The position numbers and the translations under genes were made by a program. A DNA stretch of 64,000 nt from Actinoallomurus soli (GTDB taxonomy: Bacteria > Actinomycetota > Actinomycetes > Streptosporangiales > Streptosporangiaceae), in assembly GCF_024055715.1 (NCBI RefSeq), contig NZ_JAMXMV010000009.1, positions 248,001 to 312,000 on the forward strand. Direction: 5' to 3'. The notes below the pieces were generated by a model that was not told where the DNA came from, ran no database searches, and worked only from the letters and a program-made list of their open reading frames with translations. This document shows, piece after piece, positions 1-64,000 of the stretch (positions are counted from its first letter, which is position 1; each line of letters opens with the position of its first letter).

Positions 1-1
1 G

Positions 2-3000
2 AAGATCACCCAGATCGGCGAGTCGACCGGCCACTACCGCGTCACCCGGCACTCGCTCAACCCGTACGGCGGGGTACTGCCGGTCACCGGTTTCAACGAG
101 ACCCGGTACCGCGTCGAGATGCCGGACGGCAGTGTCCATGACGTCACCGCCCGAGAGGACTTCCAGAAGGTCGAGCTGCGCAGCCCGACGGAGATGCTCC
201 GCTACTCGGGGAGCCTCGCGGGCGGGCCCTTCACCGACCTGTTCGGCACGTTCCCGATCTGGAGCCGGTCCATCGACCTGTTCGACGGGGACCCGAACAA
301 GGGTTACAACATCCTCCTCATCCCTCGCACGTACGCCGCGATGGAGACCGGCCTCCTGCTTCCGGGAAGCGATGACGTCCATCGACTCAACGGCAAGATC
401 GACGTCGACGTGCGGACCGTACGGCCCTCTGCTCATGGCCGGTACGTCCTACCGAAGGCCTGGTCCCACTCCGAGCCCGTGACGTCCAAGGGGTTGATCG
501 CGGACAGCCCCGGACCGAGGATGGCACCCCAACACAAGTACGACCTCGGAGTCGGACTGCTCCTGGTCTTCCCGATCATGTACAAGGGCATTCAGGTCGC
601 CGCGGTCGGCGGGGTACTGCAGTTCCAGTACACGAACGAGAACAAGGCGCAGTTGAAGACGGCAGGGCTGAGCCGTCGCCAAGCGCTGCGAATGCTCGCC
701 GCCGGCCGGTTCGACGAGAAGGAGCACGGCGTCAGCCGGGAGTTCGTTCTGTCCATGTTCTTCTCCATGGGCGGGCAGAACCCCTTCGTACCGCAGCCGA
801 GCCGATTGAGCTCCATCTTCGGTGGGTTCAATCTGTCGGGCGTCCCGCTGGCGTACGTGGCGGGACGGTCGGTCGGCTCGGCACCGGACGTCGTCGACCG
901 GATCCTCATGAAGGCGCCCTGGGTCGGCAGGCGGATACGCGCGAACATGGAGGCCGCCACCCGTGCCGCCCGCACCGAGATCCGCCGCCTGGCGCGTGCG
1001 CGAGTCGCCGACGAAGAACGCGCCGAGCTATGGCTTCCCGGTCTGCGGATCGACGGACGCGTGCGCCTGTCCCCGCCCGTTCTCGACCACCTGCGGAAGC
1101 TCGCGGACGATGGGCATGCCGTACGGGTGGGGCGCCGCTACGGCACCGCCACCGCCCCTGAGGTGCTGATCGACGGTCGCGAGTACGGTATCCACCGCCC
1201 GGAGAGCGGTGACCCGGACCATGCCGCCACCGGGCTCAAGCGGGCGTACGACCGGCTGGTCGCCGCACCGAGCCACATCGAGGAACTGCCCGTCGAAGGC
1301 ATGATCGTGGACCTGAGTCACGTCCCGGCCTCCGCCAACGTCCAGCAGGTGACCACCCGTCTCAGCGCGCTGGCCGGAACGGCGGGAATGCCCGAAGCGG
1401 TCATCATCGTCGGCCCTGGCGGACTGTCCCTGGCCAAGCGGCTCGCCGCCGGCCTGCTGGCCGAGGTCGAGCAGGCCGCAGGCGTGCCGGACGGTCTCGT
1501 GGAGTCGCTGAAGGAGATCACCCGAGCGCTGGAGGCTTCCTCCGAGGCCGGGGCGGCGCTCACGGCGAGGGCGCTCACCACTGTCCTGCAGCGGCTGACC
1601 GCGGACGCCCAGGGGCGGCCCACGGACCAGGCGTGGTCTCAGAACCGGGACGTGCTGAAGAGCTCGTTGAAGGGCATCGGCACGCTCCGCTCCTCCACTG
1701 AGCCGTCACGGCCGGACATCCGAGCCCAGGGCGGTCTGGGCGAGGAGTGGAAGCCCGCCCTCCACTTCGAAAAGCCGCGGCAGGAGCTCGCCCGGGAGCA
1801 GGAGTCCGTCCGGACGGAGCCGGACCCGCCGGTCAAGCGGGCGCCCGAGCGGTCCTCGGCCGAGGTCGTGCCGGCCGAGGTCGCCGAGGTCATCCGGAAG
1901 GAGGCCGCCAAGCTCGTCGAGCAGGCCCGGCGGCGGATCGCCGAGGCTTCGGCGGACGGATCGATCACTCAGGACCGGGCCGCGGAAGCGGCCGACCTGA
2001 TCCGCCGGGTCGAGCGCCTCGTCCTGAGCGGTCCGGGAGCGGTCCGGGCGGAGGCGGTCAGGTCACACGCCGACGCCGTCGGCCTGCTGCGCGAGCACTT
2101 GGCCGCGCTGCCCTCGCCGCGCTCACGGCTGCGTACCGCCTCCATCGCGTCGGCCCGTACCCGGACCCGGTCCGCCGGGGAGGGCGCACAGGCCGGCGGG
2201 CGGCTCCGCACGCGGGCCTACAGGACCAGCGCACCTGAGGACCGCCCTCTCGGGAACGACGTGTCGTCCGCCCCGCAGGGCGAGGGCGTCGATCTGCGGC
2301 CACAGCGTACGGTCGACGCGCTGGCCGTCGACTTCACGGATCCGCGCAACGAACGGCCCGCCACGATCGGCGACGTGCGGGTTCTGGGAGGACGTGACTT
2401 CGTCACCGGCGCGTCCTTCCGCCGAGGGGCCGAGGTGAGTGCCCTGCCGCTCACGCCCGCGGAGTGGAAATGGGTGCTCACCGTCATGCGGGACCGCCTC
2501 TACGACAACCAGGGGCTGGAGCATGGCGTCCTGTACCACCCGGCGACTGACACGGAACCGGCGCAGATCGCCATCGCTTCGGGCGGCCCGGCGGGCATCA
2601 CACCGCCGCCGGGGTGGCTGGTGCTCATGCACAGCCACCCCTATGGCCAGGCGGCCGGAAACGGTCCCTCCATCTCCGACTTCCTCGCCCTGCAGCACAC
2701 GCCGTACTCCCATACCTACCTGCTGGAGCATGCTTCGCGAGATCTCGGCCGGCCCGCTCGGATCCACGTCATCCGCCGCGACGGAACCTCCGAAGTGATC
2801 GACCAGCGGCAGATCGCGATCCCGGAGATGGACCCGGAGTACGCGGAGGCGCTGTTCGACGCCGAGCATCTCGGCGACGCTCACACGGCCGTCGACACGG
2901 CGCTCGACGGCCTGGAGACACGGCCACCCGGCACGCCCGTGTCCGGCGAGCTGTCCAAGCTCCTCCGCAACGCCCTCGCCTACAGCACCGACGTCGGACC

Positions 3001-3547
3001 ACACGACCTCGACGCCGGCATCCTCCGGCGAGTCCGCCTCGGCGGCGGTCCCGACGAGGCGGACCTCCCGGCGATCCACGAACACCTCGATGCCGCCCTG
3101 GAGGCCATCCTCCGCGCCGTCGGCGGGAACAGGGCCCGGCTCCGCCTGCTCGACCCCGCGCGCCGCTCCGACACCCTCAACGCCCGCGCCTACCTGCGCT
3201 GGCTCTCCCGCCGGGAACGACCGCCGCGGCTCCTCGACGACGCGGTGGGCATCGACGGACGCACCGGCAGGACCACCTACCACGATCAGTTCAAAGCGAT
3301 CATCCGGCGTGCCGTCAAGGCCGCCGTCGATGACCTGCCCGCAGACGCGACCGCCGCGAAACTGCGGGACGACCTGCTCAACTGGCGCGAGCACGACCTC
3401 CTGCTCGACGCCATGCGGCGCGCCGTCCCGGCCGCCGAAGAAGATCTCATCCAGAGGCTCCTGGACGCGCTCGACGCTCACGACCGCATGCGCGACGCCG
3501 CCAGGACGGCTGCCGGACGGCCGGAGGCCGGGAAAGGCGATCGATGA
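2..3547 (+). CDS. Large JAMM/MPN-motif protein, 5' end outside window
   Basis: The frame is open to the first base of the window, so only the last 1181 residues are visible. About residue 877 there is a JAMM-type signature, HSHP followed by seven residues, then S, two residues and D (around nt 2630-2672), as in Zn-dependent MPN/JAB isopeptidases. Ahead of it lie an Ala/Glu/Arg-rich helical stretch (nt 1870-2130) and a hydrophobic patch near nt 560-620. The 300 residues after the motif are helical, charged and match no family I recognise. The stop overlaps the next start (ATGA), so the two are probably co-translated. Large proteins with embedded JAB domains occur among actinobacterial polymorphic or secreted effectors and in ubiquitin-like systems; no ubiquitin-like or E1 gene is nearby. 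A secreted effector is my inference; catalytic activity is plausible because all motif residues are intact. Confidence 0.75.
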   Translation, partial: KITQIGESTGHYRVTRHSLNPYGGVLPVTGFNETRYRVEMPDGSVHDVTAREDFQKVELRSPTEMLRYSGSLAGGPFTDLFGTFPIWSRSIDLFDGDPNKGYNILLIPRTYAAMETGLLLPGSDDVHRLNGKIDVDVRTVRPSAHGRYVLPKAWSHSEPVTSKGLIADSPGPRMAPQHKYDLGVGLLLVFPIMYKGIQVAAVGGVLQFQYTNENKAQLKTAGLSRRQALRMLAAGRFDEKEHGVSREFVLSMFFSMGGQNPFVPQPSRLSSIFGGFNLSGVPLAYVAGRSVGSAPDVVDRILMKAPWVGRRIRANMEAATRAARTEIRRLARARVADEERAELWLPGLRIDGRVRLSPPVLDHLRKLADDGHAVRVGRRYGTATAPEVLIDGREYGIHRPESGDPDHAATGLKRAYDRLVAAPSHIEELPVEGMIVDLSHVPASANVQQVTTRLSALAGTAGMPEAVIIVGPGGLSLAKRLAAGLLAEVEQAAGVPDGLVESLKEITRALEASSEAGAALTARALTTVLQRLTADAQGRPTDQAWSQNRDVLKSSLKGIGTLRSSTEPSRPDIRAQGGLGEEWKPALHFEKPRQELAREQESVRTEPDPPVKRAPERSSAEVVPAEVAEVIRKEAAKLVEQARRRIAEASADGSITQDRAAEAADLIRRVERLVLSGPGAVRAEAVRSHADAVGLLREHLAALPSPRSRLRTASIASARTRTRSAGEGAQAGGRLRTRAYRTSAPEDRPLGNDVSSAPQGEGVDLRPQRTVDALAVDFTDPRNERPATIGDVRVLGGRDFVTGASFRRGAEVSALPLTPAEWKWVLTVMRDRLYDNQGLEHGVLYHPATDTEPAQIAIASGGPAGITPPPGWLVLMHSHPYGQAAGNGPSISDFLALQHTPYSHTYLLEHASRDLGRPARIHVIRRDGTSEVIDQRQIAIPEMDPEYAEALFDAEHLGDAHTAVDTALDGLETRPPGTPVSGELSKLLRNALAYSTDVGPHDLDAGILRRVRLGGGPDEADLPAIHEHLDAALEAILRAVGGNRARLRLLDPARRSDTLNARAYLRWLSRRERPPRLLDDAVGIDGRTGRTTYHDQFKAIIRRAVKAAVDDLPADATAAKLRDDLLNWREHDLLLDAMRRAVPAAEEDLIQRLLDALDAHDRMRDAARTAAGRPEAGKGDR

Positions 3548-5706
3548 CCGATCTGTACGGCCGCGAGGCCGCCGATAACGCCGGAAAGCGCACGCTTCGC
3601 GTCGAGCGCGGCGTGTGGGACGGGTTCGCGTCGATCGGCGAGGCCCTGGACGCGGCCGTGGACGACGACCTGCTGACGATCGCCCAGGGCACGTACGTGG
3701 AGAATCTCACCGTCACCAAGAACGTGACGATCGAGGGTGAGGGCCCGGTCGTCGTGCAGTCGCACCGTGGTGTCACGCTGGCGATGTCGGCCGCGGCCGC
3801 CACGGTGCGGGGGCTGACCATCCGGGGCGGCGACGCCGCCGAACCGGCGCTGCGCCTGGACGCCGGTGACAGCCTGATCGATTCGTGCGAGGTCCATGCC
3901 GAGCACGCGGGCGGGGTCACCGTCATCGGCGGGGATCCGCTGATCCGCGACTGCCGGGTGACATCGGCGGGCTTCGGCGTCAGCGTGCGTGACGGCGCGC
4001 GCGGGCGGGTCGAGCGGTGTGAGATCAGCGGGCGGCGCGGCGGGATCCTCGTCACGAGCGCGGCCGATCCGACCGTGACCGGATGCGCGATCGTCCGCCC
4101 CGACGGCAACGGGATCTACGTGACGAGCGGCGGGCACGGCGGCTTCGACGACTGCACGGTGAGCGCGGCCGGGCAGCCGGCGGTGGCCGTCGACCGCGGC
4201 GCCGACCCGGTCATGCGGCGTATCAGGATCTCCGGCGGCGACAGCTACGGCTTCTGGATCGATGAGGACGCGACCGGGCTGCTGGAGAACTGTGAGGTAC
4301 GCGGCACGCGAGGGCACGGCGTCCACGTGACGGGCCGCGCGGATCCGATGGTCCGCTCCCTCACGGTCGAAGGCGCTCAGGGCGCCGGCATCCGGGTGAG
4401 CGGCGGCAGGGGCACGTTCGAGGACTGTCTCGTCCGGACCGGTGGCGCCGACGGCGTGGCCGTCGACGCAGGCGGCAGCCCGGCGCTGCGCCGCGTCATC
4501 GTCAGCGACGTCGCCGGTCACGGCATCGCGGTCGAGGAGGCGAGCGGTTCGTTCGACGAGTGCGTGGTGTCCCGTAACGGGATCGGCCACGCCGGGATCC
4601 GCGTCGGCCGGGGCGCGGCACCCTACTTCCGGCGCTGCACGGTCTCCCACGTTCCCGGCGAGGGCGTCCGCGCGGACCCGGAGGCCGCGGCGGCCCTGGA
4701 GGACTGCCTGATCAACGAGACGAAGGGCACGCCGATCGGCGTCCTCGGCGGCACCGACGGCGACGGCCGCTACACCCTGACGCTCGGGGTCGCGGAGCGC
4801 ACCGCCGCGGCCGGCACCGTCGCGCCGGCCGGCCTCGGCGCGACCTCGGCCACCGTTCCGGCCGCCGAGGGCGGCGGGCGGCGGGACCGGTCCGGGCCGG
4901 TCACCGCCGACGATCTCGACGACCTGCTCGCGGAACTCGACGAGCTCATCGGTCTCGCCCGGGCGAAGCAGGAGGTCGGAGACCTCGTCACGTTGACGCT
5001 CGTCGCCAAGCAGCGGGAGCGGGCCGGCCTGCCGCCGCCGCCGCTCAGCCGGCACCTGGTGTTCGCCGGCAGCCCCGGCACCGGCAAGACCACCGTGGCA
5101 CGCATGTACGGGAGGATCCTCGCCGCGCTCGGCGTCCTGGCCAAGGGCCACCTCGTCGAGGTCAGCCGCGTCGACCTGGTCGGGGAGTACGTCGGGCACA
5201 CCGCGCCCAAGACGCAGGCGGCGTTCGACAAGGCGCGCGGGGGCGTGCTGTTCATCGATGAGGCGTACCTGCTCTCCTCCGGCTCCGACGACTTCGGGCG
5301 AGAGGCGATCGGAACGCTGGTCAAGCTGATGGAGGACCACCGCGACGAGGTCATCGTCATCGTCGCCGGCTACCCGGACGAGATGGACCGGTTCCTGGCC
5401 GTCAACCCCGGTCTGGCGTCGCGGTTCACCCGCACGATCACCTTCGAGGACTACTCCTCCGAAGAACTCGTCACGATCGTCGGCGAACAGGCCGGGAAGC
5501 TGCACTACGAGCTGTCCGAGGACACCGAACAGGTCCTGCTCGACCACTTCGCGGCCATCCCGCGCGACCGTCACTTCGGCAACGGCCGTACGGCACGGGT
5601 CGTGCTGGAGGAGATGATCCAGCGGCAGGCGCGGCGGCTGTCGGCGGTGGCCGAACCGACGCGGGACCAGCTCGTCCGGCTCATACCGGAGGACCTCGGC
5701 TCCTGA
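3544..5706 (+). CDS. Beta-helix / AAA+ ATPase fusion (EccA/CbbX/SpoVK-like ATPase)
   Basis: 720 residues. The first ~400 are tandem parallel beta-helix repeats of about 23 residues (recurring G-x-GV/GI-x-V and C-x-V-x-G patterns), like pectate-lyase-fold carbohydrate-binding or scaffold domains. After a short Ala/Gly linker comes a CbbX/EccA-type AAA+ module with Walker A GSPGTGKTT (~residue 510), Walker B VLFIDEAYLL (~570), sensor-1 region IVAGYPDEM and an arginine-finger region NPGLASRF. Type VII secretion EccA ATPases carry the same AAA module, but normally behind a TPR domain, so this one has a swapped N-terminus. It overlaps the upstream gene by 4 bp. It probably remodels or delivers the upstream protein or another client; that role is inferred. 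Confidence 0.85.
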   Translation: MTDLYGREAADNAGKRTLRVERGVWDGFASIGEALDAAVDDDLLTIAQGTYVENLTVTKNVTIEGEGPVVVQSHRGVTLAMSAAAATVRGLTIRGGDAAEPALRLDAGDSLIDSCEVHAEHAGGVTVIGGDPLIRDCRVTSAGFGVSVRDGARGRVERCEISGRRGGILVTSAADPTVTGCAIVRPDGNGIYVTSGGHGGFDDCTVSAAGQPAVAVDRGADPVMRRIRISGGDSYGFWIDEDATGLLENCEVRGTRGHGVHVTGRADPMVRSLTVEGAQGAGIRVSGGRGTFEDCLVRTGGADGVAVDAGGSPALRRVIVSDVAGHGIAVEEASGSFDECVVSRNGIGHAGIRVGRGAAPYFRRCTVSHVPGEGVRADPEAAAALEDCLINETKGTPIGVLGGTDGDGRYTLTLGVAERTAAAGTVAPAGLGATSATVPAAEGGGRRDRSGPVTADDLDDLLAELDELIGLARAKQEVGDLVTLTLVAKQRERAGLPPPPLSRHLVFAGSPGTGKTTVARMYGRILAALGVLAKGHLVEVSRVDLVGEYVGHTAPKTQAAFDKARGGVLFIDEAYLLSSGSDDFGREAIGTLVKLMEDHRDEVIVIVAGYPDEMDRFLAVNPGLASRFTRTITFEDYSSEELVTIVGEQAGKLHYELSEDTEQVLLDHFAAIPRDRHFGNGRTARVVLEEMIQRQARRLSAVAEPTRDQLVRLIPEDLGS

Positions 5707-5819
5707 CGACGGCCGTCCGCGGGGGTGTGCGAAACGGGTGATCGGAACGCGCACCCGCCGAGACGAGAATTCGGCGCAGACGTTACCGCTCCGCATCATC
5801 GATCCTCGCGAGGAGACGG

Positions 5820-7946
5820 ATGGCTGCGCTCGGCCATGACAAGATGCCGGTCCCGCTCCGGCGCCTGTTCGGCGCGGTGACCGGAGGCCCGGCACCGGGC
5901 CGCGCGGTCGCCGGCGGCCTGGTGATCACACTGTTGCTGGCGGCGCTCGCGTTCGCCGCCGGCAGAGGCGTCGTCGCGGCCTCGTACCGTACGCGGGCCG
6001 GCAACGCGTGGCTGGGGACGACGCCACGCGGGTCGGTGACGCTGGTCGACGGCACGAGCGGGCGCCCGTCCGCGGAGATCGTGCTGCCCGGCACGGCGGG
6101 GCACCGGCTGCAGATCAGCCAGGACGGCGACCACATCCTCGTGTACGACCCGAGCACCGGCGTCCTGACGAAGATCGACTCTGGCCGGCTCACCGCGGGC
6201 CCGGCCCGCGCCACCGTGCCCGGTGTCCGGCTCGTGGCCGGGCCGAAGGCGGCCTATCTCGTCGACTACGACGCGGGCACGGCGCAGCGCATCGACCTGT
6301 CGACGCTGCAGAACGTCGGCCCGTCGATCCGCGTCCCGGGGCGCCTCGGCACCGCGGGGGTGGACGCCCAGGGGACGCTGTGGCTGCCGCGCTCCGACGA
6401 CGGCACGGTCGTTCCCGTCACCCAGGCGGGCCCGGGCACCCCCGTCGACGTGGGCGGCCGCGGTTCCACCCTCGCGGTGTCGATCGTCAGCGGCCGGCCG
6501 GTCGTGGTCGACGCGACGAAGGGCCGGGTCAGCGTGGTCACCGGCACGGGCGTCGCCTGGGCGGCGACGCTGCCCGGAGCGGGTGGTGACGCGTCGCTGC
6601 TCGCCCCGGCGACACAGGCCAAGAGCCGCCTTCCGCTGGTCGACGCCGCGGCCGGCAGGCTCTTCGTCGTCGACGTCGACGCGCACGGCGTCCGGTCCGT
6701 ACCGCTGGACACCGGCGGGAACCCGCACCTCGACGCGCCGGTGGTGCACGGCGACGCCGTCTACGTCCCGGACGAGCACAGCGGCTCGGTGCTGGTCTAC
6801 TCGATGCGGCACGACCGGTGGGAGCCGTCCTTCCCCATCGGCGGCGCCCCCGGGCAGATCGACACGGTCACGCAGGACGACGCGATCTACTTCAACGACA
6901 CCCAGGGGTCGCACGCGGTCGTCGTCGGCGGCGACGGCACTCCCCGGCCGGTCGACAAGTACTCCCCCGGCCGGCCCGGAGCGTCCAAGGTCCCATCGGC
7001 GCCGACGCTGCCCGGCGACGTTCCGAAGAGCGGTGTCCCGACACGACCGGCGACCGCACCCGGCGCGCCGCCGTCCGCACCGCCGACCGGCCCGAGCAGG
7101 ATCCCCGGCTCGGGCGGGACTCCCGGCCCCGGCGGGCGTCACCACGGTCGTCAGGGCGTCCCCCCGGCACCCGGCTCGCCGGACGCGACGCCGTCCGAAT
7201 CGGCACCGCCCCCGCCGGTGACGCCACCGGTGACGCCGCCCACCGGGCCGGTGACGCCCACCGGGCCGGTGACGCCGACCACTCCGCAGGAGACACCCAC
7301 CACCCCAGAAGAGACGCCGACCACTCCGCAGGAGACGCCGACCACGCCACCGGCGGCGCCCAGGCCGGGCACGCCGCGCGACGTGGCCGCCGCCGCACAG
7401 CCGGGCGGCTCGATCCGGGTGTCGTGGAGCCCGCCGGCCGACGCGCCGAAGGACGTCTCCTACACGGTCGCCTACGACGGTGGCGGCGGCTCGTCCGGCA
7501 GCGTCCAGACCACGAGCACGACGCTCACGATCGACGCGGCCCGGCTCGTCTTCCTGCGGTCGTACACGTTCACGGTGACGGCGCAGGACTCCGGCGGCGC
7601 GTCGGATCCGGCCACGGCGCAGGCCCGGTCGGGCGGCGACGGCAGGTCCTTCAGCGTGGACGTGTCCAAGACGCGGACCGACCCGGTCAATCCCTGCGTC
7701 GACCTGCCGAACTGCCGGGCGACGATGCGCCAGGCCCCCACCCACACGAGCGCCGCGACCGGGGAGGCGCCGCAGGGTTCGACCGTCACCGGCTTCTGTT
7801 ACAAGAGCGGGCAGTCGATCGGCGACGACGACGGCGTCCGCTCGACGGAGTGGGTCCTCATCGAGCACGGCGGCGATCGCGGCTACGTCAGCACGCTGTG
7901 GCTCGGTGGCGCGAACGCCTACCAGAGCGTCTGGCCCTGCCCATGA
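5820..7946 (+). CDS. Membrane-anchored propeller-like protein with Pro/Thr stalk and FN3 domain
   Basis: 708 residues; the start is set by GAGGAGACGG just before ATG. Residues ~30-55 form one transmembrane helix (GLVITLLLAALAFAAG). The outer part has repeated D-G/V-V-D strands typical of an NHL/YVTN-like propeller (~60-370), a Pro/Gly/Thr stalk (~380-515), a fibronectin type III domain (~518-605) and a Cys-containing C-terminal module (~620-708) that looks like an SH3-type cell-wall domain. It is probably an envelope-spanning sensor or scaffold. It sits in the same run as the AAA and MoxR genes. No enzymatic motif was seen. Confidence 0.75.
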   Translation: MAALGHDKMPVPLRRLFGAVTGGPAPGRAVAGGLVITLLLAALAFAAGRGVVAASYRTRAGNAWLGTTPRGSVTLVDGTSGRPSAEIVLPGTAGHRLQISQDGDHILVYDPSTGVLTKIDSGRLTAGPARATVPGVRLVAGPKAAYLVDYDAGTAQRIDLSTLQNVGPSIRVPGRLGTAGVDAQGTLWLPRSDDGTVVPVTQAGPGTPVDVGGRGSTLAVSIVSGRPVVVDATKGRVSVVTGTGVAWAATLPGAGGDASLLAPATQAKSRLPLVDAAAGRLFVVDVDAHGVRSVPLDTGGNPHLDAPVVHGDAVYVPDEHSGSVLVYSMRHDRWEPSFPIGGAPGQIDTVTQDDAIYFNDTQGSHAVVVGGDGTPRPVDKYSPGRPGASKVPSAPTLPGDVPKSGVPTRPATAPGAPPSAPPTGPSRIPGSGGTPGPGGRHHGRQGVPPAPGSPDATPSESAPPPPVTPPVTPPTGPVTPTGPVTPTTPQETPTTPEETPTTPQETPTTPPAAPRPGTPRDVAAAAQPGGSIRVSWSPPADAPKDVSYTVAYDGGGGSSGSVQTTSTTLTIDAARLVFLRSYTFTVTAQDSGGASDPATAQARSGGDGRSFSVDVSKTRTDPVNPCVDLPNCRATMRQAPTHTSAATGEAPQGSTVTGFCYKSGQSIGDDDGVRSTEWVLIEHGGDRGYVSTLWLGGANAYQSVWPCP
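7210..7355 (+). repeat. In-frame Pro/Thr tandem repeats in the stalk
   Basis: Short in-frame repeats encode TPPVTPP, GPVTPT (twice) and TPQETPT/TPEETPT units. They form the extended extracellular stalk of the membrane protein. Such arrays change copy number easily between strains. Confidence 0.75.
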
Positions 7947-8025
7947 CGCCCGCGATCGGACACCGGACCGCCGCGGCCCTCCAGGGGCCGTGGGCGGCGC
8001 ACCAGTGGAGGAGAGGGATCACCCC

Positions 8026-9000
8026 ATGACGATGACGGCACCGGCGCTTCCCGTTCCCGCCGAGCACTTCGCGCAGGCCTTCGCCGCGGTCGTGGACAAC
8101 GTCGGACGCGCGATCAAGGGCAAGCGCGAGGTCGTCGAGGCGGCGCTCGTCTGCCTCCTCGCCGAGGGCCATCTGCTCGTCGAGGACGTGCCCGGAGTCG
8201 GCAAGACGTCCATCGCGCGGGCGCTCGCGGCCTCGCTCGGCGTGCCCTCCGGGCGGATTCAGTTCACCCCTGACCTGCTCCCCTCGGACGTGACCGGCGT
8301 GTCCATCTACGACCAGGCCACGGGGGTGTTCGAGTTCCGGCCCGGCCCGGTGTTCTCCTCGATCGTCGTCGCGGACGAGATCAACCGCGCGTCGCCGAAG
8401 ACCCAGGCGGCCCTGCTGGAGGTCATGGAGGAACGCCACGTCACGGTCGACGGCGTCGCCCACGACGTACCCCGCCCGTTCATGGTGGTCGCCACCCAGA
8501 ACCCGGTCGAGATGGACGGCACCTATCCACTGCCCGAGGCGCAGCTCGACCGCTTCACCATGCGGATCTCCGTGGGCTATCCCGGCCACGCCGCCGAGAT
8601 GGAGGTGCTCAGGGCGCACTGTGAAGGCCGCACGACCGTCGGCGCGTCGGCGCTGACCAGCCCGTCCGCGGTCGGTGAGATGATCGAGGCGGCGCGCCGG
8701 GTCCACGTCGGCGACCCGCTCTACGACTACATCGTCCGGCTGATCGCCGGAACGCGTGCGCTGCCCGGCGTGCGTCTCGGGGCCAGCCCCCGGGCCGGGA
8801 TCGCGCTGCTGCGGGTCGCGCAGGCCCGCGCGGCCGCCGCCGGGCGTGACTACGCGACCCCGCAGGACGTCAAGGCACTGGCCGAACCGGTTCTGGCGCA
8901 CCGCGTGCTGCTGACCGCCGAGGCGCAGGTCGGCGGCCGTACGCCGCGGGAGGCCGTACACGCGGTGCTCGCCTCGACGCCGGTCCCGGATGGGAGCTGA
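8026..9000 (+). CDS. MoxR-family AAA+ ATPase
   Basis: 324 residues from the ATG at 8026, which follows GGAGAGG; an upstream ATG at 7906 lies inside the previous gene and has no comparable site. Walker [12 protein letters not shown] is near residue 58. Walker B plus the MoxR hallmark [20 protein letters not shown] is near 118, and the sensor region is VATQNPVE. MoxR ATPases act as chaperones that activate or insert metal-dependent or membrane partners, and are typically coupled to DUF58 and transglutaminase-like genes, exactly as here. The next gene starts 3 bp downstream. Confidence 0.95.
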
Positions 9001-9003
9001 ACC

Positions 9004-10179
9004 GTGCCGACGCGTCTGGGCGCCGCGATGCTGACGGCAGGACTGTGCTGCCTCATCGGCGGCTATCTGCTCGGCTACCCCCGGCTGGACGTGCTCGGCT
9101 GCGCCGCGCTGCTCGCGGTCGCCGCCGCCTGGGCCGCGGTGACCTGGCGTCCCTCGCTGGCGCTGTCCCGTGATCTGCACCCCGCCCACGTCACCCGCGG
9201 TGAGACCGCCGTCTGTGTGCTGACGGTGCGCAACACCGGCCGCCTGCCCGCCCCGCGCACGATCGTTCACGACCGGCTCGGGGACCACCGCCTGCCGCTC
9301 GAACTCCCGTTCCTGCGGCCCGGCGCCACGACCACGATCACCTACCGGCTGGACACGACCCGGCGGGGCGTCTTCGACGCCGGCCCGCTGCGCTGGGAAC
9401 GGCGCGACACCCTGGGACTGGCCGCCACGGCCCGCACGACCGGCGACGTACGGCGCGTTCACGTCCACCCGGCCACGCACCCGATGGCGATCGTCCCGTC
9501 CGGCCGGGTGCGCAACCCGGAAGGGCCCGTCGCCGACACGGTCCTGGCCGGCGGCGCGACCTTCCACCGGCTCCGCGAGTACGTTCCCGGCGACGACCTG
9601 CGGCAGGTGCACTGGAGGTCGAGCGCACGGGCCGGCACGCTCATGGTGCGGGAGAACGTCGACACCAGCCTTCCCGCGACGACCGTCCTGCTGGACGTCC
9701 ACCCGGACGCCTACGATGACGCCGCCTTCTTCGAGGAGGCCGTCGAGGTCGCCGCGTCCGCGCTGGTCGCCGCCGTACGGCTACGGTTCCCGGCCCGGTG
9801 CGTCGCGGGTGACACGACGATCGACGCGCGCGGCGGTGCCCGGGACGTCCTCGACCGGCTGGCCGCGCTGACCGCCGCGGCGGCTCCCCGGCTCCCGCAT
9901 CTCGCCGACACGCTGCCGCACCGCCGGACCGGCACCGCGCTGATCGCGGTCACCGGGCGGATCGACGCCGCCGACCTGGCCGCGCTGCGCCGCGTCGCGC
10001 CCTCCCACGACCGGACGGCGCTGGTGGTCCTGCGCCACGATCCGGCCGCCGCCGGGACATCCGACGGCGGCGCGGCGATCAGGCCGGGAGACGGCGGTAC
10101 GGGGCCGTCCGTGATCGCCGCCTCGAGCGCCGCCGAGGCGTGCGCCCGCTGGAACACGCTGATCGGAGCCGGACGGTGA
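9004..10179 (+). CDS. DUF58-domain membrane protein (MoxR partner)
   Basis: 391 residues, GTG start after GGGAGCTGAACC. Two hydrophobic N-terminal helices (residues ~5-60) anchor it. The DUF58 signature YVPGDDLRQVHWRSSARAGT lies near residue 195, followed by a vWA-like region. DUF58 proteins are obligate neighbours of MoxR ATPases in a conserved trio with transglutaminase-like proteins; their biochemical role is unsettled, probably cell-envelope assembly. Its stop overlaps the next GTG (GTGA). Confidence 0.93.
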   Translation: MPTRLGAAMLTAGLCCLIGGYLLGYPRLDVLGCAALLAVAAAWAAVTWRPSLALSRDLHPAHVTRGETAVCVLTVRNTGRLPAPRTIVHDRLGDHRLPLELPFLRPGATTTITYRLDTTRRGVFDAGPLRWERRDTLGLAATARTTGDVRRVHVHPATHPMAIVPSGRVRNPEGPVADTVLAGGATFHRLREYVPGDDLRQVHWRSSARAGTLMVRENVDTSLPATTVLLDVHPDAYDDAAFFEEAVEVAASALVAAVRLRFPARCVAGDTTIDARGGARDVLDRLAALTAAAAPRLPHLADTLPHRRTGTALIAVTGRIDAADLAALRRVAPSHDRTALVVLRHDPAAAGTSDGGAAIRPGDGGTGPSVIAASSAAEACARWNTLIGAGR

Positions 10180-12593
10180 CCGCCTCGGACGTGGAGCCCG
10201 CACCCCCCGTGCCCGGCCCGGAAGTCGCATCCACCGTGCGGGATCCGAGGGCATCCACCGTGCGGGATCCGAGGAACGCCTTCACCACGTCCGGACCGAA
10301 CGCCTTCACCGCGTCCGGGCCGAACGCCGCGTCCAACGTGCCCGGCCCGGAGGCCGCGTCCCCGGCTCGGTCCCGGGTGGGCGGTCTGATCCCGGTCGTG
10401 GCCGCAGCCGTCCTCGCGGCCGTCGGCGGGCTGGCCTTCACGCCGCTCGCCGACGTACGGGCGCTGGCCGTCGTCCCTTTCGCGGCGGTGATCCCCGCGC
10501 TGCTCGCGCTCGCGGTCCGGCGCTGGACGCTGCCGGTCGCCGTCGCCGGCTGGTTCGCCGCCGGAGTGCCCCTGGCGCTGGCGTTCGGGACCGGCCCGGC
10601 GTCCGTGCCGGACACGATCCGCGGCGGCCTCGTCGACGGATTCCGTACGGCGCTGACGTCCGCCCTGCCGTTGCCGGCCACGCCCGCCGTGCTGTTCTGG
10701 ATCTTCACGCTGGTCTGGTGGGCCGCCTACTGGGCGACCCGCGCGGCCCGTGTCGGCGGCACACCGGGCCTCGTGCTGCTGCCCCCGGGCCTGGTGCTCC
10801 TGACCGGCACCGCGTTCGGGATCGCCGCGCCGGGCCGTGGGCTGCCGGCCGCGCCGCTGTTCGCGGGCACCGCCGTCGTCGTCCTCGCGGCCCGGGGCTG
10901 CACCGCACCGCGCCGCGCTCCGGCCCGGGACGGCACGGCGCCGCCGCGCGGGGCGGTCGGGAGCGGCGCGGCGGCCCGCCGGGGGGCGGCCACCGCCGTC
11001 ACCTCCGTGATCGTCGTGTGCGGTGCCGTCGTCGCGGCCGGGCGCCTGCCGTACGCGGGAGAGCGGCCGGCCTTCGACCCGCGCGCGCTGGTGCACCAGC
11101 CCGTGCGCACCGAACGCCAGATCAGCCCGCTCGCACTCGCGGCCCTGTGGGCCGCCGAACCGCCCCGTCCCCTCTTCCGGGTCGACACCGGAACCCCCGT
11201 GAACCAGAGGCTGGCGGTCTTCGACGGCTATGACGGACGGGACTGGTCCTCCTCGGCGTCCTACACCCGCGCGGGCACCCGGCTGCCCGATGGCGCCCCG
11301 GTCTCCGGGCGGACCCTGCGCGAGACCGTGACGGTGGGCGGCCTGGAACTCGCGTGGCTGCCCGCACCGGACCGTCCGGTCGGCGTCACCGGCGCGCTGG
11401 TGGGCGTCGACCGGGCGACGGGCGTGCTGGTGACGGCCGACGGGCGTTCCGCCGACGGCCTGCGTTACACCGTGACCTCCCGGACCCCGTCCCTGTCCGT
11501 CGCCCGGGCGGCCGGCGCCGCCCCGGCATCCGGACCCGATCTCGCCGCCGACCTCCGCGTGCCCCCGGACGTGCCGCTGTCGATCGTCCGGGACGCCGAC
11601 CGCCTGAGCCCGCCCGGCGCCGCGCCGTACCAGCGCCTGCTGGCCCTCCAGGAGCATCTGCGCTCGCGGTACCGCTACGACGTGCGGGCGGCGCCCGGCC
11701 GTACCGCCGGTCATCTGCACTTCTTCTACGACAAGAGCCACCGCGGCACGGCCGACCAGTTCGCGACGGTGTTCGCGCTGATGGCGCGCCACCTGGGGAT
11801 CCCGGCGCGGATCGCCGTGGGCTTCGCGCCGGGACACGCGACCGGACCGGACCGGTACGAGGTGACGACCGGCGACGTGGTCGTCTGGCCCGAGGTCGCG
11901 CTGCGCGGCCTCGGATGGGTGCCGTTCTACCCGTTGCCACGGCCCAGCGCCGGGGCCGCGACGGTCGGCCGATCGGTCGGAGAATCCCCCGAACGCGCCG
12001 CCCTCGACCGCGCCGTCGCCGCCGCGCCCGCGCGGCACCTCGCCCCGACGGGAACGGCCCGCCCGTCCCCGGCCGGAAAGACCGGGTCCCCCGGCCGTAC
12101 CGCAGGCTACGCCTGGGCCGTGACCGCCGTTCTGGTCGTCATCGGCATCGGATATCTCACCGCCGGGCGGATCGTACGCGTGTCGGTGCGGCGGCGCCGT
12201 CGCTCCGGCGGCCCGTACGAGCAGGTGGTCGGAGCATGGCAGGAGGCGACCGAGCAGCTGGCGAGGCTGCCGGGAATGGCCGGTCTGACGGCTCTGACCA
12301 CCGATGAGGTCACCGAGCGCGCCATCCGGTCGCTCGGCCGGGAGGCCACCGCCGAACTGGCCGGTCTCGCCGGGCGGCTGTCGGCGGCGGTGTTCTCCCC
12401 GCGCCCGCCCGACGCGGCGGACGCCGCGGCGGCGTGGCTGGCGGCCGCCCGCCTGCGGGCGATGGCAGAAGGCCGGATCGGCCACCGGCAGCGGCTCCGC
12501 GATTTCACCCGGCCGCCCTGGACGGTGTGGCGGTCCGCGCGGCGGCGCGGCCCGCTTCCAACGGCCCGAATCCCCGTCGACGAGGAGGCGTGA
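10176..12593 (+). CDS. TgpA-like membrane protein with degenerate transglutaminase domain
   Basis: 805 residues from the GTG at 10176 (GGAG 7 bp upstream). A cytosolic N-tail with 24-bp repeats precedes several transmembrane helices (~65-250), then an extracellular transglutaminase-like core (~480-600), a final helix (~645-665) and a cytosolic DUF4129-like tail. The catalytic triad is gone: the usual G-x-C-x-x-FA motif reads GTADQFATVFAL (Cys to Ala), the His motif AHAW reads VVVW, and the DPT motif reads YPLP. The fold markers GIPARIAVGF and GLGWVPFYPLP remain. It is therefore probably a structural or binding domain rather than a transglutaminase or protease. It belongs to the MoxR-DUF58 trio. 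Confidence 0.88.
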   Translation: MTASDVEPAPPVPGPEVASTVRDPRASTVRDPRNAFTTSGPNAFTASGPNAASNVPGPEAASPARSRVGGLIPVVAAAVLAAVGGLAFTPLADVRALAVVPFAAVIPALLALAVRRWTLPVAVAGWFAAGVPLALAFGTGPASVPDTIRGGLVDGFRTALTSALPLPATPAVLFWIFTLVWWAAYWATRAARVGGTPGLVLLPPGLVLLTGTAFGIAAPGRGLPAAPLFAGTAVVVLAARGCTAPRRAPARDGTAPPRGAVGSGAAARRGAATAVTSVIVVCGAVVAAGRLPYAGERPAFDPRALVHQPVRTERQISPLALAALWAAEPPRPLFRVDTGTPVNQRLAVFDGYDGRDWSSSASYTRAGTRLPDGAPVSGRTLRETVTVGGLELAWLPAPDRPVGVTGALVGVDRATGVLVTADGRSADGLRYTVTSRTPSLSVARAAGAAPASGPDLAADLRVPPDVPLSIVRDADRLSPPGAAPYQRLLALQEHLRSRYRYDVRAAPGRTAGHLHFFYDKSHRGTADQFATVFALMARHLGIPARIAVGFAPGHATGPDRYEVTTGDVVVWPEVALRGLGWVPFYPLPRPSAGAATVGRSVGESPERAALDRAVAAAPARHLAPTGTARPSPAGKTGSPGRTAGYAWAVTAVLVVIGIGYLTAGRIVRVSVRRRRRSGGPYEQVVGAWQEATEQLARLPGMAGLTALTTDEVTERAIRSLGREATAELAGLAGRLSAAVFSPRPPDAADAAAAWLAAARLRAMAEGRIGHRQRLRDFTRPPWTVWRSARRRGPLPTARIPVDEEA
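10227..10346 (+). repeat. 24-bp in-frame tandem repeats in the transglutaminase-like gene
   Basis: Two copies of a 24-bp unit (10227-10250, 10251-10274) encode ASTVRDPR. Two or three copies of a second 24-bp unit (10275-10298, 10299-10322, diverged 10323-10346) encode NAFTTSGP-type octads. They lie in the predicted cytosolic tail before the first membrane helix. Confidence 0.85.
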
Positions 12594-14374
12594 TGTTCCG
12601 ACGATCGAAGCGGGCGGCGGACCCGGGGGTCCCGCCCGGCTACTCCCGTCTCGAGCCGGTGACCACCGGCGAACCGGTCGTGGCCTGGCGCGCCGTTCAG
12701 GACGCCACGGGCCTTCCGGTCATGGTCTTCGTCGCCCGAACACCGGAGGACACCGCCCGCTTCCACCGCGTCCTGGCCGCGGTGCCTCCGCATCCCGGCC
12801 TCGCGCCGGTGTCCGAGACGGGGCGCACCACGGCCGGACACCCGTACGTCGCCGCCGCCGCTCCCGGTCCGTCGATGCACGACCGCGTCACGGCCTTCGG
12901 GCCGCTGCCGGCCGACGAGGCGCGCGGGATCGTGCTGCACGTCGCGACCGGACTCGGGGCCGCGCACCGCGCGGGCGTGGTGCACGGCGACGTCCGTCCC
13001 GAGTACGTCCTCCACGACGGGCGGACTCCGGTCCTCACCGGCTTCTGGCCGTCGCCGCCGGCCCGGCGCGGCGTTCCACCGGCGGGTGACGCGCTGGGCC
13101 GGGCGTTCGCGCACCTCGCCCCCGAGGTCATCGAAGGCGCCGAGCCGACCGTGGCCTCCGACGTGTACGCGCTCGCGTCCACCCTCTTCACGATGCTCGC
13201 CGGGCAGCCGGCGCACTGCACGGCGGCGGGCGGCGGCCTCGCCGTGCTCCTGCAGCACAAGCTCACGAACACGCTGCCGGACCTGCGGCGTCCGGACGTC
13301 ACCGCCGGCCTGATCTCCGTGCTCCGCCGGGGGATGGCGGCCGACCCCGCCATCCGGTTCGCCTCGGTCGCGGAGTTCGCCGATGCGCTCGACCGCGAGG
13401 GCACCAGGGAGATGGCGGTGGCGGGCGCCGCCACCGCGGCCGGATCGGGCACGGCGGCCGCGGGTACCGCGCGGCCCGCGGCAGAATCCGTGGACGAGGC
13501 GAGGGCATCGGCGTTCGACGCCTTCTTCGGCACGGCGGACGGCACGGCGCCCGCGCCGGCCGTGATCGACGGGACGACGGTGAGCCCGATCCCGGCCCCG
13601 CCGGAAGCGGCGGGAGCGGCGGGGACCGCGCCGGCGAGCGCGGAACCGCCGGCGACCGCCGCGTCCCCGGGCGCAACGGCACCCATAGGCACAACCGCAC
13701 CATCGGGGGCGGCACCGGCAGGCGGAACGGCGCCCCTGGGCACAATGCCGCCCCCAGGGGAAACCGCACACCCGGGCACAACGGCACCTTCGGGCGCGAC
13801 GGCGTCCCCGGACACGGCGGTGCCCCCGGCGGCGGCCGGGCTGGACCTGGAGCGGCGCGACGAGCGGCCGTCCGCGCAGCGCGTGCTGCCGATCGCCGCG
13901 GTGGCGCTGACCGTCATGGCCGTCGCCGGCGTGATCGGCGTCGTCGGCCATGACCGGGCCCACACCCCGACGCCCGAGCGGACGGCTCCGCGCGGGAACG
14001 CTTCCGTGGTTCCGCCGGTGTCCCGGCCCACGGCCACCCAGGAGGCCCGGCCGCCCACGAAGGTGGAGCTGACCCGGTACCAGCCGACCGGGCTGAAGGC
14101 CGTGCCGGCGCCGCAGCAGGTCGTCCTGACCTGGTCGCTGCCGGCGGACGCGGAGCGGGACGGCGCCGGGATCGTCATCCGCAGGAACCCGGCGGACGGC
14201 GGGGCGGGCATCACCGCGCTGTCCAGGACGGGCGGACGGCTGCCCCACACCAGCGTCGCCGTACCGCTCAACCCCGGTCAGCAGTACTGCTTCCTGGTGG
14301 GCGTGCTCCTGCAGCGTGCCGGCGGCGCACCGATGCTCGCCCAGGCGGGGCCCGTCTGCGCCACGCCTCGCTGA
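12593..14374 (+). CDS. Membrane pseudokinase with Pro/Thr stalk and FN3-like tail
   Basis: 593 residues. The start overlaps the previous stop (TGATG) behind GAGGAGGCG. The N-terminal ~270 residues have a Ser/Thr kinase fold: HPGLAPV in the C-helix region, HGDVRPEYVL for the catalytic loop and APEVIEGAEPTVASDVYALA for the activation segment. The P-loop glycines and the VAIK lysine are absent (VMVFVAR), the catalytic-loop Asn is Tyr, and the DFG motif is replaced by TGF. It should not phosphorylate. A low-complexity Ala/Thr/Pro linker (~280-420) leads to one membrane helix (~430-452) and an FN3-like extracellular domain (~490-590). It is the second degenerate enzyme in this operon and is probably a regulatory scaffold. 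Confidence 0.85.
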   Translation: MFRRSKRAADPGVPPGYSRLEPVTTGEPVVAWRAVQDATGLPVMVFVARTPEDTARFHRVLAAVPPHPGLAPVSETGRTTAGHPYVAAAAPGPSMHDRVTAFGPLPADEARGIVLHVATGLGAAHRAGVVHGDVRPEYVLHDGRTPVLTGFWPSPPARRGVPPAGDALGRAFAHLAPEVIEGAEPTVASDVYALASTLFTMLAGQPAHCTAAGGGLAVLLQHKLTNTLPDLRRPDVTAGLISVLRRGMAADPAIRFASVAEFADALDREGTREMAVAGAATAAGSGTAAAGTARPAAESVDEARASAFDAFFGTADGTAPAPAVIDGTTVSPIPAPPEAAGAAGTAPASAEPPATAASPGATAPIGTTAPSGAAPAGGTAPLGTMPPPGETAHPGTTAPSGATASPDTAVPPAAAGLDLERRDERPSAQRVLPIAAVALTVMAVAGVIGVVGHDRAHTPTPERTAPRGNASVVPPVSRPTATQEARPPTKVELTRYQPTGLKAVPAPQQVVLTWSLPADAERDGAGIVIRRNPADGGAGITALSRTGGRLPHTSVAVPLNPGQQYCFLVGVLLQRAGGAPMLAQAGPVCATPR

Positions 14375-14499
14375 CGGCCCGGCCTGCGCCCGAACACCGG
14401 TCGCCCTCCTCCCGTACGGATCTCCCGGGCGGCCGGCCGGCCGTTCCGGCATGTCGCGCGTCGCGGCGTTAGAGTCCCCACAGACCACCGGAGGTGGAC

Positions 14500-15444
14500 G
14501 TGGGAGACCTTCTGGACGCCGCGGTCATACGGCGCTGGTGCCGGCTGGCCGTGGACGCGCTGGGCGAGGCGCGTGCCGAGATCGACTCGCTCAACGTCTT
14601 CCCGGTGCCCGACTTCGACACCGGGACCAACCTGCACTCGACCCTGCGAGCGGCGGCCGAGGCGGTCGACCGGTTGCCGGCGGACGCCGGCGCCGCCGCG
14701 ACGTGGCGAGCGCTCACCTCCGGTGCGCTGATCGGGGCACGGGGCAACTCGGGCGTGATCTTCAGTGCGATCCTGCGGGGCATGGCGGAGGTGCTCGCCG
14801 CGGGCGGCGGCCTGAACGAGGCACTGAGCCGTGCCTCGCGGCTCGCGGACGAGGCCGTCACCCGTCCGGTCGAGGGCACGGTGCTCAGTGTTCTGCGCAC
14901 AGTCGCCGAGGCCTGTCCGCGCACCGGCGAACCCGGTGGTGTCCTTCGCGCGGTGGCCGGCCACGCGCGCGTGGCCTTGAGCGAGACGACGGGCCGCCTC
15001 GAGGTGCTGGCGCGTGCCGAAGCCGTCGACGCGGGGGCCCTGGGCCTGTGTGTGGTGCTCGACGCCCTGGCCGCCGCCGTCGAGCCGCCCGCCGGGGCGA
15101 GGCGCGCTCGGGGACGTGACCTTTCGTCGCCGGCGGCCGCCGAGAGGGTCGGCTCCGGCCGCCGGGAGGCGCTCTGCCCGGCCGGCCGGGGCGAGGAGGG
15201 CCTCGCCGACCACCGTTACGAGATCATGTACCTGATCGACGCGGATGACGGAGCGGTGCCGGGGTTGCGCGCCGAGCTCCGGCGCTTCGGCGACTGCGTC
15301 GTGGTGGCCGGGGGCGACGGCGTGTGGACCGTCCACGTGCATGCCGACGACGCCGATCCCGTCGTGGCGGCGGGGATGCGGGCCGGCCGCCCCCGTGACG
15401 TCACGGTCACGCCGCTTCACGGCCGCCCGGATCCGGCGCGGTGA
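14500..15444 (+). CDS. Short FakA/DhaL-type (DAK2) protein lacking the C-terminal domain
   Basis: 314 residues. GTG 14500 is preferred because GGAGG lies 5 bp upstream; GTG 14494 would overlap that site. The N-terminal DhaL domain has the Mg-ATP motif FPVPDFDTGTNL (normally PDGDTGTNM). The region after residue ~225 (YEIMYLIDADDG... and WTVHVHADD) matches the middle domain of fatty-acid kinase FakA/YloV. FakA is normally about 550 residues and ends in an EDD-like domain that is missing here. A TAGAGT box at 14470-14475 could be its -10 element. It may phosphorylate an unidentified acyl or small substrate; no FakB partner gene is adjacent. Confidence 0.85.
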   Translation: MGDLLDAAVIRRWCRLAVDALGEARAEIDSLNVFPVPDFDTGTNLHSTLRAAAEAVDRLPADAGAAATWRALTSGALIGARGNSGVIFSAILRGMAEVLAAGGGLNEALSRASRLADEAVTRPVEGTVLSVLRTVAEACPRTGEPGGVLRAVAGHARVALSETTGRLEVLARAEAVDAGALGLCVVLDALAAAVEPPAGARRARGRDLSSPAAAERVGSGRREALCPAGRGEEGLADHRYEIMYLIDADDGAVPGLRAELRRFGDCVVVAGGDGVWTVHVHADDADPVVAAGMRAGRPRDVTVTPLHGRPDPAR

Positions 15445-15530
15445 CCTCGGCGCCGGCGCCCCGGACCGCGTGTGAGCATCGCCGGAGGCGTCGTCTCGTG
15501 GGCGGCCGGCGGGCGGCGTAGCGTTCGAGT

Positions 15531-16301
15531 ATGAGCGTCGACGAGGTCCTCATCGAGACGGACGGTCCTTTCGGGATCATCACCATGAACCGCCCGGAGC
15601 GGCGCAACGCGCTCTCCCTGTCGCACATGCGGGCGCTGACGGCGGCGTTCCGGCGGGTCGCGGAGACCGACGCGCGCGGGATCGTGCTGGCCGGCAACGG
15701 CCCGGTGTTCTCCGCCGGGCACGACTTCGCCGATCTGGCCGGCGCGGACCTCGCCGGAACCCGGGAGCTCCTGCTGGCCTGCCGGGAGTTGATGGACACG
15801 ATCCACGCGGTGCCGCAGGTGGTGATCGCCCAGGTGCACGGCATGGCGACGGCGGCGGGCTGCCAGCTCGTGGCCGCCTCCGACCTGGCGGTGGCCGCGC
15901 GGACCGCGCGGTTCGCCGCCCCCGGGGGGAAGGGCGGCTGGTTCTGCCACACGCCGATGGTGCCCATCGCGCGCACGATCGGGCGCAAGCGGGCCATGGA
16001 GATGGCCCTCACCGGAGACGCCATCGACGCCTCCACCGCCCTCGACTGGGGCCTGATCAACCGTGCCGTGCCCGACGAGGAGCTGGAGAAGGCCACCCGG
16101 GAACTGCTGGAGCGCGCCACCCAGGGCAGCCCGCGCAGCAAGGCGCTCGGCAAGCAGGCGATGTACGCCCAGCTCGACCGGCCGGAGGCGGACGCGTACA
16201 CGTACGCGATCGAGGTGATGGCCGCCGCGAGCCAGACCCCCGAGGCGCAGGAGGGCATGCGCGCGTTCCTGGACAAGCGCACGCCCGAGTGGCCGGCGTG
16301 A
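15531..16301 (+). CDS. Enoyl-CoA hydratase/isomerase family protein
   Basis: 256 residues, crotonase fold. The oxyanion-hole segments are FSAGHDFADL and HGMATAAGCQLVAASDLAVA. The usual catalytic Glu positions are not obvious, as in ECHDC3-like members, so the exact reaction is uncertain. No ribosome binding site precedes ATG 15531; a TAGCGT -10-like box at 15519-15524 ends 6 bp before it, suggesting a leaderless mRNA. Confidence 0.88.
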   Translation: MSVDEVLIETDGPFGIITMNRPERRNALSLSHMRALTAAFRRVAETDARGIVLAGNGPVFSAGHDFADLAGADLAGTRELLLACRELMDTIHAVPQVVIAQVHGMATAAGCQLVAASDLAVAARTARFAAPGGKGGWFCHTPMVPIARTIGRKRAMEMALTGDAIDASTALDWGLINRAVPDEELEKATRELLERATQGSPRSKALGKQAMYAQLDRPEADAYTYAIEVMAAASQTPEAQEGMRAFLDKRTPEWPA

Positions 16302-16323
16302 AGGCGCTCCCCCGGCCAGCCCG

Positions 16324-16428
16324 CCGACCCGACGCTCCGGGCCCCATCGGTCAGCCCGACGCCTCCGGCCGGTCCGTCAGCCCGACGCTCCCGGCCGGTC
16401 CGTCAGCCTGACGCTCCGGGCCGGCGTG
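16324..16428. repeat. ~26-bp tandem repeats between convergent genes
   Basis: About three and a half copies of a ~26-bp unit related to GTCAGCCCGACGCTCCCGGC plus GGTCC (clear copies 16350-16375 and 16376-16401, diverged copies on both sides). They fill the gap between the enoyl-CoA hydratase and P450 stops. No clean terminator hairpin was found, so the repeats may themselves serve at the 3' ends. Confidence 0.75.
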
Positions 16429-17703
16429 TCAGCCGACGCGGACCGGCAGCGTACGGGGGCCGCGGACCTGTCCCGCGGCCCACGTCACCGCGTCCGGATC
16501 GGCCAGGGTGAACACCGGGATCCGCTCCAGCCAGACCTCGAGGGCGACCCGTAGCTCCATCCGCGCCAGGTGGGAGCCCACGCAACGGTGGACGCCCAGG
16601 CCGAACGCGGCATGCCGGTTGACCTCCCGGTCGATGAGGACCTCGTCCGCCCGGTCGAACTGGGCGGGGTCGCGGTTGGCCGCGGGGAACGACAGCAGCA
16701 CCCAGTCCTCGGCCTTCATGTCGACGCCCTGCCAGTGCATGTCCTCCTTGACCAGCCGGGCCATGGTGACGGGGGCGTACGCGCGCAGGAACTCCTCCAT
16801 CGCCGTCGGCAGCAGCCCGCGCTCGGCGACGAGACGCTCGCGGTCGGCGGGCGTCCCGGCCAGGTGCCAGAGCGACGCGCCGATCGCGCTCCAGGTCGTG
16901 TCGATCCCGGCGATCAGCAGCAGCGCCATCGTCCCCGCCACGTGCGACGGGTCCAGCCTCCGCCCGCCGAGCTCGGCGTTGAGGAGGTACGTCGTCAGGT
17001 CGTCGCGGGGGGACTCGACGTGGTCGCGGATCTGCGCGAGGAGGTAGTCGAACAGCCGGTCCATCCGCGCGAGCCGCTCGTCCGGCGGGAGGTTGACGCC
17101 TTCGAGCGTGCTCTCGACGAACTCGCGGAACCGCGGCCCCTCCTCCTTCGGGAGGCCGAGCAGGTCGGCGATGACGCGCACGGGGATGTGCTGGGCGTAG
17201 TCGCGGGCGGCGTCGACCACGTCCTGGCCGTCGAGCGCGTCGATGAGCGCGTGGCAGTACGCGCGGGTCGCCGGCTCGAGCCGGGAGACGGCGGTCTTGG
17301 TGAACGCCGGGAGCAGCAGTCTGCGGGCGTGCTGGTGGAACGGCGGGTCGGAGGAGATCGGGGGCGCGGTGCCGATCGGGGCGATCTCGCGGGGCGGCCG
17401 GAAGTTGCTCATGATGATCGACCGGGACGAGAAGCGCTCGGTGTCATAGGCGATGGCCGCGACGTCCTCGTAGCGGGTCGGCAGCCAGCCGCCGCCGAAC
17501 CGCTCCGTACGGGCGATCGGGCAGCGCCGCCGCAGATCGTCCTGGATCGGGTACGGGTCGGCGGCCCACTCCGGTTCCAGGTGCGAGAAGTCGGTCGCCC
17601 AGTCCGAGACCGGACCGGTGACGATCTCGTTCCGCGTGCCGGAAGGCCGTCCGTCCTTGCGCGCGACCCGGAAGTCCTCGGTGAATCGGTCGTCCACCGT
17701 CAT
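16429..17703 (-). CDS. Cytochrome P450
   Basis: 424 residues. The heme-binding loop FGLGVHRCVG places the thiolate ligand at Cys374. The I-helix oxygen-activation motif is AGIDTTW and the K-helix ExxR reads EEFLR. It is the third gene of a P450-ferredoxin-P450 operon; its ATG is 1 bp after the ferredoxin stop, so the ferredoxin is its likely electron donor. The substrate is unknown. Confidence 0.95.
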   Translation of the reverse strand: MTVDDRFTEDFRVARKDGRPSGTRNEIVTGPVSDWATDFSHLEPEWAADPYPIQDDLRRRCPIARTERFGGGWLPTRYEDVAAIAYDTERFSSRSIIMSNFRPPREIAPIGTAPPISSDPPFHQHARRLLLPAFTKTAVSRLEPATRAYCHALIDALDGQDVVDAARDYAQHIPVRVIADLLGLPKEEGPRFREFVESTLEGVNLPPDERLARMDRLFDYLLAQIRDHVESPRDDLTTYLLNAELGGRRLDPSHVAGTMALLLIAGIDTTWSAIGASLWHLAGTPADRERLVAERGLLPTAMEEFLRAYAPVTMARLVKEDMHWQGVDMKAEDWVLLSFPAANRDPAQFDRADEVLIDREVNRHAAFGLGVHRCVGSHLARMELRVALEVWLERIPVFTLADPDAVTWAAGQVRGPRTLPVRVG

Positions 17704-17704
17704 C

Positions 17705-17905
17705 TCACGCCCCTTCGGCCAGGCGGATCGCGCGTTCAGGACAGTTGGCGGCCGCGCGCCGCGCCTCCTGCTCCTCCTCCGGCGGCACGGCTCCGTCGCC
17801 GAGGACCTTCCCGAAGCCCTCGTCGTCGTCCCCGAACAGTCCGGGGGCGAGGTCGTAACAGCGGCCGTGCCCCTGGCAGCGTCCGGCGTCGATCTGTACC
17901 TTCAC
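17705..17905 (-). CDS. 3Fe-4S-type ferredoxin of a P450 system
   Basis: 66 residues from the GTG at 17905, right for this family. Cysteines CQGHGRC and a distal CP fit a single [3Fe-4S] cluster (the second Cys of the 4Fe motif is His, CxxH). Many acidic residues favour docking to a P450. It sits between two P450 genes on the same strand and probably serves both; no ferredoxin reductase gene is present in the window. Confidence 0.93.
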   Translation of the reverse strand: MKVQIDAGRCQGHGRCYDLAPGLFGDDDEGFGKVLGDGAVPPEEEQEARRAAANCPERAIRLAEGA

Positions 17906-17990
17906 TGTGCTTCTCCCTCCGGCCGTGGGCGCTCCACGCGGGTGACGGCCTCCGACGATCCCAGCATGCCGTGGCGGCGATCGTGCTCGG

Positions 17991-19334
17991 TCACGGCCGT
18001 GCTCCGGCCGTCCCGATCGTGGAGGGCGGCATGGCCTCCGGGCTCCGGCGGCGCACGACCGCCACACCGCCCTTGGCCGGGGCGTTGGCGACGCCTCGCG
18101 AGTGCCGGCGCTCACCCGGCTCGGTGGTCGGCATCAGGGTGAAGTGACGCAGCACGGTGCGCAGGACGACGTTCATCTCCATGGTCGCGAACGCCGCGCC
18201 GGGGCAGCGCCGCCGGCCGCCCCCGAACGGGATCCACTGGTAGAGATCCGGCCTGACACCGAGGAAGCGGGACGGATCGAAGGTCAGCGGATCCGGGAAC
18301 AGGGCCTCGTCCTCGTGCATCAGGGCGACGGCGACCAGCACCGTGCACCCCTCGGGCAGGGTCCACCGTCCGAGCCGGTAGCCGTCGGCCGTCACGTGGC
18401 GTCCCACGACGTCGATGACGGGGCGCGTGCGCTGGACCTCGGTGATCGTCGCCTCGCGCAGCGCGCCACCGCCCGCGTCGGCCTCCTCGGCGAGATCCCG
18501 CAGGAGGGCGGGGTGGCGCCGGAGCCGTTCGATCGCCCAGGCGAGAGTCGTCGCGGTCGTCTCGTGCCCGGCGACGAGCAGGCTGAGCAGGTGGTCGGCG
18601 ATCTGGGCACGGCTCATCGGCGAGCCGTCGTCGTAGCGGCTCTGCAGGAGCAGGGCGAGGACGTCGTCGCGCCGGTCGAGGTCCTCTGCCGCCGCCTTGT
18701 CGATCAACCGGTCGACGATCGCGTCGTACCGGCGGCGCGCGATCCACAACCGGCCCCACGGGCTCCACCGGCCGAGGTCGGTCTTCGGGATCGGGAGGAC
18801 GAGCAGCCGGGAGCCGTACGCGACCCACGCCGGGAGCATCTCCCGCAGGTCGGCGAGCTCGTCGCCGTCGGCGCCGAACACCGCGCGCAGGATGGCGTTC
18901 AGCGTGATCCGCAGCATCGACGGCAGTGCCGGGAACGCCCGGTCCTCCGGCCAGGTGGCCGTCTCCCGTACGGTCTCGTCCTCGATGGTCCTCTCATGCG
19001 CCGCGAGCCGGCGGCCGTGGAACGGGGGGACGAGGAGCCTGCGCTGCTCGCGGTGCTCCTCTCCCGTCAGGGCGAACAGCGAGCCCGGACCGAGGACCCG
19101 CCCGAGGTTTGGCCGTACGTTCTCGACGAGGTCGGTGCTCGCGGTGAAGAGCTGCTTGGCCTCGTCGGGATCGCTGATGACCACGGCCCGGCCGAAGATC
19201 GGCACGTTGACGGTGAAGGCGTCGCCGTAGCGGGCGCGCATCCGGCGCATTCCGCGCAATCGGGCGGTCAGAACCACCGCGCCCTGCGCGAAACGCGGGA
19301 GCGACGGGCCCGGCGGGAGGGTCATGGTCGTCAT
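17991..19334 (-). CDS. Cytochrome P450
   Basis: 447 residues. Heme loop FGGGRRRCPG (Cys377), I-helix AGHETT, ExxR reading EVQR, and a proline-rich N-terminus (LPPGPSLPRF) typical of fatty-acid/terpene-hydroxylase-like bacterial P450s. It is the first gene of the operon; a GAGAGG site precedes ATG 19334. A 6-6-6 palindrome 33 bp upstream may be an operator. The substrate is unknown. Confidence 0.95.
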   Translation of the reverse strand: MTTMTLPPGPSLPRFAQGAVVLTARLRGMRRMRARYGDAFTVNVPIFGRAVVISDPDEAKQLFTASTDLVENVRPNLGRVLGPGSLFALTGEEHREQRRLLVPPFHGRRLAAHERTIEDETVRETATWPEDRAFPALPSMLRITLNAILRAVFGADGDELADLREMLPAWVAYGSRLLVLPIPKTDLGRWSPWGRLWIARRRYDAIVDRLIDKAAAEDLDRRDDVLALLLQSRYDDGSPMSRAQIADHLLSLLVAGHETTATTLAWAIERLRRHPALLRDLAEEADAGGGALREATITEVQRTRPVIDVVGRHVTADGYRLGRWTLPEGCTVLVAVALMHEDEALFPDPLTFDPSRFLGVRPDLYQWIPFGGGRRRCPGAAFATMEMNVVLRTVLRHFTLMPTTEPGERRHSRGVANAPAKGGVAVVRRRSPEAMPPSTIGTAGARP

Positions 19335-19366
19335 GGAGGAGCACCCCTCTCGGCGTGGTGAACGGC

Positions 19367-19384
19367 CGTACCACGCACGGTACG
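19367..19384. promoter_or_regulatory. Palindromic operator candidate upstream of the P450 operon
   Basis: CGTACC, six bases, GGTACG: a perfect inverted repeat 33 bp before the first P450 start. The geometry suits a dimeric regulator such as TetR. No regulator gene is next to it. Confidence 0.45.
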
Positions 19385-19419
19385 CCGCCGGCGCCGAGAT
19401 GATCCGGCGGATCCGACCG

Positions 19420-19438
19420 GCCGGGGGCGGCCCCCGGC
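19420..19438 (-). terminator. GC hairpin after the glycanase gene
   Basis: GCCGGGGGC, one base, GCCCCCGGC-type stem about 30 bp past the minus-strand stop at 19470. There is no U tract, as is usual for actinomycete terminators. Confidence 0.55.
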
Positions 19439-19469
19439 AGGGAGCCGGCGGCGCCCCCGGCCGGAGGGG

Positions 19470-21533
19470 TCACCAGGACGACGGGGCCGGCGGCGCGACG
19501 ACCGGCGGGTTGTCGTCGCAGGTGATGGTGTTGGGCAGCTCCCAGGGGGCGAGCCAGGGTCCGGTCGTGCCGCCGCCGGAGTTGCCGCCGAGATCCGTCA
19601 GCGTGAACTCCGAGCCGGTGGCCGGGAAGTTGAACGACCCGCAGTTGTTGACGCCGACCGCGCCGACGTTGCGGGCGGCGACGTTCTGGAAGGACGCGGA
19701 CCCGGCCGCGCGGGCGCTGACCACCGAGGTGCCCGTGCCGTCGATCCGCAGGTCCTTGAAGTGGACGTTCGTGATCGAGTACAGGTCCTTGACCGGCCAG
19801 TCGCTGACGAACATGACGGCGTTGTAGGTGTTGTCGAGGAGGTGGTCCCCGGTCACCTGGATGTCCGCGTCGATGTTCTTCTCGAGCGCGTAGAACCAGA
19901 TGGCGCCGAGCCCGATCTTCCAGTTCAGGTCGTACGGGCCGGAGCGGGCCGTGGTGTTGTCCGTGATCGACAGGCGCCCGGTGAAGGCCTCCGCGCCGAA
20001 GCGGGATCCGGCGTGGATGGCGCTCCCCTCGCGGATCGGATCGGCGACGAGGTTGCCCGAGACGGTGTTGTCGGCGCCGCCATAGACGGCGACGCCGTTC
20101 GCGAGGACCGGTGTCTGCACCGTGTTGTGGTCAAACGTGTCACGGGCGTCGGCGGTCTTCTCCGACCACATGGCGAGGCCGTCGTCGCCGGTGTTGCGCA
20201 CGAAGTTGCCGGACACCACCGAGTCCGTGACGCCGGTGTGGAAGTTGAGGCCGTCGGCGATCTGGTCGGCGATGACGTTGCCGGTGATCCGCAGGTTGGT
20301 CATGGGCCCGTCGAACCACATGCCGACCTTGGTGTGGTGGACGTACAGGCCGTCGATGGTCGAGTCGCTGAGGGCCCCGCCGACGCCGTTCACCTGGTCG
20401 GCGTCGATGCGCTCGCGGACGTCGCCCTCGATCGTGAAACCGGAGAGGTGGACGTGGTGGCTGCCGCCGGCCGAGGCGTCCTTGCCGTAGAAGCCGACGC
20501 CGGTGTGGACCGAGCCGTCGGGGGCCGGGGTGCTCAGGGAGACCTGGTGTCCCTTGATGATGGTGTACCAACTGCCGGCGCCCTCGATCGTCACGTCGTC
20601 GACGATGATGTGGCGGTTCACCTGGTAGGTGCCCGGGGGGACGTAGACCTCGAGCCGCGCGTGCCGGGCGAAGGCGATCGCCTTGTCGAACGCGCCGGCC
20701 GAGTCGCGCCGGCCGGAGGGGTCGGCGCCGAACGCCAGAACGTTCGCCGCGGCGGGCACGATGCGCGGCGCGCCGACGAGCTGGGAGTCCAGCAGGTCGA
20801 CGACCGTCCAGGCCGCGTCGCTCCCGGCGGGCACCGTCAGCCGTACCCTGTCGCCCGCGCGGTAGGTGCGGCCGAGCAGGAGCCGCTGCTCGTCGTAGAA
20901 GTGGCTCGGGCGGAACGGCTTGGTGATCGTGGGGGCCGGTGTCGTGGCGTTGGGCACGCAGGAGCACTCGGTGATCCACCAGTCGGGGTGGAGCAGGTCG
21001 GCGTTCGGGTCGTTGGAGAACGGATACTGGTTGTACAGCCACGCGTACTGGGAGGTCAGCGTCATGACCTTCCGGTGCGCGCCGTTCACCGTGACGTCGA
21101 GCGGCGCGGTGATGCCTCCGCCCGTCGGCGCGTCCGGGATGCTGTAGCGGACGGTGATGGCGTTCGCCCGCCTCGGCAGCGTGAACTCCACGTACCGCCC
21201 CGGCGTCAGCGTGACCGCCTTGCGGCCGGACGCCTCCGAGGGCAGCGTGTACGGCGTGCGGTCCGGGCCGATGACCGTGCCGTTCGTACGGGCGTTCTCC
21301 GCCTCCTGCTCGGTGAAGCCGACGTCGGCGCCCCGGCCCGCGACGAGGGACGGATCGAGGGCGGCGCGCGTCACCACGGGGGCGGAGGCGTCGCCCGCGC
21401 CGGCGACGGCCGTGCCGCCGAGCGCGCCGGTGAACCCGACCGTGGCGGCGGCCACCACCGCGACCACCGCCGCGACGGACCGCGGCGGCCGGCCGTACCG
21501 CCGGACGACAGGGCCTGAGATGCTCCGTGACAT
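19470..21533 (-). CDS. Secreted beta-helix glycanase, probably GH87 alpha-1,3-glucanase (mycodextranase)-like
   Basis: 687 residues. The N-terminus has basic residues and a hydrophobic segment (SVAAVVAVVAAATVGFTGAL) consistent with a signal peptide ending near AVAGAG. An N-terminal beta-sandwich-like region (~90-260) is followed by a right-handed parallel beta-helix (~265-640) starting with VLAFGADPSGRRDSAGAFDKAI, the usual entry to polygalacturonase-like folds. The segment DGLNFHTGVTDSVVSGNF then NTGDDGLAMWSE resembles the active-site region of GH87 alpha-1,3-glucanases, with the DD pair as likely catalytic acids. Family assignment rests on recall of these motifs. It has its own promoter (21606-21634). 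Confidence 0.72.
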   Translation of the reverse strand: MSRSISGPVVRRYGRPPRSVAAVVAVVAAATVGFTGALGGTAVAGAGDASAPVVTRAALDPSLVAGRGADVGFTEQEAENARTNGTVIGPDRTPYTLPSEASGRKAVTLTPGRYVEFTLPRRANAITVRYSIPDAPTGGGITAPLDVTVNGAHRKVMTLTSQYAWLYNQYPFSNDPNADLLHPDWWITECSCVPNATTPAPTITKPFRPSHFYDEQRLLLGRTYRAGDRVRLTVPAGSDAAWTVVDLLDSQLVGAPRIVPAAANVLAFGADPSGRRDSAGAFDKAIAFARHARLEVYVPPGTYQVNRHIIVDDVTIEGAGSWYTIIKGHQVSLSTPAPDGSVHTGVGFYGKDASAGGSHHVHLSGFTIEGDVRERIDADQVNGVGGALSDSTIDGLYVHHTKVGMWFDGPMTNLRITGNVIADQIADGLNFHTGVTDSVVSGNFVRNTGDDGLAMWSEKTADARDTFDHNTVQTPVLANGVAVYGGADNTVSGNLVADPIREGSAIHAGSRFGAEAFTGRLSITDNTTARSGPYDLNWKIGLGAIWFYALEKNIDADIQVTGDHLLDNTYNAVMFVSDWPVKDLYSITNVHFKDLRIDGTGTSVVSARAAGSASFQNVAARNVGAVGVNNCGSFNFPATGSEFTLTDLGGNSGGGTTGPWLAPWELPNTITCDDNPPVVAPPAPSSW

Positions 21534-21605
21534 CGGATGCTCGCTTCTCTGGGGGACTGAAGCAATGGTCGAGGTGGGCGGTCGGACACCGTTTCGGGTG
21601 AGGTG

Positions 21606-21634
21606 ACACTAGACCGCCATCGCCCGCCCCACAA
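21606..21634 (-). promoter_or_regulatory. Promoter for the beta-helix glycanase
   Basis: Read on the minus strand: TTGTGG (21634-21629), 17 bp, TAGTGT (21611-21606), matching the actinomycete TTGNNN/TANNNT pattern about 70 bp upstream of ATG 21533. Confidence 0.5.
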
Positions 21635-21701
21635 GATCCTCCGAGCGATCTTTCTGTCGGCTGTCGATTAAATCCATCGTTCTGCTTGCTTCTTGCAGCC
21701 G

Positions 21702-21728
21702 TGGGCCGCCGGCGTCGCCGGCGGCCCA
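21702..21728 (-). terminator. Perfect hairpin after the cold-shock gene
   Basis: Arms TGGGCCGCCGGC and GCCGGCGGCCCA pair perfectly around a 3-base loop, 13 bp past the minus-strand stop at 21742. Confidence 0.8.
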
Positions 21729-21741
21729 TGACCGCGTCAGC

Positions 21742-22167
21742 TCAGTTCTCGATCCAGCCGTATCCGGCGGCGAGCGCGATGACCCCGTCCCGGAGTCGCA
21801 CGATCTGCGCCGCCGTCAGGTCGGGAGCCGCCTGGATGAAGGCTTCGGTGAGTTCGTTGCGGAGTTCCGCGACGGACAGCACCTCGCACGTGCCGTCGAC
21901 GTCGTGGGACGCTTCGCTCGGCCGTTCCGCCGATCCGGTCCGCGCCGGCACCGCGGTCTGCGGTGCGGCCAGGATCCGCACGTCGTAGCCCTTGCGGCCG
22001 CGCTCGCCGTCCTTGATCTCGAACTCGACGCTCGTGCCCGGAGTGAAGGCACGCTTGTCGACGAGAAGGTCGTTCGCGTGGACGAAGACGTCCTCACCGC
22101 CGTCGTCGGGCGCCACGAAACCGTACCCGCGCACTTCATCGAACTTGACCACACGTCCTCTGACCAC
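21742..22167 (-). CDS. Cold-shock-domain protein with C-terminal extension
   Basis: About 141 residues from GTG 22167 (an in-frame GTG at 22191 would add 8). Residues 1-65 form a CspA-like OB fold with RNP-type motifs GYGFVAP and DVFVHAN. Residues ~75-141 are an acidic helical extension (LRNELTEAFIQAAPDL...) found in many actinobacterial members. It likely binds single-stranded nucleic acid in the cytoplasm; the extension's role is unknown. Confidence 0.85.
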   Translation of the reverse strand: MVRGRVVKFDEVRGYGFVAPDDGGEDVFVHANDLLVDKRAFTPGTSVEFEIKDGERGRKGYDVRILAAPQTAVPARTGSAERPSEASHDVDGTCEVLSVAELRNELTEAFIQAAPDLTAAQIVRLRDGVIALAAGYGWIEN

Positions 22168-22264
22168 CGCACTCAACCTCACGCCATCCACGAATGTCCG
22201 GAATCCCGCTCAAACGCGTTCCCGGGCGTGGCCTGCCGCCACGCGCCCGCGTTCGCCGGTAAAA

Positions 22265-23467
22265 CTAGCGGGCCAACGTGGTGGCGAGCAGCCGCGGGGC
22301 GTCCGCGAGCACCAGGCCGGCGGCGCCGAGGACCTCGGCCTGGTCGCCGAGGCTCCCCTGGACCACACGGACGGACTCGGCGGACGGGGCCAGCGCGTAG
22401 CGCCGGATGACACGGCCGATCGCCTCGAAAAGGCTCTCCCCGGCGGGTGCGAGATCGCCGCCGACCACGATGAGTTCCGGGTTGAGCAGCGTGACGAGGT
22501 TCGCGAGCACCCGGCCGATCTCCTCGGCCGCGTCCTCCAGGGCCCGGATGGCGCCCCGGTCGCCATCCTGGACGAGGGAGAGCAGGTCGGAGACGGTGAC
22601 GGGGTGGCCCCAGCTGTCCGTGAGAAGCCGGGTGATGGCGTCCGGCCCGGCGACGGTCTCCAGGCAGCCGCGGTTCCCGCAGCGGCACACGCGCCCGTCC
22701 GACAGTGACCGGATGTGGCCGATCTCGCCGGCGAGGCCACCGGTTCCGTGCAGGTGCCGGCCACCCGCGATGATCCCGGCGCCGATCCCGGCGGAGAGGC
22801 GCACATAGATCATGTCGTCGACGTTGCGGCCCGCGCCGTACTTGCGCTCGGCAAGGGCGCCGGCGTCGGCGTCGTTGGCCAGCCAGGTGGTCAGACCGGT
22901 GCGCCGCTCGAGTTCGGCTCCGGGCTGGACGCCGATCCAGCCGGGCATGATCCCGTGCGCCTCCAGGACGCCGCCGGGATCGCGTACCGGGGCCGCGATG
23001 TCGATGCCGAGGCCCAGGACGCGGGACCGGTCGATCCCCCTCTCCCGCAGCGCCCGGTGGATCATTTCGGCGGCCAGGTCGAGCGTCTCCCCCGGCGCGT
23101 GGTCGACGTCCTTGGCCACGCCGTCGTTCCAGACGGGGGTGCCGCTCAGGTCGCACAGTGCCACCCGCACGTGCTGATGGCCGATGTCAGCCCCGAGGGC
23201 GTACGCCGCGGACGCGCACAGGGTCAGGGACTGGGCCGGCCGGCCGGTCGACCGCGCCTGAGCGTCCGGCTCGCTCTCCTCGACCAGGCCGGCCGTCAGC
23301 AGGTCGGCGACGACCGAGGAGACGGTGGCCCGGGACAGGCCGGTGACCTGCACGATCTCGGAACGGCTGGTGCTGTCGGCGTCGAAGAGGGCCTGCAGGA
23401 CCCGGAGCCGGCCCACCTCGCGCAGGTTCAACGGGGTATCGATCACTGGCTCCTCCGGTTTCTTCAA
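22265..23467 (-). CDS. ROK-family transcriptional regulator
   Basis: 400 residues. An N-terminal winged helix-turn-helix (SRSEIVQVTGLSRATVSSVV, ~35-55) precedes a ROK sugar-kinase-like domain with GADIGHQHVRVALCD and the zinc motif C-R-C-G-N-R-G-C-L-E. It is divergent from the GH3 glycosidase gene across a 235-bp gap, so it probably represses that gene until an inducing sugar binds. Confidence 0.93.
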   Translation of the reverse strand: MKKPEEPVIDTPLNLREVGRLRVLQALFDADSTSRSEIVQVTGLSRATVSSVVADLLTAGLVEESEPDAQARSTGRPAQSLTLCASAAYALGADIGHQHVRVALCDLSGTPVWNDGVAKDVDHAPGETLDLAAEMIHRALRERGIDRSRVLGLGIDIAAPVRDPGGVLEAHGIMPGWIGVQPGAELERRTGLTTWLANDADAGALAERKYGAGRNVDDMIYVRLSAGIGAGIIAGGRHLHGTGGLAGEIGHIRSLSDGRVCRCGNRGCLETVAGPDAITRLLTDSWGHPVTVSDLLSLVQDGDRGAIRALEDAAEEIGRVLANLVTLLNPELIVVGGDLAPAGESLFEAIGRVIRRYALAPSAESVRVVQGSLGDQAEVLGAAGLVLADAPRLLATTLAR

Positions 23468-23507
23468 ACACAGCCGAATATGGGTGACCTTAGCCGGACA
23501 TGGCGTT

Positions 23508-23536
23508 GACTTGTGCTTAATACCGACGTAACCATG
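23508..23536 (+). promoter_or_regulatory. Promoter candidate for the GH3 gene, in the ROK/GH3 divergent region
   Basis: TTGACT (23508-23513), 17 bp, TAACCA (23531-23536) within the AT-richer part of the 235-bp divergent gap. The -35 is good and the -10 weak. A ROK operator is expected here, but no clean palindrome was identified. Confidence 0.4.
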
Positions 23537-23702
23537 GCCTCGCCCTGGTAACCCTCCCGCAACATATGACTGAAGATGGCGTATCGCCGTGCCTGATGAC
23601 AGGCCGGCCGTTGCGGGAGCCCGGACTCGAAGGGAGGACGACAGGCGACGCCGGCCTTACGGCCCGCGATCCCCCCGCCGATATTCACCAGAGAGGCCCC
23701 CG

Positions 23703-26700
23703 TTGAAACGACACCGCTCCCACCGGCGGCGATCCCTCGTCGCCGCGCTCTGTTCACTCGCCTGCGCCACCACCGTCACCGCGCTCGGTGCGCCGGCCGC
23801 CTCCGCCGACGACACTCTCCCCGTCTACCGCGACACGCACTACTCGTTCGAGGAACGCGCCGCGGACCTGGTCTCGCGGATGACGCTCGACGAGAAGGCG
23901 GCGCAGCTGCGGACCAACAGCGCACCGGCCATCCCGCGGCTGGGCGTGCAGCAGTACACCTACTGGAGTGAAGGCCAGCACGGCATCAACACGCTCGGCG
24001 CGAACACCAATCACGGTTCCGTGGGCGGCATGCCGGCCACCAGCTTCCCGACCAACTTCGCCTCGTCGATGTCGTGGGACCCGAGCCTGATCTATCAGGA
24101 GACCACGGCGATCTCCGACGAGGCGCGGGGGTTCCTCGACAAGTCTCTCTGGGGTGTCGCGCCGAACAACATCGGCCCGGACAAGAACGAGTACGGCTCG
24201 CTGACGTACTGGGCGCCGACCGTCAACCTGGACCGCGACCCGCGGTGGGGCCGGAATGACGAGGCGTTCGGTGAGGACCCGTACTTCGTCGGGCAGATGG
24301 CCGGCGCCTTCGTCAACGGCTACCAGGGCCAGGCGCAGGACGGCAAGGCCCAGACCCCGTACCTGAAGGTCGCGGCCACGGCCAAGCACTACGCCCTGAA
24401 CGACGTGGAGAACGGCCGTACCGGGATCAGCTCCGACACCGACGACCGGACGCTGCGGGAGTACTACACCGCGCAGTTCCGCGACCTGATCGAGAACGCG
24501 CACGTGTCGGGCCTGATGACGTCCTACAACGCCATCAACGGCACGCCGTCGGTCGCCGACACCTACACGACGAACCAGCTCGCCCAGCGGACGTACGGCT
24601 TCGGCGGCTACATCACCTCCGACTGCGGCGCGGTCGGCACCACGTGGCAGCTCCCGCTGTCCGGTCACGACTGGGCGCCGCCCGGCTGGGCCACCGACCA
24701 CAAGTCCACTCCGACCTGGACGAACACCACCACCGGCGCGAAGCTGTCCGGCCCGGCGGGCGGGCAGGCGTACGCGCTGCGCGCGGGCACGGACGTCAAC
24801 TGCACCGGGTCCGAGGCCACCTCGCAGAACCTCCGCGAGGCCATCCAGGCCGGCGTGCTCAGCGAAGGCGTGGTGGACACCGCGCTGGTCCACCTGTTCA
24901 CCATCCGCATGGAGACCGGTGAGTTCGACCCGCCGGACAAGAACGCGTACACCAAGATCACCAAGGACGTAATCCAGAGCCCGGAGCACCAGGCGCTGGC
25001 GGAGAAGGTCGCCGACAGCGCGCTCGTGCTGCTCAAGAACGACGGGAACCTGCTCCCCGCCGACGGGTCGAAGCTGAACAAGGTCGTCATCCTCGGCGAC
25101 CTGGCCGGCAAGGTCACGCTCGGCGGCTACTCCGGCGGACCGTCGAAGCAGGTCAGCGCCGTCAAGGGCATCACCGACGCGGTCAAGGCCGCCGACCCGT
25201 CCGCGTCCGTGGTGTTCGACGCCGCCGGGACGTCCACGACCGCCAAGAACGACGCCCAGCTGAGCGACGCCACCAAGGCCGACATCAAGGACGCCGACCT
25301 CGTCGTCGTCTTCGTCGGCACGGACGCCACCACCGCCGGCGAGGGACATGACCGGTCGAGCCTGGCGATGCCCGGCAACTACCAGTCGCTCATCGACCAG
25401 ACCGCGGCGCTGGGCAACCGCAAGCTGGCGCTCGTGATCCAGTCCGACGGCCCGGTGAACATCGAGAACGCCAAGGACAAGGTCTCCTCGATCGTGTTCA
25501 GCGGCTACAACGGCGAGAGCCAGGGCACCGCGCTGGCCGACGTGCTGCTCGGTAGGCAGAACCCGAGCGGGCACCTCAACTTCACCTGGTACAAGGACGA
25601 CTCGCAGCTCCCGGCCATGTCCGACTACGACATCACCCCGGGCGGCACCGGCGGCCTCGGCCGTACGTACCAGTACTTCACCGGCACCCCCACCTACCCG
25701 TTCGGCTACGGGCAGAGCTACACCACCTTCGCCTACTCCCGTGTCCGGGCGAACACCGCCTCGGCGACCGCGGACGGCAAGGTCACCGTACGGTTCGACG
25801 TCACCAACACCGGCAAGGTCGCCGGCGCCACGGTCGCCCAGCTGTACGCCACCACCCCGTTCACCGTCCCCGGCGTCGAGATGCCCAGGAAGCGGCTCGT
25901 CGGCTTCAAGAAGACGGCGGTCCTGCGGCCCGGTGAGACCGAGCGCGTCTCCCTCACCGTGAACGTCGCCGACCTGGCGGTCTGGGACGCCCAGGCGATG
26001 CGGTCGTACGTGCCGGACGGGACCTACAGGTTCCAGGTCGGTCCCGACTCCGCCGACATCGTCGCCGCGCCGTCGGTGGAGATCACCGGGCGGATCACCC
26101 CGAAGGTCCGGTACGTCACGGTGCAGCCCGAGGCCGTGCAGTACAAGGTCGGTGACACCATCGACCTGACCGGCAAGAACCGGTGGATCAAGGACGACAC
26201 CGACCACAGCAAGGAGCAGCGGAACCTCGACGTGACCGCCGACAACGTCGTCGAAGCCGTCAACAACGACCAGTCCTTCGTCGACCTCGCCCACGCGAAG
26301 GTCCACTACGGCAGCAGCGACCCGCACGTCGCCACCGTCGACGACACCGGGCACGTGAAGGTGGTCGGCTCCGGCGTCGCGACCATCAACGTCAAGGTGG
26401 GCGGTGTCACCGGCTCCGCCGTCATCACCGCCAGGTACCCCTTCACGGCGACCGCGCCCTCGATCACCGAGCCGGGCGACACCCTCACGGCGACGACCAC
26501 GTACACGAACTCCGGTTCGAGCACCGTCGACGACGTGACGATGTCGCTCACCGCTCCGGACGGCTGGACGGCACAGCCGACCTCCCCGGCCTCGTTCGGC
26601 CAGGTCGCCGGCGGGCAGACGGTGCACACGACCTGGGCGGTCAAGGTACCGGCCGACGCCGAGCGCACCGCCTACACCCTCCAGGCCGGGGTCGCCTACA

Positions 26701-27311
26701 CCGAACACGGCCGCAAGGGCGGCGACGAGGCCGCGGCGAGCGTGGGGATCCCCTTCGCCTCCGTCCCCGGCGCATACGACAACGTCGCGATCACCGATGA
26801 CGCCGACACCACGAAGGGGAACCTGGACGGCGGAGGCGCCAGCCTGTCCGCCCAGGCGCTCGCCGCGGCGGGCATCACCCCCGGCGGTGCCGTCGCCCAC
26901 GGCGGGCTCACGTTCACCTGGCCGGACGTGCCCGCCGGCACGCCGGACAATGTGGTCGCGGGCGGCCAGACGATCAAGTACTCCGGCAAGGGGAGCAAGC
27001 TCGGCTTCCTCGGGCTGGGCGACTACGGCACCGCCTCGGGCAGCGGGCTGATCACCTACACGGACGGCACCACCCAGCCGTACGCGATCAGCTTCCCCGA
27101 CTGGTGGTCCGGCGGTGGGGACACCGTCGCGGACCTTCCCTACATCAACAACCAATCCGGCAAGCAGCAGCAGACCGTCCACCTGTACATGGCGAGCGTC
27201 GACCTCCAGGCGGGCAAGACCGTGCAGTACGTCACCCTGCCCGACGTCAGCCAGGGGGCGACGAGCGGCAACGTCGCGATGCACGTCTTCGCCATCGCGA
27301 GCGACGGATAG
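23703..27311 (+). CDS. Secreted GH3-family beta-glycosidase with Ig-like modules
   Basis: 1202 residues from TTG 23703, chosen because it directly precedes a signal peptide (KRHRSHRRRSLVAALCSLAC... ending APAASA) and follows GAGAGG; the longer frame from 23589 adds only Arg/Pro-rich sequence. GH3 catalytic domain ~35-440 with the nucleophile motif GGYITSDCGAV; C-terminal alpha/beta domain ~450-680 (DRSSLAMPGNYQSLI); FN3-like domain ~720-810; then a Big2-like Ig domain, a NEW3-type domain and a C-terminal sugar-binding-like module ~1050-1200. GH3 members with this build act on beta-glucosides or xylosides; the exact sugar cannot be read. The divergent ROK gene suggests sugar-responsive control. 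Confidence 0.9.
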   Translation: MKRHRSHRRRSLVAALCSLACATTVTALGAPAASADDTLPVYRDTHYSFEERAADLVSRMTLDEKAAQLRTNSAPAIPRLGVQQYTYWSEGQHGINTLGANTNHGSVGGMPATSFPTNFASSMSWDPSLIYQETTAISDEARGFLDKSLWGVAPNNIGPDKNEYGSLTYWAPTVNLDRDPRWGRNDEAFGEDPYFVGQMAGAFVNGYQGQAQDGKAQTPYLKVAATAKHYALNDVENGRTGISSDTDDRTLREYYTAQFRDLIENAHVSGLMTSYNAINGTPSVADTYTTNQLAQRTYGFGGYITSDCGAVGTTWQLPLSGHDWAPPGWATDHKSTPTWTNTTTGAKLSGPAGGQAYALRAGTDVNCTGSEATSQNLREAIQAGVLSEGVVDTALVHLFTIRMETGEFDPPDKNAYTKITKDVIQSPEHQALAEKVADSALVLLKNDGNLLPADGSKLNKVVILGDLAGKVTLGGYSGGPSKQVSAVKGITDAVKAADPSASVVFDAAGTSTTAKNDAQLSDATKADIKDADLVVVFVGTDATTAGEGHDRSSLAMPGNYQSLIDQTAALGNRKLALVIQSDGPVNIENAKDKVSSIVFSGYNGESQGTALADVLLGRQNPSGHLNFTWYKDDSQLPAMSDYDITPGGTGGLGRTYQYFTGTPTYPFGYGQSYTTFAYSRVRANTASATADGKVTVRFDVTNTGKVAGATVAQLYATTPFTVPGVEMPRKRLVGFKKTAVLRPGETERVSLTVNVADLAVWDAQAMRSYVPDGTYRFQVGPDSADIVAAPSVEITGRITPKVRYVTVQPEAVQYKVGDTIDLTGKNRWIKDDTDHSKEQRNLDVTADNVVEAVNNDQSFVDLAHAKVHYGSSDPHVATVDDTGHVKVVGSGVATINVKVGGVTGSAVITARYPFTATAPSITEPGDTLTATTTYTNSGSSTVDDVTMSLTAPDGWTAQPTSPASFGQVAGGQTVHTTWAVKVPADAERTAYTLQAGVAYTEHGRKGGDEAAASVGIPFASVPGAYDNVAITDDADTTKGNLDGGGASLSAQALAAAGITPGGAVAHGGLTFTWPDVPAGTPDNVVAGGQTIKYSGKGSKLGFLGLGDYGTASGSGLITYTDGTTQPYAISFPDWWSGGGDTVADLPYINNQSGKQQQTVHLYMASVDLQAGKTVQYVTLPDVSQGATSGNVAMHVFAIASDG

Positions 27312-27328
27312 AGCACGACCGGCGGACG

Positions 27329-27364
27329 CCGGGAGGCCGGTGACGATCGTCACCGGCCTCCCGG
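27329..27364. terminator. 36-bp perfect palindrome between convergent genes
   Basis: Two 18-base arms (CCGGGAGGCCGGTGACGA and its exact complement) with no spacer, 17 bp past the GH3 stop and 34 bp past the convergent ATP-grasp stop. It is well placed as a bidirectional terminator. Confidence 0.8.
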
Positions 27365-27398
27365 CCCGTCTCGTCCCGGAGTCAGGCGGCGCGGCCGG

Positions 27399-28685
27399 TC
27401 ACCGGGCGCAACCGGAGGTCCGGGCGGCCTCGACCGGTTCGACGTCGTAGAAGCCCAGGCCGTCCAGGTAACGGATGGTGTTGATGTCGCGCATCACGGC
27501 CTCCTCCGAGGGACTCATGAGCGTGACGACGACCGGGTACGTCAGGTCGTCGACCGTACGCCGCAGGCGCCCGCGCGGTTTCACGAGGAGATCCATGTCG
27601 TGGAAGGTCTCCAGCCCCCGGATCGCCTCCGCGTCGCGGTACCCCCGGAGCGTCCCCTCGTACGGCGACACCATGGCGACCATGGCGCAGAACCGGCGCA
27701 CCTGGTACGGATCCCCGCAACGGGCGTGGAAGCGGTCCGGCCGGACGTACGCGTCCGCGGTCCATTCGATCTGCGACTCGCCGATCCCCAGTGAGGCGTA
27801 GTAGGGGATGTCGCCGCCCGCCATGCGCGCGCCCACCTCGACCAGGCACGGACCGTCCGGAGTCATCCTGACCTCCACGTGCGCCGGGCCGTGGCGTACG
27901 CCGAGCGCGTCGAGGACCTTGCCGGCGTACTCGGTGAGGGAGGGCACGACCTTCTCGTCGGAGGCGATGAGGCAGAGCGCGTCGCAGAGGTCGGTGATCC
28001 CGTTCGCGTTGATCCGCGTGGTCTTCCACACGTCACAGAGGTGGTGCCGGCCGTCCCTGCTGACCGTGTTCACCATGTACTCCGTGCCGGAGAGGTACTC
28101 CTGCGCGACCACGCTCTCGTTGCGCCCGGCGAAGACGTCGCGGGAACCGACGAGGGACCGGTAGGCCCGCACCGACTCCTCCGGAGTGTCGCAGAACGAG
28201 ACCCCGTCGCCGCCCGCGCTGCGCAGCGGCTTGATGACGATCCGGCCGCCGAGGTCGCGATGCCAGTCCGCGAGCTCGGCCGGGTCCGTGACGAGGAGCT
28301 GGCGCGCGCCGCGCAGCCCGGCCTTCTTGATGGTCTCCACCATCAGGAACTTGTCCCGCCGCGCGGCGCTGAGCGCGGTGCCGTTGGTCGGCGTGCCGAG
28401 GCGCTCGCTCAGCAGGTCGCCGAACTCCACGCCGACCTCGCCGCCCGGGACGACGGCGACCGGGTCGAAGGCGGCGACGGCCTCCAGCGTCTTGGCGACG
28501 TCGCCGTCGTGCACGATGGAGGCGACGTAGTCGTCGAGGTCGACCGGCTCGCCGGCGTACACGGGTGGAGGCTCCGGCGTGCTCTGCACCCGCACGCACC
28601 GGTAGCCCAGCTCGCGGAAGCGCGGAGCCAGCAGCCGGGTCGGCGCGTAGGTGTCGACGAGAACGACATGGGGCTGACCACTCAT
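27399..28685 (-). CDS. ATP-grasp carboxylate-amine ligase (L-amino-acid-ligase-like)
   Basis: 428 residues. An N-terminal Rossmann-like domain (PHVVLVDTYAPTRLLAPRFRELG) leads into an ATP-grasp domain with RIVIKPLRSAGGDGVSFC as the ATP loop and HVEVRMTPDGPCLVEVGARMAGG as the Mg-binding segment. The pattern is that of dipeptide or amino-acid ligases (BacD/LAL type) rather than biotin carboxylase. It is the third gene of an operon with a polar-amino-acid permease and binding protein (1-bp spacing), which suggests the imported or exported compound is an amino acid or small peptide that this enzyme joins to another amine. The substrate is unknown. Confidence 0.85.
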   Translation of the reverse strand: MSGQPHVVLVDTYAPTRLLAPRFRELGYRCVRVQSTPEPPPVYAGEPVDLDDYVASIVHDGDVAKTLEAVAAFDPVAVVPGGEVGVEFGDLLSERLGTPTNGTALSAARRDKFLMVETIKKAGLRGARQLLVTDPAELADWHRDLGGRIVIKPLRSAGGDGVSFCDTPEESVRAYRSLVGSRDVFAGRNESVVAQEYLSGTEYMVNTVSRDGRHHLCDVWKTTRINANGITDLCDALCLIASDEKVVPSLTEYAGKVLDALGVRHGPAHVEVRMTPDGPCLVEVGARMAGGDIPYYASLGIGESQIEWTADAYVRPDRFHARCGDPYQVRRFCAMVAMVSPYEGTLRGYRDAEAIRGLETFHDMDLLVKPRGRLRRTVDDLTYPVVVTLMSPSEEAVMRDINTIRYLDGLGFYDVEPVEAARTSGCAR

Positions 28686-29537
28686 TCATTTCTCCTTGTG
28701 CAGTCGCTTCTCGAGCCGCCGCGCCAGATAGCCGAGTGGCAGGGTGATGATCAGATAGCAGAGTCCGGCGACCACGATCGGTGTGGTGTTCGCCGAGGTG
28801 GCCGCCAGGTCGCGGCCGAACTTGGCCAGCTCTCGTTCGCTGAGGACGACGCCGAGGAACAGCACGAGCGATGAGTCCTTGAACAACAGCACGAACTCGT
28901 TGGTCAGCGGGGGGATCATCATCCGGATCGCCTCCGGGAGGATGATCCATCGCATCGCGGCGGCGTCGGTCATGCCGATGGACTTGGCGGCGTCCACCTG
29001 GCCGCGGGGCACCGCCTGGATCCCGGCGCGCACCGTCTCGGCGACGTAGGCGGCGGAGATCAGACCGAGCGCCAGCGCCACCTTGCCGTAGGTCCCGCCG
29101 GGGATCTGCACGCCGGGGAAGGCCAGCGGAACGCCGACCCCGACGAAGATGAAGATGAGCAGTGCGGGCAGGCCGCGGAGGATCTCGATGTAGATCAGCG
29201 CGACCGCGCGGTACACGCGGATCCGCGAGAGCCGCATGACGGCCAGCACCAGGCCCAGGGACAGGCCGCAGGCGAACCCGCTCAGCGTGTAGATGAGCGT
29301 GTTGACGAGCGCGACCGTGAGGATCTGCGGGAAGAGCGAGCGCGCGAGGTCGGGCTGGGCGAACTGCCGGCCCAGCTGCGCCCAGTCCGCCTGGGACAGC
29401 AGCGCCAGCAGCCCGGCGAGGATCACGCCGTGCACGGTGTAGCGCACGAGCCGCCGCCCCGGCCGGAGACGCACCGGGTCCCTGGGGGGCAGCGCCGGGT
29501 CGGTCACCGCCGGGCCGGTCACCGCGGGGTCGGTCAC
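28686..29537 (-). CDS. Polar amino acid ABC transporter permease (HisM/GlnP type)
   Basis: 283 residues with about five to six membrane helices. The EAA loop that contacts the ATPase is present (ARSIGMTDAAAMRWIILPEA region, ~175-200). It overlaps the binding-protein gene by 4 bp. No ATP-binding subunit gene lies in this operon or elsewhere in the window, apart from the unrelated exporter at 47432, so it must use a shared ATPase. Confidence 0.93.
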   Translation of the reverse strand: MTDPAVTGPAVTDPALPPRDPVRLRPGRRLVRYTVHGVILAGLLALLSQADWAQLGRQFAQPDLARSLFPQILTVALVNTLIYTLSGFACGLSLGLVLAVMRLSRIRVYRAVALIYIEILRGLPALLIFIFVGVGVPLAFPGVQIPGGTYGKVALALGLISAAYVAETVRAGIQAVPRGQVDAAKSIGMTDAAAMRWIILPEAIRMMIPPLTNEFVLLFKDSSLVLFLGVVLSERELAKFGRDLAATSANTTPIVVAGLCYLIITLPLGYLARRLEKRLHKEK

Positions 29538-30334
29538 CGCGCGCCCCGGTAGGGCCCGATCCAGCGCTCGTAGGTGCGGGCGTAGGAGCCGTCGGCCCGC
29601 GCCTGGCCGATGGCGGCGTTCACGGCCCGGACGAGCGGGCCGCTGTGCCCCTTGCGGAAGGCGAACCCGTAGCGTTCGCCGGTCCGCAGGTCGGCCACGA
29701 CGTGGAAGCCGGAGTTCTTCGGGTCCTTGAGCCAGCCGGCCACGACCGGGCTGTCCATGATGATCACGTCCACGTCGCCGGTGCGCAGGCCGTTGAGCAG
29801 GGCGTCGGCCAGGTCGTAGGACTTCGGGTCGAAGCCGTGCCCGGTCAGGTACTCCTCGCCGGTCGTGGAGGCCAGCGAACCGATGCGGAGCTTCGCCGCC
29901 TTGATCTGGTCGAGGGTCGTGGCCTTGACCTTCGGCCCGGCGAGGAGCGTCTGCGTGGCCTCGAAGTACGGGTCGGAGAAGTCGATGTACTTCTTCCGCT
30001 CGTCGGTGATGGTCATGCCGCCGGCGCCGACGTCGCAGCGGCCGGCGTTGAGCTCAGCGCCGGTCTTGATGGTCTCGAACGGCGTGTCGATCACCTGGAC
30101 CGTCACGCCGAGCCGCTTGGCGGCGAGGTCGAGCATCGCGATGTCGAAGCCGACCACCTTGCCGTTCTCCGTGTACTCGAAGGGCTTGTAGGGGAGCTGT
30201 GCGCAAACGGTCAATCGCCCTCGGTGCACGATACGGACACCCCCATCCGCCGTTTTCGCACTACCCGAATTCGTGCTGCAGGCGGCCAGTGATCCGACGA
30301 TTACGAGCAGACCCAAACGATACGCTGCTGCCAC
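29534..30334 (-). CDS. Extracellular amino acid-binding lipoprotein (SBP family 3)
   Basis: 266 residues, GTG start behind AGGAGGGCGAGG. Lipobox LAAC near residue 19. The mature part has the family-3 signatures GRLTVCAQLPYKPFEY, GFDIAMLDLAAKRLGV and DVGAGGMTITDERKKYIDFS, which bind polar amino acids. First gene of the binding-protein/permease/ATP-grasp operon, transcribed divergently from the MFS gene at 30398. Confidence 0.93.
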   Translation of the reverse strand: MAAAYRLGLLVIVGSLAACSTNSGSAKTADGGVRIVHRGRLTVCAQLPYKPFEYTENGKVVGFDIAMLDLAAKRLGVTVQVIDTPFETIKTGAELNAGRCDVGAGGMTITDERKKYIDFSDPYFEATQTLLAGPKVKATTLDQIKAAKLRIGSLASTTGEEYLTGHGFDPKSYDLADALLNGLRTGDVDVIIMDSPVVAGWLKDPKNSGFHVVADLRTGERYGFAFRKGHSGPLVRAVNAAIGQARADGSYARTYERWIGPYRGAR

Positions 30335-30397
30335 ACCCTCGCCCTCCTGTGATAACTAGACGCGGCGCCCTAGAAGCAGGTAGACATTAACAAAGTC

Positions 30398-31636
30398 ATG
30401 GTCTTCACACATCTGGCCAAAGTGCGGCGCCATCTCTCGAACGGGGCGGGAGGCCGTTCGCCGGCGCGTGACCGAATGTCCGTATGGGTGGTATATACCG
30501 TACCTGCGGTGCTTTTCGTCAATACGCTGGGAAGCTTTTTCGTCCTGCTGCGGCTTTCCACCGCGGTGAGCGACGCCACCGGCTCGGGTCTGCTCGCGGG
30601 TGGGGTGCTGAGCGCCCCCTGGCTGCCCGCCCTGATCCTGGCGCCGTTCCTCAACCGCGTCCTGGGCGAGCGCGAGCCGGGGCGCCTCGTGCGGATCGCC
30701 GAGGCCACCAGCCTCCTTCTCACCGCGTCGCTCGCCATGCTGCCGGTCTCGGGCACCACGCTGGTCGTCGTCGCGGTGTCCGTCGTGCTCGCCCGCGGTT
30801 TCTTCGAGGCGATGACCCGCTCGGCGACCTCCGTCCTGCTACGCCGGATCGTCGACGCGCAGCGGCTGAACCGCGCGAACACGTTCGCCGAGATCGGCAA
30901 GCTCGCCGGCACGAGCGCCGGGGCGGCCGTCGCGGGCCCGCTGAGCGGGCCGCTGGGCCTGCACGCCTTCTTCGCCCTGGGCGCGCTCACGTTGTGCGGC
31001 TCCCTGCTGCTCGCCGCCACGCTGCCGAAGGCCGGGCCCGGCGCGGGCGAGGAGGGCGCGGCGCAGGAACGGCCGCGCCGCCTGCGGCTTGAGGATCCGG
31101 CCCTGCGGCGCCTGTTCTCGCTGTTCATGCTGGTGGCGTTCTGGCAGGGGTTCCACACGGTCGCCGTGAACGTCGTCCCGCGCGACGTGCTCGGCGGCGG
31201 GACCTCCCTCGTCGGCGTGTTCGTCGCGCTGTCGGCCGTCGCCATCTTCGCCGGATCGTTCGCGGCGCTGTCGGCGCAGCGGCGCCTCACCCGGATACCG
31301 GCGGAGGTCTGGGCGATCGCGCCGATGGCGCCCCTGGCCGCCGCGATCGCGATCGCCCGCGTGGGCCCCACACTGGCCGGATACCTGATCTTCCTGGTCC
31401 TCTTCGAGGTCGCCTACGTGGCCTACAACAACCGGCTGCTGGCCCAGGCCCGGCCGGAGGAGGTCCCGGTCGTGGTGACGCTCCGCGCCACGCTGCTGCC
31501 CGCCGGCGTCATCGTGTCGATCCTGACCGTCGGCCTGCTGTCGGACCTGGCGGGCCCGCTCGTCGCCGTGCTGGCGGTCGTCGCGGTCACGGTGCTGGTC
31601 ACGGCGGCGCCGTGGCTCGGCCGTCGCGCCCGCTGA
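30398..31636 (+). CDS. MFS transporter
   Basis: 412 residues with about 10-12 hydrophobic helices from ~30 on. It looks like an MFS_3/enterobactin-exporter type (EntS-like). The start is uncertain: ATG 30398 has no clear ribosome binding site and ATG 30476 begins right at the first helix. It lies next to the small-peptide operon, so export of that pathway's product is a reasonable guess. Confidence 0.85.
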   Translation: MVFTHLAKVRRHLSNGAGGRSPARDRMSVWVVYTVPAVLFVNTLGSFFVLLRLSTAVSDATGSGLLAGGVLSAPWLPALILAPFLNRVLGEREPGRLVRIAEATSLLLTASLAMLPVSGTTLVVVAVSVVLARGFFEAMTRSATSVLLRRIVDAQRLNRANTFAEIGKLAGTSAGAAVAGPLSGPLGLHAFFALGALTLCGSLLLAATLPKAGPGAGEEGAAQERPRRLRLEDPALRRLFSLFMLVAFWQGFHTVAVNVVPRDVLGGGTSLVGVFVALSAVAIFAGSFAALSAQRRLTRIPAEVWAIAPMAPLAAAIAIARVGPTLAGYLIFLVLFEVAYVAYNNRLLAQARPEEVPVVVTLRATLLPAGVIVSILTVGLLSDLAGPLVAVLAVVAVTVLVTAAPWLGRRAR

Positions 31637-31779
31637 CGGCCGCACCGGGGCGGCCGGAGCGGAACGTCCGGAATCGGCCATGGCGCCCCTTGCATGCACT
31701 TGCGGTCATGTTCCTCGCGACAGCACTGAATCCCGACATACCTGCACCCTCTCCCCTTCCCGGGTTAGGGATGGCCGTT

Positions 31780-31795
31780 ATTCCGAAATAGGAAT
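31780..31795. promoter_or_regulatory. Inverted repeat just upstream of the small-peptide operon promoter
   Basis: ATTCC, six bases, GGAAT, ending 12 bp before the -35 box at 31808. The position fits an activator site. Confidence 0.4.
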
Positions 31796-31807
31796 GATTT
31801 CGGTCCA

Positions 31808-31836
31808 TTGACAGCGGACATCTCACCTCTTACCGT
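31808..31836 (+). promoter_or_regulatory. Promoter of the small-peptide operon
   Basis: TTGACA (31808-31813), 17 bp, TACCGT (31831-31836): a consensus -35 with a TANNNT -10. It would give a ~260-base leader before the 18-codon ORF. The 468-bp gap 31637-32104 is markedly less GC-rich than its surroundings and holds no convincing longer gene. Confidence 0.6.
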
Positions 31837-32104
31837 GTCGAAACGTTGGGTGCTGACGTTGCTCGATTCCCGCACCGGAGGCCTACTCGAAGCGATCGAT
31901 TCCTCTCTCGCCGTACGAGACCGATAGATCCGTCAATCGAGCAGCGTTCATCTGCAATTCCCCAGCCATTCACCGCGCGACCGAATAATCCACGGGCCGA
32001 TCAGTCCCAGTGTGCCCAGGACGCCCATTCTCCGGTGGATCCGGCTTGCCGATTCGCCGGAAGGTCGTCCTATATCACGACGAGACGGAAAGGAGGTGGA
32101 AGAC

Positions 32105-32161
32105 ATGACGGACGCTCAGTTCCTGGAGACGCGTGAGGACGAGGAGGTCACCAAGTGGTGA
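32105..32161 (+). CDS. 18-residue peptide ORF: candidate RiPP precursor or leader peptide
   Basis: The ORF encodes MTDAQFLETREDEEVTKW. AAAGGAGGT (32089-32097) sits 7 bp before the ATG, a nearly perfect anti-SD match and among the strongest sites in the window, which argues that it is translated. The peptide is acidic in the middle (E, D, E, E) and ends V-T-K-W. A long hairpin follows within 20 bp and then a nine-gene-scale enzyme operon. Two readings fit: a minimal precursor peptide modified by the enzymes downstream, with the hairpin thinning transcription after it, or a leader peptide controlling the operon by attenuation. The single terminal Trp is not the usual run of regulatory codons, which slightly favours the precursor reading. 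I know no family with this sequence. Confidence 0.6.
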   Translation: MTDAQFLETREDEEVTKW

Positions 32162-32178
32162 GCCTTCACTGACTCCAC

Positions 32179-32214
32179 GGTGTCATCCGCGGCCATCGCG
32201 CCGCGGGTGACACC
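32179..32214 (+). terminator. Hairpin between the 18-codon ORF and the enzyme operon
   Basis: GGTGTCATCCGCGGC pairs with GCCGCGGGTGACACC across a 6-base loop (15 bp with one G-U pair). It begins 17 bp after the small ORF's stop and ends 43 bp before the next start. It can act as a partial terminator, attenuator or mRNA stabiliser. Confidence 0.65.
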
Positions 32215-32257
32215 GCCCCACCCGAGCGGGCCCACTCCACGGAAGGAAAGACGGCGC

Positions 32258-33604
32258 ATGGAGCCAGCGGAGGACCTCTCCGGCGGTGACGTCGGCTCTC
32301 TGACGGTCGACGGCAGCAGCGACGAGGCGTACTGGCGCGGCATCGAACGGATCACGGCGGAGCTGGACCGTTCCGCCGACCTCGACCGGCTTTGCGACCT
32401 GTCCCGGCGGCACCCGGAGTGGCCGGTGCGCGCCGCGTGCGTGCGGATCCTCGGCGCTCGGTTCGCCGACCGGCCCGCAGCCCAGGAGGCCATCGCGGCC
32501 GCCACCCACGACGAGGTGGACTGGGTCGCCTTCACCTCCATCCGGGTGTGCGGCGAGCAGCGCATCGCGCTCGCGGCGCGCGACCTCATCCGGATCTCCG
32601 GCTGGCCGAGCAACTTCACGAAGCCGGGGTACGCCCGCAAGCCGGTCGGCTGCGGCGCCGCCTTCACCAAGCGCGCCCTGATCTCCATCTTCGGCAGCGA
32701 GGACCCCGACGAGCTGCGCGCGCTGGAGAACGAGCACTTCGGCGAGGTGCTCCGCAAGGCGGCCGAGGTCCGCCCGCGCACCGTCGACGACGTCGTCCTC
32801 GTACCGGCCGGTCCGTTCGTCGCGGGAGCGACCGTGAGCGAGATCGGCCCGTTCCAGATGAACGACACCGACAACCCGCTGCGCGCGGCCGAACTGCCCG
32901 CCTTCCTCATCGACCGGACCGCGGTCACGAACGAGCGTTACGCGCGCTTCCTCGAGGACATCGGCGACAGCACCGACTTCGACCATCCCGACCAGCCGGA
33001 GCGCCCCGACCACCGGCCCGTCCACTGGCACGACCCGCGCTTCAACGCGCCCGGGATGCCGGTCGTCGGCATCGACTGGTACGACGCGTGGGCGTTCGCC
33101 AAGTGGGCGGGCGGCCGCCTGCCCAGCGAGGCCCAGTGGGAGAAGGCCGCGCGCGGCACCGACGGGCGGGTCTTCCCCTGGGGGAACGACTGGGACCCCG
33201 CGCGCGCCAATTACGTCGAGCGCGCCTTCGAGGCCGAGGTCCACGATCTGGCGGACCTCGAGAGCCTCCTCGTGAAGGTCACGGCGACGGACGTGCCGAA
33301 GCGGCCGGTGCTGCCGGCGGACAGCCTGCCGGAGGGCGCCAGCCCGTACGGCCTCCTCCACATGGCGGGCAACGTCTGGGAGATGACCCGCACCAACTTC
33401 TTCACCCGGACGGACATGGACCCGTTCTTCCGGCACCTGCGCCCGGTCGAGTTCATGAACCGCCGGGAGGCGTTCTACGTCCTGCGCGGCGGCACGTGGA
33501 CCTCCCCGCCGGTCTGCCTGACGACCTACTACCGCGGCAAGGACCTGCTGACCGACAAGCACAACGAGATCGGGTTCCGCTGCGTGTACCCGGTGGAGAG
33601 CTGA
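32258..33604 (+). CDS. HEAT-like / FGE-sulfatase (SUMF1-like) domain protein
   Basis: 448 residues from ATG 32258 behind GGAAGGAAAG. Residues ~10-160 are helical and repeat-like (AACVRILGARFADRPAAQEAI; EVDWVAFTSIRVCGEQ), resembling HEAT repeats. Residues ~185-448 are an FGE/SUMF1-fold domain: GIDWYDAWAFAKWAGGRLPSEAQWEKAARG, FPWGND, HMAGNVWEMT and the final NEIGFRCVYP. In true formylglycine-generating enzymes two copper-binding Cys lie in RGGSYLCHxSYC; here the segment reads RGGTWTSPPVCLTTYY, keeping only the second. No EgtB DinB-type Fe ligands are seen. It is likely an oxidative or structural modifier of unknown type rather than a sulfatase activator, and no sulfatase gene is nearby. Confidence 0.85.
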   Translation: MEPAEDLSGGDVGSLTVDGSSDEAYWRGIERITAELDRSADLDRLCDLSRRHPEWPVRAACVRILGARFADRPAAQEAIAAATHDEVDWVAFTSIRVCGEQRIALAARDLIRISGWPSNFTKPGYARKPVGCGAAFTKRALISIFGSEDPDELRALENEHFGEVLRKAAEVRPRTVDDVVLVPAGPFVAGATVSEIGPFQMNDTDNPLRAAELPAFLIDRTAVTNERYARFLEDIGDSTDFDHPDQPERPDHRPVHWHDPRFNAPGMPVVGIDWYDAWAFAKWAGGRLPSEAQWEKAARGTDGRVFPWGNDWDPARANYVERAFEAEVHDLADLESLLVKVTATDVPKRPVLPADSLPEGASPYGLLHMAGNVWEMTRTNFFTRTDMDPFFRHLRPVEFMNRREAFYVLRGGTWTSPPVCLTTYYRGKDLLTDKHNEIGFRCVYPVES

Positions 33605-33608
33605 CAGG

Positions 33609-34973
33609 ATGCGACTGACCACGTTCGGCCACGCCGCGGTGCTGGTCGAGACGGGATCCGAGCGGATCCTGGTCGATCCCTGGCTGACGCCGAGACTCGA
33701 CCGCTTCTGGGAGCGCTGGCCCGCCATGCCGGACGGGCTGCTCGACGTCCTGGACGGCGGGGTCGACCACATCGTGTTCAGCCACCACCACTTCGACCAC
33801 CACCACTTCCCGAGCCTCCGGCTTCTGTCGGACGACCCGGAGGTGGACTTCGACGAGATGCCCGCGCGCGCCGCCGAGACGCACTGCGTCTGGCCCCGGC
33901 GTCCCGGCCGGCCGCGGCCGACCGCCTCCGGCCTCGGTCATCAGGCGATCGGCTGGACGCTGCGCCGGCTCGGCTTCACCCGCTCGACGGCCGTCCAGCC
34001 GGGCGACACCGTGCAGCTCGGCGACACGCGGCTGCGCACGTCGGTCTCCCGCGTGCCCTTCCCCGAGATGCCCCTTCTCCTGGAGGGCCCCGACGCCACG
34101 GTGATGCTCTGCGGCGACGCCATGCTGCACCCCGACACCCAGGCGTGGTTCGCCGGTCCGGACGCCCCCCGCGTCGACGTCGCCCTCATCCCGGCGCACA
34201 GCATCGCGCCGCCGGGGGTGCTCACCGAGCGCCGCCCGCTGAGCGGGGTCGAGGACGTGCGGGCGCGGGCGCGCGCCAACTTCGACCGCTGGGTCGCGAC
34301 CGTCGACGCGGGGCTGACCATCCCGTCCTCGTTCGGATGGCGCGTCGGCGGGGAGAACGGCGAGTTCTCCTGGTGCAACAAGGCGATCTTCCCGTTCACC
34401 CCCTGGCAGGCGCTCGAACGGCTGAAGGAGACCGGGCGGCCCGGCGCGCTGTGGGGACCCGGGCAGACGCTGGAGGTCGCCGGCGGGCGGGCCACCCTCT
34501 CCGAGAGCCGGTACGACTTCGCCTCCGTCTTCGAGGAGGTGACGCTCGACCCCGACGCGAAGATCCCGGCCTTCTCCCCCGAGCACGACCGTGTCGGCGC
34601 CCAGCGGGAGCCCACCGGTGAGCTGGTGGGCCGGCTCATGGACCACCTCGTCGGCACCGAGCTGTGGTACCGCGCGGTGGACGACGGCGACGGCCACGTT
34701 CTCAGCGTCACCGAGGACACCGGCACCACCCGGCACTTCGTGCTCGACTTCGCCGGCGGGCGCGTCCTGCCGTTCGGCGGGGAGAGCGACGGCGGCGAGG
34801 GGTACACCCGGATCGCCGGCTCCACGCTGCAGGCGCTCTTCGACGCCGAACTGCTGTTCGGCAGCTCGTACGCCCTGTGGGCGAGCAACGACGCGGTGCT
34901 GTCCGCCGTCTTCCACGATCCCCGGTGGTACGTCCGGCACGTGAACGCCGCGCTGGCGGGGAGCGGCCGATGA
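33609..34973 (+). CDS. UlaG-like metallo-beta-lactamase-fold hydrolase
   Basis: 454 residues, starting 4 bp after the FGE-like stop. It opens with MRLTTFGHAAVLVETGSERI, typical of the UlaG/lactonase branch. The metal motif H-x-H-x-D-H is within SHHHFDHHHF (~58-66), and further His/Asp ligands are likely at GDAMLHPD and PAHS. The C-terminal ~170 residues have no match I recognise. The branch hydrolyses lactones, phosphodiesters and similar bonds or acts with oxidases; the substrate here is unknown. The stop overlaps the esterase start (ATGA). Confidence 0.88.
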   Translation: MRLTTFGHAAVLVETGSERILVDPWLTPRLDRFWERWPAMPDGLLDVLDGGVDHIVFSHHHFDHHHFPSLRLLSDDPEVDFDEMPARAAETHCVWPRRPGRPRPTASGLGHQAIGWTLRRLGFTRSTAVQPGDTVQLGDTRLRTSVSRVPFPEMPLLLEGPDATVMLCGDAMLHPDTQAWFAGPDAPRVDVALIPAHSIAPPGVLTERRPLSGVEDVRARARANFDRWVATVDAGLTIPSSFGWRVGGENGEFSWCNKAIFPFTPWQALERLKETGRPGALWGPGQTLEVAGGRATLSESRYDFASVFEEVTLDPDAKIPAFSPEHDRVGAQREPTGELVGRLMDHLVGTELWYRAVDDGDGHVLSVTEDTGTTRHFVLDFAGGRVLPFGGESDGGEGYTRIAGSTLQALFDAELLFGSSYALWASNDAVLSAVFHDPRWYVRHVNAALAGSGR

Positions 34974-35992
34974 CGGCGGACGTGCGCCGCCGGAGCGGCT
35001 ACACCGTCGTCACGATCGAGCACGAGAGCGCCCTGCTCGCCGGCAACCCCCTCGGCGACCCGCACCGCCGCGAGATCCTGGTGCTCGCCCCGCGGGAGCC
35101 GTCGGAGCGCCCATTGCCCGTGGTGTACCTCCTCAGCGGGTACGGCTCGCGCGGGCGCGGCCTCCTCGCCGACCACGTGCTCGGCGACGGGCTCACCGGA
35201 ATCGTCGGCGGCCTGGTCGACGCGGGACGGCTGCCGCCGTCGTACGTCGTGCTCCCGGACTGCACGACCCGGTACGGCGGCTCGCAGTACCTCGACTCGC
35301 CGATGTGCGGGCCCTACCAGCGGTACCTGCTCGACGAGATCGTCCCGGCGGTCGACGAGCGGTTCCCGACCGTGCGGGCGGCACGGGGCCGCGCGGTGAT
35401 GGGCAAGTCGAGCGGCGGTTACGGAGCCGTCATGGCCGCGGCCCTCCGGCCGGGGGTGTTCGGGCACGTGATCGCGCACACGCCCGACGCGGGCTTCGAG
35501 CACTGCTACTTGTCGCTGCTGCCCCGTGTCCTGGACACGCTGCGGGAGCGCGGCGGGATCGGCACGCTGACGGGTCCCGGCTACGAGGGGCCCTTCGACG
35601 CCGCGTTCATGGTCGCGATGAGCCTGGTCGCCATGGGCGTCTGCTACGCCCCTGAAGGAGTGTCCGACCCCGCCGCCGCGTTCGTCTGCGATCCGGACAC
35701 CGGGCGGTTCCGCGACGACGTCTGGAGCGCCTGGCTGTCCCACGACCCGGTGCGTCTCGCCGCCCGGCGGGCGCCGGCGCTCCGGGAACTCGGCTCCTTC
35801 TTCCTCGACGTCGGGAGCCGCGACGAGTACGGGATGCGCTGGGGCGTGCGGGCCCTGGACGCGGCGCTGACGGACGCCGGCGTGCCGCACACGTTCGAGG
35901 AGCACGGCGGCGGCCATCACGGGATCGAGCACCGGTTCGCGCGGTCCCTGTCCCTGCTCGGGCGGCACTGGAGCGCGTCATGTGCGGAATAG
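34970..35992 (+). CDS. Esterase (Fes/esterase D-like alpha/beta hydrolase)
   Basis: 340 residues from ATG 34970 (ATGA overlap). It has the nucleophile elbow GKSSGGYGA, an Asp candidate in LDVGSRDEYGMRWG and the His in HGGGHHGIEHR, and begins with a beta-strand-rich half like S-formylglutathione hydrolase or enterobactin esterases. It may cut an ester or lactone formed in the pathway, or remove an acyl group. Confidence 0.9.
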   Translation: MTADVRRRSGYTVVTIEHESALLAGNPLGDPHRREILVLAPREPSERPLPVVYLLSGYGSRGRGLLADHVLGDGLTGIVGGLVDAGRLPPSYVVLPDCTTRYGGSQYLDSPMCGPYQRYLLDEIVPAVDERFPTVRAARGRAVMGKSSGGYGAVMAAALRPGVFGHVIAHTPDAGFEHCYLSLLPRVLDTLRERGGIGTLTGPGYEGPFDAAFMVAMSLVAMGVCYAPEGVSDPAAAFVCDPDTGRFRDDVWSAWLSHDPVRLAARRAPALRELGSFFLDVGSRDEYGMRWGVRALDAALTDAGVPHTFEEHGGGHHGIEHRFARSLSLLGRHWSASCAE

Positions 35993-37821
35993 CGGGCTTC
36001 GTCAGCCTCGACGGACCGCGCGACCGGGACCGGCTCGCCGCGCTCGGCGCGCGGATGACCGCGGCGCTGCGGCACCGCGGCCCGGACGGCGACGGCGTCC
36101 ACGTCTCGGCCGACGGCCGGGTCGTGCTCGGCGCCACCCGGCTGGCCGTACGGGACCTCAGCGACGCCGGCGACCAGCCCATGCACAGCCCCGACGGTCA
36201 GGTCACGCTCGTCTACAACGGAGAGCTCTACCGCGACCGGAACCCCGCGGGTACTCCGCCATGGCCGCTGCGCGGCGGCTGCGACACCGAGGAGTTCCTG
36301 CGGATCGTCTACGAGCGGTCCGAGGCCGCGCTCCCCGGCCTCGACGGCATGTTCGCGGCGGCGTGGCACGACCGGCGCACCGACCGGCTGGTGCTGGCCC
36401 GTGACCACTTCGGCGTGAAACCGCTGGTGTGGGCGCGGGTCGACGGCGGGCTCCTGTTCGCCTCGGAGATCGGCGCGCTGCTGGCCTCCGGCCTGCTGGA
36501 CGCCCGGGTCGAGCCGCTCACGTTCCTGCACCGCGCGTACGTCCGGATGGACGCGGTGGACGACGGAACCTGGATCGCCGGCGTCCACTCGCTGGAGCCC
36601 GCGCACACCCTCGTGGTCGACCTGCGCGACGGCTCGGTGCGGCGGCGGCGGTACTGGGCGCCCGTGGCGGCGGAGGAGCCGATCGCGCCGGAGGTCCTGC
36701 GGGCGGCGTTCCACGAGGCGGTGGCGATGCGCCGGCCGTCGGACGTCCCGATGGCGGCCGTGGTCAGCGGCGGCGTCGACTCCTCGGCGGTCTTCGGAGC
36801 CCTGCGCCGCCTCGACTGCGACGTCGCGCCGTACGTCGTCCGCTACGAGGGCGCCGACGAGGGCCAGAACGAGGACGTGCCCTACGCGGTGGAGGTGGCG
36901 CGCCTCGGCGGCCGCGAACCCGTCCTGTGCGACATCCGGGTCGATGACGTCGCCGCGCTCGCCACGCGGCTCGCGCCGCACCTGCAGCGCCCGTTCCTGC
37001 ACGGCGCCGAGCTCGCGCTGTTCCGCACGTACGAGCGCATCGCCGCGGACCGGCGGACCGTGGTGTTCTCCGGGCACGGCTCCGACGAGCTGTGGGGATA
37101 CCAGGAGGGCCGCTACTTCCCGATCGCCGATCCGGCGCGCCCGCTCGACACGCACGGCGAGCACTACCTGCGAACCCGCCTCTACCGGGACGAGCGGCCC
37201 GGCTGGCACCGCATGCTCGACGCCCTGGCCGGGCAGCTCGGCGTGGCGGAACGGGACATCACCGACCTGGTGTGGGAGCGCACCCTCGCCCCGTACCGCG
37301 AGCTGGAGACGCTCGATCCGCACAAGCGCGGCCGTCACCACCTCATGCGCCGGTTCCTCGTCTACGTCAACGAGATGGTGGACGCGTGCTCGTCGGCGTT
37401 CTCCCTGGAGGACCGGCCGTCCTTCCAGGACGTCACGCTCGCGGAGATCGCCTTCGGCATGCCCGAGCACGTGAAGAACCGGGAGGGGCCGGGCACGGTC
37501 AAGCCCTTCCTCAAGCAGGCGGTGCGGCACCTGCTGCCGGACGGCGTCCTGAACCGGCCGAAGAAGGGGTTCCCGTCACCGGGCGACCCGGCCTTCCGCG
37601 ACCGGCTCGTCGCCCTGGTCCGCGACACCGGGCTGCCCTACGATCTGCGGCTGGACGGAGCCCTCTTCGACGAACTGGGCATCGGGGAGCTGATGTTCCT
37701 GTTCTCGGCCCGCGTCTGGCTCGACGGGCTCCGCGTGCGGCCGGCCGACCCGGCCCCGATTCGAGTCTCTTCCCATCGACAAGGAGGTCAAGGGCGTGTG
37801 GAAGCATCGGGCCCTCGCTGA
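35980..37821 (+). CDS. asnB: Asparagine synthase (glutamine-hydrolysing)-like amidotransferase
   Basis: 613 residues. Cys2 of MCGIAGF is the class II glutaminase nucleophile, followed by YNGELYR. The synthetase half has the PPi loop VVSGGVDSSAVFG and FSGHGSDELWGYQEG. Both halves appear intact, so it should transfer ammonia from glutamine to an adenylated carboxylate. The start overlaps the esterase gene by 13 bp. In pathways AsnB homologues make aspartate-like, malonamyl or peptide amides; its place directly in this operon implies amidation of the pathway product rather than general asparagine supply. Lasso-type cyclases are related but lack the working glutaminase. Confidence 0.9.
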   Translation: MCGIAGFVSLDGPRDRDRLAALGARMTAALRHRGPDGDGVHVSADGRVVLGATRLAVRDLSDAGDQPMHSPDGQVTLVYNGELYRDRNPAGTPPWPLRGGCDTEEFLRIVYERSEAALPGLDGMFAAAWHDRRTDRLVLARDHFGVKPLVWARVDGGLLFASEIGALLASGLLDARVEPLTFLHRAYVRMDAVDDGTWIAGVHSLEPAHTLVVDLRDGSVRRRRYWAPVAAEEPIAPEVLRAAFHEAVAMRRPSDVPMAAVVSGGVDSSAVFGALRRLDCDVAPYVVRYEGADEGQNEDVPYAVEVARLGGREPVLCDIRVDDVAALATRLAPHLQRPFLHGAELALFRTYERIAADRRTVVFSGHGSDELWGYQEGRYFPIADPARPLDTHGEHYLRTRLYRDERPGWHRMLDALAGQLGVAERDITDLVWERTLAPYRELETLDPHKRGRHHLMRRFLVYVNEMVDACSSAFSLEDRPSFQDVTLAEIAFGMPEHVKNREGPGTVKPFLKQAVRHLLPDGVLNRPKKGFPSPGDPAFRDRLVALVRDTGLPYDLRLDGALFDELGIGELMFLFSARVWLDGLRVRPADPAPIRVSSHRQGGQGRVEASGPR

Positions 37822-38848
37822 CGCCGCGGAACTCCCGGCACGGCCGTCGGCGGTGCCGCCGGAACAGGCACAGGAGTGGTGCAATTTCGTCGTGTGGACC
37901 CCCGAACGTCTGCCGGCCGGGTGCGAGCTGCTGACGGGCACCCTCCGTAAGGAGGCTCCGCCGGGCCGGCTCGAGGAGCACCTCTCGGGTCACACTCCGT
38001 GGAGCGACAACAACCCCGCCGCCTACCGGTTCGAGATCGCCGGGGACGGCCGGCGGCTGCGGGTCAAGGAGTTCCTGTACGACTGGGCCTTCCCCGCCCT
38101 CGACCACCCCTGCCTCTGGGAGAGCCGGACCCACGCGGCTCCGGTCGACGACCGCCACGTCGTGTGGTTCGGCACGGACTATCTGAAGAACGCCGCCGCG
38201 TCGGCCCGGCTCGACCGTACGACGGTGGAGCTCTCCGTGCTGTCGGGGACGTTCGCCGAGGAGGAGATCCTCGACCTCTACCGGGCGATGCGGCCGGCCG
38301 ACCCCGCGGTCGCCGCCGAGTTCGCCGCGACGCCGTTCGCCGCGCTGAGCTACTGGGCGCGCCGCGCGGACGCCGCCGCCGTCAACGTCCCGGTGGGGCT
38401 GTGGACCTTCCGCCGCCGGCGCTCGCACGAGAGCCGGTGGTCGACCGGCGCGGAGGCCGAACGCCTCGTCACGGAGCTGGGCCTGCCGCCCGCGCTGGGC
38501 GGGCTGGACCTGGACAGCGCGGCACGGTTCGTCGACGACCAGGGCCGCGAGGACGTCGAGGCCGTCTACTCGGGCCGCCCGGAGCGGGGCCGCGAGCTGC
38601 GGGTGATCGCCCAGAAGCGCGGCCGGGGCAGCCTGCGCGTCCCGTCCGAGCCTGAGGACCAGCCCGGTGAGCGGGACACCGTCCGCGTCGGCGGCGTCGA
38701 TGTCCAGCTCGGCTGGATCGACGAGCGGTACGGCCCCTTCCAGGCCGTGTACGCCCACGGCGACGTCGAGGCGACCCTCCTCAGCAGCACCGGGGTCGGC
38801 CTGGACCGCGCGTGGTTCCTCGACGCGCTCGCCGCGGCGATGCCCTGA
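37796..38848 (+). CDS. Uncharacterised protein of the small-peptide operon
   Basis: 350 residues, GTG start behind AAGGAGG, overlapping the asnB end by 26 bp. No signal peptide, membrane helix or cofactor motif was seen. Two regions of similar style occur: CELLTGTLRKE...YRFEIAGDGRRLRVKEFLYDW near 50-90 and LGWIDERYGPFQAVYAHGDVEATLL near 300-330, both beta-strand-rich. The close coupling to asnB suggests a partner or substrate-binding role, perhaps recognising a peptide. I do not recognise the family. Confidence 0.8.
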   Translation: MWKHRALADAAELPARPSAVPPEQAQEWCNFVVWTPERLPAGCELLTGTLRKEAPPGRLEEHLSGHTPWSDNNPAAYRFEIAGDGRRLRVKEFLYDWAFPALDHPCLWESRTHAAPVDDRHVVWFGTDYLKNAAASARLDRTTVELSVLSGTFAEEEILDLYRAMRPADPAVAAEFAATPFAALSYWARRADAAAVNVPVGLWTFRRRRSHESRWSTGAEAERLVTELGLPPALGGLDLDSAARFVDDQGREDVEAVYSGRPERGRELRVIAQKRGRGSLRVPSEPEDQPGERDTVRVGGVDVQLGWIDERYGPFQAVYAHGDVEATLLSSTGVGLDRAWFLDALAAAMP

Positions 38849-38898
38849 CGTCCCCGAGACGAGAAGTCCCGATCCGCTCTACCCGGAGGTGAGACAGG

Positions 38899-40347
38899 AT
38901 GACCCCGCGTCCCGGCCTGCTGGACCGGATCGGCGGTGTGGCCGTACGCGGCCGGATCGAGAAGGCGCGGGGACCGTCCCGGGTGCTGTACGACCCGTCG
39001 TACGGCACGCCGATCGCCGAGTTCGCCGAGGCGTCCGCCGATGAGGTCGCCGCGGCCGTCGCAGAGGCGGTGCGGGCGTTCCCGGCGTGGGCCGGATGCC
39101 ATCCGCGGGACCGGCAGGACGTCCTGCTCGCGCTCGCGGACCAGGTCGACCGGGCCACGGACGAGCTCACGGAGCTGGAGGCGCTGAACTCCGGCAAGCC
39201 GCTCGCCCAGGCCCGCGGCGAGATGACCTTCGCCGTCCGCACCCTGCGCTATTTCGCCGGCACGCCGATGCGGCCGACCGGCGAGCTCAATCCGTCGGCC
39301 GGGGGCACGCTCGCCTACACCGACCGCACCCCGCTCGGCGTCTGCGCGGCGATCGCGCCGTCGAACTACCCGCTGCTCCTGTCGGTCTGGAAGCTCGCCG
39401 CGGCGCTGGCGTACGGCAACACCGTCATCCTGAAACCGGCGGAGGAGACGCCGCTGTCGGCGCTGCGGTTCGCGGAGCTGGCGCACGACGCCGGCCTGCC
39501 GCCGGGCGTCCTGGCCGTCGTGACGGGCGGTCCGGAGACGGGCCGGCTGCTGTGCCGGCACCCCGACGTGGCGGCGGTCTCCTTCACCGGATCCACCGCC
39601 GCGGGCCGCGACGTCGCGGCCCTGTGCGCCGAGGGGATCAAGCCGGTCTCGCTGGAGCTCGGCGGGGTGAGCCCGTTCGTGGTGCTCGCCGACGCGGACC
39701 TGGACGCGGCCGCGGCGGCGCTGGTCGAGGGGTTCACCGGCAACACGGGCCAGATGTGCGTGGCCGCCGGGCGGCTCATCGTCGAGAGCCCGGTGCGCGA
39801 GGCGTTCGTCGAGCGGGTGGCCCGGGCCGCGGCCGCCAGGCGGATCGGCCCGGCCTTCGACCCCGGCACCGAGCTGGGGCCGCTGGTCAGCGCGGAGGCA
39901 CGGGACCACTGGGCGCGGCAGGTCGACCGGGCCCTGACGGCCGGCGCACGCGTCGTCGAACCGCGCGGCGCCGAACCGTCCGGCGGCGGCTACTACGTCG
40001 CTCCGGTCGTCCTGGACGGCGTGCGCCCGGACATGCCGATCGCCCGGGAGGAGGTCTTCGGGCCGGTGCTCCCGGTCATCGACGCCCCTTCGGCGGACGA
40101 GGCGCTCCGGCTCGCCGCCGACACGCGGTTCGGTCTCGCCGCGTCCCTGTGGACCCGCGACCTCCACCAGGCGCACCGCGCCGCCGGAGCCCTCCGTGCC
40201 GGGATGGTGTGGATCAACACCTACGGTGACACCGAGGAGCACATCAGCGTGGGCGGCATCGGCCTGTCCGGCTACGGCAGAGAGCTCGGCGAGCACGCGC
40301 GGGAGCAGTACACCGCCACCCGGGCCGTCTTCCTGGCGCACGGTTAG
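38899..40347 (+). CDS. Aldehyde dehydrogenase (NAD(P)-dependent)
   Basis: 482 residues behind CGGAGGTGA. Catalytic Cys in NTGQMCVAAGR, general-base Glu in SLELGGVSPF, NAD-binding FTGSTAAGR and IAPSNYPLLL. The C-terminus HISVGGIGLSGYGRELG is typical of betaine/aminobutyraldehyde-type members. It probably oxidises an aldehyde intermediate of this pathway. The usual fold length is retained. Confidence 0.93.
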   Translation: MTPRPGLLDRIGGVAVRGRIEKARGPSRVLYDPSYGTPIAEFAEASADEVAAAVAEAVRAFPAWAGCHPRDRQDVLLALADQVDRATDELTELEALNSGKPLAQARGEMTFAVRTLRYFAGTPMRPTGELNPSAGGTLAYTDRTPLGVCAAIAPSNYPLLLSVWKLAAALAYGNTVILKPAEETPLSALRFAELAHDAGLPPGVLAVVTGGPETGRLLCRHPDVAAVSFTGSTAAGRDVAALCAEGIKPVSLELGGVSPFVVLADADLDAAAAALVEGFTGNTGQMCVAAGRLIVESPVREAFVERVARAAAARRIGPAFDPGTELGPLVSAEARDHWARQVDRALTAGARVVEPRGAEPSGGGYYVAPVVLDGVRPDMPIAREEVFGPVLPVIDAPSADEALRLAADTRFGLAASLWTRDLHQAHRAAGALRAGMVWINTYGDTEEHISVGGIGLSGYGRELGEHAREQYTATRAVFLAHG

Positions 40348-40355
40348 GCGGCGGC

Positions 40356-41381
40356 GTGCACGTCATCGACCTGCGCAGTGACACGAGGACGAGGCCGGAC
40401 TCCCGGATGCGCGCCGCGATGGCGCGGGCGGAGGTCGGCGACGACAGCTTCGGCGACGATCCGACCGTCGCGGAGCTGGAGGAACGGGTCGCCGACCTGC
40501 TCGGCGCCAAGGCGGCGCTGTTCACCGCCGGAGGGACCATGAGCAACCTGCTCGCGGTCCTCACCGGTGCCGGCGCCGGCGGAGGGTCGGTCGTGGCCGG
40601 GGCGCAGTCGCACCTGCTCCACCACGAGAACGACGGCGCGCGCGTGCTCGCCCGCGCGCGGATCCACACCGTGCCGGACCCGCACGGCGAGCTCGACGAG
40701 GACGCCGTGACCGCCGCGCTGGCCGAGGGGGCCCGCCCGTCCCTCCTCTGGCTCGAGAACACCAGCAACCGGTACGGCGGCAACGCCCTCGACGAGGCGT
40801 CCCTGCGCCGGCAGGCCGCTCCGGCCCGGAGCGCCGGAGCCGCGGTGCACCTCGACGGCGCCCGCCTGGCCAACGCCGCCGTCGCCCTCGGCCGCAGCCC
40901 CGCGGAGCTGGCCGCCGTCGCCGACACCGTGTCGTTCTCGCTGTGCAAGGGGCTCGGCGCGCCGGCCGGATCCCTGCTGTGCGGTCCGGCCGAGCTGATC
41001 CAGGAGGCGCGTTACTTCCGCCGGATGATCGGCGGAACGCTCCATCAGGCCGGGGTGCTGGCGGCCGCCGGCCTGGTCGCGCTGGACCGTCTCCCCGACC
41101 TGGCCGAGGACCACCGCCGGGCCGCCGCGCTACGCGCGGCGCTGGCCGGCGTCGCGGGCGTCGAGCCGTCCGCCATCCCCCGGCCGACGAACATGGCGTT
41201 GTTCCGGGTCCCCGGCGTCCCCGCCGAGAAGGCGCTCGAACGGCTGGCCGGCGCCGGGGTCCTGGGGCTGCCGATCACCGCCGACCTCGTACGGCTGGTG
41301 GTGCACCGCGAGCACTCCGACACCGACATCGAGCGGGCCGCCGAGCGGATCGCCGCGGTCTTTCCCGGAGGGAAGATATGA
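40356..41381 (+). CDS. Threonine aldolase-like PLP enzyme
   Basis: 341 residues, GTG start. It has the family opening IDLRSDTRTRPDSRMRAAM, GGTMSNLLA, HLDGARLANAAVAL and the PLP lysine in FSLCKGLGAPAGS. These enzymes cleave or form beta-hydroxy-alpha-amino acids from glycine and an aldehyde; with the adjacent aldehyde dehydrogenase and dioxygenase it may build or break down a beta-hydroxy amino acid. The stop overlaps the next ATG. Confidence 0.93.
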   Translation: MHVIDLRSDTRTRPDSRMRAAMARAEVGDDSFGDDPTVAELEERVADLLGAKAALFTAGGTMSNLLAVLTGAGAGGGSVVAGAQSHLLHHENDGARVLARARIHTVPDPHGELDEDAVTAALAEGARPSLLWLENTSNRYGGNALDEASLRRQAAPARSAGAAVHLDGARLANAAVALGRSPAELAAVADTVSFSLCKGLGAPAGSLLCGPAELIQEARYFRRMIGGTLHQAGVLAAAGLVALDRLPDLAEDHRRAAALRAALAGVAGVEPSAIPRPTNMALFRVPGVPAEKALERLAGAGVLGLPITADLVRLVVHREHSDTDIERAAERIAAVFPGGKI

Positions 41382-42136
41382 ACCCGATCGACGAACTGCG
41401 GACCGAAGGCTACGTCGTCCTGAACGGGCTGGCGGACGCGGCCGGCCTCGGCCGGCTGCGGGCCGTCGTCGCCGGCCTGGAGGCGGCGGCCGCCGAGATG
41501 ACGCGATCCACCGACGACTTCGTGCTGGAGGCCGAGGGGGTCGGCGGCTGGGTGGCGTGGCAGCAGGGGACCGCCGCGGTGCCCGGCACCCTGCGGTCGG
41601 TCAGCCGGGTCCACGTCCACCGGCCCGAGCTCGTCCGGATCGCCGCGGACCTGGGCCTGCCGGGCAAGCACGTGGAACCCGCGGTGGGAACGCCGGTGGA
41701 GCTCATCAACACCTTCCTCTGGGCGAAACCGGCGCGGGTGGGCTCGGAGAAGCCGTGGCACCAGGACATGGCCTTCGCCCCCGACGGGTTCACCGACCGG
41801 CACGGCAACGTCGTCACCGTGTGGGTGGCGATCGATCCCGCGACACGGGAGAACGGCTGCCTGGAGTTCTACCCCGGCTCGCACCGCGGCGGGCTCCTCC
41901 CCCACGTCGGCGACGAGGAGCGCACCGGCGACGGGCCGCGCCTGGAACGCCCGGTCGAGCCGCACATCGACGCGGCCGCGCTACCGGCGGACTCCACGCC
42001 CGTACGGGTGCCGCTGGCCCCGGGCTCGGCGGTGATGTTCGACGGCCGGATCGTGCACCGGTCGGCCCCCAACAGCGCGGGGACTCCCCGGCGGGCCATC
42101 AGCTTCGTCTACGCGCTCCCGCGCGACGGCAACTGA
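41378..42136 (+). CDS. Phytanoyl-CoA dioxygenase (PhyH) family Fe(II)/2-oxoglutarate oxygenase
   Basis: 252 residues from ATG 41378 (ATGA overlap, CGGAGGGAAG upstream). The iron triad is visible as H-x-D in WHQDMAF and the distal His in GRIVHRSAPN, with the oxoglutarate Arg close behind (RRAISF). It is the last gene of the operon and probably hydroxylates an amino acid or peptide intermediate. Confidence 0.92.
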   Translation: MNPIDELRTEGYVVLNGLADAAGLGRLRAVVAGLEAAAAEMTRSTDDFVLEAEGVGGWVAWQQGTAAVPGTLRSVSRVHVHRPELVRIAADLGLPGKHVEPAVGTPVELINTFLWAKPARVGSEKPWHQDMAFAPDGFTDRHGNVVTVWVAIDPATRENGCLEFYPGSHRGGLLPHVGDEERTGDGPRLERPVEPHIDAAALPADSTPVRVPLAPGSAVMFDGRIVHRSAPNSAGTPRRAISFVYALPRDGN

Positions 42137-42151
42137 ATCCCGCAGGACGGA

Positions 42152-42170
42152 GCCGGGCGCCGCTCCCGGC
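42152..42170. terminator. Short hairpin between convergent PhyH and MFS genes
   Basis: GCCGGG, seven bases, CCCGGC in the 36-bp gap. Modest stem, but well placed for both strands. Confidence 0.45.
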
Positions 42171-42172
42171 GG

Positions 42173-43489
42173 TCACTCCGGGGTGACGGCGGTGGCGTGC
42201 CCGTCGTAGGGGGCCGGGCCGTCCTGGAGCCCCCCGCTCCGGGCGCGGCCGCCGAGCCGTGCCGGCAGGACGCAGGCCGCGCCCAGGACGGCGAGCCCGA
42301 CCGTCGAGAGGCCGGAGAGCAGCAGGGTGCCCCCCGAGCCCAGGTCGGCCACCAGCCGCCCTCCCAGCGCCGCGCCGAGCGGGGTCGCCGAGACCAGGAT
42401 GGCGCTGCGGAACGCGCTCAGGCTCACCAGCTCGTCCGGGGGCGCCTCCCGCTGCATGAGGGTGACCGACAGCGGGCCGTACGGGGCGTAGATCAGCCCG
42501 CCCACGGCGAAGCCCGCGATCCCCGCGGCGAGGGTGCCGAACGCCGCCAGGGGGAGCATCGCCAGACCCCAGCCGGCGACGATGGCGAGCGTGGCCGGCC
42601 ACAGCGGCAGGCGGCGCAGCGCTCCGGTGATCACCGTGCCGGTCACCGCTCCGGCCCCGAACGCGCCCCAGATCCAGCCGAGCGTCGTCGGGTCCCCGCC
42701 CAGGTGGTCGGCGACGAACACCGGGACCGCCACCTCGACCGGCCCGTAGAGCAGGTAGAACAGGTAGCTGAGCGCCAGCAGGCCCACCAGCGCGGGACGG
42801 TGGGCGAAGGTCCGTACGGTCCGGCGCAGCGGGATCGGCGGCCGGCGGCCCACCGTGCCCCGCACGCGTACGCGTACGACCGTCAGGGTCATGAAGGCGT
42901 AGCTGAGCGCGTCGCACAGCAGCACGGCGCCGGGGCCGAGCACCGACGCCACGGCGCCCGCGAGGGGCGGGCCCGCGATGTAGGAGAACTGCTCCTCGCC
43001 GGCGATCATCGAGTTGCCCGCCAGGCGGCTCTCCGGCGGCAGGCACTCGGCGACGAAGGTCTGCCGCCCGGCGATGCCCCAGGCGTGCAGCAGTGAGGAC
43101 GACGCGAGCAGGATGATGTAGGTGGTGGCGTCCAGCAGCCCCGCCCACTGCAGCACCGGGATCAGCGTGAAGACGATCCCGCGCAGCACCGAGTCCAGGA
43201 GGATGAGGCTGCGGGCGTCGCGTGAGCTCAGCCAGCGTCCCAGCGCGATCGACCCGATCGCCCCCGGCAGCGAGTAGGCCGCGACGGCGAGCCCGGTCAC
43301 GGTGGCCCGGTCGGCGGGCGAGGCGAGCCGGATGGCCAGCCAGGCGACGCCCAGCAGGCTCATCCCGTCGCCGATGAAGGAGACCAGGAAGCCGGGCTGC
43401 ATCCGGCGGAAGTCCCGGTCGGCCAGGCAGCGGGCGTAGCCCTCGGGCACCAGCCGGCGAAGACGCCCGCTCCGCCCGCTCAACGTCAT
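42173..43489 (-). CDS. MFS transporter
   Basis: 438 residues with about twelve hydrophobic helices and the MFS loop motif GRWLSSRDARSL between helices 2 and 3 (~83-95). EntS/MFS_3-like. It follows the AraC/CMD-like/sulfotransferase genes on the same strand (138-bp gap) and may export the product of either neighbouring pathway. Confidence 0.9.
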   Translation of the reverse strand: MTLSGRSGRLRRLVPEGYARCLADRDFRRMQPGFLVSFIGDGMSLLGVAWLAIRLASPADRATVTGLAVAAYSLPGAIGSIALGRWLSSRDARSLILLDSVLRGIVFTLIPVLQWAGLLDATTYIILLASSSLLHAWGIAGRQTFVAECLPPESRLAGNSMIAGEEQFSYIAGPPLAGAVASVLGPGAVLLCDALSYAFMTLTVVRVRVRGTVGRRPPIPLRRTVRTFAHRPALVGLLALSYLFYLLYGPVEVAVPVFVADHLGGDPTTLGWIWGAFGAGAVTGTVITGALRRLPLWPATLAIVAGWGLAMLPLAAFGTLAAGIAGFAVGGLIYAPYGPLSVTLMQREAPPDELVSLSAFRSAILVSATPLGAALGGRLVADLGSGGTLLLSGLSTVGLAVLGAACVLPARLGGRARSGGLQDGPAPYDGHATAVTPE

Positions 43490-43627
43490 CGGCTGGTGGC
43501 CTCCGCCTCGCTCACCGCGCGCCGGAACCCGACCTCCGGGCTCCTGATCATCGGGAGCTTACCGGCTCGGAGTACGGCGGTCGGCAGGGCCGGTGAGGGC
43601 GGGCAGGGAGCCGACGAGCGTCTCGCC

Positions 43628-44296
43628 TCAGCGTCCGGCCGCCGCGGGGCCCGCCACGCCGAAACCCTGGCGAAGGAAGTTCTGCATGGAAGCGGAGTCG
43701 TTGGCATGCGGGAATTCCTCAGAGGGCACATCGACCCCCAGATAGGCGCACAGCGGTTCCCAGCCCTGCTTCACGTCGTACACCAGGAGGTTGTCCGCGC
43801 CGACATTGCGAATGACCTCCTGGTTGTGCCGGTGGAATACCTCGATCGCGTGCTCCTTGTCGGAGAACCGGCCGTCGAAGAGGCCGCTCCAGGTCATGGT
43901 GTCGGTCACGCGGTACGTCCGCGCCGGCCGGGAACCGGCCGGCGGAGGGTTCTCCTCGCTTTTCAGGGCGAATTGGTAGAGCGTGTCGTAGGTGCTCCGA
44001 TACCAGCGCTCGGCGTCGCGGACCGTGAGGATCATCTTGGCCTCGGGGAACGCCTCCATGAGCTGCCGGTAGTAGATGGCGCTGGGCCCGTCCACGGCGG
44101 AGGTGTAGCCGTCGAAGACGGCTTTCCAATCGGGCGGTTGCCCGTCGCAGACGATCTTTTCCCACTGCCCGAGACGCTCTTCGCTGCCCACGATGTCGAA
44201 CATGTGGTAACACGGCCCGTATCCGAGCCGTTCCAGCGCCACCTTCAGCGAGGTCGTACCCGTCCTGCCCAGCCCCGCGTTGATGAGCTTCAACAA
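43628..44296 (-). CDS. Sulfotransferase-family protein
   Basis: 222 residues. The N-terminal PAPS-binding loop is GLGRTGTTSLKVALE, and a KMILTVRDAERWYRS segment matches the 3'-phosphate-binding region, as in the sulfotransferase family fused to NAD-dependent or stand-alone (Sulfotransfer_4) members. It may sulfate a hydroxyl of the biosynthetic product. It follows the CMD-like gene by about 30 bp in an apparent operon with the AraC regulator. Confidence 0.88.
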   Translation of the reverse strand: MLKLINAGLGRTGTTSLKVALERLGYGPCYHMFDIVGSEERLGQWEKIVCDGQPPDWKAVFDGYTSAVDGPSAIYYRQLMEAFPEAKMILTVRDAERWYRSTYDTLYQFALKSEENPPPAGSRPARTYRVTDTMTWSGLFDGRFSDKEHAIEVFHRHNQEVIRNVGADNLLVYDVKQGWEPLCAYLGVDVPSEEFPHANDSASMQNFLRQGFGVAGPAAAGR

Positions 44297-44327
44297 GGCG
44301 ATGTCCCTTTCCTCGTCCCTTTCGTCC

Positions 44328-44762
44328 TCAGCTTAGATCGCCCGGTACCTCGCGAGTGGCGACGTTGATGCGATTCCAGAGATTGACCAGTCCGATCTGT
44401 ATGACCACCGCGCCGAGTTCCTGCTCGGTGTAGTGACGGGCGGCCTCCAGCCAGACCTCGTCCGGCACGGGGTCCTCCGCCCGGTCGCTGATGCGGGTGA
44501 GCACTTCGGACAGCGCCAGCGCGGCGCGCTCGGCGTCGCCGAAGCAGGACGCCTCCCGCCACTCCGCCGCCTTGAGCAGACGTTCGTCCGTCTCCCCTTC
44601 CGCGAGGCGGATGGGACGCCCGTTGATCTGGCTGACGCGCAGGCGGATGAGGTCGAGCGTTCGCTGCGGCAGGCCGACCTTGCCGATGACCTTGGTGAGT
44701 TCGAGAAGGGGGGGCAGGGCGTCGGGAACGACCAGCGACGGGTTGGTCATCCGTGGTGACAT
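44328..44762 (-). CDS. AhpD/carboxymuconolactone decarboxylase-like protein lacking the CxxC loop
   Basis: 144 residues from ATG 44762 (GGGAGGAAACCC upstream). It follows the AhpD-like pattern closely (LDLIRLRVSQING... then GETDERLLKAAEWREASCFGDAERAALAL...), but where active members have C-x-x-C-x-x-x-H the sequence reads INGRPIRLAEGE; about seven residues with both Cys and the His are missing. It should have no peroxidase activity and may be a binding or cyclase-like protein. Lies 23 bp after the AraC gene. Confidence 0.85.
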   Translation of the reverse strand: MSPRMTNPSLVVPDALPPLLELTKVIGKVGLPQRTLDLIRLRVSQINGRPIRLAEGETDERLLKAAEWREASCFGDAERAALALSEVLTRISDRAEDPVPDEVWLEAARHYTEQELGAVVIQIGLVNLWNRINVATREVPGDLS

Positions 44763-44785
44763 GGGTTTCCTCCCGGAAGACGTGT

Positions 44786-45622
44786 TCAACTGACGGAATG
44801 GCGCAGATGAAATCCGGCGGCCCGGCGGTGGCCGGCCGAGACGGGGCGGGGGGTGATGGCGGGGCACCCGGCGACCGCCGCGAGGGGAGGCGGAGGCTCG
44901 AGGTCGGGCAGCGCGAGCAGGACGGGCGGGTCGGCCGGCCGGCCGCGGCGCAGGCGCACCGCGGCGCTCGTGACGCTGTCCGCGGTCACCGTCACCGCGT
45001 CGCGACCGCCGATGAGCGTGGTCCGGTCGTCCCACGGGTCGGGGCCGACGCCGTCGGCCACTCCGACCGCGTGCACGAACCAGGTGCCTTCGGGAACGTC
45101 CGGCAGGTGGTAGCAGGACGGACGGCCGCTGGGCACGTCGACGATGACGGCGGCGGCCGACGGGTGCTGGACGATGGGCGTCCGGAAGGCGCCCACGTAC
45201 ACGCGCGCGTTCCCGTGGCCCTCCGGCAGGCTGATCGTCCCCGCGACCGCGCCGACCCCGGTGCGCGGATCCGGCTGCGGGCCGGGCAGGTCGAATCCCC
45301 CGGTCCGCGACAGACGGCGGAACCGGCCGGGAGAGACGCCGACACTCGCCGTGAAATAGTTCGTGAACGAACCCAGGCTGTTATATCCGACCGCGGATGA
45401 TATGTCGGTTATGCTCATAGAGGTGTTCAGCAGCAGCCGCTTGGCCTGGTGGATGCGGATCGCCGCGAGGAACCGGCAGGGAGTGATTCCGATCGTGTCC
45501 CTGAAAAGGCGGGCGAAGTAGAAGCGGCTGAGCAGAGCGCTCTCCGCGATCTCCGTCAGCGACAACGGCTCACTGTAGCGCTCCCAGATACACTCGATCG
45601 CCCTTTCAATTGCGCTGTCCAT
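44786..45622 (-). CDS. AraC-family transcriptional regulator (N-terminal HTH)
   Basis: 278 residues from ATG 45622, behind GAGGTGA. The double HTH is at the N-terminus (~1-105: LSLTEIAESALLSRFYFARLFR and ITDISSAVGYNSLGSFTNYF), and the remaining ~170 residues form a beta-rich domain that may sense a ligand. It is divergent from the acyl-CoA carboxylase gene and starts the AraC/CMD-like/sulfotransferase run, so it may control both sides of the 166-bp gap. Confidence 0.92.
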   Translation of the reverse strand: MDSAIERAIECIWERYSEPLSLTEIAESALLSRFYFARLFRDTIGITPCRFLAAIRIHQAKRLLLNTSMSITDISSAVGYNSLGSFTNYFTASVGVSPGRFRRLSRTGGFDLPGPQPDPRTGVGAVAGTISLPEGHGNARVYVGAFRTPIVQHPSAAAVIVDVPSGRPSCYHLPDVPEGTWFVHAVGVADGVGPDPWDDRTTLIGGRDAVTVTADSVTSAAVRLRRGRPADPPVLLALPDLEPPPPLAAVAGCPAITPRPVSAGHRRAAGFHLRHSVS

Positions 45623-45734
45623 AGTCACCTCACTGCATTCCGTACCGGCCATCAGAGTGGCCCGCGTGCGTCGCGGTCAGGTCGAGCAGCGCTCGGGACG
45701 CGCCCGGAGGGCAAGCTACGAGATGGATGCGTCG

Positions 45735-45762
45735 GGCGATCGGCGCACGCTAAGAGATCGCC
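45735..45762. promoter_or_regulatory. Inverted repeat in the AraC/carboxylase divergent region
   Basis: GGCGATC, 14 bases, GATCGCC, 27 bp before the carboxylase ATG; a possible regulator site. Confidence 0.4.
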
Positions 45763-45788
45763 GAAGCCCCGCCGTAGGAGAAGAACGC

Positions 45789-47381
<1,593 letters not shown>

Positions 47382-47384
47382 CGC

Positions 47385-47410
47385 GCTCCCCGGCCCGGAG
47401 GCCGGGGAGC
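47385..47410. terminator. Bidirectional hairpin between carboxylase and ABC exporter genes
   Basis: GCTCCCCGGCC, CGGA loop, GGCCGGGGAGC: a perfect 11-bp stem right after the carboxylase stop and before the convergent exporter stop at 47432. Confidence 0.8.
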
Positions 47411-47431
47411 CGGTCCGCGTCGTGTCAGGGG

Positions 47432-49225
47432 TCAGGCCGTCCGCCGGGCGGCTTCGACCAGGTCGGCGTCGCGGTTGACCAGCGCCGCGTACCGGCCGCC
47501 GAGGGCGAGCAGCTCGTCATGGGTGCCGCGTTCGGCGATCTGACCGCGCTCCAGCACGATGATCTCGTCGGCGTGCCGGATCGTGGACAGCCGGTGCGCG
47601 ATCGTGATCGTGGTACGGCCGGCGCTCGCCGCGTCGATCGCCTCCTGCACGGCCCGCTCGGTCTGCGTGTCGAGGGCGCTGGTCGCCTCGTCCAGGACGA
47701 GGATGGGCGGGTCGCGCAGGACCGCGCGGGCGATCGCCAGGCGCTGCTTCTCCCCGCCGGAGAACCGGTAGCCGCGCTCCCCGACGACCGTGTCGTAGCC
47801 GTCGGGCAGAGACGTCAGGTGGTCGTGGATCTGGGCGACCTTCGCGGCCGCGAACAGCTCCTCATCGGTCGCGTCGGGCTTGGCGAACCGCAGGTTCTCG
47901 GCGACCGAGGCGTGGAACAGGTAGGTCTCCTGGGAGACCAGGCCGACCGCGGCGGCGAGCGCGCCGAAGGACATGTCCCGTACGTCCGTGCCGTCGATCG
48001 TGACGCGGCCGGACGACACGTCGTACAGCCGCGGGATGAGGTAACTGAGAGTGGTCTTGCCGGACCCGGTCTCGCCGACGATGGCGAGGCTGTGCCCGGC
48101 GGGGACGGTCACGTCGATGCCGCTCAGCGCGGGCCGTTCCGCGCCGGCGTAGACGAACCGGACGTCCTGCAGGCGCACGTCCCCGCGCAGGGGGACGGGA
48201 TCCCTGGGGTGATCCGGCTCGGCGATGTCGACGGGCAGGTCGAGGTACTCGAAGATCCGGCCGAACAGCTCGAGGGAACTCTGGATCTCCACCCCGACGC
48301 TCAGGAGCTGGACCGCCGGCCGGAACAGCTGCTGCTGCAGGGTGGTGAACGCGACCAGCGTGCCGAGGGAGATCGCCATGTCGTCGCCGCGGCCGGTCAG
48401 CCCGGTCACCCAGTAGATCACCGCGGGCATCGAGGCCAGCACGATGTTGATCATCGACTGGCTCCAGCGGCCCGCCATGCTGGAGCGGACCTCCAGATCG
48501 GCGACCTTGCCGGACTCGTCGGCGAAGGCGCCGGTCAGCGATCGGGACCGGCCCATGCTGTGGCCGAGCAGGATGCCGCTCACCGACAGCGACTCCTGCA
48601 CGATCGAGGCGATCGTGGCGAGTTGCCGCTGACGGTCACGGGTGATGCGACGGCGTTCGGCGCCGATGCGGCGGCTGATCCAGAGGAAGATCGGCATGAT
48701 CACCATCGACGCGATCGTGAGCCGCCAGTCGAGGACGACCATGGCGATGAGCGTGGCGATCGCGGTGGTCAGGTTGGACACCAGCGTCGTCGCGGTGGTC
48801 GTGACCGTGGCCTGCATGCCGCCGATGTCGTTGGCGATGCGCGACTGCACCTCGCCGGTGCGGGTCCGGGTGAAGAAGGCCAGCGACATGCGTTGCAGAT
48901 GCGAGTAGACCGCGGTGCGCAGGTCGTGCATGACCGACTGGCCGACCTTGGTGGACACGTAGGTCTGCCAGACGCTGAACGCACTGTTGGCGACCGCGAC
49001 GACGATCATGCCGAGCGCGAGCAGGGTCAGCAGACCCGTCCGCCCCCGGGGCAGGGCCACGTCCATGATCTCGCGGATCATGAACGGGTTGACGAGGGAG
49101 ACGAGCGATGAGGCGCCGACGAAGATGGCGACGGACAGCAGGCTCCACCGGTACGGGCGGAACAGCCGGAAGATGCGCCGCATCGGCACACGGGGGTCGG
49201 CGGTAGTCGATTCGGCGGTAGTCAC
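47432..49225 (-). CDS. ABC exporter, fused membrane and ATPase domains
   Basis: 597 residues. An N-terminal six-helix transmembrane domain (~20-320) is followed by the nucleotide-binding domain with Walker A GETGSGKTT, signature RFSGGEKQRLAIARA, Walker B PILVLDEATSALD and the H-loop IAHRL. Half-transporter that should dimerise. It starts 6 bp after the ACP gene stop, as the last gene of the PKS operon, so it probably exports the polyketide and gives self-resistance. Confidence 0.95.
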   Translation of the reverse strand: MTTAESTTADPRVPMRRIFRLFRPYRWSLLSVAIFVGASSLVSLVNPFMIREIMDVALPRGRTGLLTLLALGMIVVAVANSAFSVWQTYVSTKVGQSVMHDLRTAVYSHLQRMSLAFFTRTRTGEVQSRIANDIGGMQATVTTTATTLVSNLTTAIATLIAMVVLDWRLTIASMVIMPIFLWISRRIGAERRRITRDRQRQLATIASIVQESLSVSGILLGHSMGRSRSLTGAFADESGKVADLEVRSSMAGRWSQSMINIVLASMPAVIYWVTGLTGRGDDMAISLGTLVAFTTLQQQLFRPAVQLLSVGVEIQSSLELFGRIFEYLDLPVDIAEPDHPRDPVPLRGDVRLQDVRFVYAGAERPALSGIDVTVPAGHSLAIVGETGSGKTTLSYLIPRLYDVSSGRVTIDGTDVRDMSFGALAAAVGLVSQETYLFHASVAENLRFAKPDATDEELFAAAKVAQIHDHLTSLPDGYDTVVGERGYRFSGGEKQRLAIARAVLRDPPILVLDEATSALDTQTERAVQEAIDAASAGRTTITIAHRLSTIRHADEIIVLERGQIAERGTHDELLALGGRYAALVNRDADLVEAARRTA

Positions 49226-49231
49226 AGGACC

Positions 49232-49501
49232 CTACGAGGCTTCCTGCACGGTGAGCTGCGCGTTGACGGCCTCGATCAGGGCTCGAGGGGTGGGCGAGTC
49301 GAACAGCGTCGAGTCGTCCAGCGTGATGCCGAACTCCCGCTCGATCCGGCTACCGGTCTCCAGCAGCGCCAGGGACTCATAGCCGAGCTCGATGAACTCG
49401 GTGTCCATGGTGCCGACGTCGACGTCGGCGCCGTCACTCTCGCCGGCGGCCTCGTGGAGGATGCGCTTGAGGTCCTGAACGGTGAATTCACCGGATGCCA
49501 T
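49232..49501 (-). CDS. Type II PKS acyl carrier protein
   Basis: 89 residues. The phosphopantetheine Ser is Ser43 in ELGYESLALLETGSRIE; the usual D-S-L reads E-S-L. The sequence otherwise matches aromatic polyketide ACPs. It lies 24 bp after the chain-length factor gene. It carries the growing poly-beta-ketone chain. Confidence 0.95.
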   Translation of the reverse strand: MASGEFTVQDLKRILHEAAGESDGADVDVGTMDTEFIELGYESLALLETGSRIEREFGITLDDSTLFDSPTPRALIEAVNAQLTVQEAS

Positions 49502-49525
49502 GCTCGTTCCCTTCGTTCGGTCCGT

Positions 49526-50743
49526 TCAGTCGGTGGATCGCAGGACGACGGCCGAGTTGAAGCCGCCGTGGCCTCGCGCCAGGACGACGGCCGCGTTCAC
49601 GGACGCTCGCCGCGGCAACGTCGTCACCAGGTCGAGGTCGTACTCCGGAGAGAGGGTGACGTTCGCCGTCGGCGGGATCACTCCCGTCCGCATGGCCAGG
49701 AAGGCAGCGGCGACGTCCAGCGGAGCGGCGCCCGAGCCGAGCCTGCCCGTCATGGTCTTCGGCGCCGTGACCGGGACCCCGCGGCGGCCGAACACCTCGG
49801 TGATCGCCGTGGCCTCGACGCGATCGAGCTCCGGGACGGCGGCCGCGTCGGCGAAGACGACGTCGATCTCCCCCGGTGACAGGCCCGCGTCATCGAGCGC
49901 GATCTCGATCGCCTTCCGCAGCGCCGGCTCCCGCCCGCTGCCCGGCCTCGGGTCGAACGTGGACCCGTAGCCGCGGATCTCGCCGTAGACGCGGGTCACA
50001 CCGCGCCGGCGCGCGGCCTCGGCGTCCTCGATGATCAAGAGGGCGCCGCCTTCGCCGGGCACGTGCCCGGCCGCGTCGGTGTCGAAGGGGAGGTAGGCCC
50101 GGTCCGGCTGCTCGCTGGTGCTCAGCCTTCCGCCGGCGAGCTGCGCCACCCACCCCCACGGGCAGATCGACGCGTCGACGCCGCCGGAGAGGATCAGGTC
50201 GCTGCCCTTGCGGATCAGCCGGCGCGCCTGCGCGATGGCGTCCAGCCCGCCCGCCTGGTCGCTGACGAGCACGCCGCTGGGGCCGCGCATGCCGTTCCGG
50301 ATCGAGATCTGGCCGGTGTTGACCGCGTAGAACCAGGCGAAGGACTGGTACGCGCTGACGTACTGGCCGCCCTTGCTCCAGAGGTTCTGCAGCTCTCCCT
50401 GGCCGAACTCGAAGCCGCCGCAGGAGCTGGCGGTCACCACGCCCATCCCGAACTCGGGCAGGTCCCCCGTGCTCACCCCGGCGTCGGCGAGCGCGTGATC
50501 CGCGCCCACCAGGGCGAGCTGGGTCATCCGGTCCGTCTGCGGGATGAGCCTGCTCGGGAGGTGGTCCTCCGCGCTGAACCCGGACACCTCGCCGGCGAGT
50601 CGCGCCGGATATCGCTGGGGGTCGAAGCGTGTGATGCGGCCGATGCCGCTCTTACCGCCGCAGGTGGCGGTCCAGTAGTCCTCCGCGCCGAATCCGTTGG
50701 GAGAGACGACGCCGATGCCGGTCACGACGGCCCGCGAGGTCAT
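49526..50743 (-). CDS. Type II PKS chain-length factor (KS-beta)
   Basis: 405 residues from ATG 50743, overlapping the KS-alpha stop (ATGA). The active-site Cys is replaced by Gln163 in [12 protein letters not shown], the hallmark of chain-length factors. Forms the heterodimer with KS-alpha and, by family knowledge, sets chain length and decarboxylates malonyl-ACP. The chain length itself cannot be read by eye. Confidence 0.96.
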
Positions 50744-52011
50744 GCCGGGTTCCTCTCGGGACGGGTCAGGACCATCGCGCTCTGGAACCCCCCGAAACCG
50801 CTGCCCACCGTCAGGACCGTGTCGGTTCGCCAGTCGCGCGCGGTCAGCGGCACGTAGTCCAGGTCGCACTCGGGGTCGGGCACGTGCAGATTCGCGGTAG
50901 GAGGGACCACGTTGTTCTCCATGGCCAGGACCGAGGCCGCGATCTCGATCGAGCCGATCGCGCCGAGCGAGTGGCCGACCATCGACTTGATAGAACTCAC
51001 GGGCGTACGGCGGGCGTGCTCACCGAGGCTGCGCTTGAAGGCGGCCGTCTCGTGCCGGTCGTTCTGCTTGGTGCCCGAGCCGTGCGCGTTGATGTAGTCG
51101 ACGTCCTCCGGATCCGCCCGCGCCTCGTCCAGTGCCGCGCGGATCGCCTCGGCCATCTCCCTGCCATCGGGACGCAACCCGGTCATGTGGAAGGCGTTGC
51201 ACCGGGAGGCGTATCCGGCGATCTCGGCGTACAGGTGGGCGCCACGGCGACGCGCGGACTCCAGCTCCTCCAGGACGAACATCGCGGCGCCCTCACCGAG
51301 CACGAAGCCGTTGCGCGTGCGGTCGAAGGGCCGCGAGGCGTGCTCGGGATCGTCGTTGCGCGGCGTGGTCGCCTTGATCGCGTCGAAGCACGCGACGGTG
51401 ATCGGCGAGATCGGCGCGTCCGTGGCACCGGCGATCATCACATCGGCCGTGCCGTCGCGGATCAGCTCGACCGCGTAGCCGACCGAGTCCAGCCCCGAGG
51501 TGCAGCCGGTGGAGACCACGGTGGCCGGCCCCTCGGTACCGGCCGACCAGGCCACCTCGGCCGCGAAGGAGCTCGGCACGAAGTAGTCGTACAAGTGCGG
51601 GACGGCGTACTCATGGTCGACGAGGTCGAGCCGGCCGCCGTCGCTGACCACGCGGTACTCCCGGTCCAGGCCCATGGTGGCGCCCACGGCGCTGCCGACG
51701 GTCACCCCGGCGCGATGAGGCGCGACGTCGTCCAGGTCCAGGCCGCTGTCGGCCATCGCCTCCCTCGCCGCGACGACGGCGAACTGCGCCGCCCGGTCCA
51801 TGCGGCGTATCTCCTGCGGCCCGAGACCGTGCTCCCAGGGATCGAAGTCCGCCTCGGCCGCGACCCGGGAACGGAACGGCGACGGATCGAAGAAGGTGAT
51901 CTCCCTGGTCGACGTCCGGCCTTCGCTGAGGAGGCTCCAGAAGTTCTTGACCCCGATGCCTCCCGGCGCCAGTACCCCGATTCCGGTGATGACCACTCGC
52001 CTGCCGGTCAC
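50740..52011 (-). CDS. Type II PKS ketosynthase KS-alpha
   Basis: 423 residues. Catalytic Cys170 in [12 protein letters not shown], His residues in [12 protein letters not shown] and [10 protein letters not shown]. Clear aromatic-polyketide KS-alpha. It overlaps both neighbours by 4 bp in the order cyclase, KS-alpha, CLF, ACP, exporter. Confidence 0.97.
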
Positions 52012-52334
52012 GCGGACTCCCAGCTGTAGAACCTCTTCGCCATGGCGTCCGCCGGCGATCGCCAGGTCGCCGGGTCGTAGGGGTCGATGAAGGGCTTGAG
52101 GTCCGCGCTGATCCGAATGAAGCGCGGATCGGTCTTCGCCTCCTCGATGAGCTCCCCGCCGTTCTCGCCGTCGAAGTCCTGGAGGTGGAAGTACAGGCCG
52201 TGGAACGAGAAGAGCTGACGTCGCCGCGTGCCCATGCGATGGGGCATGTCGGTCTCGTCGAAAGCGCGGAAGAGCTCGGCCACCTCGGCGCTCGAACGAG
52301 GGTCCATCCTGGCCACGATCAAATTGCTGTGCAT
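52008..52334 (-). CDS. Polyketide cyclase, TcmI/JadI-type
   Basis: 108 residues from ATG 52334 ([12 protein letters not shown], the usual opening); an ATG at 52358 would add eight residues, but GAGGTGG lies between the two. It has the family block [16 protein letters not shown] and RFYSWE, as in the ferredoxin-like-fold cyclases of tetracenomycin and angucycline clusters. It guides late-ring closure of the poly-beta-ketone. First gene of the PKS operon. Confidence 0.93.
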
Positions 52335-52762
52335 TGTAGCGCCACCTCGGTCATTCATGGCAGCAACGTGCGCGTACGCCGGGGAAGAGCGCCTCCATTC
52401 CGGATGTCAGGGTCAGGCCCCTTGTCGCGGGGTTCGCGCGCCCCCGGCCCACTCCGCCGTCACCTGTCCTAGGACGGGGAACCAGCCATCGCCACTTTGC
52501 GCCGCGGCTCTCAAGAGAGAGCCGAGAAAGCGTCGAAGCTCGCTGGAGACCCGGTTCCCGGCGGGCCCCGGCACGGCGGTGGACGATCGTCTGCAGGAAG
52601 AATGGCACCGGGCGTTCCGGCGAAGATTTGGGAAATGCCCGGAATAGGGGATCGCCGGCCGTAGGCGCGCGGCCCGGGATGATGCCGAGCGAACCCGGCC
52701 AAGCCGACACGAGACCTCAGGGATGCTGGGAAACGTCGGTGGCCCGTGGGACGATTCCCCGT
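52335..52762. other. 428-bp divergent control region, PKS operon / AraC gene
   Basis: No gene is convincing here. It must hold the PKS operon promoter, but I could not pick a clear -35/-10 pair. Two symmetrical elements stand out: the palindrome GTCCTAGGAC (52466-52475) and CGGCTCTC, AAGA, GAGAGCCG (52505-52524). Confidence 0.5.
52505..52524. promoter_or_regulatory. Hairpin/operator candidate in PKS control region
   Basis: Perfect 8-bp arms CGGCTCTC / GAGAGCCG around AAGA, 171 bp upstream of the cyclase gene. May be a regulator site or hairpin. Confidence 0.4.
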
Positions 52763-53212
52763 GTGACCAGCAGACCCGACAACGCGCAGCACCTGCGCGA
52801 CCTCGCACGCCTGCGCCGTGTCCGCGACCGGATCGACCGGGAGTACGCACAGCCGCTGGACGTCGAGGCCCTCGCCCGCGGTGTGAACATGTCGGCAGGG
52901 CACCTCAGCCGCCAGTTCCGCGCCGCCTACGGCGAGTCGCCGTACTCCTACCTGATGACGCGGCGCATCGAGCGTGCGATGGCGCTGCTGCGCCGGGGGG
53001 ACCTGAGCGTCACCGAGGTCTGCTTCGCGGTCGGCTGCTCGTCGCTGGGCACGTTCAGCACCCGCTTCACCGAGCTGGTCGGCATGCCGCCCAGCACCTA
53101 CCGGCGGCAGGCGACGGGCGCGACGGCCGGGATCCCGGCGTGCGTGGCGCAGCAGGTGACCAGGCCGATCAGAAACCGGGAGGCGCGGCTCACCGAGCCG
53201 CAACCGGCGTGA
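52763..53212 (+). CDS. Small AraC-family regulator
   Basis: 149 residues from GTG 52763 (longer in-frame starts add unconserved sequence). It is essentially one AraC DNA-binding domain: EYAQPLDVEALARGVNMSAGHLSRQFR, then DLSVTEVCFAVGCSSLGTFSTRF. No ligand domain. No ribosome binding site precedes the GTG, so it may be leaderless. It is divergent from the PKS operon and a candidate regulator of it. Confidence 0.9.
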   Translation: MTSRPDNAQHLRDLARLRRVRDRIDREYAQPLDVEALARGVNMSAGHLSRQFRAAYGESPYSYLMTRRIERAMALLRRGDLSVTEVCFAVGCSSLGTFSTRFTELVGMPPSTYRRQATGATAGIPACVAQQVTRPIRNREARLTEPQPA

Positions 53213-53258
53213 CCACCGGGGCCGCGCTCGGCGTCGCGGCCCATGGAGCGGCTCCGTC

Positions 53259-54035
53259 TCAGGTGGTGGCGAACCCCACCAGGACCCGGGCGAGCATCTC
53301 CGTCTCGATCCTGTGCCACGAACCGGGCAGTTCCAGCCCCCAGCCGTTGGGCAACGCGGCCGCGGTCGCACGGGCCGCCGCACGCAGCCAGTCGCCCGTG
53401 CCGTCGCTGTTGAGGATCAGCGCCGGCGTCCGGAGAGCGGCGAGACGCTCGGCCGGAACCTGGAAGTCCCCGCAGATCTCCGTGTCGTAAGGGAGGGTGT
53501 GGGCGTTCGCCTCGTTCGTCGCCCACAGCGGGCCCTGCCGCCAGTCGGCGATCATCTCGGGCGGGAGGCCCAGGAGTTCGGCGAGGAAGTACTCCGAGGC
53601 CTCACCGCGCTCCCCGCCCGCCAGCAGGCCCCGAAGGTGCTCCATGAAGTCGGCCGGGGGCTTCGGATAACCCTCGACCCGGTAATACGGCTCGTGCAGC
53701 GCCAGTTTGGTGATCGGTGTGCCGGCCATCGCCGCTTCGAGCGCGAGGTTCGCCCCGATGGATCCGGCGAACACCACCGCCTGGCCGCCGGCCTCGTCGA
53801 TCACCGCTTCGAGGTCCTCGATCTCCCGCTCGACGGCGTAGGCGGGGGAATCACCGCTCTCCCCCCGGCCGCGGCGGTCGTAGACGTACGTCGTGCAGTG
53901 CGGCGCCAGCTCCGGAACCAGGGAGTCGAAGATCGTGTGATCACGGAAAGCGCCGTTGAGGAGCACGATCGGCGGGCCGTCGCCGGCCTTCTCATAAGCG
54001 ATCGTCGTGCCGTCGCGCGAAACGACCTTGTTCAT
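53259..54035 (-). CDS. Alpha/beta-hydrolase
   Basis: 258 residues from ATG 54035 behind GAGGGGAGCG. Oxyanion region VLLNGAFRDH, YVYDRRGRGES, nucleophile elbow FAGSIGAN, Asp candidate LILNSDGT, His in GSWHRIE. It looks catalytically complete. The substrate is unknown; it could be a hydrolase or thioesterase linked to the locus. A 6-4-6 palindrome sits 17 bp upstream. Confidence 0.88.
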   Translation of the reverse strand: MNKVVSRDGTTIAYEKAGDGPPIVLLNGAFRDHTIFDSLVPELAPHCTTYVYDRRGRGESGDSPAYAVEREIEDLEAVIDEAGGQAVVFAGSIGANLALEAAMAGTPITKLALHEPYYRVEGYPKPPADFMEHLRGLLAGGERGEASEYFLAELLGLPPEMIADWRQGPLWATNEANAHTLPYDTEICGDFQVPAERLAALRTPALILNSDGTGDWLRAAARATAAALPNGWGLELPGSWHRIETEMLARVLVGFATT

Positions 54036-54051
54036 GACGCTCCCCTCACAC

Positions 54052-54067
54052 CGAATGGATGCATTCG
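54052..54067. promoter_or_regulatory. Palindrome upstream of the hydrolase gene
   Basis: CGAATG, GATG, CATTCG: perfect 6-bp arms 17 bp before the hydrolase start, placed as an operator. Confidence 0.45.
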
Positions 54068-54447
54068 CGTCGCCAATTTCGAGCATGCCGGTTGACGGCC
54101 GGTCGAGAATCGGTAACAACCATCGGAGGGTGGCGAGCGTGTTGACTTCTGCGCAGCGAGTAATCGCGGCACTAAAAGCCCAACGAACCGAGACATTATC
54201 AGCCGAGCCGACTCGACAGCAAGACACGGAAGTCGCCCCCAAGGCGACCCCTTGATCATTAACGCGCGGCCGTTGCGGCAGAGCGTTTCCGCAGGTGGGG
54301 GCACTCATATGCGCAGGTGAGGCCGCTCGACGGGCACGGCGAAACCATCCGGTAAGTGCTCTTGATCACGGCCGGCTCGGACCCAAGAGCCCGTACACAA
54401 CCCAAACACGGAAATCAACACGCGATCCAGGTGACAAAACTATGACT

Positions 54448-54475
54448 TTGCCCGGCAGAGTCCCCGGATTAGTCT
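54448..54475 (+). promoter_or_regulatory. Promoter candidate for the SARP gene
   Basis: TTGCCC (54448-54453), 16 bp, TAGTCT (54470-54475); would give a ~140-base leader. Confidence 0.35.
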
Positions 54476-54620
54476 CTTATGCCCCGCCCGAAGTCCTGGA
54501 TGCGTCGTTAGGCCACCCCTTTTCGCTATGTGACATTCTCACTGGAAATTTGAGCCGCCCTAGAGGCATGCTCAGCGGGACAGAGATCCGCCTGTTACAC
54601 GAGGGGTATGAGGAGACGGC

Positions 54621-55418
54621 ATGAACCGGGATCCCAGGCCGCTGAGCATCGGGCTGCTCGGCCCCCTGTCCCTGCGCCTGAACCAGACGCCGGTGAGGAC
54701 CAGCGCGCCCAAGCAACGTCAGGTCCTGGCGGTGCTCGCGCTGAATGTGGGCCGGGTCGTCACAGTACCGACGCTCATCGAGGAACTCTGGGCAGATTCC
54801 CCGCCGCGCAGTTACGCAACGACGTTGCAGACTTACATCTTGCAACTGCGGAACGCGCTCGCTGCCGCGAATTCCGGCAACCCGGACGCACGGCAGATGC
54901 TCAGCACCCGCCACAACGGTTATCTGCTTGAGGAAGACGCATGTCGCACGGACGTCGAAGTGTTCGACCGGCATGTACGTGCCGGTCGCGCGGCCGCCGA
55001 GGAGGGTGATCATCGCCTCGCGTCCGAGGAGTTCAATCGCGCACTGCAGCTGTGGCGCGGCCCTGCTCTGGTGGACGTACGCATGGGTCGTGTCCTGGAG
55101 ATCGAGGCGGCGTCGCTGGAGGAGTGCCGGCTCGGCGCGCTCGAGCGGCGCATCGAAGCCGATCTGGCCCTGGGCCGGCACGCCGACCTGCTCGGCGAGC
55201 TGACGCTCGTCACGGCCAGGAACCCGATGAACGAGAACCTCTGCGCGTTCTTGATGACCGCTCTGTACCGCGCGGGGCACGTGGGGCGCTCGCTGCAGGC
55301 CTTCCACCGCCTCCGCTCCGTCCTGAACCGCGAGCTGGGCGTCGAGCCCTGCGCGAGACTGCAGCGCCTGCAGGCGGCCATCCTGTCGGGGGATCCCGCG
55401 CTGGTGCTCCAGGGCTGA
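54621..55418 (+). CDS. SARP-family pathway activator
   Basis: 265 residues behind GAGGAGACGG. N-terminal OmpR-like winged helix (LSIGLLGPLSLRLNQTP..., ~8-100, with APKQRQVLAVLALNVGRVV) and a bacterial transcriptional activation domain (~105-255, EVFDRHVRAGRAAAEEGDH...). This size and layout is that of cluster-situated SARPs such as ActII-ORF4/DnrI, which switch on type II PKS operons. It likely activates the PKS and hydrazine-cassette promoters. Confidence 0.95.
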   Translation: MNRDPRPLSIGLLGPLSLRLNQTPVRTSAPKQRQVLAVLALNVGRVVTVPTLIEELWADSPPRSYATTLQTYILQLRNALAAANSGNPDARQMLSTRHNGYLLEEDACRTDVEVFDRHVRAGRAAAEEGDHRLASEEFNRALQLWRGPALVDVRMGRVLEIEAASLEECRLGALERRIEADLALGRHADLLGELTLVTARNPMNENLCAFLMTALYRAGHVGRSLQAFHRLRSVLNRELGVEPCARLQRLQAAILSGDPALVLQG

Positions 55419-55593
55419 CGTGATCAGGGCCGGGCGCCGAGCCCGGCCGGACGGGCCCACGGACCTCCCGTCGCCACGGCGTCGACCGAGATCGACGAAC
55501 GGCGGGAACTCCGTGGGCCTTCTGCCGTCCGCGGCCCGGACGCGCTCTGAGCCGGATCGCCCGAGCGCCGGCCTGTCACCGGAGAACGCGCGA

Positions 55594-55654
55594 GCGGCGC
55601 GCCGCGCCGCCTGAGCCGGATCGAACCGGTGGATCAGGCGGCACCGCGCGCCGC
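55594..55654. terminator. Long imperfect hairpin between convergent SARP and GNAT genes
   Basis: GCGGCGCGC and GCCGCCTGA in the left arm pair with complementary blocks ending at 55654, with a few mismatches. Placed to stop both strands. Confidence 0.55.
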
Positions 55655-55655
55655 T

Positions 55656-55705
55656 GCGAATGGAGCACCCGGGCGGAGCCGCGAATGGGGCACCCGGGCG
55701 GAGTC
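55656..55705. repeat. Two tandem 25-bp repeats
   Basis: GCGAATGGAGCACCCGGGCG plus GAGCC repeats with two changes at 55681-55705, just past the GNAT stop. Confidence 0.75.
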
Positions 55706-55713
55706 GTACGCCG

Positions 55714-56115
55714 CTAAGGGTTCAGCACCCACGCGGAGTGGTGCTGGGTGAAGCCGATGTGCGGGTAGTAGTCCGTCGCCGCGGGTGCCGACAGCAGCAC
55801 GATCTTGGCCTGCGGCGCCTCTTTACGGGTCGCGTCGATGAGGGCTCTTCCGATGCCGGACCGCTGGTGCTCACGGGCGACCGCTATGTCGGAGAGATAC
55901 GTCACATAAGAGAAGTCCGAGACGCTCCGCGCGATGCCCACGAGCTCGCCATCGACGCGGCAGGTCACGACCAGGTTGGCGGTCCGCACCATCGCCGCCA
56001 TGCGTTCGGTGTCCGCGATCGGCCGGCGTTCGCCCAGCCCCGATGACCGGTAGACCTCGAGCACGTCGTTCAGGTCCAGGTCGGCGCCGTTCTCGCGCTT
56101 AATGTCCCAGGTCAC
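55714..56115 (-). CDS. GNAT N-acetyltransferase of the hydrazine cassette (FzmQ/KinN-like)
   Basis: 133 residues from GTG 56115 (GGAAG upstream), overlapping the lyase stop by 17 bp; an ATG at 56148 is an alternative. Acetyl-CoA loop QRSGIGRAL with the preceding VAREH strand, and the C-terminal YYPHIGF typical of GNATs. In the fosfazinomycin and kinamycin pathways the equivalent enzyme acetylates hydrazinosuccinate before the lyase releases acetylhydrazine. The assignment rests on gene company, not on sequence comparison. Confidence 0.82.
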   Translation of the reverse strand: MTWDIKRENGADLDLNDVLEVYRSSGLGERRPIADTERMAAMVRTANLVVTCRVDGELVGIARSVSDFSYVTYLSDIAVAREHQRSGIGRALIDATRKEAPQAKIVLLSAPAATDYYPHIGFTQHHSAWVLNP

Positions 56116-57385
56116 GCAGGGCTTCCAATCGCTCGAAGATGACGTCATGGTGCGTGAGGAAACGCTCCGGCCGCAGCGGGCCGACGTCGATTCCCTCGGC
56201 CCGGAGAAGAGTACCGAGATCCCCGTCGCCGGATATCGCGCCGTTCGCGGCGGCCTGGATCGCCCGGTAGGCCCGTTCGCGCTCCGTACCGCCCTCCAGG
56301 AGGTCGGCCAGCACCGCCGAGCTGTACGCCAGGCCGTTGGTCTGGTCGATCGCGGCGCGCATCCGTTCCGGGAAGACCTCGAGCCCCGCCACCAGGTCCG
56401 CGGCCGCGGTCGTCTGGTAGTGCGCGACGATCAGCGCGTCCGCCATGGCGACCCGCTCGACGGACGAGTGGGACAGGTCCCGCTCGTGCCAGAGCGCCAC
56501 GTTCTCCAGCATCGTTCCCGCGTACCCGCGCAGCAGCCGGGCCAGCCCGCAGAGGCGCTCGCTGGTCGTCGGGTTGCGCTTGTGCGGCATGGCGCTCGAC
56601 CCCTGGTAGGCGGCCGTCCGGCTCTCCTCCACCTCGCGCACCTCACTGCGCGACAACAGCCGCACCTCGGTGGCGATCTGCTCGATGCAGGCGCCGAGCG
56701 TCGCCACCGCCTGCAGGAGCTGGGCGTGCCGGTCGCGGGCCACGACCTGGCTCGGCGCGGGCTCGACACCGAGGCCGAGTTCGGCGCACACGTACTTCTC
56801 GACGAAGGGGTCGATCAGCGCGTACGTCCCGACGGAGCCGGAGATCGTGCCCACCGCGACCTCCGCGCGGGCGGTCTCCAGCCGGCGTACGGAGCGGTCG
56901 ATCGCGAAGGCGAACCCGGCGAGCTTGTGGCCGAACGTCGTGGGCTCCGCGTGCATCCCGTGCGTACGCCCGATGCAGACCGTGTCCCAGTGCTTCACGG
57001 CCTTGTCCACCAGCACGCCGCGAAGCCGGGCCGCCGCCTGGAGCAGGAGGTCGCAGGCACGGGCGAGGGTGTGCCCCAGGGCCGTGTCGACCAGGTCATA
57101 GCTCGTCATGCCGAGGTGCACCCACCGCGCGGAGTCGTCGGGGATGCCCTCGCAGAAGGCGGCCAGGAAGGAGAGGATCTCGTGGTCGCGCTCGCGCTCG
57201 TGCTCGGCCACCCGTGCCGCGGACGGCGCCGGGGCGCGCCGGATGTCGGCCAGCGCGCTCTCGGGGACCCGGCCGAGCAGCGCCTGCGCCTGAGACGCCA
57301 GAACCTCCACCTTGGCCCAGGTGGCATAGCGGGCCTGATCAGACCAGAGCTCCACCATTTCGGGCAGTGAATAACGGGAAATCAT
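56099..57385 (-). CDS. Adenylosuccinate-lyase-like enzyme of the hydrazine cassette (FzmR/KinM-like)
   Basis: 428 residues from ATG 57385 (AAGGGA upstream). Fumarase/aspartase superfamily: HLGMTSYDLVDTALG, GRTHGMHAEPTTFGHK and the signature GSSAMPHKRNP. True purine PurB is also possible by sequence alone, but this gene is co-transcribed with the GNAT and divergent from the amidase and ligase, matching the cassette in which it eliminates fumarate from N-acetylhydrazinosuccinate to give acetylhydrazine. It has its own promoter (57404-57431). Confidence 0.88.
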   Translation of the reverse strand: MISRYSLPEMVELWSDQARYATWAKVEVLASQAQALLGRVPESALADIRRAPAPSAARVAEHERERDHEILSFLAAFCEGIPDDSARWVHLGMTSYDLVDTALGHTLARACDLLLQAAARLRGVLVDKAVKHWDTVCIGRTHGMHAEPTTFGHKLAGFAFAIDRSVRRLETARAEVAVGTISGSVGTYALIDPFVEKYVCAELGLGVEPAPSQVVARDRHAQLLQAVATLGACIEQIATEVRLLSRSEVREVEESRTAAYQGSSAMPHKRNPTTSERLCGLARLLRGYAGTMLENVALWHERDLSHSSVERVAMADALIVAHYQTTAAADLVAGLEVFPERMRAAIDQTNGLAYSSAVLADLLEGGTERERAYRAIQAAANGAISGDGDLGTLLRAEGIDVGPLRPERFLTHHDVIFERLEALRDLGH

Positions 57386-57403
57386 GATCGCAGTCCCTTC
57401 AAA

Positions 57404-57431
57404 ATCATAACTGCCGAGCGCAGGATACAAA
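57404..57431 (-). promoter_or_regulatory. Promoter of the lyase-GNAT operon
   Basis: On the minus strand TTTGTA (57431-57426), 16 bp, TATGAT (57409-57404); the -10 is near-consensus and ends 18 bp before ATG 57385. Confidence 0.55.
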
Positions 57432-57599
57432 TGCGGGCGGCGAGGTGTATAGCAGGCCTCCGCCGGAACGCCCCCGACTTCTCCGTGCGTGCTGTCGTTC
57501 GACTGCCGATTCTCCCCAGTTGAACGCCCTGAGCCCGACGACTTCCGGATTTACTTATCCGAGCTTGCCGCACCCGGCGCGTTTCTCCGCGTTCGCGAC

Positions 57600-57629
57600 T
57601 TGCACCGCATTCCACCGGCGTCATGTAGT
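57600..57629 (+). promoter_or_regulatory. Promoter of the amidase operon, probably leaderless
   Basis: TTGCAC (57600-57605), 18 bp, TGTAGT (57624-57629). The expected transcript start falls at or next to GTG 57636. The stretch 57489-57635 has AT-rich third positions unlike the downstream coding sequence. Confidence 0.45.
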
Positions 57630-57635
57630 TGGGCT

Positions 57636-59051
57636 GTGTCAGTCTTCACCGCCACGGTAAATAAGCAGCCGATCTGCCGCAGCATTCACGAGACGCGGCA
57701 GGCGTTCCTCCAAGGTCGTTCCACGGTCGCCGAGCACGTGCGATCCGTGCTCACCGCCATCCGCGAGACCGACGCGGGGCTCGGCGCCTATGTCGCGGTC
57801 GCGGACGATCGCGCGCTGCGGGAGGCGGAGGCGGCCGACCGGCTCATCGCCGGCCTCGGCGCGGCCGCCTTCCGCGACCGGCCGCTCCTCGGGGTCACGC
57901 TCTCGGTGAAGGACCTCATCCAGACGCGGGACCTCCCCACCAGGAGAGGGTCGCTTCTGCCGCACCGCCGCGCCGCCGCGGACGCGCCCGCCGTGGCGCG
58001 CCTCCGGGCGGCGGGTGCGATCGTCGTGGGGAAGACGGCGACGTCGGAGCACGGGTGGAGCGCGAGCACCGTCAGCAGGGTCGCCGGCCCGACCCGTAAT
58101 CCCTGGGCGCGCGACCGGTCCGCCGGAGGCTCGAGCGGCGGCTCCGCCGCCGCCGTGGCGGCGGGACTGTGCACGGCGTCGCTCGGCACCGACGGAGCGG
58201 GATCCATCCGCATCCCCGCGGCGTTCTGCGGCGTGGTCGGGTTCAAGCCGTCCTTCGGCCGGATCCCGTACGTGCCGCCCTGCGCCGAGCGGCTCTCGCA
58301 CGTCGGGCCGCTCGCGCGGAGCGTGGCCGACGTCGCCGAACTCACGTCCGTGCTGACCGGGCCGGACCCCCGCGACCCGGACTCGCTGACCGGGCCGCCC
58401 GCAGCCGGGACGCGGCCCGCCCCGCTGCGGATCGGCTGGATCGAGTTCCCGCGGACGTCCGACGAGGTGCGCGGGGTGACCGAGGACGTCCTGCCGGCGC
58501 TGACCGGGCTGGGGCACCGCGTCGACCGCGTCGACGTCCCCTTCCCCGACCCGTACGCCGCCCTGGTGGACGTCCTCGCGGCGACCGAGGCGAGCGGCAC
58601 GGCGCCCGAGGACGAAGAGTGGTGCGACGAGGGCAGGCTCGCGGTCGTACGGTACGGGCGCTCCCTGAGCGGCGCCGCGGTCATGCGCGCCGAGGAGACG
58701 CGGCTCGCGCTGCGGGCCACGCTGGCCGCGGTGATGGAGGACTACGACCTCCTGGCGATGGCGACCGTTCCGGCCGAGCCGTTCGCCGCCGGCGCGATCG
58801 CCCCGCCCTGGGCCGCCGACCCGGAGGACCTGCTCTGGCTCGCGTGGTCGCCCGCCACCTATCCGTTCAACATCACCGGCCAGCCGGCCCTGTCCCTTCC
58901 CGCCGGTTTCACCTCCGACGGGCTCCCGGCCGGGCTGCAGCTCGTCGGCCGGGTCGGCGATGACGACCTGGTCCTCTCGGCCGCCGGACGCATCGAGGCG
59001 GAACTGGCTCTCACGATGGTGCCTCCCGCCGGGCACCCGAAAGGGGAATGA
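57636..59051 (+). CDS. Amidase-signature hydrolase of the hydrazine cassette (FzmO/KinK-like)
   Basis: 471 residues from GTG 57636; an ATG at 57489 would add 49 residues of non-coding character. The Ser-cisSer-Lys triad is intact: Lys92 in LSVKDLIQT, Ser166/167 in RSAGGSSGGSAAA, Ser190 in DGAGSIRIPAAFCG. In the known cassette the homologue removes the acetyl group from a glutamyl-acetylhydrazide. The stop overlaps the ligase start (ATGA), supporting a joint function. Confidence 0.9.
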   Translation: MSVFTATVNKQPICRSIHETRQAFLQGRSTVAEHVRSVLTAIRETDAGLGAYVAVADDRALREAEAADRLIAGLGAAAFRDRPLLGVTLSVKDLIQTRDLPTRRGSLLPHRRAAADAPAVARLRAAGAIVVGKTATSEHGWSASTVSRVAGPTRNPWARDRSAGGSSGGSAAAVAAGLCTASLGTDGAGSIRIPAAFCGVVGFKPSFGRIPYVPPCAERLSHVGPLARSVADVAELTSVLTGPDPRDPDSLTGPPAAGTRPAPLRIGWIEFPRTSDEVRGVTEDVLPALTGLGHRVDRVDVPFPDPYAALVDVLAATEASGTAPEDEEWCDEGRLAVVRYGRSLSGAAVMRAEETRLALRATLAAVMEDYDLLAMATVPAEPFAAGAIAPPWAADPEDLLWLAWSPATYPFNITGQPALSLPAGFTSDGLPAGLQLVGRVGDDDLVLSAAGRIEAELALTMVPPAGHPKGE

Positions 59052-60550
59052 ACATGATCTCCAGGCCATGGTCCCGGTACGGCGACGAGAGCGGCGTCGG
59101 GCGCCCCTCGTTCGTGGCCGAGTTCGGGCTCTGGGACGACCGGCAGACCGCCGCGGCCGAGCAGGTCGAGGTGGAGCTGGACGAGGTCGATCTCGTACGG
59201 GTCGTGTTCTGCGACCCGCACGGACTGGCCCGCTCCAAGACGGTGCCCGCGAACGTCTTCCGCACGGTGCTGCGCAACGGCATGGACTTCAGCGCCGGGC
59301 CGTTCCTCTTCGACACCGGCCACGCCGTCGCCGTCGACTTCCTCGCCGACTCCGGCGTGGGGGTCGGCGAGCTGCTCGGCGCGGGCGACTTCGTGCTCGT
59401 CCCGGATCCGCGCACCTTCCAGGTGCTCCCCGGGACCGAGCCGAGGACCGCGTGGGTGCTCGGGAACGAGTACCTGCGCGACGGCTCGCCGCACCCGCTC
59501 GCCTCCCGTGACGTCCTGCGGCGTGTCTGCGCCGAGTACGCCAGGCGCGACCTGGCCCCGGTCATCGGCCTCGAGGTCGAGTGGTACCTCACGCGCCTGA
59601 TGGGCGGGCCGCCCGGCAACGCGGGGAACGGTTTCGGCCTGCAGGGACCCGCCCCGGCGGTCGAGGCGATGAATCCCGGCTACCAGTTCAACCTCGACGC
59701 CTACTACGACTCGGTGGCCGAGGTCGCCGACCCGCTGGCCGGGATGCTCATGGCGCTCGGCCTGCCGTTGCGCACGCTCGAGCACGAGTCCGGTCCCGGG
59801 CAGCTCGAGACGACCTTCGGCCCGATGCTGGCCCTGGACGCGGCGGACGCGATGCTGCTGTTCCGTACCCAGGTCAAGCGGTTCTGCAGGCGCCGCGGCT
59901 TCCACGCGTCCTTCATGACACTGCCGCGCCTGGACGGTTTCGACCCCAGCGGCTGGCACCTGCACCAGTCCGTCACGAGCACGAAGACGAACGCCAACGT
60001 GTTCGCGCCGGACGGCGGCGCGCAGGACACCATCTCCTCCGAGGGAGAGGCCTATGTCGAGGGCCTGCTGTCCCGCGCGCGGGAGTTCTGCCTGCTGTCC
60101 GTTCCGACCGTGAACGGCTACCGGCGGATGGATCCGCGGTTCACGCTGTCCCCCACGTCGGTCGACTGGCGCTTCGAGGACCGCAGCGCCATGGTCCGGG
60201 TGCTCAGCGGTGACAGCTCCACGCACGTCGAGAACCGGATCGGCGAACCGTGCGCGAACCCCTACCTGGCCATCGCCTCCCAGCTCTACGCGGGCCTGGA
60301 GGGACTGACCGCCGGCACGCCGGCGAACCGCGCCGCGTATCCGGCGCTGCCGAACTCGCTGCCCGAGGCGCTGGACGCCTTCCGGGAGAGCGGCCGCGCC
60401 GAGGAACTGCTCGGAACACCACTGAAGACCTGCCTGACGAAGCTGAAGGAGAGCGAGGCGTCGCGGTTCGGCGAATGGTGCGCAGCCCAGCAGCCGCCCG
60501 CGGACGAGGTGACCGAGTGGGAGCACCGCGAGTACTTCGGTGTCTTCTGA
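59048..60550 (+). CDS. Glutamine-synthetase-like ligase of the hydrazine cassette (FzmN/KinL-like)
   Basis: 500 residues (ATG 59048; ATG 59054 also possible). GS catalytic barrel motifs: VIGLEVEWYL (metal Glu), EHESGPGQLETTFG, GWHLHQSV (metal His) and VENRIGEPCANPYLA. It differs from housekeeping GlnA and belongs with the gamma-glutamyl-amine ligase branch. By analogy it joins acetylhydrazine to the gamma-carboxyl of glutamate. Amidase-ligase overlap by 4 bp indicates translational coupling. Confidence 0.92.
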   Translation: MNMISRPWSRYGDESGVGRPSFVAEFGLWDDRQTAAAEQVEVELDEVDLVRVVFCDPHGLARSKTVPANVFRTVLRNGMDFSAGPFLFDTGHAVAVDFLADSGVGVGELLGAGDFVLVPDPRTFQVLPGTEPRTAWVLGNEYLRDGSPHPLASRDVLRRVCAEYARRDLAPVIGLEVEWYLTRLMGGPPGNAGNGFGLQGPAPAVEAMNPGYQFNLDAYYDSVAEVADPLAGMLMALGLPLRTLEHESGPGQLETTFGPMLALDAADAMLLFRTQVKRFCRRRGFHASFMTLPRLDGFDPSGWHLHQSVTSTKTNANVFAPDGGAQDTISSEGEAYVEGLLSRAREFCLLSVPTVNGYRRMDPRFTLSPTSVDWRFEDRSAMVRVLSGDSSTHVENRIGEPCANPYLAIASQLYAGLEGLTAGTPANRAAYPALPNSLPEALDAFRESGRAEELLGTPLKTCLTKLKESEASRFGEWCAAQQPPADEVTEWEHREYFGVF

Positions 60551-60593
60551 CCGCAGACGAATCCCTGTTACCTGAATTGAAGGAGAGAAAGTC

Positions 60594-61388
60594 ATGTCAC
60601 GGTACGAATGGGGAGAGACGAACCCCGCCATCGAAAGGCTCAAGGAGTCCATCGAGCCCGCCCGTCAGAAGGTGATCGGTCATCCGCTGTATCACCAGTT
60701 GAACACGATGGACGCGGTGGTCACCTTCATGGAGCACCACGTGTTCGCGGTATGGGACTTCATGTCGCTGCTGAAGTCCCTGCAGCGCAGTCTGACCTGT
60801 GTCGAGGTGCCCTGGGTGCCGTCCGGGCCGACCGGCAGCCGCAGGCTCATCAACGACATCGTCCTCGTCGAGGAGAGCGACGAGCTCGGGCAGGGCTTCA
60901 TCAGCCACTTCGAGCTGTACGTGGAGGGCATGCGGCAGGCGGGCGCCGACACGACCCGCGTCGACGCCTTCCTCGGCCTGCTGCGCGCCGGCCGGCCGGT
61001 CCTCTCGGCGATCACGGAGGCGGACGCGCCGAAGCCGGCCGCCGAGTTCGTGGCCAGGACGTGGGACTTCATCGAGAACGCTCCGGTGCACTGTCAGGCC
61101 GCGGCGTTCGCGTTCGGGCGCGAGGACCTCATCCCGGACATGTTCGACCAGGTCGCCGCGCTGAACGCGGAGTTCGGCGCGCTGTCGACGTTCGTCGACT
61201 ACCTCAGGCGGCACATCCAGGTGGACAGCGAAGAGCACACGCCGATGGCGATGCAGATGCTCGCCGACCTGTGCGGCGACGACGACGGCGCATGGGCGCA
61301 GTGCGAGGAGACCGTCAACCTCGCGCTCGCGGCCAGGACGAGCCTGTGGGACGGCATTCTCGGCAGGATCCTCGAGCGCTCCCGCTGA
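60594..61388 (+). CDS. DUF3050 protein, probable heme-oxygenase-fold di-iron protein
   Basis: 264 residues behind AAGGAGAG. The family pattern is clear: [54 protein letters not shown] and [19 protein letters not shown]. All-helical with conserved His and Glu/Asp ([21 protein letters not shown]) that could bind two irons as in heme-oxygenase-like diiron oxygenases, several of which oxidise nitrogen. It lies between the ligase and the ferredoxin, so an N-oxygenation role in making the N-N precursor is an attractive but untested idea. A hairpin follows at 61408-61439. Confidence 0.85.
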
Positions 61389-61407
61389 TCGGACCCGATC
61401 TCCCATC

Positions 61408-61439
61408 CCCCGGGCCCGCACCCCCACGGGCCCGGGGGC
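61408..61439 (+). terminator. Hairpin inside the hydrazine operon
   Basis: CCCCCGGGCCCG and CGGGCCCGGGGG form a perfect 12-bp stem with an 8-base loop, 19 bp after the DUF3050 stop and 29 bp before the ferredoxin ATG. Likely partial terminator or processing site that lowers expression of the ferredoxin and last gene. Confidence 0.7.
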
Positions 61440-61468
61440 GTCGCCAGAAACCAAGGTGAGGACACGAC

Positions 61469-61807
61469 ATGCCGTGGGCGAAGGAAACCCCTCCCGCAGC
61501 GAACACCGGGCGCGCGGAGCGGATCGCGCACCGATCCCGGAACGAGAACTGGAAGAAGCCGCCGCGTCGCATCGAGGCGTCGGAATGCATCACGTGCGAC
61601 ACGTGCCTGCGTAACTGCCCTCCTGAATTCGGGGCGATATTCGATCGCGGACTGGACGTCGTCATCATTCCTGAACTGTGCTCCGGCTGCCCGGTGTGCG
61701 TGATGGTCTGTCCCGTCGACTGCATTTATGTGGATGAGCAATGGACCCCGACCGAGGCCCAGATGTGGGACCACATCGAGCTGACAGCCGAAGGAGAGTC
61801 GCGATGA
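61469..61807 (+). CDS. Two-cluster [4Fe-4S] ferredoxin
   Basis: 112 residues behind AGGTGAGGA. Two C-x2-C-x2-C-x3-CP motifs, ECITCDTCLRNCP and CSGCPVCVMVCP, predict two [4Fe-4S] clusters, with a ~40-residue basic N-terminal extension. Its stop overlaps the next start (ATGA), so it probably passes electrons to that protein or to the DUF3050 protein. Ferredoxin genes also accompany the known hydrazine cassettes. Confidence 0.93.
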   Translation: MPWAKETPPAANTGRAERIAHRSRNENWKKPPRRIEASECITCDTCLRNCPPEFGAIFDRGLDVVIIPELCSGCPVCVMVCPVDCIYVDEQWTPTEAQMWDHIELTAEGESR

Positions 61808-63741
61808 CCTTGCCGATCGAACGGGATACCGGGCTGTCCCGTAAGGCCGCGCTGGCGAAGGCGCGGCAGAGCCGCCGGCCCAGCCGGCTCGGCCGGCGGG
61901 CCGGGACGGCGGCCGAGCCGGACTACCCGGTGGCCGAGGACGCCGGGTTCCCGGGACTGCTCAAGCGGGTCTGGCGGGAGGCGTCCGCCGCTCCGGACCT
62001 GCCCTCCGCCGTGGACACCCTGCTCACCCTCGCCGGGCACGTACCGGCGGACATCCAGCTGCGGGCGCTGCCCGTCGCGGACGAGTGCGCGCTGAAGGTC
62101 CTGTTCGGCAGGTCGTGGCGAGGGGACGGCATCGAGGCGGCCCGCGACGCGGAGGTGGTGGGCGACGCCGAGGCGGCCCGCGCCATCGGGGCGGCCGACG
62201 ATGCCGAGGCGGCGTTCCTCGGCGAGGTCGGGCTCAACACGAGCGGCCGGGTCGTCCTGCGCGTTCCCTCGAAGGGGCCGCTGTCCGGCGCGGAGGAACT
62301 CGTGGGCGGCGTGCTGCGCGTGCCGTGGTCCGGCCGTGACCTGGCGGACTACCAGGCCGAGCTCGCCCGCGCCACCGCGCGCTTGCGGGACTCGGTCGCC
62401 GACTGCCGCGCGTGGCTGACGGCGGCCGGCCCCGACGGCCGCCGGGACATGCTGGAGACCCTGAAGGAGGCGGCCCGCCGTACGGCGCCCTTCGTGCTGT
62501 ACTCCGGGGACCGGCAGTACACCAACTTCCGCGACCGGAACACGCTGACCGGGAAGACGCTGTGGCCGGGTCACCCCGACTGCGCGCTGAGCAGTCTGGC
62601 GCCGATCCCGCTGGAGCTGTGGTCGGACAGCGACGTGCTGATGGTGACCTGCCTGACGCTGCTGGTGCGTTCGGCCGGCTTCGCCCGGATCGAGGAGGCC
62701 AACGGGACACAGCTCACGATCGACCACGTGGCCCACCTCCTGGAGCGGACGCGCCTGGCGTACAACGGCGTGCCCGGCGGTGGGCAGGTCCCGCCCGCGG
62801 CCTCGCCCCGGGTGGCGGCGCTCGGTGACCTCGCGGAGGCGGTCGCCCGGCGGCGCCGGGAGATCACCTCGAAGGTTCAGCTCTACCGTGAGATCCATGG
62901 TCCGCTGATGCACAAGATCGAGCGCGTCGCCGGCGCTCCCGCCGGCGACGCGCGGCGGCTGGAGGCGGACCTCTGCGCCCGCGTACGCGACCGGTTCCCG
63001 GTCACCGGCGACACGCTCGGGGAGCTGGGCGCCGCCATCGCGGCATCACCCGGGTGGCTGGCCGAGCCGCACGGCGAGTTCGGGACGGGCCTGGAGTCCC
63101 TGGTCCATGAGACCGTCCGCGCGGCGACCGCGACGTTCGACGCCGACTTCGCGATGAGCCGCGGGATGCGGTCGCTGACGGCGCTCGTCACGGCGCTGCG
63201 CGAGCAGGAGTGGGCGGAGATCGCCACCTGGGACCTCCCCCACTTCTTCTGCTGCGTCGTCCCCACGCCCGAGGCCCGGCGGTACTTCGCGGACTCGCCC
63301 GCGCAGCTGGCCGACGTCGCCTGGTCGATGTCCGCGCGGATGCAGTACAACTCGTGGCACTTCCTGGTCGGCAATCTGCCGAAGTCCCCCGAGATAGCCG
63401 CCCGCGACTACTTCGTCCCGCCCACGATCCCGGACATCGCGTACTACTCCGACCAGCATCACCACGGCCACGTGGCCGCCAAGGTGCGCTTCAGCATCCG
63501 CAGCCCGCAGTCGGTGGAGGTGCTGGGCCGGGCGTTCAACGGCTTCGTCGATCTGCGGCTGCTGCGCTGCGAGGGGCTGCCGTTCGACGAACAGGACCTG
63601 CTCGCCGCCCATCGCGCCTCGGGCTTCATCGCCAAGGCCACCGGCCTCGCCGCCGCGCTGGCCGCCGAGGGCGCGGACTTCGACATCACGGCGTTCGACA
63701 CGCAGTGGCACTGGGAGAAGATCGCCCGGTCCCCGCGCTGA
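61804..63741 (+). CDS. Large uncharacterised protein of the hydrazine cassette
   Basis: 645 residues from ATG 61804 (GGAGAGTCG upstream, ATGA overlap with the ferredoxin). Mostly helical with no membrane segment or nucleotide motif. Conserved-looking blocks are VLYSGDRQYTNFRDRNTLTG (~235), HFFCCVVPTPEARRYF (~480), MQYNSWHFLVGNLP (~515) and a His-rich YYSDQHHHGHVAAK (~545), which could bind metal. Coupling to the ferredoxin suggests a redox enzyme. The known cassettes also hold a large protein of unsettled function near this position; whether it is the same family needs a comparison I cannot run. Confidence 0.8.
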   Translation: MTLPIERDTGLSRKAALAKARQSRRPSRLGRRAGTAAEPDYPVAEDAGFPGLLKRVWREASAAPDLPSAVDTLLTLAGHVPADIQLRALPVADECALKVLFGRSWRGDGIEAARDAEVVGDAEAARAIGAADDAEAAFLGEVGLNTSGRVVLRVPSKGPLSGAEELVGGVLRVPWSGRDLADYQAELARATARLRDSVADCRAWLTAAGPDGRRDMLETLKEAARRTAPFVLYSGDRQYTNFRDRNTLTGKTLWPGHPDCALSSLAPIPLELWSDSDVLMVTCLTLLVRSAGFARIEEANGTQLTIDHVAHLLERTRLAYNGVPGGGQVPPAASPRVAALGDLAEAVARRRREITSKVQLYREIHGPLMHKIERVAGAPAGDARRLEADLCARVRDRFPVTGDTLGELGAAIAASPGWLAEPHGEFGTGLESLVHETVRAATATFDADFAMSRGMRSLTALVTALREQEWAEIATWDLPHFFCCVVPTPEARRYFADSPAQLADVAWSMSARMQYNSWHFLVGNLPKSPEIAARDYFVPPTIPDIAYYSDQHHHGHVAAKVRFSIRSPQSVEVLGRAFNGFVDLRLLRCEGLPFDEQDLLAAHRASGFIAKATGLAAALAAEGADFDITAFDTQWHWEKIARSPR

Positions 63742-63827
63742 TCGGAGGTACCGGGACGGACGGACGGCGAGCCCGCCCTCGTCGCACCACCGTTCGCCCG
63801 ACACCTGACGCCCGACGCCCGACGGAA

Positions 63828-63881
63828 TCGACGCCCGGCCGTGGACCGCCCTGTACGGGCGGGCCCACGACCGGGCGTCGA
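63828..63881. terminator. Bidirectional hairpin after the hydrazine operon
   Basis: TCGACGCCCGGCCGTGG pairs with CCACGACCGGGCGTCGA (one mismatch) around an 18-base loop, in the 158-bp gap between convergent genes. Confidence 0.8.
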
Positions 63882-63899
63882 TGGGTGTGGCCGGTCCGG

Positions 63900-64000
63900 T
63901 CAGGCCGTCGCCGGCTGCGGTGCCGACCGGGTGTGGACGACGCGGTAGGTGTTCCAGTCGGTCGCGGTCGTCAGCGCGTTCCGCCGGTCCTGGCTCTTGC
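63900..64000 (-). CDS. C-terminal end of a minus-strand gene cut by the window edge
   Basis: An open minus-strand frame ends with TGA at 63902-63900; the visible end reads KSQDRRNALTTATDWNTYRV then VHTRSAPQPATA. It lies convergent to the hydrazine operon with a terminator between. Too short to assign. Confidence 0.55.
   Translation of the reverse strand, partial: KSQDRRNALTTATDWNTYRVVHTRSAPQPATA

Follow-up and report, generated by a model that had tools for sequence, protein, structure and literature searches.

We propose that an 18-codon open reading frame (ORF) of Actinoallomurus soli is quite likely a genuine gene for a RiPP precursor or carrier peptide, whose C-terminal Lys-Trp would be oxidised by a protein combining HEAT repeats with an FGE-sulfatase domain (HEAT-FGE), released and then elaborated. 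Since the pairing of such a peptide with HEAT-FGE recurs in three phyla, the Lys-Trp (KW) peptide is probably the raw material of a so far undescribed type of small natural product. The ORF lies in a 64-kb stretch of DNA (the window), where a hairpin and eight packed genes at 32258-42136 follow it, just as the initial annotation had read them. These and the associated features are:

27399-28685, minus strand: ATP-grasp amino-acid ligase, resembling dapdiamide A synthase with a score below that model's cut-off
30398-31636, plus strand: MFS transporter of the cassette (family match), recurring in other cassette loci
31808-31836, plus strand: promoter-like site TTGACA-17-TACCGT, unscored by a strict scan
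32087-32098, plus strand: ribosome-binding site GGAAAGGAGGTG of the peptide gene, 6 nt 5' of the ATG
32105-32161, plus strand: peptide gene (candidate RiPP precursor or carrier), 18 residues with C-terminus T-K-W, MTDAQFLETREDEEVTKW-stop
32179-32214, plus strand: hairpin of 15 bp between the peptide gene and the enzyme genes (folding)
32258-33604, plus strand: HEAT-FGE (SUMF1/EgtB-like) protein, proposed peptide oxygenase (domain, profile, alignment and co-occurrence)
33609-34973, plus strand: metallo-beta-lactamase-fold (MBL) protein, hydrolase or diiron oxygenase (family match)
34970-35992, plus strand: PF00756 esterase/alpha-beta hydrolase, candidate for core release (family match)
35980-37821, plus strand: AsnB-type amidotransferase with an N-terminal Cys2 (family and structure-profile match)
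37796-38848, plus strand: U350, a family-less protein of 350 residues, putative peptide-binding partner
38899-40347, plus strand: aldehyde dehydrogenase (ALDH; family match)
40356-41381, plus strand: GntG-family PLP aldolase of the threonine-aldolase type (302 bits against a cut-off of 230)
41378-42136, plus strand: PhyH Fe/2OG oxygenase (family match)
42173-43489, minus strand: MFS transporter adjoining the cassette (family match)

Organisation of the locus

The ORF and its near-perfect ribosome-binding site can be read directly from the DNA, and the hairpin has all of the 15 pairs first ascribed to it; folding of this region gave -44.9 kcal/mol (z -4.1). A strong hairpin was found 3' of the peptide gene in each of the eight loci folded, with a sequence differing from that of the window. 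The promoter had been described as a consensus one. Its elements stand where they were placed (TTGACA at 31808-31813, a 17-nt spacer and TACCGT at 31831-31836), and A. spadix carries TTGACA-17-TAGCGT in the corresponding position, but the word consensus has to be dropped: a strict sigma-70 scan scored no site in this stretch, since the -10 element matches the consensus at only three of six bases.

No LanB/C, YcaO, radical SAM or lasso B protein was found among the cassette proteins with Pfam and NCBIfam, in agreement with the first reading. A lasso peptide was considered and rejected: with the lasso cyclase model, which asks for 525 bits, the AsnB protein reaches 114, and the cassette has no B protein. 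The nearest solved relative of AsnB is a 'hydroxyamidotransferase'. Of the 15 other cassette loci, 14 combine an MFS transporter of the 30398-31636 type with the ATP-grasp ligase and PhyH.

Recurrence of the peptide with HEAT-FGE

The KW rule applied here accepts an ORF of 14 to about 60 residues with a ribosome-binding site and a C-terminal KW plus 0-2 residues. Such an ORF was present at all 34 HEAT-FGE loci searched (the 24 loci L010-L033, the window, the second cassette of L007, L034, the plasmid loci L089-L092 and L094, L096 and L097), and a separate search added L103 as a 35th. The peptide usually starts 121-329 nt 5' of the HEAT-FGE match. In L030 (Stappia) the KW ORF lies 1.7 kb upstream of that match, before the MBL gene, and in L034 (a Bacillota metagenome-assembled genome, MAG) it lies 1.8 kb downstream, in mid-operon behind a methyltransferase gene. 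The hosts are Actinomycetota, one alphaproteobacterium and this one Bacillota MAG. A module of the peptide, two FGE-domain proteins, PhyH and an MFS protein is found in Streptomyces, A. spadix and the Bacillota MAG.

As a control, generic FGE-domain loci were searched over the 350 nt upstream, which were present in full for all 53, and none had a KW ORF. Over 1.24 Mb (both strands counted) from 30 loci the rule gave 32 matches, 30 of them at HEAT-FGE and two elsewhere. When RBS-bearing short ORFs upstream of HEAT-FGE were listed without the rule, a KW-ending peptide was present in 21 of 27 loci. The rule should allow such clusters to be readily located by a KW-stop ORF beside a HEAT-FGE gene, including one in the well-studied Streptomyces clavuligerus.

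The initial annotation would have been refuted by a peptide that shows no conservation beyond the ribosome-binding site in related loci; this was checked and did not refute it. The window peptide MTDAQFLETREDEEVTKW and its Thermomonospora counterpart MTERDFIRTRDEEQDTTKW are alike, and their flanking DNA has no extended similarity. Across 16 peptide genes compared by codon the Lys-Trp is unchanged while leader residues vary, the stop codon being TGA, TAG or TAA; pN/pS was 0.54 across 11 distinct 19-codon peptide genes. Variants with extra residues end in KWD, KWEA or KWAA, and in the full cassettes compared all peptides terminate in a free Trp. Between the two roles that the initial annotation had offered for the peptide, substrate of a new class or regulatory leader, the former is the better supported: a single enzyme family accompanies the peptide in all three phyla, the C-terminal Lys-Trp is the part of it that never varies, and in L030 and L034 it is not directly 5' of the FGE gene.

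The HEAT-FGE family

The FGE-sulfatase domain of the window protein was recognised at 1.1e-47. Its HEAT part gave a Pfam match of 21.2 bits, under the cut-off of 27.7, and the assignment is backed by helix pairs in the model and by a designed alpha-repeat protein among the profile matches. CalU17 ranked first among PDB profiles, followed by EgtB and FGE. The FGE-sulfatase domain is common to HEAT-FGE, FGE/SUMF1, EgtB, CalU17 and PvdO, but HEAT-FGE differs from these in its N-terminal HEAT repeats and in the residues H243, D245, H256, D433, H435 and E437, which are present in 27 of 27 family members; its scores fall far under the NCBIfam cut-offs. A catalytic FGE was rejected: in an alignment inspected by eye, at the positions that we take to be those of the FGE copper cysteines, the pair is not kept, Ser replacing the first Cys and the second position having no Cys in L030 and L034. 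EgtB carries a DinB domain with metal-binding His. An EgtB sulfoxide synthase was likewise rejected, HEAT-FGE scoring 79.2 bits against the EgtB cut-off of 360 and giving no Pfam DinB match.

Proposed pathway and comparison with known systems

If the ORF is translated, as we propose, the N-terminal F-x-x-T-R-D/E motif of the peptide may serve in recognition, with the C-terminal Lys-Trp as the core. HEAT-FGE would be the class-defining enzyme, oxidising the Lys-Trp end while it is still joined to the leader, here together with PhyH, and U350 probably presents the peptide. The esterase or the MBL hydrolase would then liberate the modified end, which AsnB, ALDH, the GntG-type aldolase and the ATP-grasp ligase may convert to the end product, a small molecule or a building block, and the MFS proteins would export it. 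If this is correct, it represents a RiPP-type class, present in three phyla, that has a HEAT-SUMF1 class enzyme and very short precursors. No report of a HEAT-SUMF1 enzyme acting on a short precursor peptide was found in the open-licence literature.

The closest comparable logic appears to be that of crocagin, although the proteins are different. As described in the accessible part of PMC10070186, the cgn system of Chondromyces crocatus has a 21-residue precursor with a C-terminal Ile-Tyr-Trp core, an iron/2OG oxygenase (CgnC), separate peptide-binding proteins and, for release of the core, the serine hydrolase CgnD. In both systems a tiny precursor has its core, here a proposed one, at the extreme C-terminus with Trp last, and the cassette likewise holds an iron/2OG oxygenase, a putative peptide-binding protein and a candidate hydrolase. 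However, that part of the paper names no HEAT-FGE protein, and it gives CgnB and CgnE an aminopeptidase fold; the U350 profile, by contrast, matched no solved chain at E<=1 in a PDB set that may or may not contain CgnB/CgnE. A crocagin-type Tyr-Trp core was rejected as Lys-Trp was found instead, both with the search rule, which required KW, and in the 21 of 27 loci listed without it.

In the pearlins (the 3-thiaglutamate and ammosamide carriers), a ribosomal peptide gives up its C-terminal amino acid after this has been modified, according to the accessible part of PMC9303977; there a PEARL adds the amino acid, whereas here the Lys-Trp is gene-encoded. The cassette AsnB belongs to the same family as PesC, TsrC, FzmA and TsnB9, which, in the accessible parts of PMC13060819 and PMC6133997, amidate or nitrilate peptide C-termini or release or transfer N-X from glutamyl donors; it also passes the plain NCBIfam asparagine synthase model, if barely (268.3 against a cut-off of 267.1 bits). 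A paper on MNIO RiPPs (PMC12452194) reports, in the part accessible, a few large fusions of bufferin, cytochrome c and FGE-sulfatase domains. In these the FGE domain is joined to a bufferin precursor domain, and that part of the paper has no short KW peptide/HEAT-FGE cassette.

Alternative explanations

It is possible, if rather unlikely, that the peptide is a pearlin-like carrier, a reading that overlaps the preferred one. Modification on the peptide would then concern only the terminal Trp, which would leave it as one free amino acid, and PhyH beta-hydroxylation, a GntG retro-aldol step and ALDH would yield an acid, such as indole-3-carboxylate together with glycine. The genes for these three enzymes stand together, the C-terminal Trp is free in all full cassettes compared and 3-thia amino acids provide an established case of such logic (accessible part of PMC9303977). 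However, the Trp is ribosomally encoded and no PEARL (LanB-like) gene was found among the cassette proteins with Pfam/NCBIfam, genes farther away being scanned in part; furthermore, Lys varies no more than Trp does, and the KWD, KWEA and KWAA peptides are not Trp-terminal. The ORF could instead be a regulatory leader that senses Trp/Lys charging or stalls at K-W-stop, the hairpin then setting expression of the enzyme genes. In all eight loci folded a hairpin stands behind a short, leader-like ORF, which is consistent with this, as is a crude duplex calculation compatible with alternative pairing of the coding and hairpin regions. Yet the window peptide has one Trp codon, by eye only two of the eight hairpins, those of L011 and L018, have a T-rich stretch, the other six lacking a T run, none received a terminator score in the window and the partner is one enzyme family, not a Trp or Lys pathway. 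Since a cis leader should directly precede the FGE gene, which the ORF does not do in L030 or L034, this role is weakened and we regard it as improbable.

PQQ and mycofactocin are derived from precursor peptides. Maturation of the KW peptide to a redox cofactor for the pathway's own oxidoreductases would fit clusters that are rich in such enzymes (ALDH, PNPOx-like, luciferase-like, P450 and FAD enzymes), as well as the occurrence of the peptide/HEAT-FGE pair in unrelated biosynthetic surroundings. We nevertheless consider it very improbable: the minimal module carries MFS genes, the ligase, amidotransferase and aldolase suggest an end product and no single dehydrogenase family was seen common to all cluster types. 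That the ORF is no gene, with conservation of DNA only, is hardly credible. The peptide gene is indeed unannotated in the plasmid records viewed, whose gene tables are incomplete, but the ORF is the sole one to satisfy the rule on either strand of the 64-kb window and the pairing recurs, and it is therefore more than a chance ORF; the three phyla, the dissimilar flanking DNA of the pair aligned and the concentration of rule matches at HEAT-FGE argue in the same direction.

Association with putative kinamycin-type clusters

The initial annotation knew of no described cluster to match. For the cassette itself this stands, as no description of a short KW peptide paired with HEAT-FGE was found in the open-licence literature, but the ATP-grasp and MFS genes and an adjoining cluster, putatively of kinamycin type, for a hydrazine and a type II polyketide had been overlooked. 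By family-level matches the neighbours include amidase, glutamine-synthetase-like, adenylosuccinate-lyase-like and GNAT genes and a type II PKS. The kinamycin/fosfazinomycin hydrazine gene set is KinJKLMN (PMC6133997, in whose accessible part the HEAT-FGE cassette is not named). Four of its five members were matched in the window at family level, and KinJ is assigned, by place and size only, to a 666-residue protein. The five-gene hydrazine set is annotated in another record, and the amidase is absent from the stretch of a further plasmid record.

A RiPP-polyketide hybrid formed through N-N chemistry seems quite unlikely. HEAT-FGE and PhyH would in that case make an oxidised indole (or Lys-Trp-derived) acid, to which AsnB would couple the glutamylhydrazine-derived hydrazine of a KinJKLMN-type pathway, so that a ribosomal fragment would decorate a diazofluorene-type polyketide. 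The preferred pathway, if true, would be a testable ribosomal peptide pathway co-travelling with a polyketide/hydrazine pathway. Neither a HEAT-FGE match nor a KW ORF is present anywhere in the record of the KinL plasmid from Streptomyces sp. AMCC400023, so that the HEAT-FGE cassette is an accessory. All 16 full-cassette genomes encode a KinL-like ligase, which lies at most 35 kb from the cassette in 10 of them.

The peptide gene and its recurrence beside HEAT-FGE

The peptide gene opens a cassette of eight further genes and is framed by the following elements:

31808-31836, promoter-like TTGACA-17-TACCGT, conserved in A. spadix
32105-32161, peptide ORF of 18 codons, with the RBS GGAAAGGAGGTG 6 nt upstream of the ATG
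32179-32214, 15-bp hairpin, from folding

The gene anatomy described in the initial annotation (ORF, RBS, hairpin and eight genes) was correct, with neighbours among the eight overlapping by 4-26 bases or standing 4-50 bases apart. The site that it proposed as a promoter is present with the conservation listed, but a strict scan gives it no score. Its family guesses hold with refinements: the first enzyme combines HEAT-like repeats with an FGE-sulfatase domain (HEAT-FGE), and the "threonine aldolase" lies above the GntG-family cut-off (302 bits vs 230). No Pfam or NCBIfam family was found for the 350-residue protein (U350). The presumed 5' leader holds an inverted repeat, TTGCTCGATT / AATCGAGCAG (31857-31868 and 31937-31948), mostly kept in A. 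spadix. A strong hairpin of differing sequence lies between the peptide gene and HEAT-FGE in all eight loci folded, with z of -1.98 in L012, a window-type locus, and -3.46 to -6.59 in the remainder.

The Thermomonospora locus (L008/L031) shares proteins at 50-67% identity. Its intergenic DNA has no extended similarity, yet the same place is occupied by the peptide MTERDFIRTRDEEQDTTKW with its own RBS. Scanning the genome collection with a HEAT-FGE alignment gave 79 loci, with HEAT-FGE at 58-96% identity in 24 (L010-L033; Stappia 47%). A peptide ending in Lys-Trp (KW) was already present in 21 of 27 loci (L010-L035, L088) in a plain upstream list of RBS-bearing short ORFs. A KW rule (an RBS-bearing ORF of 14 to about 60 residues ending in KW plus 0-2 residues) then added L019, L030 (Stappia), L034 (a Bacillota MAG), a second A. 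spadix cassette and also L028, whose start is backed by a weak RBS (GGGG) only. In total, the peptide was found in all 34 loci whose protein has the HEAT part (L010-L034, L096, L097, the window, the second A. spadix cassette and five plasmid loci), many of them close relatives, so that this count is not a number of independent events; L103 is a 35th. The strongest independent cases are Stappia, the Bacillota MAG and the group ending in KWAA.

No KW peptide was found at the HEAT-less homologues L035, L055 and L056, nor in the 350 nt upstream at any of 53 generic FGE-domain loci, two of which (L054 and L078) have a KW ORF further downstream. Over 30 loci, which together make 1.24 Mb when both strands are counted, the KW rule gave 32 matches, 30 of them at HEAT-FGE, and in the window the peptide gene is the single match. 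A scan of both strands of the 747 kb in the 53 generic loci gave six.

Conservation of the peptide and of HEAT-FGE

The peptides of full cassettes follow M-(S/T)-(D/E)-x-x-F-(I/L/M)-x-T-R-(D/E)...(T/S)-K-W, that of the window being one residue shorter, and their genes end in TGA, TAG or TAA. Across 11 distinct 19-codon peptide genes pN/pS is 0.54. Variant ends are KWD, KWEA and KWAA, the last group having the sequence MKTLRQWNALRSQRKGGVRPAGKYFKWAA. None of the peptides scanned matched a Pfam or NCBIfam model.

By profile, the closest solved structures to HEAT-FGE are CalU17 and then EgtB and FGE. Unlike FGE, HEAT-FGE does not keep the copper cysteine pair, as judged by eye in the alignment at what we take to be the positions of these cysteines. 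H243, D245, H256, D433, H435 and E437 are found in 27/27 family members. Among generic relatives, the frequencies are 33% for H243 and 35% for D245 (57 sequences), 5% for H256 (58 sequences) and 14% for each of D433, H435 and E437 (seven sequences only). The nine FGE-domain proteins of KWAA-type cassettes have H243, D245 and E437 in 9/9, D433 and H435 in 6/9 and H256 in 1/9. The H-x-D...H arrangement in HEAT-FGE appears to resemble a metal-binding triad, the structural model of the domain being weak.

Cluster variants

Besides the peptide and HEAT-FGE, the minimal module (A. spadix, Streptomyces plasmids, Bacillota MAG) has PhyH, MFS and a second protein with an FGE domain. The window type, with 15 other loci, further has MBL, esterase, AsnB, U350, ALDH and GntG; ATP-grasp, PhyH and MFS are also found in 14 of these 15, while L012 has no PhyH or MFS within its stretch. 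In the S. clavuligerus type (also L022 and L032) there are a class II aldolase, a luciferase-like monooxygenase, aminotransferases, a PNPOx-like protein and a P450, and in Stappia MBL, HEAT-FGE, CobW, two U350 homologues and PNPOx, with an NRPS nearby. Of three Streptomyces loci, L026 has a histidine-specific-domain methyltransferase, with homologues in L027 and L028.

The second A. spadix cassette (L007 2326-6007), beside the first, encodes a peptide ending in FKWAA along with HEAT-FGE, PhyH, another FGE-domain protein and MFS. On S. clavuligerus pSCL4 (L089 13600-22000) the peptide MTAEDFLGSREAGEAATKW accompanies a HEAT-FGE cluster, and the stretch viewed contains no PKS. The Bacillota MAG (L034 2976-10529) holds HEAT-FGE, a methyltransferase, the KW peptide, a solute-binding protein, PhyH, a second FGE-domain protein and MFS, its first HEAT-FGE being apparently split across two overlapping frames. 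The two U350 homologues of Stappia (L030 1-1002 and 12403-13503), near the KW peptide, are diverged and recall the CgnB/CgnE pair of crocagin.

Association with hydrazine and polyketide genes

To the right of the window cassette lies a type II PKS (KS, CLF, ACP and cyclase), and on the same side are family-level homologues of the kinamycin-type hydrazine genes KinN, KinM, KinK and KinL, whose functions are described in PMC6133997; the position of KinJ is taken by a protein of 666 residues, which is probably KinJ. From its gene content this region (45657-63741), which also has a SARP regulator, is a predicted hydrazine/diazo polyketide cluster.

A KinL-like protein of at least 59% identity is encoded in the window genome and in all 15 other full-cassette genomes. 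In nine genomes that have HEAT-FGE but lack the full cassette, no match exceeds 36% in eight, and one (G368) has a match of 58%. The KinL-like gene is on the contig of the cassette, within 35 kb, in 10/16 genomes and on another contig in 6/16. Four of these six contigs are short; in G346 and G351 the two appear to be unlinked, since the contigs reach at least 54 and 146 kb past the cassette. On the full-cassette plasmids NBC_01244 and NBC_00525, KinL is about 10-12 kb from the cassette. SUMF1 genes are present in five of seven Streptomyces KinL plasmids (these two, NBC_00704, S. coelicoflavus NBC_00357 and SYP-A7193); that of AMCC400023 has no HEAT-FGE match or KW ORF in its whole record, and none was found in the first 40 kb of NBC_00099. 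From this distribution over genomes and plasmids, we conclude that the cassette is an accessory, often accompanying a hydrazine/polyketide pathway.

An annotated enediyne antibiotic chromoprotein gene lies inside the S. coelicoflavus hydrazine/HEAT-FGE region (L093 40156-40572) and also occurs in L103. The AMCC400023 plasmid, without HEAT-FGE, encodes a protein with a condensation domain close to a PNPOx gene (L105 5305-7491).

Proposed mechanism

Most likely, as far as the sequences indicate, the FxxTRD part would be where the peptide is bound, U350 may present it, and HEAT-FGE, with PhyH in the window cassette, would oxidise the Lys-Trp end. A hydrolase would then free the modified end, which would be finished by the amidotransferase, ALDH, aldolase and ligase. 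Crocagin follows the same logic but with other proteins (PMC10070186). Since the neighbouring Kin-type genes probably make glutamylhydrazine, the boldest reading that the evidence allows is that AsnB might transfer hydrazine to the released acid. The closest solved structure to AsnB is the "hydroxyamidotransferase" 7ylz (3.4e-31), and AsnB is also just above the plain asparagine synthase model (268.3 vs 267.1 bits).
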